13,881 nucleotides of DNA from NCBI GenBank assembly GCA_023428515.1, contig JAEYXI010000190.1:1-13881 (forward strand). Direction: 5' to 3'. Position 1 is the stretch's first letter. Each line of letters begins with the position of its first letter. Below the pieces are notes generated by a model. The model was not told where the DNA came from and made no database searches. It worked only from the letters and a program-made list of their open reading frames with translations. The position numbers and the translations under genes are program-made. Shown here one piece after another: positions 1 to 13,881 of this stretch. The stretch comes from Pseudomonadota bacterium (GTDB lineage: Bacteria > Pseudomonadota > Alphaproteobacteria > Rhizobiales > Rhizobiaceae).

Positions 1-1
1 C

Positions 2-853
2 ATCTATCTCGATCCGAGCGTGCAGTTCTTCAACCCAGTGGTGAAGGGCGCGCAGGATGCGGCGGCGCAGTTCGGCGTCGACCTCGACGTGCAATATGCC
101 AACAACGACCCGGTCAGGCAGAATGACCTGATCGAGAGCGCCACTGCTGCCGGCGTCCACGGCATCGCGGTTGCGATCTCCAACTCCGACGCTTTCGACG
201 ACAGCATCTGTGCGGCCGTCAAGGCCGGCATCGTCGTCATAGGCTTCAACAATGACGACCTCGAAGGCGCCAAGGGCAATTGCCGCCAGGCCTATGTCGG
301 CATGGACGAATTCGCTTCCGGCTACGAGCTCGGCAACCGCATGATCGAGAAGTTTGGCCTGAAGGAAGGCGATGTGGTGTTCAACCCGCGCGAGATCCCC
401 GAGGCCAGCTTCGCGGTCGCGCGCGGCGGCGGCATCGAGAAGGCGATGACCGAGAAGGGCATCAAGGTCGAGACGGTGCGCGCCGGCCTTGACCCGGCCG
501 AGGCGCAGAACATCATGGCGCAGTTCCTGATCGCCAACCCGAACGTCAAGGCGGTGTTCGGCACCGGCTCGGTCACCTCGACGGTCGGCGCGGGCGCTAT
601 CAAGGACGCCGGCGTCGACGTTCCGTTCGCGGGCTTCGACCTCGCGGTCGAGATCGCCAACGCGGTGGAATCCGGCGCGATGTTCGCGACCATGGACCAG
701 CAGCCCTATTTGCAGGGCTACTATCCGATCGCCCAGATCGCGCTTGCCAAGCGCTACGGCCTGACGCCGACCGACGTCGATACCGGACAGGGCGCGTTCC
801 TCGACCAGACGCGCATAGGCGCCGTCAAGGAAATGATCGGCACCTATCGCTGA
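2..853 (+). CDS. Sugar ABC transporter periplasmic substrate-binding protein (5' end cut off)
   Basis: This reading frame is open from the window edge (starting I-Y-L-D-P-S-V-Q-F-F-N-P) to a TGA at 851, giving 283 residues. The start codon and signal peptide lie outside the window; family members are usually about 320-340 residues. The fold is periplasmic binding protein type 1 (ribose/fructose-binding-like): the first strand is followed by 'NPVVKGAQDAA', then 'AVAISNSDAF', 'VVIGFNNDD', a long inter-lobe region, 'VKAVFGTGSV' and 'VPFAGFDLAVEIANAVESGAMFATMDQQPYLQGYYPI', the usual C-lobe pattern in which a late D and Q contact the sugar. It should bind a sugar in the periplasm and deliver it to the permease encoded next. 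A GTG at 20 could be mistaken for a start, but homologous sequence continues upstream of it. The ligand cannot be read from the sequence; the downstream kduI suggests a uronate or related sugar acid. Confidence 0.9.
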   Translation: MYLDPSVQFFNPVVKGAQDAAAQFGVDLDVQYANNDPVRQNDLIESATAAGVHGIAVAISNSDAFDDSICAAVKAGIVVIGFNNDDLEGAKGNCRQAYVGMDEFASGYELGNRMIEKFGLKEGDVVFNPREIPEASFAVARGGGIEKAMTEKGIKVETVRAGLDPAEAQNIMAQFLIANPNVKAVFGTGSVTSTVGAGAIKDAGVDVPFAGFDLAVEIANAVESGAMFATMDQQPYLQGYYPIAQIALAKRYGLTPTDVDTGQGAFLDQTRIGAVKEMIGTYR

Positions 854-867
854 TCGCCAGCCTCGTA

Positions 868-896
868 GAGCCTTCCGGCGTTGCGCCGGGAGGCTC
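868..896 (+). promoter_or_regulatory. Strong intercistronic hairpin between binding-protein and permease genes
   Basis: The arms GAGCCTTCCGGCG (868-880) and CGCCGGGAGGCTC (884-896) pair over 13 bp with a single G-U wobble and a TTG loop. The hairpin starts 14 bases after the binding-protein stop and ends 15 bases before the permease ATG. No T-run follows, so a full intrinsic terminator is unlikely. Hairpins here in binding-protein-dependent ABC operons commonly protect the upstream mRNA or partly stop transcription, giving an excess of binding protein; that role is inferred. Confidence 0.7.
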
Positions 897-911
897 GGCA
901 ACTGTCCCGGC

Positions 912-1946
912 ATGAGGGCCACGGCCTTGACCATCTCGTCCACCGACGGCGCCGCCGTCCCATCCCGCACGGCCAGGAGTTCGCTGGCAAGGCAGATGCT
1001 GGCGAAACCGGCAGGGTCGATCTTCGTGGTGTTCGCGCTGATCCAGATCGCCTGCATCGTCGCCGGCCTGCTCTATCCCGACGATTTCCGCTATTTGTCG
1101 CCGCAGAACCTCACAATCCTGATGAAGGCGGTTCCGGTACTCGGCTGCCTGGCGCTCGGCGCCGGCATCCTGATGATCGCCGGCGAGTTCGACCTGTCGA
1201 TTGGCTCCGTCTACACGCTGACCGCCATCGTCATGGCCGTGCAGGTTGGCGACGGAATGAGCGCCTTCCTTGCCGCGCCGCTGGCGATCCTGATCGGCGT
1301 CGCGATCGGCGTGCTGAACGGGGTGATCACGCTGCGCTTCGGCCTGCCGTCCTTCATCGTTACACTGGGCGGCCTGCTGTTCTGGCGCGGCGCGGTGCTG
1401 CTCTACAATGGCGCCGTTCAGGTCCGTTTCGACCCCGAGCCGATGTTTTCCTCGCTCTTCGCGGGAACCTTCCTGGGTCTCAACGCCGCCTTCATCTGGA
1501 TACTGCTGCTCGTCGTCGCCTTCCATCTCCTGCTGCACAATCACTGGTTCGGCAACCACGTCTTCGCGACGGGCGGCAACCGCGCGGCGGCGACCGCCAT
1601 CGGCATCAACGTCAAGCGCGTCAAGATCATCGCCTTCGCCATCGCCGGCGGCATGGCGGCCTTCGCCGGCATCCTGGCGACCTCGCGCGTCGGCAGCGTG
1701 CAGCCCGGACAGGGCACCGGCCTCGAACTCCAGGCGATCGCCGCCTGCGTCATCGGCGGTCTCTCGCTCAATGGCGGGCGCGGCTCGGTGATAGGCATCT
1801 TCCTCGGCGTGCTCCTGATCCACACGATCACCAACGTGCTGCTGCTCGTTCGCGCGCCGGGCTTCTACCTCGAAATGTTCATCGCGACGCTGATCGTCGG
1901 CGCCGCCATCCTGAACCAGCTCATCGAACGCAAGGGGACCGCATGA
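912..1946 (+). CDS. CUT2-family sugar ABC transporter permease (RbsC/FrcC-like)
   Basis: This 344-residue, strongly hydrophobic protein has about eight to ten predicted membrane segments after a polar N-terminal tail of about 35 residues. The motif 'GEFDLSIGS' near residues 91-99 and the C-terminal block 'GGLSLNGGRGSVIGIFLGVLL...' are hallmarks of branched-type (BPD_transp_2) sugar permeases such as RbsC, XylH and FrcC, and the length fits the family. It would form the homodimeric inner-membrane channel for the sugar carried by the upstream binding protein. The ATG at 912 has no good Shine-Dalgarno sequence; an internal start in the N-terminal tail is possible, for example ATG at 996. Its stop overlaps the start of the ATPase gene (ATGA, 1943-1946), which implies translational coupling. 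Confidence 0.9.
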   Translation: MRATALTISSTDGAAVPSRTARSSLARQMLAKPAGSIFVVFALIQIACIVAGLLYPDDFRYLSPQNLTILMKAVPVLGCLALGAGILMIAGEFDLSIGSVYTLTAIVMAVQVGDGMSAFLAAPLAILIGVAIGVLNGVITLRFGLPSFIVTLGGLLFWRGAVLLYNGAVQVRFDPEPMFSSLFAGTFLGLNAAFIWILLLVVAFHLLLHNHWFGNHVFATGGNRAAATAIGINVKRVKIIAFAIAGGMAAFAGILATSRVGSVQPGQGTGLELQAIAACVIGGLSLNGGRGSVIGIFLGVLLIHTITNVLLLVRAPGFYLEMFIATLIVGAAILNQLIERKGTA

Positions 1947-2683
1947 CATCCGCCACGCCTCTCCTTTCGTTGCACGATGTCAGCAAGCGCTTCGGCGCGC
2001 TGACGGCGCTCAAGGACCTGTCCTTCCATGTCGGCGAAGGCGAAGTCGTCGGCTTGCTCGGTGACAACGGCGCCGGAAAATCGACGACGGTGAACCTGAT
2101 CTCCGGAATCCACCAGCCGACATCCGGCCATATCTCGGTGGACGGCAAGCAAACGCTGTTCACCTGCCGCACGGACTCCGCCGATGCCGGCATCGAGACG
2201 ATCTATCAGAACACCGCGCTCGTGGATTCGCTCTCGATTACCCGAAACATCTTCATGGGTCGCGAACGCACCAATGGCTTCGGTTTCCTGAAGCAGGCGG
2301 AAATGCGCGAAATCGCGATGGAGGTGCTGAAGTCCGCCGTCCATATCTCCGGCATCGACTCTCCCGACAAACTGGTCGGCGAATTGTCAGGTGGCCAGAA
2401 GCAAGCGGTGGCGATCGCGCGTGCCGTGTTCTTCAAGCGCCGCGTGCTGCTGCTCGACGAGCCGACCTCGGCGCTTTCTGTGCGCGAGACCGAAGCCCTG
2501 CTCGGCCAGGTGCTGAAGCTCAAGGCCGAGAATGTGTCGAGCGTGCTCGTGACCCACAATCTCTATCACGCCTATCAGGTGTGCGACCGCTTCGTGATCA
2601 TGAGCCACGGCACCAAGGTCTTCGATGTGGCGAAGGCAGACACGACAATCGGCCAACTTACGGAATATGTGGTGCTGACATGA
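1943..2683 (+). CDS. Single-cassette sugar ABC transporter ATPase (FrcA-like)
   Basis: The 246-residue protein has all nucleotide-binding motifs in order: Walker A GDNGAGKST (40-48), Q-loop Gln89, signature LSGGQ (148-152), Walker B VLLLDEP (168-174) and H-loop His205. It energises uptake through the adjacent permease. Most CUT2 sugar importers use a fused double-cassette ATPase of about 500 residues (RbsA, XylG). This one has a single cassette, as in the rhizobial fructose transporter FrcBCA, and the gene order binding protein-permease-ATPase is also the frc order. The start is ATG 1943, preceded by AGGGGA and overlapping the permease stop; the same frame runs upstream to 881 only as an open shadow of the permease gene. 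Its stop overlaps the kduI start (ATGA, 2680-2683). Confidence 0.92.
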   Translation: MTSATPLLSLHDVSKRFGALTALKDLSFHVGEGEVVGLLGDNGAGKSTTVNLISGIHQPTSGHISVDGKQTLFTCRTDSADAGIETIYQNTALVDSLSITRNIFMGRERTNGFGFLKQAEMREIAMEVLKSAVHISGIDSPDKLVGELSGGQKQAVAIARAVFFKRRVLLLDEPTSALSVRETEALLGQVLKLKAENVSSVLVTHNLYHAYQVCDRFVIMSHGTKVFDVAKADTTIGQLTEYVVLT

Positions 2684-3552
2684 CGAATGAAGAGAAGACG
2701 GCGGGCGCTGGTGTCACCGAGGTGGACATCCGCCATGCGATCGACCCGCTGACGGCCTCAGCGATGGGGACCGACGAGTTGCGGGCGAATTTTCTCATTC
2801 CGGACCTGTTCCAGCCGGGAAAAGTGGCGCTGACCTACACGCATTACGACCGCATGATTGTCGGCGGAGCCGTGCCTCTGGAGCAGGCACTGTCGCTGGA
2901 GCCCATCAAGCAGACCGGCTCCAAAAGCTTCCTCGACCGCCGCGAGTTGATCGTCATCAATATCGGCGGGCCAGGTACGATGACGGCTGATGGCGAGGTC
3001 TTCGCGACCGGTCCGCGGGACATGGTCTATGTCGGCATGGGCACGACCAACGTGTCGTTTGCTTCGGATGATGCACACACTCCAGCGAAGTTCTATCTGC
3101 TGTCGGCGCCGGCGCATGCTACGCATCCAACAACGCTGATCCGCATCGGCGACGCCAAGCGCGTCGATCTCGGCAGCCAGCAGACATCGAACGAGCGCTC
3201 CATCTTCCAGTTCATCCACCCGGAAGGTGCGAAGACCTGCCAACTGGTTGTCGGCATGACTCAACTGGCACCGGGCTCGGTGTGGAACACCATGCCTTGC
3301 CATGTGCACGACAGGCGCATGGAGGCCTATCTCTATTTCGACCTCGCCGAGAATGCCCGGGTGTTCCACCTGATGGGCGAGCCCGACGAGACCCGTCACA
3401 TAGTTATGAAGAACGAGGAGGCGGCGGTTTCGCCGTGCTGGTCGATCCATTCAGGCGCCGGCACGTCAAGCTACGCCTTCATCTGGGCGATGGCCGGCGA
3501 CAACATCGACTACACCGACGTGGATCCTGTGTCGGTCGACATGCTGCGCTGA
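2680..3552 (+). CDS. kduI: 5-dehydro-4-deoxy-D-glucuronate isomerase (KduI)
   Basis: KduI is a cupin-fold, zinc-dependent isomerase that converts 5-keto-4-deoxyuronate, from unsaturated uronates released by pectate or oligogalacturonide lyases, to 2,5-diketo-3-deoxygluconate in the cytoplasm. The 290-residue product matches the family throughout, with blocks such as 'RRELIVINIGGPGT', 'CQLVVGMTQLAPGSVWNTMPCH', 'DETRHIVMKNEEAAVSPCWSIHSG' and 'YAFIWAMAGDN'. The zinc ligands known from E. coli KduI (His196, His198, Glu203, His245) correspond by motif to His208, His210, Glu215 and His257 here, a constant offset of 12 caused by a longer N-terminus. The ATG at 2680 overlaps the ATPase stop. A fourth-position kduI in an frc-like operon suggests the transporter imports a uronate-derived compound. 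KduI can also act on other hexuronates, so the physiological substrate is uncertain. Confidence 0.95.
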   Translation: MTNEEKTAGAGVTEVDIRHAIDPLTASAMGTDELRANFLIPDLFQPGKVALTYTHYDRMIVGGAVPLEQALSLEPIKQTGSKSFLDRRELIVINIGGPGTMTADGEVFATGPRDMVYVGMGTTNVSFASDDAHTPAKFYLLSAPAHATHPTTLIRIGDAKRVDLGSQQTSNERSIFQFIHPEGAKTCQLVVGMTQLAPGSVWNTMPCHVHDRRMEAYLYFDLAENARVFHLMGEPDETRHIVMKNEEAAVSPCWSIHSGAGTSSYAFIWAMAGDNIDYTDVDPVSVDMLR

Positions 3553-3569
3553 GTAGTGACAGGCTCCAA

Positions 3570-3812
3570 AGGCGTCCGGAGCATCTGGGCTTCTCAGATG
3601 CGGGCGCCTTGACTGGAACCGCACGTGTCATCGAGCCGACGGGGGCCGAGACGCATGTTGAATTCGACCTGGCTGGAACGCGCATAACGGCGGTCGTTGA
3701 CGGCGAATCCGCCATCGCCGTCGACGAGAAGCTGAAGACGGGTATCGACGCCGATAAAATCTATCTCTTCGATCGCGCCGATGGAAAGCGGCTGCGGTCT
3801 CGGACGGCCTGA
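3570..3812 (+). pseudogene. 3' remnant of a MalK/UgpC-type sugar ABC ATPase gene
   Basis: In one frame ending at TGA 3810-3812 the DNA reads R-P-E-H-L-G, a short spacer, then 'GTARVIEPTGAETHVEFDLAG' and finally 'IYLFDRADGKRL'. This is the C-terminal regulatory (OB/TOBE) domain order of CUT1-family ATPases (MalK, UgpC), where RPEHL precedes a 'vvEptGaEthv' strand and the chain ends near 'LFD...G.R'. Roughly the last 80 residues remain; Walker A, signature and Walker B are absent. The frame is open further upstream but there it overlaps kduI out of frame. 'GGCGTCCGGAGC' looks like GVRPEHL coding sequence that has lost about 4 bases. No start or ribosome site is present, so I read it as a dead fragment left by a deletion next to kduI. 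Confidence 0.65.
3571..3608 (+). terminator. Terminator-like hairpin downstream of kduI
   Basis: GGCGTCC (3571-3577) pairs with GGGCGCC (3602-3608) with one G-U pair. After a 3-base bulge, GCATCTG (3581-3587) pairs with CAGATGC (3595-3601) around a 7-base loop, giving 14 bp in total. It begins 18 bases after the kduI stop. Only TTGA follows rather than a T-run, so termination may be weak or Rho-dependent, or the hairpin may simply protect the mRNA 3' end. The same bases also encode part of the ABC-ATPase remnant annotated here. Confidence 0.5.
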
Positions 3813-3821
3813 TCCGTGGAT

Positions 3822-4108
3822 ATGCCCTTATCGAGTTCGCTCGGCAAGCACGGGAAGCCGCTCGCGCTCGTGGTGATGGGGGTGAGCGGCTGCGGCTATC
3901 CACATGGGCCGCAGCGCTCGCCGCCAATAGCGGCACGCTTCTGATCGAGGGAGACGCGCCGGCGCAGCCGGACAAGATCGACCGGTCCGTCGACATCATC
4001 GTGGCAAACGCCGCCCATTACCGTGCCGGCAGGCCCATGGTGAACAGGCTGACGGCAAGGACATTTATACGCGTCGTGCGTGACGGCGAATGCCATGTTC
4101 CAAGCTAA
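3822..4108 (+). pseudogene. Decayed gluconokinase gene (gntK-like), frameshifted and internally deleted
   Basis: ATG 3822 opens with 'KPLALVVMGVSGCG', the start of a gluconokinase P-loop (normally GVSGxGKST), but the frame then leaves the family and stops at 3942-3944. One frame over, the homology resumes at 'STWAAALAANSGTLLIEGDA', matching the family's 'KST...ALA...G...IEGDALHP' segment, so about one base is missing inside the P-loop. After 'PAQPDK' the sequence jumps to 'IDRSVDIIVANA', which resembles the end of gluconokinases, and stops at TAA 4106-4108. The middle of the roughly 170-residue enzyme, some 100 residues, is therefore missing. It starts 9 bases after the ATPase remnant, as if both once shared an operon for sugar-acid uptake and phosphorylation. 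The N-terminal match is good; the C-terminal match is weaker. Confidence 0.5.
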
Positions 4109-4114
4109 GGAACA
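4096..4114. terminator. Short dyad at the end of the aminotransferase gene
   Basis: TGTTCC (4096-4101) and GGAACA (4109-4114) form a perfect 6-bp stem with a 7-base loop, 18 bases beyond the aminotransferase stop codon on the minus strand. Neither strand has a convincing T-run after the stem, so this is only a weak candidate for ending minus-strand transcription. Confidence 0.25.
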
Positions 4115-4131
4115 AAATACTCAGAACGCGA

Positions 4132-5454
4132 CTACGCCGAATCCAAGCAACTGGCGAAACGATCAATCACGTCCTCGGCATCGGCAAGCGATAGGCAAAG
4201 CGGCGGACACATCCGGATGACGTTCCGGTAGGGACCGGATCGGCTGGCGACGAGGCCTTTGTAGCGCATCTGTTCGAACACGGCCAAGGCCGCTTCGGGT
4301 GCTGGCTCCTTCGTGGCCCGGTCCTTCACCAGTTCTACCGCGAGCATCAGGCCGCGTCCCCGGACATCGCCGACGAGTGGCGATTTTTCTCGAAGCCCTT
4401 CGAGTCCAGCCTTGAGCGCCCCGCCGACAACCCTGGCGTTTTCCTGCAGGCGTTCGTCGCGGATGGCCTTCAGCACCGCGCGTCCGGCGGTGCAGGCAAC
4501 TGGGTTGGCGCCGTATGTATGGAACAGGAACTTGTGCGACATGGCCTCGGCGACGTCGCGTTTCGCGATCACCGCCCCGAGCGGGATGCCGTTGCCGATG
4601 CCCTTGGCGGCGACGACGATGTCCGGCACGACGCCGTGCGACTCGAAGGACCAGAAGGCGTCGCCGGTCCTGCCGACACCCGCCTGCACCTCGTCGATGA
4701 TGAGCAGGCCGCCAGCCTTGCGAACCCGTTCGGCCGCGCCTGCGATGTAGCCGTCAGGGATGGGGACGATGCCGCCATATCCCTGCACCGGCTCGACTAT
4801 CATGCCGGCGATGGTACCGCTGGTGGAGCTGTCGATCGCTGCCTGGACTTCGGCGAGGTAGGGCGCAACGCCTTCGCCGTGGATGCCGCGGTATTGGTTG
4901 GGCTCGGCCACGAAAGCCACGCCGCCGAGCTGCAGTACGTTGTGCCGGAAACCCGCAATGCCGGTGACCGACTGCGCGCCGAACGTCGCGCCGTGATAGC
5001 TCGAACGAAGGGCCAGCATGTCGGTGTTGCCGGTGAACGTGCGGGCCATCAGCAATGCGAGGTCGATAGCTTCCGCGCCGCTGTTGGTGAAATGCACGAC
5101 CCAGTCATGGCCGGCGGGCATGGTCCCGGCGAGTTCCTCGGCATATTGCGCCGGCACCGGATGGTAGAACATGGTGGTGCAATGGGTCAGGTCTGCGAGT
5201 TGGGCGGTCGCCGCCTTGACCACCAGCGGATGTGCATGGCCGACAGAAATGCAGAGGTTCATGCCAAGCAGGTCGATGTATTTGTTGCCCTTCTCGTCCC
5301 ACAGGTACTGACCTTTTCCCCGCTTGAAGATCAACGGCTCCTTGAAAGGCACGAATTTGCGCTGCGACGCCGAGTAGAAATTCTCGCGCCGCGACACGAT
5401 CGCTTCCGTCGACCAGTCGACTTCGAGTTCCGGCAGGGTGTCGAGGGCATCCAT
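4132..5454 (-). CDS. Class III PLP-dependent aminotransferase, AGXT2-like
   Basis: The 440-residue product belongs to fold-type I, class III aminotransferases and is closest in pattern to AGXT2 (alanine-glyoxylate / 3-aminoisobutyrate-pyruvate transaminase): 'YLWDEKGNKYIDLLGMNLCISVGHAHP', 'HCTTMFYHPVPAQYAEELA', 'FTNSGAEAIDLALLMAR', 'YHGATFG', 'IVEPVQGYGG', 'IIDEVQAGVGRTG', 'DIVVAAKGIGNGIPLGAV'. Counting from the chosen start, the PLP-binding Lys is 284, the Asp contacting the PLP ring nitrogen is 254 and the phosphate-binding SGAEA lies at 125-129. A longer form starting at GTG 5499 is open, but ATG 5454 has a perfect AGGAGG six bases upstream and is preferred. It lies downstream of the LysR gene on the same strand. 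Near sarcosine and dimethylglycine dehydrogenases it may transaminate glyoxylate or an amino acid made from the methylated substrate; its exact donor is unknown. Confidence 0.88.
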   Translation of the reverse strand: MDALDTLPELEVDWSTEAIVSRRENFYSASQRKFVPFKEPLIFKRGKGQYLWDEKGNKYIDLLGMNLCISVGHAHPLVVKAATAQLADLTHCTTMFYHPVPAQYAEELAGTMPAGHDWVVHFTNSGAEAIDLALLMARTFTGNTDMLALRSSYHGATFGAQSVTGIAGFRHNVLQLGGVAFVAEPNQYRGIHGEGVAPYLAEVQAAIDSSTSGTIAGMIVEPVQGYGGIVPIPDGYIAGAAERVRKAGGLLIIDEVQAGVGRTGDAFWSFESHGVVPDIVVAAKGIGNGIPLGAVIAKRDVAEAMSHKFLFHTYGANPVACTAGRAVLKAIRDERLQENARVVGGALKAGLEGLREKSPLVGDVRGRGLMLAVELVKDRATKEPAPEAALAVFEQMRYKGLVASRSGPYRNVIRMCPPLCLSLADAEDVIDRFASCLDSA

Positions 5455-5460
5455 GTTCCG

Positions 5461-5466
5461 CCTCCT
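5461..5466 (-). promoter_or_regulatory. Consensus Shine-Dalgarno that fixes the aminotransferase start
   Basis: On the minus strand AGGAGG lies six bases before ATG 5454. It falls inside the 5' extension of the longer frame that begins at GTG 5499, which argues that the extension is untranslated leader. Confidence 0.85.
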
Positions 5467-5507
5467 GGACGATTCCAAAAAATCGGCCGGATTGAACACG
5501 GGAAAGC

Positions 5508-5525
5508 TTGCCGACGCATCGGCAA
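5508..5525 (-). promoter_or_regulatory. Hairpin between the LysR and aminotransferase genes
   Basis: TTGCCGA (5508-5514) and TCGGCAA (5519-5525) form a perfect 7-bp stem with a 4-base loop, starting 9 bases after the LysR stop on the minus strand and 53 bases before the aminotransferase start. On the minus strand only GCTTTCCC follows, so it may attenuate or process the transcript rather than end it. It could give the two genes different expression levels. Confidence 0.4.
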
Positions 5526-5534
5526 AGTCCGTTA

Positions 5535-6557
5535 TCAGGATAATTGATGCTCGCGATTAGCGTCCGCGTCATATCGATCGAGGGCGTATTGGTCGGGGGG
5601 CAGCGCAGGCAGCCGCGTCCTGATCGCCTCCACAAGAACTTCTGCCGTGCGTGAGGCAAAGGCTTCCGGCAGGTCGCCAAGTTCCCGCTCCCGGGCAACA
5701 AGCGTGATGTTGCGCGACAGGCCGGTGAAAGGAAGTGGGTGGACGTCGATCTCCATGCCTTCGGCGAGGCCGTCGATCAGCAGCGTCGGCGTGAGTATGG
5801 CAAAACCCATGCCCGCCGCCACCGGCGCGGTGACCACGCTGGAGCGGTCGCCTTCCATGGCTCGTGGAATCTCGATGCGCAGCCGGCTGAGGTGCTGGTC
5901 GACGCGCAGGCCGACCGGCGTTTCCCTGGAGAAACGGACAAAGGCCAGCTTGCGCGACAGTCTTGCGATATCGCGGACATCCCCGTCAAAACCCTTTGGC
6001 GTCACCAGCATGAATTTTTCGGTGAGAATGGGATGACGGATCAGCCCCTCGATTTCGAAGAGTTCACCGGAGGTGACCGCTAGATCGGCGCGACGGGCGC
6101 GCAGCAGCGCCACATGGTCTGTAGCAAGGCCGGCGAAAAGGCTGAGTTCGGGAATACCAAAATCCTTGCGGGCGAGCACGGAAAGCGCCGGCGCTAGCGT
6201 CGTCGCTATGGACGCCAACAACGCGACCCTTAGAAGCGGCAAGGGCGCGGCGTTCACCCGCCGGGCCTCTGTGCGCAAACCTTCCACTTCCGAAAGGATC
6301 GATATGGCGCGCCGGTGCAGCGCGATGCCCGCTTTCGTTAGTTCGATGGGCCGGATATTGCGGTCGATCAGGCTGACGGCAAGCGCGGTTTCAAGGTTCT
6401 TCAGGTGTTGGGACGCAGCCGACTGGGTCATGCCGAGCATCTGTGCGGCCTGCGTCACATGCCGTGTCTCGACGATCGCAACGAACACCTCGATGGACCG
6501 GAAAAGATTGAAATCGAAACTGCCGCTCTTCACGCCGCTTACACTGCTCCGGACCAT
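5535..6557 (-). CDS. LysR-family transcriptional regulator
   Basis: The 340-residue protein has a LysR N-terminal winged helix-turn-helix ('LFRSIEVFVAIVETRHVTQAAQMLGMTQSAASQHLKNLE', helix-turn-helix about residues 34-53) followed by a linker helix and a periplasmic-binding-like effector domain ('LLRVALLASIATTLAPAL', 'DLAVTSGELF', 'VVTAPVAAGMGFAILTPTLL'). ATG 6557 is chosen because the domain begins about 14 residues later. A longer form from ATG 6620 is open but its extra 21 residues match nothing and would cross the divergent promoter; the ribosome site (AGGA about 11 bases upstream) is only fair. Its position, divergent from the dehydrogenase operon and upstream of the aminotransferase, is classic for a LysR activator of both units, with a methylated amine or a breakdown product as likely inducer. 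The effector cannot be deduced from the sequence. Confidence 0.9.
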   Translation of the reverse strand: MVRSSVSGVKSGSFDFNLFRSIEVFVAIVETRHVTQAAQMLGMTQSAASQHLKNLETALAVSLIDRNIRPIELTKAGIALHRRAISILSEVEGLRTEARRVNAAPLPLLRVALLASIATTLAPALSVLARKDFGIPELSLFAGLATDHVALLRARRADLAVTSGELFEIEGLIRHPILTEKFMLVTPKGFDGDVRDIARLSRKLAFVRFSRETPVGLRVDQHLSRLRIEIPRAMEGDRSSVVTAPVAAGMGFAILTPTLLIDGLAEGMEIDVHPLPFTGLSRNITLVARERELGDLPEAFASRTAEVLVEAIRTRLPALPPDQYALDRYDADANREHQLS

Positions 6558-6652
6558 GCCATAAGTTTTCCTAATGTTACACGAAACAGGTTGAACGCAA
6601 GCCGTTGGCGGGAAAAACATGCGCCGTCCACCCAGCAGAGAGTTCTCCCCAG
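6558..6652. promoter_or_regulatory. Divergent promoter region between LysR gene and dehydrogenase operon
   Basis: These 95 bases are clearly more A+T-rich than the flanking genes and separate the two divergent start codons. A rightward candidate promoter is TTGAAC (6591-6596) with a 17-base spacer to AAAACA (6614-6619), a poor -10. TTTTCC (6565-6570) and GGAAAA (6611-6616) are inverted about 40 bases apart. No individual promoter is certain. Confidence 0.5.
6568..6585. promoter_or_regulatory. Candidate LysR operator (imperfect dyad)
   Basis: TTC, 12 bases, then GAA form an 18-bp imperfect dyad (TTC.T........A.GAA) containing a T-N11-A core, the minimal LysR-type recognition pattern. It sits 10 bases upstream of the LysR start, where an autoregulatory and activating site is expected. 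T-N11-A motifs are short and common by chance. Confidence 0.3.
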
Positions 6653-9103
6653 GTGAATGACAGCGCGCGTATCGTGATTATCGGCGGAGGCGTCATCGGC
6701 CTCGGCGTCGCCTATCATCTGGCGGAGCTCGGCGTTTCCGACGTGGTGCTGCTGGAGCGAAACCAGTTGACCAGCGGCACGTCGTGGCACGCTGCCGGCA
6801 TCGTCGGCCCGCTGCGCGCGAGCCTCAACCTGACGCGACTGGCGCAGTACGCGACCGAGCTTTTTCCACGGCTGGAGGAATTGACGGGCCAATCCTCCGG
6901 ATATCGCCAGACCGGCGGCGTCTGGCTGGCGCGCAATGCGGACCGGATGGAGGAACTCAAGCGTATCGCGCATATGGGCGACGTGAGCGGGCTCACCGTC
7001 GAGATGATCGACGGTTCCACCACCGCGGGACGCGTGCAGGGCCTCGACCCGGAAGGACTGGCCGGCGCGCTCTGGGTGGCCGAGGACGGGCAGGCCAACC
7101 CGGTCGACATCTGCGCGGCCTATGCGAAGCACGCGCGCGCCGCCGGCATTCGCATCGTCGAGGGAGCGAAAGTTACCGGCATCGAGAAGCGGGACGGACG
7201 GGTGGCCGGCGTGCAACTCGCCTCGGGCCAGACAATCCGCTGCGAGATCATCGTCAACTGTGCCGGCGCCTGGGCGCGCGAGGTCGGCGCACTAGCCGGC
7301 GTGCCGGTGCCGCTTCAGGCCGTCGAGCACATGTATGTCGTGACCGAGCCGATCGCAGGATTGCAGGACCCCTTCCCGATCGTGCGCCACCTGGATCGAG
7401 GGATCTACGCTAAGGGCGACTCCGGAAAACTCGTGCTCGGCGGTTTCGAGCCGGACGCAAAACTCTTCGACGCAGGCGGGCCGGCGGGCGACCGGCCGTT
7501 CCTCGAACTGCCGGACGACTGGGAGCAGTTCGAGCCCTTCATGACGGCCGGGCTCCAGCTCCTGCCCGTGCTCGGCGAGGCAGGCATCCGCCATTTCATG
7601 AACGGTCCGGAGAGTTTTACGCCGGACACGCGGCCGCTGATGGGTGAGTCGCCGTATCTACGCGGCTTCTTGGTCGCCGCAGGCTTCAATTCCACCGGCA
7701 TGATGTCGTCGGCGGGCGCGGGCCGCGCGACGGCCGAATGGATCGTCGACGGCGAGCCGGGCCTGGATCTTTGGGCGCTCGATATTGCGCGCTTCGACCG
7801 GGCCTCCGGAGCAAAATCCTATGTCGGGGCGAGGATGCGGGAATCGGTCGCCGACCTCTTCCGCATGCACTGGCCGTATAAGCAGGCCGTTGCTGGACGA
7901 GGCGCGCGCCGATCGGCCTTCCATCGCACCTTTGCAGACAAAGGCGCAGTGTTCGGCGCGCCGACCGGATGGGAACGGCCGCTGTGGTATGACGCCTCGA
8001 ACACGGGCAGCACGGACTATTCGTTCGGCGCACAGTCTTGGTGGCCAGCGGCACAGGCCGAAGCGCAAGCGATGGCGCGTGGCGTCGGCCTCTTCGAGCT
8101 TTCGCCGTTCACCAAGCTGGATGTCGCCGGGCGCGACGCGGTCGGACTGATGCAGCGCCTCTGCACCAGCGATGTCGACGTCGCGGAAGGCCGCGCCGTG
8201 TACACGCAGATGCTCAATCGGCGCGGCGGCATCGAGGCCGACGTGACGGTGACGCGGATCGGCGTGCGCGCGTTCCGCGTCGTGTCCGGCGCGGCGACGC
8301 GGCAGAAGGATCGCGCGTGGATCGAGCGCCACGCCCACGATCTCGGCCTCGACGCGACGGTCTGCGACCTGACCTCCGCCGAGGCGGTGCTCGCCGTGAT
8401 GGGGCCGCGCTCGCGAGCGCTGCGTCAGGAACTAACAGATTCCGATCTTTCGGATGCGGCGTTTCCGTTCTCCACATCGCGCCGCATCGACGTCGGCATG
8501 GCGAATGTGCGCGCCACGCGCATCAGCTTCGTCGGCGAGTTGGGCTTCGAGCTCTACGTGCCGGTCGAGCAGGCGGAGAGCCTTCTGGAGACGCTCCTCG
8601 AGGCGGGCCGCGCCCACGACCTCGCCTTGTGCGGGCACTATGCGCTGGACGGCTGCCGGCACGAGAAGGGTTTTCGTCATTGGGGACACGACATCGGCCC
8701 CAAGGAGACGCCGCTGGAAGCAGGGCTCGCTTTCACCGTGGCATGGAAAAAGGACGATTTTGTCGGTCGCGACGCACTCCAAAAACAAAAGACGGAAGGC
8801 GTCGGGCGGCGGCTCATGCACTTTGCGGTGCAGGGCGCTAATCCGCTGCTGCTGCATGACGAACCGGTATATCGCGACGGCCGGCTTGCCGGGCTGACAA
8901 CCTCCGGCGGTTTCGGACCGCGCACCGGATTGAGCCTGTGCCTCGCCTATGTCGGATGCAAACCCGGCGAGACGAAGCTCGACCTTCTGCAATCGAGCTA
9001 CGAGATCGCGGTCGCGGGCGATCGGTTCACGTTACTACCACTGGAAAAGGCGCCTTATGACGCCGCTGGAACCCGCATGCGGGGCGGAGAGGAAAGACCA
9101 TGA
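6653..9103 (+). CDS. Sarcosine dehydrogenase-like FAD/GcvT-domain protein
   Basis: The 816-residue protein is an N-terminal FAD oxidoreductase (about 1-365), an FAO_M linker (about 365-425) and a C-terminal aminomethyltransferase (GcvT) domain (about 430-800). Such enzymes oxidise an N-methyl group and pass the formaldehyde unit to tetrahydrofolate. The FAD fingerprint IVIIGGGVIG is near the N-terminus. 'LTSGTSWHAAG' contains His46, the residue that carries covalent FAD in mammalian homologues. His226 in 'EHMYVVTEP' matches the conserved active-site His. Motifs 'GPESFTPDTRPLMGESPYLRG', 'GFNSTGMM', 'SFVGELGFELYVP' and 'EKGFRHWGHDIGPKETPLEAGLAF' follow sarcosine dehydrogenase rather than dimethylglycine dehydrogenase. 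I prefer GTG 6653, with GAGAG about 10 bases upstream; the frame extends to TTG 6605, but those 16 residues precede the FAD fingerprint and lie in the promoter. Its stop overlaps the next start (ATGA). Another secondary or tertiary N-methyl amino acid is possible as substrate. Confidence 0.85.
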   Translation: MNDSARIVIIGGGVIGLGVAYHLAELGVSDVVLLERNQLTSGTSWHAAGIVGPLRASLNLTRLAQYATELFPRLEELTGQSSGYRQTGGVWLARNADRMEELKRIAHMGDVSGLTVEMIDGSTTAGRVQGLDPEGLAGALWVAEDGQANPVDICAAYAKHARAAGIRIVEGAKVTGIEKRDGRVAGVQLASGQTIRCEIIVNCAGAWAREVGALAGVPVPLQAVEHMYVVTEPIAGLQDPFPIVRHLDRGIYAKGDSGKLVLGGFEPDAKLFDAGGPAGDRPFLELPDDWEQFEPFMTAGLQLLPVLGEAGIRHFMNGPESFTPDTRPLMGESPYLRGFLVAAGFNSTGMMSSAGAGRATAEWIVDGEPGLDLWALDIARFDRASGAKSYVGARMRESVADLFRMHWPYKQAVAGRGARRSAFHRTFADKGAVFGAPTGWERPLWYDASNTGSTDYSFGAQSWWPAAQAEAQAMARGVGLFELSPFTKLDVAGRDAVGLMQRLCTSDVDVAEGRAVYTQMLNRRGGIEADVTVTRIGVRAFRVVSGAATRQKDRAWIERHAHDLGLDATVCDLTSAEAVLAVMGPRSRALRQELTDSDLSDAAFPFSTSRRIDVGMANVRATRISFVGELGFELYVPVEQAESLLETLLEAGRAHDLALCGHYALDGCRHEKGFRHWGHDIGPKETPLEAGLAFTVAWKKDDFVGRDALQKQKTEGVGRRLMHFAVQGANPLLLHDEPVYRDGRLAGLTTSGGFGPRTGLSLCLAYVGCKPGETKLDLLQSSYEIAVAGDRFTLLPLEKAPYDAAGTRMRGGEERP

Positions 9104-11568
9104 GACAGCATGCCCGCGTGGTGGTGATCGGAGGCGGCGCGATGGGCGTGTCGCTGCTCTACCACCTGGCCAAGCGCGGCTGGAGCGACGTGCTGCTGGT
9201 GGAAAGGCAGGAGTTGACCGCCGGCTCCACCTGGCACGCGGCCGGGCTCTGCACCCATTTCGCACACAATGCGACCATCATGCAGATGCGGGCGCATTCG
9301 GTTCGCCTCTATCGTGAGGTGCTGACGGCGGAGACCGGACTGCCGACGGGCTTCCATGCCAGCGGCGCGCTGCGGGTGACCCGGTCCCGGGACCGCATCG
9401 ATGAGTTCCGCCATGTACAGGGGCTGGGACGCTTCGTCGGCTACGACTTCCACATCCTGTCGCCGGCCGAGTTGAAGGAAATCTATCCTCTGTGCGAGAC
9501 GGATGGGTTGCTCGGCGCGATCTACGAGCCGAATGACGGCCATGTCGACCCGACGCTGGCGACCAACGCCATGGCCGCTGGCGCGCGCTCGCGCGGAGCC
9601 GAGATCGTACGCCAGAATCCGGTACTGGGAATCGAGCGCAAGCCGTCCGGCGAATGGTTGGTTCGCACCGAAAAAGGCGACGTGACGGCCGAGCACGTGG
9701 TCAACGCGGCCGGCACATGGTGCCGCGAGGTCGGTGCGATGATGGGGATCGACCTGCCGGTCGTGCCGATGCTGCACCAGTATGTCGTGACCGACACCGT
9801 GCCTGAGATTGCCGGCCGCATCGCCGCCGGCGAGCGCGAACTTCCGATCATCCGCGATCCAGAGGAGAGCTGGTATCTGCGCCAGGAGCGCGATGGCTAT
9901 ATCGTCGGTCCCTACGAGAAGGCGGCGCACACCTGGGCGGTCGACGGGGTGCCGCCGGAATTCGGCATGGAACTGCTTCCGCCGGAGCTCGATCGCGTCG
10001 AAGACATCATCGCATTGGCGATGGAGCGGGTTCCCGCGCTCGCCAATGCCGGCATCAAGACGGTCGTCAACGGCCCGATCACCTTCACGCCCGACGCCAA
10101 CCCGCTGGTCGGACCTGCGTTCGGCCTGCACAATGCCTGGCTGCTGACCGGCTCCAGCATGGGCGTGATGGAAGGCGGCGGCGCCGGCAGCTTCCTCGCC
10201 GACTGGATCGTCGACGGCGCGCCGCCGAGCGATGCGCTCGCGCTCGATCCGCGCCGCTTCGGAAATTTCGCCGACCGCGACTACCGCGTCGACAAGGCGG
10301 TCGAATGCTTTGGGCTGCAGTTCGGCGTCCACTATCCCTTCGAGGAGCGGGAAGCCGGTCGGCCGCGTCGCACGACGCCTGCGCTGGAAACCCAGAAAAG
10401 CCAGGGCGCGGTGCTCGGCGCCGCCTATGGCTGGGAACGGCCGAACTGGTTTGCGGCTGGAGCCGCCGATGTCCATGCGCCGCTGACGTTCCGCAAGCCC
10501 GGCTGGTTCGAAGCTGTTCGCGAGGAATGCCTGGCGGTTCGCGACAGTGTCGGCTGCATCGACCTCTCGGCCTTCACGAAGTTCGAGGTCAGCGGTTCCG
10601 GAGCGACCGCGTTCATGGAACAGCTCGGGGCGAACCGGCCGCCGCAGCGGCAGGGCCGCATCGGCCTTATCCACGCGCTGACCCCGGCAGGCGGCGTGGC
10701 CTCGGAATTCACGGTCACGCGCATAGGCGAGGAGGGATACTACCTCACCAGCGCCGCCGTCGCGGAGCGTCACGACGAGGACCTGCTGCGGTCCCGCGCC
10801 ACCGGCCTGGAGGGCATCCGGATCGAGAACGTGACGGAAAGACGCGGCGTGCTCGGCGTCATGGGACCGATGGCGCGCGACGTGCTTCGGCAGATCAGCG
10901 AGGCGGACTTCTCAGACGCTACATTCCCATGGCTCTCGGCGCAGGTCATCCGCGTCGCCGGCATCAGGGCAGCTGCGCTGCGGGTATCCTACGCGGGCGA
11001 ACTTGGTTGGGAGCTGCACGTATCGCTGGCGCAGTTTGGCAAACTTTACAATGCCGTCATTGAAGCGGGTCGCCGCTACGACATCCGGCCTTTCGGCATC
11101 TACGCCCTGAATTCGATGCGCCTGGAAAAGGGCTATCGCGGCTGGGGTGCGGATCTCACTACCGAACGCACGCCGCTGGAAGCAGGACTGGCTCCACTGG
11201 TGAAGACGGACGGAAGAGCGTTCGTCGGCCGTGATGCCATGCTTGCACGGATCGGCGAGAGTGCCTGGCGCATGGCGTTGCTCGAAATCGAAGGTGACGG
11301 CGAGCACGCGCCGTTTTATGCGCACACCGTCTTCCAGTCCGGCCAGCCGGTGGGGATCGTCACTTCGGGCGCCTACGGCTTCCGCACGAATAAGACTCTC
11401 GCCCTGGCCTACATGCGGCCCGGCGTGTCTTCCGAAAATCTCTCCGTTTCCCTGATCGGCAAGGAATTTCCAGCACGGGAGCTGGAAGCCGCGCCTTATG
11501 ACGCCGCCAACCGGCGGCTGCGCGGTCTCGCCGAAGAAACGCCCGCAATGGAGCGACGCCATGGCTGA
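9100..11568 (+). CDS. Dimethylglycine dehydrogenase-like FAD/GcvT-domain protein
   Basis: This 822-residue paralogue has the same architecture: FAD oxidoreductase (about 1-370), FAO_M linker, and GcvT domain (about 430-800) for transfer of the released one-carbon unit to tetrahydrofolate. 'ELTAGSTWHAAGL' matches mammalian dimethylglycine dehydrogenase closely, with His46 as the covalent FAD site, as do 'NDGHVDP', 'VNAAGTWCREVGAMMG', 'HQYVVTDT' (His226), 'YLRQERDGYIVGPYE', 'VVNGPITFTPDANPLVGP', 'SYAGELGWELHV' and 'LRLEKGYRGWGADL'. The likely reaction is dimethylglycine to sarcosine, with electrons leaving to an electron-transfer flavoprotein that is not encoded in this window. ATG 9100 has GGAGAGGAAAG just upstream and overlaps the previous stop by 4 bases. 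The 3' end overlaps the methyltransferase gene by 8 bases, so all three are translationally coupled. A related N,N-dimethyl amino acid such as dimethylproline cannot be excluded as substrate. Confidence 0.88.
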   Translation: MRQHARVVVIGGGAMGVSLLYHLAKRGWSDVLLVERQELTAGSTWHAAGLCTHFAHNATIMQMRAHSVRLYREVLTAETGLPTGFHASGALRVTRSRDRIDEFRHVQGLGRFVGYDFHILSPAELKEIYPLCETDGLLGAIYEPNDGHVDPTLATNAMAAGARSRGAEIVRQNPVLGIERKPSGEWLVRTEKGDVTAEHVVNAAGTWCREVGAMMGIDLPVVPMLHQYVVTDTVPEIAGRIAAGERELPIIRDPEESWYLRQERDGYIVGPYEKAAHTWAVDGVPPEFGMELLPPELDRVEDIIALAMERVPALANAGIKTVVNGPITFTPDANPLVGPAFGLHNAWLLTGSSMGVMEGGGAGSFLADWIVDGAPPSDALALDPRRFGNFADRDYRVDKAVECFGLQFGVHYPFEEREAGRPRRTTPALETQKSQGAVLGAAYGWERPNWFAAGAADVHAPLTFRKPGWFEAVREECLAVRDSVGCIDLSAFTKFEVSGSGATAFMEQLGANRPPQRQGRIGLIHALTPAGGVASEFTVTRIGEEGYYLTSAAVAERHDEDLLRSRATGLEGIRIENVTERRGVLGVMGPMARDVLRQISEADFSDATFPWLSAQVIRVAGIRAAALRVSYAGELGWELHVSLAQFGKLYNAVIEAGRRYDIRPFGIYALNSMRLEKGYRGWGADLTTERTPLEAGLAPLVKTDGRAFVGRDAMLARIGESAWRMALLEIEGDGEHAPFYAHTVFQSGQPVGIVTSGAYGFRTNKTLALAYMRPGVSSENLSVSLIGKEFPARELEAAPYDAANRRLRGLAEETPAMERRHG

Positions 11569-13126
11569 GGAAACCGAGACCCTCGTGGCAAGCGAAGCCT
11601 CCGCGCCGCGGTCCCGAGGGCGAGCCGCGAGGCTGATCCAGCGTGGAGCGGCGCCTCCACGCCGGCCCTATATCAACCGCAGGATCGGGACCTTCAACAT
11701 CCTCGACGAGGAAGGACTGTCGCTGATCGAGGCGAACGCCGATAGCCTGCTCCAGGAAATAGGCATGGAGTTTCATGACGATCCCGAGATTCTCGACATT
11801 TTTCGCGCGGCGGGTGCCGACGTGCAGAACACGCGCGTGCGCTTCGAGCCCGGCATGTGCCGCAGCATCATCCGTGCCACCGCACCCTCACAGTTCAAGC
11901 AGCATGCCCGCAACCCCGCCAACACGGTGATGATCGGCGGCGACAACACGGTGCTGTGCCCGGCATGGGGGCCGCCCTTCGTGCACGATCTCGACCGGGG
12001 TCGGCGCTATGCCACGATCGCCGACTTCCGCGACCTCGTGAAGATCCACCAGATGATCCCGCATCTGCACCACTCGGGCGGTGTCGTCTGCGAGCCGGTC
12101 GACCTGCCGGCGAACAAGCGTCACCTCGACATGCTTTACACCCACATACGCTATTCCGACCGTGCCTTCATGGGCGCGTTCATCGGCGAGATGCGGGCGC
12201 AGGATGCCGTGGTCATGGCGAAGATCGTGTTCGGCGAGGAATTCGTGGCGAACAACGCCGTGCTCTACAACGTGTCCAACACGAACGCGCCACTGGTGCT
12301 CGACGCCAACATGTCCGGTTCGCTCAAGGTCTACGCCCGAAACAACCAGCCGGTCGCCTGCACGCCCTGGACGCTCGCCGGCGCGATGAGCCCCTGCACG
12401 GTCGCCGGGACGCTGGCCCAGGTGCTGGCCGAGGCGCTGGCGTGCCTTTCGCTCGTGCAGCTCATCAATCCCGGCGCGCCCTGCCTGATGGGAAGCTTCG
12501 CCAGCACCATCTCGATGCAGAGCGGCGCGCCCACCTTCGGTACGCCAGAGGCCGGCAAGATGGTGCTGGCCTGCGGACAGCTCGCGCGCCGTCTCGGCGT
12601 TCCGCTGCATACGGTGGGGTCTCTCTCGGCGTCCAAGGTGCCGGATGCGCAGGCCGAGCAGGAGGGCACCTGGGGCCTGCTGATGTCGATGTTCGCGGGC
12701 GCCAACGTCATCAACCACGCTACCGGCTGGCTGGAAGGCGGGCTTGTCACCGGCTTCGAGAAGACCATCATCGATGCCGATCTGTGCGGCAAGGTCGCCA
12801 GCCTGTTCGAGGGTATCGACCTTTCGCTCAACGCGCAGGCGATGGAAGCGATCGCCGAAGTCGGACCAGGCTCGCATTTCCTCGGCAGCGCGCACACGCA
12901 GTCCAACTTCCTGTCGGCCTTTTACCGCTCATCCATCAGCGACAACAATTCGTTCGAACAGTGGGCTTCGGAAGGCAGCCTGGATGCCGCCCAACGCGCA
13001 AATCGCCAGTGGAAGCACCTGCTGGAAAACTACGCCGACCCGCTGCTCGACCCGGCGGTCGACGAGGCGGTCCAGGCTTTCATCGCGAAGCGCAAGGAGA
13101 GCATGCCGGATCAGGATTATTTCTGA
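11561..13126 (+). CDS. MttB/COG5598-family methyltransferase lacking pyrrolysine
   Basis: The 521-residue protein belongs to the trimethylamine methyltransferase (MttB) superfamily, whose members demethylate tri- or quaternary amines and pass the methyl group to a corrinoid protein. Supporting blocks include 'GTFNILDEEGLSLIEANADSLLQEIGMEF', 'NPANTVMIGGDNTVLCPAWGPPFVHDL', 'VLDANMSGSLKVYARNNQPV', 'PGAPCLMGSFASTISMQSGAPTFGTPEAGKM' and 'SHFLGSAHTQSNF', with a polar N-terminal tail of about 35 residues. There is no in-frame TAG, so it is a non-pyrrolysine member, like MtgB (glycine betaine), MtpB (proline betaine) or MtcB (carnitine). ATG 11561 (GGAG seven bases upstream) is preferred over the longer open frame from 11498, whose extra codons lie inside the upstream gene. 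No corrinoid protein or methylcobamide:tetrahydrofolate methyltransferase gene is in the window. Given the two dehydrogenases and ProX, glycine betaine is the best guess at substrate; its real reaction in aerobic alphaproteobacteria is largely untested. Confidence 0.82.
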   Translation: MAEETETLVASEASAPRSRGRAARLIQRGAAPPRRPYINRRIGTFNILDEEGLSLIEANADSLLQEIGMEFHDDPEILDIFRAAGADVQNTRVRFEPGMCRSIIRATAPSQFKQHARNPANTVMIGGDNTVLCPAWGPPFVHDLDRGRRYATIADFRDLVKIHQMIPHLHHSGGVVCEPVDLPANKRHLDMLYTHIRYSDRAFMGAFIGEMRAQDAVVMAKIVFGEEFVANNAVLYNVSNTNAPLVLDANMSGSLKVYARNNQPVACTPWTLAGAMSPCTVAGTLAQVLAEALACLSLVQLINPGAPCLMGSFASTISMQSGAPTFGTPEAGKMVLACGQLARRLGVPLHTVGSLSASKVPDAQAEQEGTWGLLMSMFAGANVINHATGWLEGGLVTGFEKTIIDADLCGKVASLFEGIDLSLNAQAMEAIAEVGPGSHFLGSAHTQSNFLSAFYRSSISDNNSFEQWASEGSLDAAQRANRQWKHLLENYADPLLDPAVDEAVQAFIAKRKESMPDQDYF

Positions 13127-13132
13127 GGACGG

Positions 13133-13170
13133 CGATGCGGTTACAACCCCTAATGCAAGGCATCGTTTTT
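13133..13170 (+). terminator. Possible terminator after the methyltransferase gene
   Basis: CGATGC (13133-13138) and GCATCG (13160-13165) pair over 6 bp around a 21-base loop and are followed directly by TTTTT (13166-13170). A smaller alternative, ATGC-AAG-GCAT, lies inside. The T-run argues for a terminator and the long loop against a strong one, so read-through to the binding-protein gene is possible. Confidence 0.4.
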
Positions 13171-13229
13171 CCTTATGTACCGAAATGGCGGCTTGATTGA
13201 CGGCGCATTCGGCTAACGTCATGCCTAGA

Positions 13230-13243
13230 CTGAACGAATTCAG
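13230..13243. promoter_or_regulatory. Small perfect dyad upstream of the ProX-like gene
   Basis: CTGAA and TTCAG surround a 4-base centre, 29 bases before the ATG at 13273. It could be an operator half-site pair or a leader hairpin. The 146-base gap also has TTGACG (13197-13202) as a possible -35, but I see no matching -10 at a normal spacing. Confidence 0.25.
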
Positions 13244-13272
13244 CGGATAACGACAAACTGGGGAACTTTGTC

Positions 13273-13881
13273 ATGAAGCACTATCTCGCCGGGACCGCGC
13301 TGGGCGCACTGATGCTTGCGCAGGCTTCGGCCGCGTTCACTGCCGACGTCGCCATGCCCGACCCGAACTATGCCACGGCCACGGCCGTCATGAACGTCAT
13401 CAAGGCCGCCGCCGAACAGGAGCTCGGCCTGGAAGTCTCCACCGTGACGACCACTGCCGTCCCGGTGATCTGGGAAGCCATGGCCCGCAACAAGGGCGAG
13501 ATCGACATCTGGCCGGACGTCTGGGTGCCGAACCAGCAGGGTCTGGTCGACAACTATGTCAAGGGCGCGGGCACGGTGAAACTCGCGGAGAACGGCTACG
13601 AGGCCAAGCAGGGCTACTGTGTCACCAAGGCGACCGCCGACGAGCACGGCATCAAGGATGTCATCGACCTGTCCAATCCCGAAAAAGCCGCGCTGTTCGA
13701 CACTAACGGCGACGGCAAGGGCGAGATCTGGATCGGCGCCTCCGGCTGGCAGTCGACCAACATCGAGACGGTCAGGGCGCGCGATTACGGCTTTGCCGAC
13801 TTCTTCGAACTGCAGACGACCGAGGAAGCCGTCGCGACCGCTTCGCTCGACCGGGCGGTCAAGGCCGGCAAGCCCTGGATC
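13273..13881 (+). CDS. ProX/OpuAC-type glycine betaine ABC transporter binding protein (3' end cut off)
   Basis: The reading frame starts at ATG 13273 (GGGGA nine to ten bases upstream) and stays open to the window edge, so 203 residues of about 310-340 are visible. Residues 1-20 form a signal peptide (MKHYLAGTALGALMLAQASA) with an A-S-A cleavage site. The rest matches the quaternary-amine-binding OpuAC domain: 'TTTAVPVIWEAMARNKGEIDIWPDVWVPNQQ' and 'NPEKAALFDTNGDGKGEIWIGASGWQ', the latter close to E. coli ProX 'DPKIAKLFDTNGDGKADL'. Tryptophans 67, 80, 84 and 159 are candidates for the aromatic cage that holds the trimethylammonium group. It is a periplasmic protein feeding an ABC importer whose other genes should lie just past the right edge. 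Its own leader and a preceding hairpin suggest separate or additional transcription. Choline, carnitine or proline betaine are alternative ligands. Confidence 0.88.
   Translation, partial: MKHYLAGTALGALMLAQASAAFTADVAMPDPNYATATAVMNVIKAAAEQELGLEVSTVTTTAVPVIWEAMARNKGEIDIWPDVWVPNQQGLVDNYVKGAGTVKLAENGYEAKQGYCVTKATADEHGIKDVIDLSNPEKAALFDTNGDGKGEIWIGASGWQSTNIETVRARDYGFADFFELQTTEEAVATASLDRAVKAGKPWI

Follow-up and report, generated by a model that had tools for sequence, protein, structure and literature searches.

A conserved candidate cassette for quaternary-amine catabolism centred on an MttB-family methyltransferase

The DNA analysed here (a stretch of 13.9 kb from a Mesorhizobium-like bacterium, hereafter the window) appears to carry a cassette for quaternary-amine catabolism, in which an MttB-family methyltransferase would act together with shared MtgC and MtgD, two FAD oxidoreductase-GcvT fusion proteins, and a transamination step on a substrate that is probably other than glycine betaine. 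We assign this reading a probability of about 0.57. The proposal is based on the conservation of the module, the separate clades formed by its MttB and by its fusions, the changes in the predicted substrate pocket of the MttB, and the corrinoid core that would be shared within the cell.

The initial annotation had described coupled genes for the two fusions and the MttB-family protein, followed by a ProX-type binding protein, and ORF and Pfam analyses located all of them. Fusion 1 (6653–9103, plus strand; DAO, FAO_M, GCV_T, and GCV_T_C in Pfam) starts with GTG at 6653, with TTG at 6605 being possible. Fusion 2 (9100–11568, plus strand) has the same four Pfam domains, and the MttB gene (11561–13126, plus strand) starts with ATG at 11561 or 11549. 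The ORF calls give a 4-nt overlap (9100–9103) between the two fusion genes and place the MttB start within the 3' end of the fusion 2 gene, and these three genes are thus coupled. The coupling does not extend to the gene of the OpuAC/ProX-type substrate-binding protein (13273–13881, plus strand; Pfam OpuAC, 102 bits; truncated at the window end), which lies downstream and is not translationally coupled because 146 nt separate its start from the MttB stop codon. The unit reaches further left than 6653: the genes at 4132–6620, encoding a LysR-type regulator and a class III PLP aminotransferase, belong to the same unit as the fusions and the MttB. The regulator gene (5535–6620, minus strand; HTH_1 and LysR_substrate in Pfam) is divergent from the demethylation genes and its real start is probably internal; the aminotransferase gene (4132–5499, minus strand; 455 aa; PF00202, 305 bits) is likewise transcribed divergently from them in the window. 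No Rieske gene was seen among the ORFs and Pfam matches of the window. The absence of BHMT and GbcAB, on which the annotation had relied, holds within the window, but a stretch of this size carries no information on the whole genome in this respect. The absence of BHMT was dropped as a meaningful observation, since PF02574 proteins are encoded elsewhere in the relatives' genomes; in near relatives these proteins and an mtg locus lie away from the module. With the GbcA model NF058607, the best score in two near-relative genomes (G001 and G002) was 249 bits against a cut-off of 670, among the 4 proteins scanned of 9 PF00848 places (7 genes).

The gene set accompanying this type of MttB (the window type) recurs at 26 loci, the window included, which by their record titles belong to Hyphomicrobiales, roseobacters, other alphaproteobacteria, and gammaproteobacteria. 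Counted by tblastn matches, fusion 1 is present at 25 of the 26 loci, fusion 2 at 23, the aminotransferase at 22, and the LysR-type regulator at 16; the four loci with no aminotransferase match are short contigs or lie near a contig end. The annotated plasmid pB1-1-8 of Mesorhizobium sp. B1-1-8 carries the module, with an MttB 90% identical over 94% of the query. The recurrence at 26 loci and the occurrence on this plasmid indicate that the gene set is not a chance assembly. A ProX match was obtained at 5/26 loci, counting the window, and a complete transporter (ATPase and permease with the binding protein) was found in the relative locus L002 and on pB1-1-8. The data support the combination reported earlier, an MttB-family enzyme and two folate-domain oxidase fusions in a bacterium of an aerobic lineage; in relatives, an ABC transporter of the betaine type is encoded downstream. 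A search of the PDB at 1e-10 with the L002 binding protein gave no match. Several genes occur sporadically around the module. A sulfotransferase-like gene adjoins it at 7/26 loci (PF19798 in L018; homologues by tblastn), an APH-type kinase gene lies downstream of it at two (L007 and L012), a BetI-type TetR gene or its homologue is found at two (L018 and L017), and a PF02574 methyltransferase gene is located close to it in L020. The kinase and the TetR-type regulator are absent from the window.

The MTTB domain (PF06253) covers the full profile in the window MttB (685 bits, cut-off 25; profile positions 1–500 of 500). The pyrrolysine-containing MttB, trimethylamine methyltransferase, was ruled out, since TIGR02369 scored 252 bits, under its cut-off of 525, and the reading frame is open throughout with no in-frame TAG codon. 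In the phylogenetic trees, the window-type MttBs form a clade of their own (SH-aLRT 100 with 117 rows; 100/100 with 53 rows) on a long stem; they did not group with enzymes of an unrelated, proven substrate, the outcome named earlier as one that would refute the initial interpretation, and no proven substrate of the window-type clade was found. The MtgB-type rows are a separate clade (95) in the 117-row tree and not a clade in a smaller tree rooted with distant MttBs (6% of bootstrap trees), which leaves their branching order relative to the window clade ambiguous. The window-type clade may thus have arisen from MtgB-type enzymes. Both types of MttB are found in 7/8 of the relatives' genomes, the eighth genome being outside the sample. 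The structure model of the window MttB matches 4YYC of Sinorhizobium meliloti with 58% identity (59% in another alignment) and TM scores of 0.85/0.92; over 503 residues, 4YYC is identical to the MttB encoded at the mtg locus of this species. For the MtgB of Desulfitobacterium hafniense (DhMtgB; 2QNE and 9YCE), the corresponding values are 39% identity and 0.84/0.92. The model may be taken as support for the fold only.

Docking has predicted that DhMtgB contacts glycine betaine through Tyr94, Asn199, Arg309, and His345 (PMC6855144). Two of the four predicted contacts, Asn199 and His345, are kept in the window-type MttB, whereas the other two differ. At the Arg309 position, all 26 window-type rows and all 120 database relatives have His, in contrast to Arg in 62/62 MtgB-type rows; in the window, this clade-specific His is encoded at 12608–12610 (plus strand; residue 350 from ATG 11561, 371 in alignment numbering). 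The Tyr94 position is occupied by Trp in 22, Phe in three, and Tyr in one of the 26 window-type rows, and by Trp in 119 and Phe in one of the 120 database relatives, against Tyr in 62/62 MtgB-type rows; the Trp codon of the window lies at 11966–11968 (plus strand; residue 136 from ATG 11561, 157 in alignment numbering). The His in place of Arg309, the residue predicted to contact the carboxylate, could still hold such a group.

A corrinoid-protein gene was found at none of the 26 loci within the DNA stretch retrieved per locus. Stand-alone corrinoid proteins are encoded in 22 of the 25 genomes with the module, and the other three are metagenome bins according to their record titles. In eight genomes, the number of MttBs ranges from 4 to 14, against only one or two PF02607 proteins, suggesting that one corrinoid core is shared. 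G001 and G002 each encode MtgC, MtgD, MTHFR, DUF1638, and RamA together at a single locus, and in relatives an MtgB-type gene lies next to the corrinoid protein, separate from the window-type module.

Fusion 2 matches the dimethylglycine dehydrogenase (DMGDH) 4p9s with 666 bits over residues 3–820, and its earlier description as "dimethylglycine dehydrogenase-like" is apt. In an alignment read by eye, two His residues, a Tyr, and an acid residue line up with dimethylglycine oxidase (DMGO) and DMGDH; the acid residue is Glu, as in DMGDH, where DMGO has Asp. We take these residues to be the flavin-linking His, the active-site His, the active-site Tyr, and the folate acid residue. With its DAO and GcvT domains and these catalytic residues, fusion 2 is a predicted demethylating oxidase of the DMGDH/DMGO type. 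Fusion 1 was putatively labelled "sarcosine dehydrogenase-like" in the initial annotation; its nearest PDB entries are also DMGDH/DMGO (424 bits). Both fusions form module-only clades in the trees (23 rows for fusion 1 and 22 for fusion 2).

Among PDB entries, the aminotransferase scores highest against ethanolamine-phosphate phospho-lyase (278 bits), and a class III phospholyase role was considered on this ground. The C-terminal motif of the window protein, NVIRMCPPL, contains Arg, as do all 22 aligned module aminotransferases (rows that include two pairs of copies, L006 and L022 having fallen out), whereas the phospholyases 6tor and 5g4i and four long fusion proteins have Lys at this position. 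The phospholyase role was lowered by Arg in place of the Lys of the NVLKxxPP motif. Given its highest-scoring PDB entry, the aminotransferase could nevertheless be a lyase.

In the proposed pathway, the substrate would be taken up by a ProU-type transporter, and the MttB would transfer one methyl group from R-N+(CH3)3 to the shared corrinoid protein MtgC of the cell, from which MtgD would pass it to folate. The second and third methyl groups would be oxidised to methylene-folate by the two fusions, although the steps may follow another order. The resulting primary amine would be transaminated by the class III aminotransferase, removing the nitrogen, and the LysR-type regulator would control the unit. 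The favoured substrates would be betaines giving an amine with no alpha-carboxylate, such as beta-alanine betaine and gamma-butyrobetaine. A broader proposal, that a widespread aerobic MttB clade starts the oxygenase-free removal of all three N-methyl groups from a non-alpha quaternary amine via one shared methionine-synthase/MtgC core, followed by deamination, is put forward tentatively, with the balance somewhat against it.

The initial annotation had assigned glycine betaine to the MttB. It is unlikely, in our estimation, that the enzyme is a second glycine betaine methyltransferase, with the fusions running from dimethylglycine to glycine and the aminotransferase serving another purpose. 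Its nearest characterised relatives are of the MtgB type, a possible budding of the window clade from this group would add some weight, and two MttBs are upregulated on N-osmolytes in Ruegeria pomeroyi (PMC12478193); the ProX-type transporter and the DMGDH-like fusion are also compatible with glycine betaine. The assignment is lowered, however, by the separate long-stemmed clade, by the predicted pocket with its Arg309-to-His and Tyr94-to-Trp replacements, and by the conserved aminotransferase, for which a route ending at glycine offers no obvious function. Nor do the data support the suggestion that the MttB stands in for the usual first-step enzyme, since the genomes of relatives contain a further gene, of the MtgB type, next to that of the corrinoid protein. 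This gene, found in 7/8 genomes, and the Arg that the aminotransferase keeps instead of the phospholyase Lys are among the reasons for our preference for another substrate.

Choline or phosphocholine, demethylated to (phospho)ethanolamine that would then be transaminated or eliminated by the aminotransferase homologue, seems improbable. MthB of Eubacterium limosum is reported to demethylate phosphocholine (PMC12155760), and the phospho-lyase match of the aminotransferase, the APH-type kinase, and the BetI-type regulator would suit such a route. The kinase and the regulator are each found at just 2/26 loci, and the scarcity of the kinase led us to reject the kinase-plus-lyase model; in addition, the aminotransferase has no phospholyase Lys, and the fusions resemble enzymes for N-methylglycines. 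The least probable reading is one in which a sulfonate or aromatic betaine serves as substrate, or in which the methyl acceptor of the MttB is other than MtgC. The sulfotransferase-like gene at seven loci, the PF02574 methyltransferase in L020, and the three genomes with no stand-alone corrinoid protein point in this direction, but these genomes are metagenome bins by title, and no sulfonate-cleaving gene was found in the scanned part of the module neighbours.

Aerobic glycine betaine demethylation of the MttB type is, as a general idea, already published: in R. pomeroyi the reaction is carried out by MtgB/MtgC/MtgD (PMC12478193). The window resembles MtgBCD(E) of R. pomeroyi and the mtg locus of S. 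meliloti in having a PF06253 enzyme in an aerobe, and the genes of their core, in which the methyl group reaches folate via a corrinoid protein, are also present in the window's relatives. It differs in that the MttB belongs to its own clade, has an altered predicted pocket and no adjoining corrinoid gene, and travels with two fusions and the aminotransferase. DhMtgB shares the fold and the two retained contacts with the window MttB. Fusion 2 shares its domain order with dimethylglycine dehydrogenase/oxidase and aligns with it at the catalytic residues, whereas the window-type fusions sit in clades of their own; similarly, the aminotransferase belongs to the fold family of class III PLP enzymes, ethanolamine-phosphate phospho-lyase among them, but has Arg for Lys in the C-terminal substrate motif. 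For several MttB paralogues serving different quaternary amines in one genome, a reported precedent is provided by MtpB, MtcB, MtyB, and MthB of E. limosum (PMC12478193; PMC8604678; PMC12155760), an anaerobe whose MttBs are likened to those here by description, not by sequence. MthB is reported to work with a dedicated corrinoid protein, MthC (PMC12155760), so corrinoid sharing is not universal.

In the literature searched, no study of the window-type clade was recognised from the title or abstract start among the matches listed, and no paper combined five of the six terms MttB, aminotransferase, dimethylglycine dehydrogenase, betaine, LysR, and corrinoid. The knock-out of an mttB gene in M. 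alhagi is reported to give no salt phenotype (PMC4302635). One uncharacterised MttB clade now has a gene set, a diagnostic His at the place of Arg309, and a short list of candidate substrates. If our reading is true, surveys could distinguish Arg-type enzymes (likely acting on glycine betaine) from His-type enzymes (acting on another osmolyte), which is not possible by counting PF06253 proteins alone, and the idea of a shared cobalamin core would extend to soil rhizobia. Under the broader, more tentative proposal, proteobacteria would plug many substrate-specific MttB-fusion cassettes, with up to 14 MttBs per genome, into one cobalamin hub. Marine genomes encode up to seven MttB-domain proteins, for which a role with diverse methylated compounds has been suggested only (PMC12478193).

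The unit around the MttB-family gene is larger than the initial annotation had delimited it, since a class III aminotransferase gene (4132–5499) and a LysR regulator gene (5535–6620), both on the − strand, belong to it too. On the + strand lie two FAD-oxidoreductase/GcvT fusion genes (fusion 1, 6653–9103; fusion 2, 9100–11568), the MttB gene (start at 11549 or 11561, end at 13126), and a gene for an OpuAC/ProX binding protein (13273–13881), whose first 203 residues lie within the window. The aminotransferase gene is divergent from the remaining unit. Both fusions and MttB had been described as coupled, and they are joined by end-to-start overlaps; the gene of the binding protein begins 146 nt downstream of MttB. 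No Rieske oxygenase was seen in the window. Outside the demethylation unit, a separate operon (2–3552, + strand) encodes a sugar-type ABC transporter (binding protein, permease, and ATPase) and KduI isomerase. Its binding protein weakly resembles the rhizopine family (133 bits versus a cut-off of 420). A TOBE_2 match (30 bits; 3552–3809, + strand) between KduI and the aminotransferase is a remnant of an ABC-transporter ATPase C-terminus, from an apparently truncated gene.

The MttB scan of GTDB genomes was taken to the best 80 loci of a longer list. The nearest MttB relatives among the listed matches were from Mesorhizobium and related Hyphomicrobiales (best identity, 91%), so the window probably comes from a Mesorhizobium-like host. 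In the scan, 26 loci carried the window-type MttB (the window, L001, L003–L024, L092, which equals L002, and L101, which equals L055). Counting a partner gene when its match had at least 40% identity and started within 9 kb of MttB, we found fusion 1 at 25 of the 26 loci, fusion 2 at 23, the aminotransferase at 22, and LysR at 16. No aminotransferase match was found at L005, L010, L023, and L024, where it may be out of sight because of short contigs (3.6 kb for L010 and 5.8 kb for L023) or contig ends (the L005 contig stops within fusion 2, and the L024 MttB starts 179 bases from the end); the visible side of MttB at L005 and L024 lacks it. MttB comes first in roseobacters and last in Mesorhizobium, so the genes have stayed together even though their order has changed. 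The same unit was found in Mesorhizobium sp. B1-1-8 on plasmid pB1-1-8, annotated as an aspartate aminotransferase family protein, LysR, two FAD-dependent oxidoreductases, a trimethylamine methyltransferase family protein, and a betaine-type ABC transporter. Both fusions form module-only clades in FastTree trees (23 and 22 rows, respectively). The cassette is real and conserved, and it is probably functional.

A tree built on 117 MttB rows placed all 26 window-type rows in one clade (SH-aLRT 100), apart from an MtgB-type clade of 62 rows (support 95) that includes 4YYC from S. meliloti; 25 of these 62 have MtgC within 6 kb. A second, careful tree of 53 rows, rooted on distant MttBs and built without L024 and without 39 of the MtgB-type rows above, recovered the window type at 100/100 and in 200 of 200 bootstrap trees, on a long stem (0.71). 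A Roseibium row (L068) grouped with it (86/85). The rooted tree gave no supported order among the MtgB-type branches, the roseobacter rows, and the window clade, and the MtgB-type rows formed a single group in just 6% of bootstrap trees. R. pomeroyi MtgB1 and MtgB2 were outside both trees. From these trees, the window clade appears to stand beside the MtgB-type array or to bud from it, and may have originated from MtgB-type enzymes.

The predicted pocket also separates the two groups. Docking proposed Tyr94, Asn199, Arg309, and His345 of Desulfitobacterium hafniense MtgB (DhMtgB) as glycine betaine contacts (PMC6855144). In our alignment, all four positions are invariant in the 62 MtgB-type rows, and Arg309 is kept in 21 of the 29 remaining rows, DhMtgB included. 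The window-type rows all keep Asn199 and His345 and all have His at the Arg309 position; the Tyr94 position is Trp in 22, Phe in three, and Tyr in one. In all 120 listed matches (of 8000 scored), His occupies the Arg309 position and Asn the residue next to His345, which is Leu in 61 and Met in one of the 62 MtgB-type rows. Twenty further positions, each at least 88% conserved per group, distinguish the two types. The predicted structure (mean pLDDT 80) gave TM scores of 0.85/0.92 to 4YYC and 0.84/0.92 to DhMtgB. The docking-predicted glycine betaine pocket thus appears to differ in the window type.

MttB-type demethylation in an aerobe, the general idea of the initial annotation, stands and had already been published: Mausz et al. 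(PNAS 2025, PMC12478193) report that growth of R. pomeroyi on glycine betaine requires MtgC and MtgD, propose MtgB as the substrate module, demonstrate that methionine is made by this core too, find mtgBCDE together in S. meliloti, and suggest diverse substrates for the up to seven pfam06253 genes of marine genomes. The chemistry is therefore known, and by sequence the window clade appears distinct from the characterised MtgBs. The S. meliloti mtg-locus MttB, identical to 4YYC across 503 residues, shares 59% identity with the window protein, and its neighbours are a cobalamin-binding protein, DUF1638, methylenetetrahydrofolate reductase, methyltetrahydrofolate:cobalamin methyltransferase, an ASKHA protein, and bmt. 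None of the 26 window-type stretches fetched contained MtgC, MtgD, RamA, or DUF1638. Two Mesorhizobium genomes, G001 and G002, possess an mtg-like locus (L091 and L100) and a window-type unit elsewhere; MttBs of both groups occur in seven of eight relatives' genomes (G001–G007), and the other MttBs of G008 were outside the sample.

Characterised MttBs pass the methyl group to a corrinoid protein (PMC12155760, PMC6855144). The eight genomes have 4–14 MttBs each but only one or two PF02607 proteins, which makes a shared MtgC the simplest partner; the window-type MttB would hand its methyl group to it. Of 25 genomes (the eight plus 17 further), 22 encode a stand-alone corrinoid protein, with an open frame shorter than 400 aa; G021 had only a long MetH-like frame, and no corrinoid-protein frame was found in G018 and G020. 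A shared corrinoid protein is stated for E. limosum (PMC12478193), although MthB is described as having one of its own (PMC12155760). G001 and G002 each have a single PF02607 protein and no MetH-sized frame, and their methionine synthesis may rest on split MtgCDE.

MtgBCD is likely the glycine betaine route in G001 and G002; no true GbcA was found among the four genes scanned (best 249 bits versus a cut-off of 670) of the seven, at nine PF00848 places, that encode GbcA-superfamily Rieske oxygenases. Of the two PF02574 proteins in G001, the first is encoded at the mtg locus and the second between two fusions; G002 has a single one.

As to the substrate of the window enzyme, a glycine route would have no need of the class III aminotransferase, whereas a pathway ending in an amine without an α-carboxylate, on which this enzyme would then act, would require it; we therefore favour a non-α betaine as the putative substrate. 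Aminotransferase matches near MtgB-type loci have at most 33% identity and are thus other enzymes. The C-terminal motif of the window aminotransferase holds Arg, as in the compared paralogues, which we take to be GABA-aminotransferase-like, in contrast to Lys in the phospholyases 6tor and 5g4i; four long fusion proteins also have Lys there. In the alignment, read by eye, fusion 2 keeps residues at the positions of DMGO His69, His225, Tyr259, and the acidic folate residue.

Several points count against a non-α betaine. The pocket residues are docking-derived, and the change from Arg to His could still be compatible with carboxylate binding; the possible descent from MtgB-type enzymes, a lyase as the aminotransferase's best PDB match, the divergent orientation of its gene, and the glycine betaine annotation of the transporter weigh in the same direction. 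A choline-type or a sulfonate-type compound is a rival candidate. The non-α betaine is nevertheless favoured.

Several neighbouring genes were also observed. At 7 of 26 loci (L005, L007, L012, L014, L016, L018, and L020), the module has next to it, in varying positions, a gene resembling sulfotransferases (assigned to PF19798 in L018, and as a homologue by tblastn elsewhere); the other loci searched gave no match. Arginase-family and HalD-like genes sit next to the aminotransferase at L004:1833–3638, and GbcA-superfamily or other Rieske oxygenases lie near the module at L169 (next to the L002 aminotransferase) and L009:6251–7390. DAO-GcvT fusions are strongly expanded in the eight genomes (8 to 17 matches per genome at E ≤ 1e-60, some being pieces of one gene), and several adjoin other MttB paralogues. 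At L140 (G001:C166:62216–69166), two such fusions enclose a PF02574 gene resembling homocysteine methyltransferases, perhaps as another demethylation cassette; coordinates suggest a similar arrangement in G003, G005, G006, G007, and G008.
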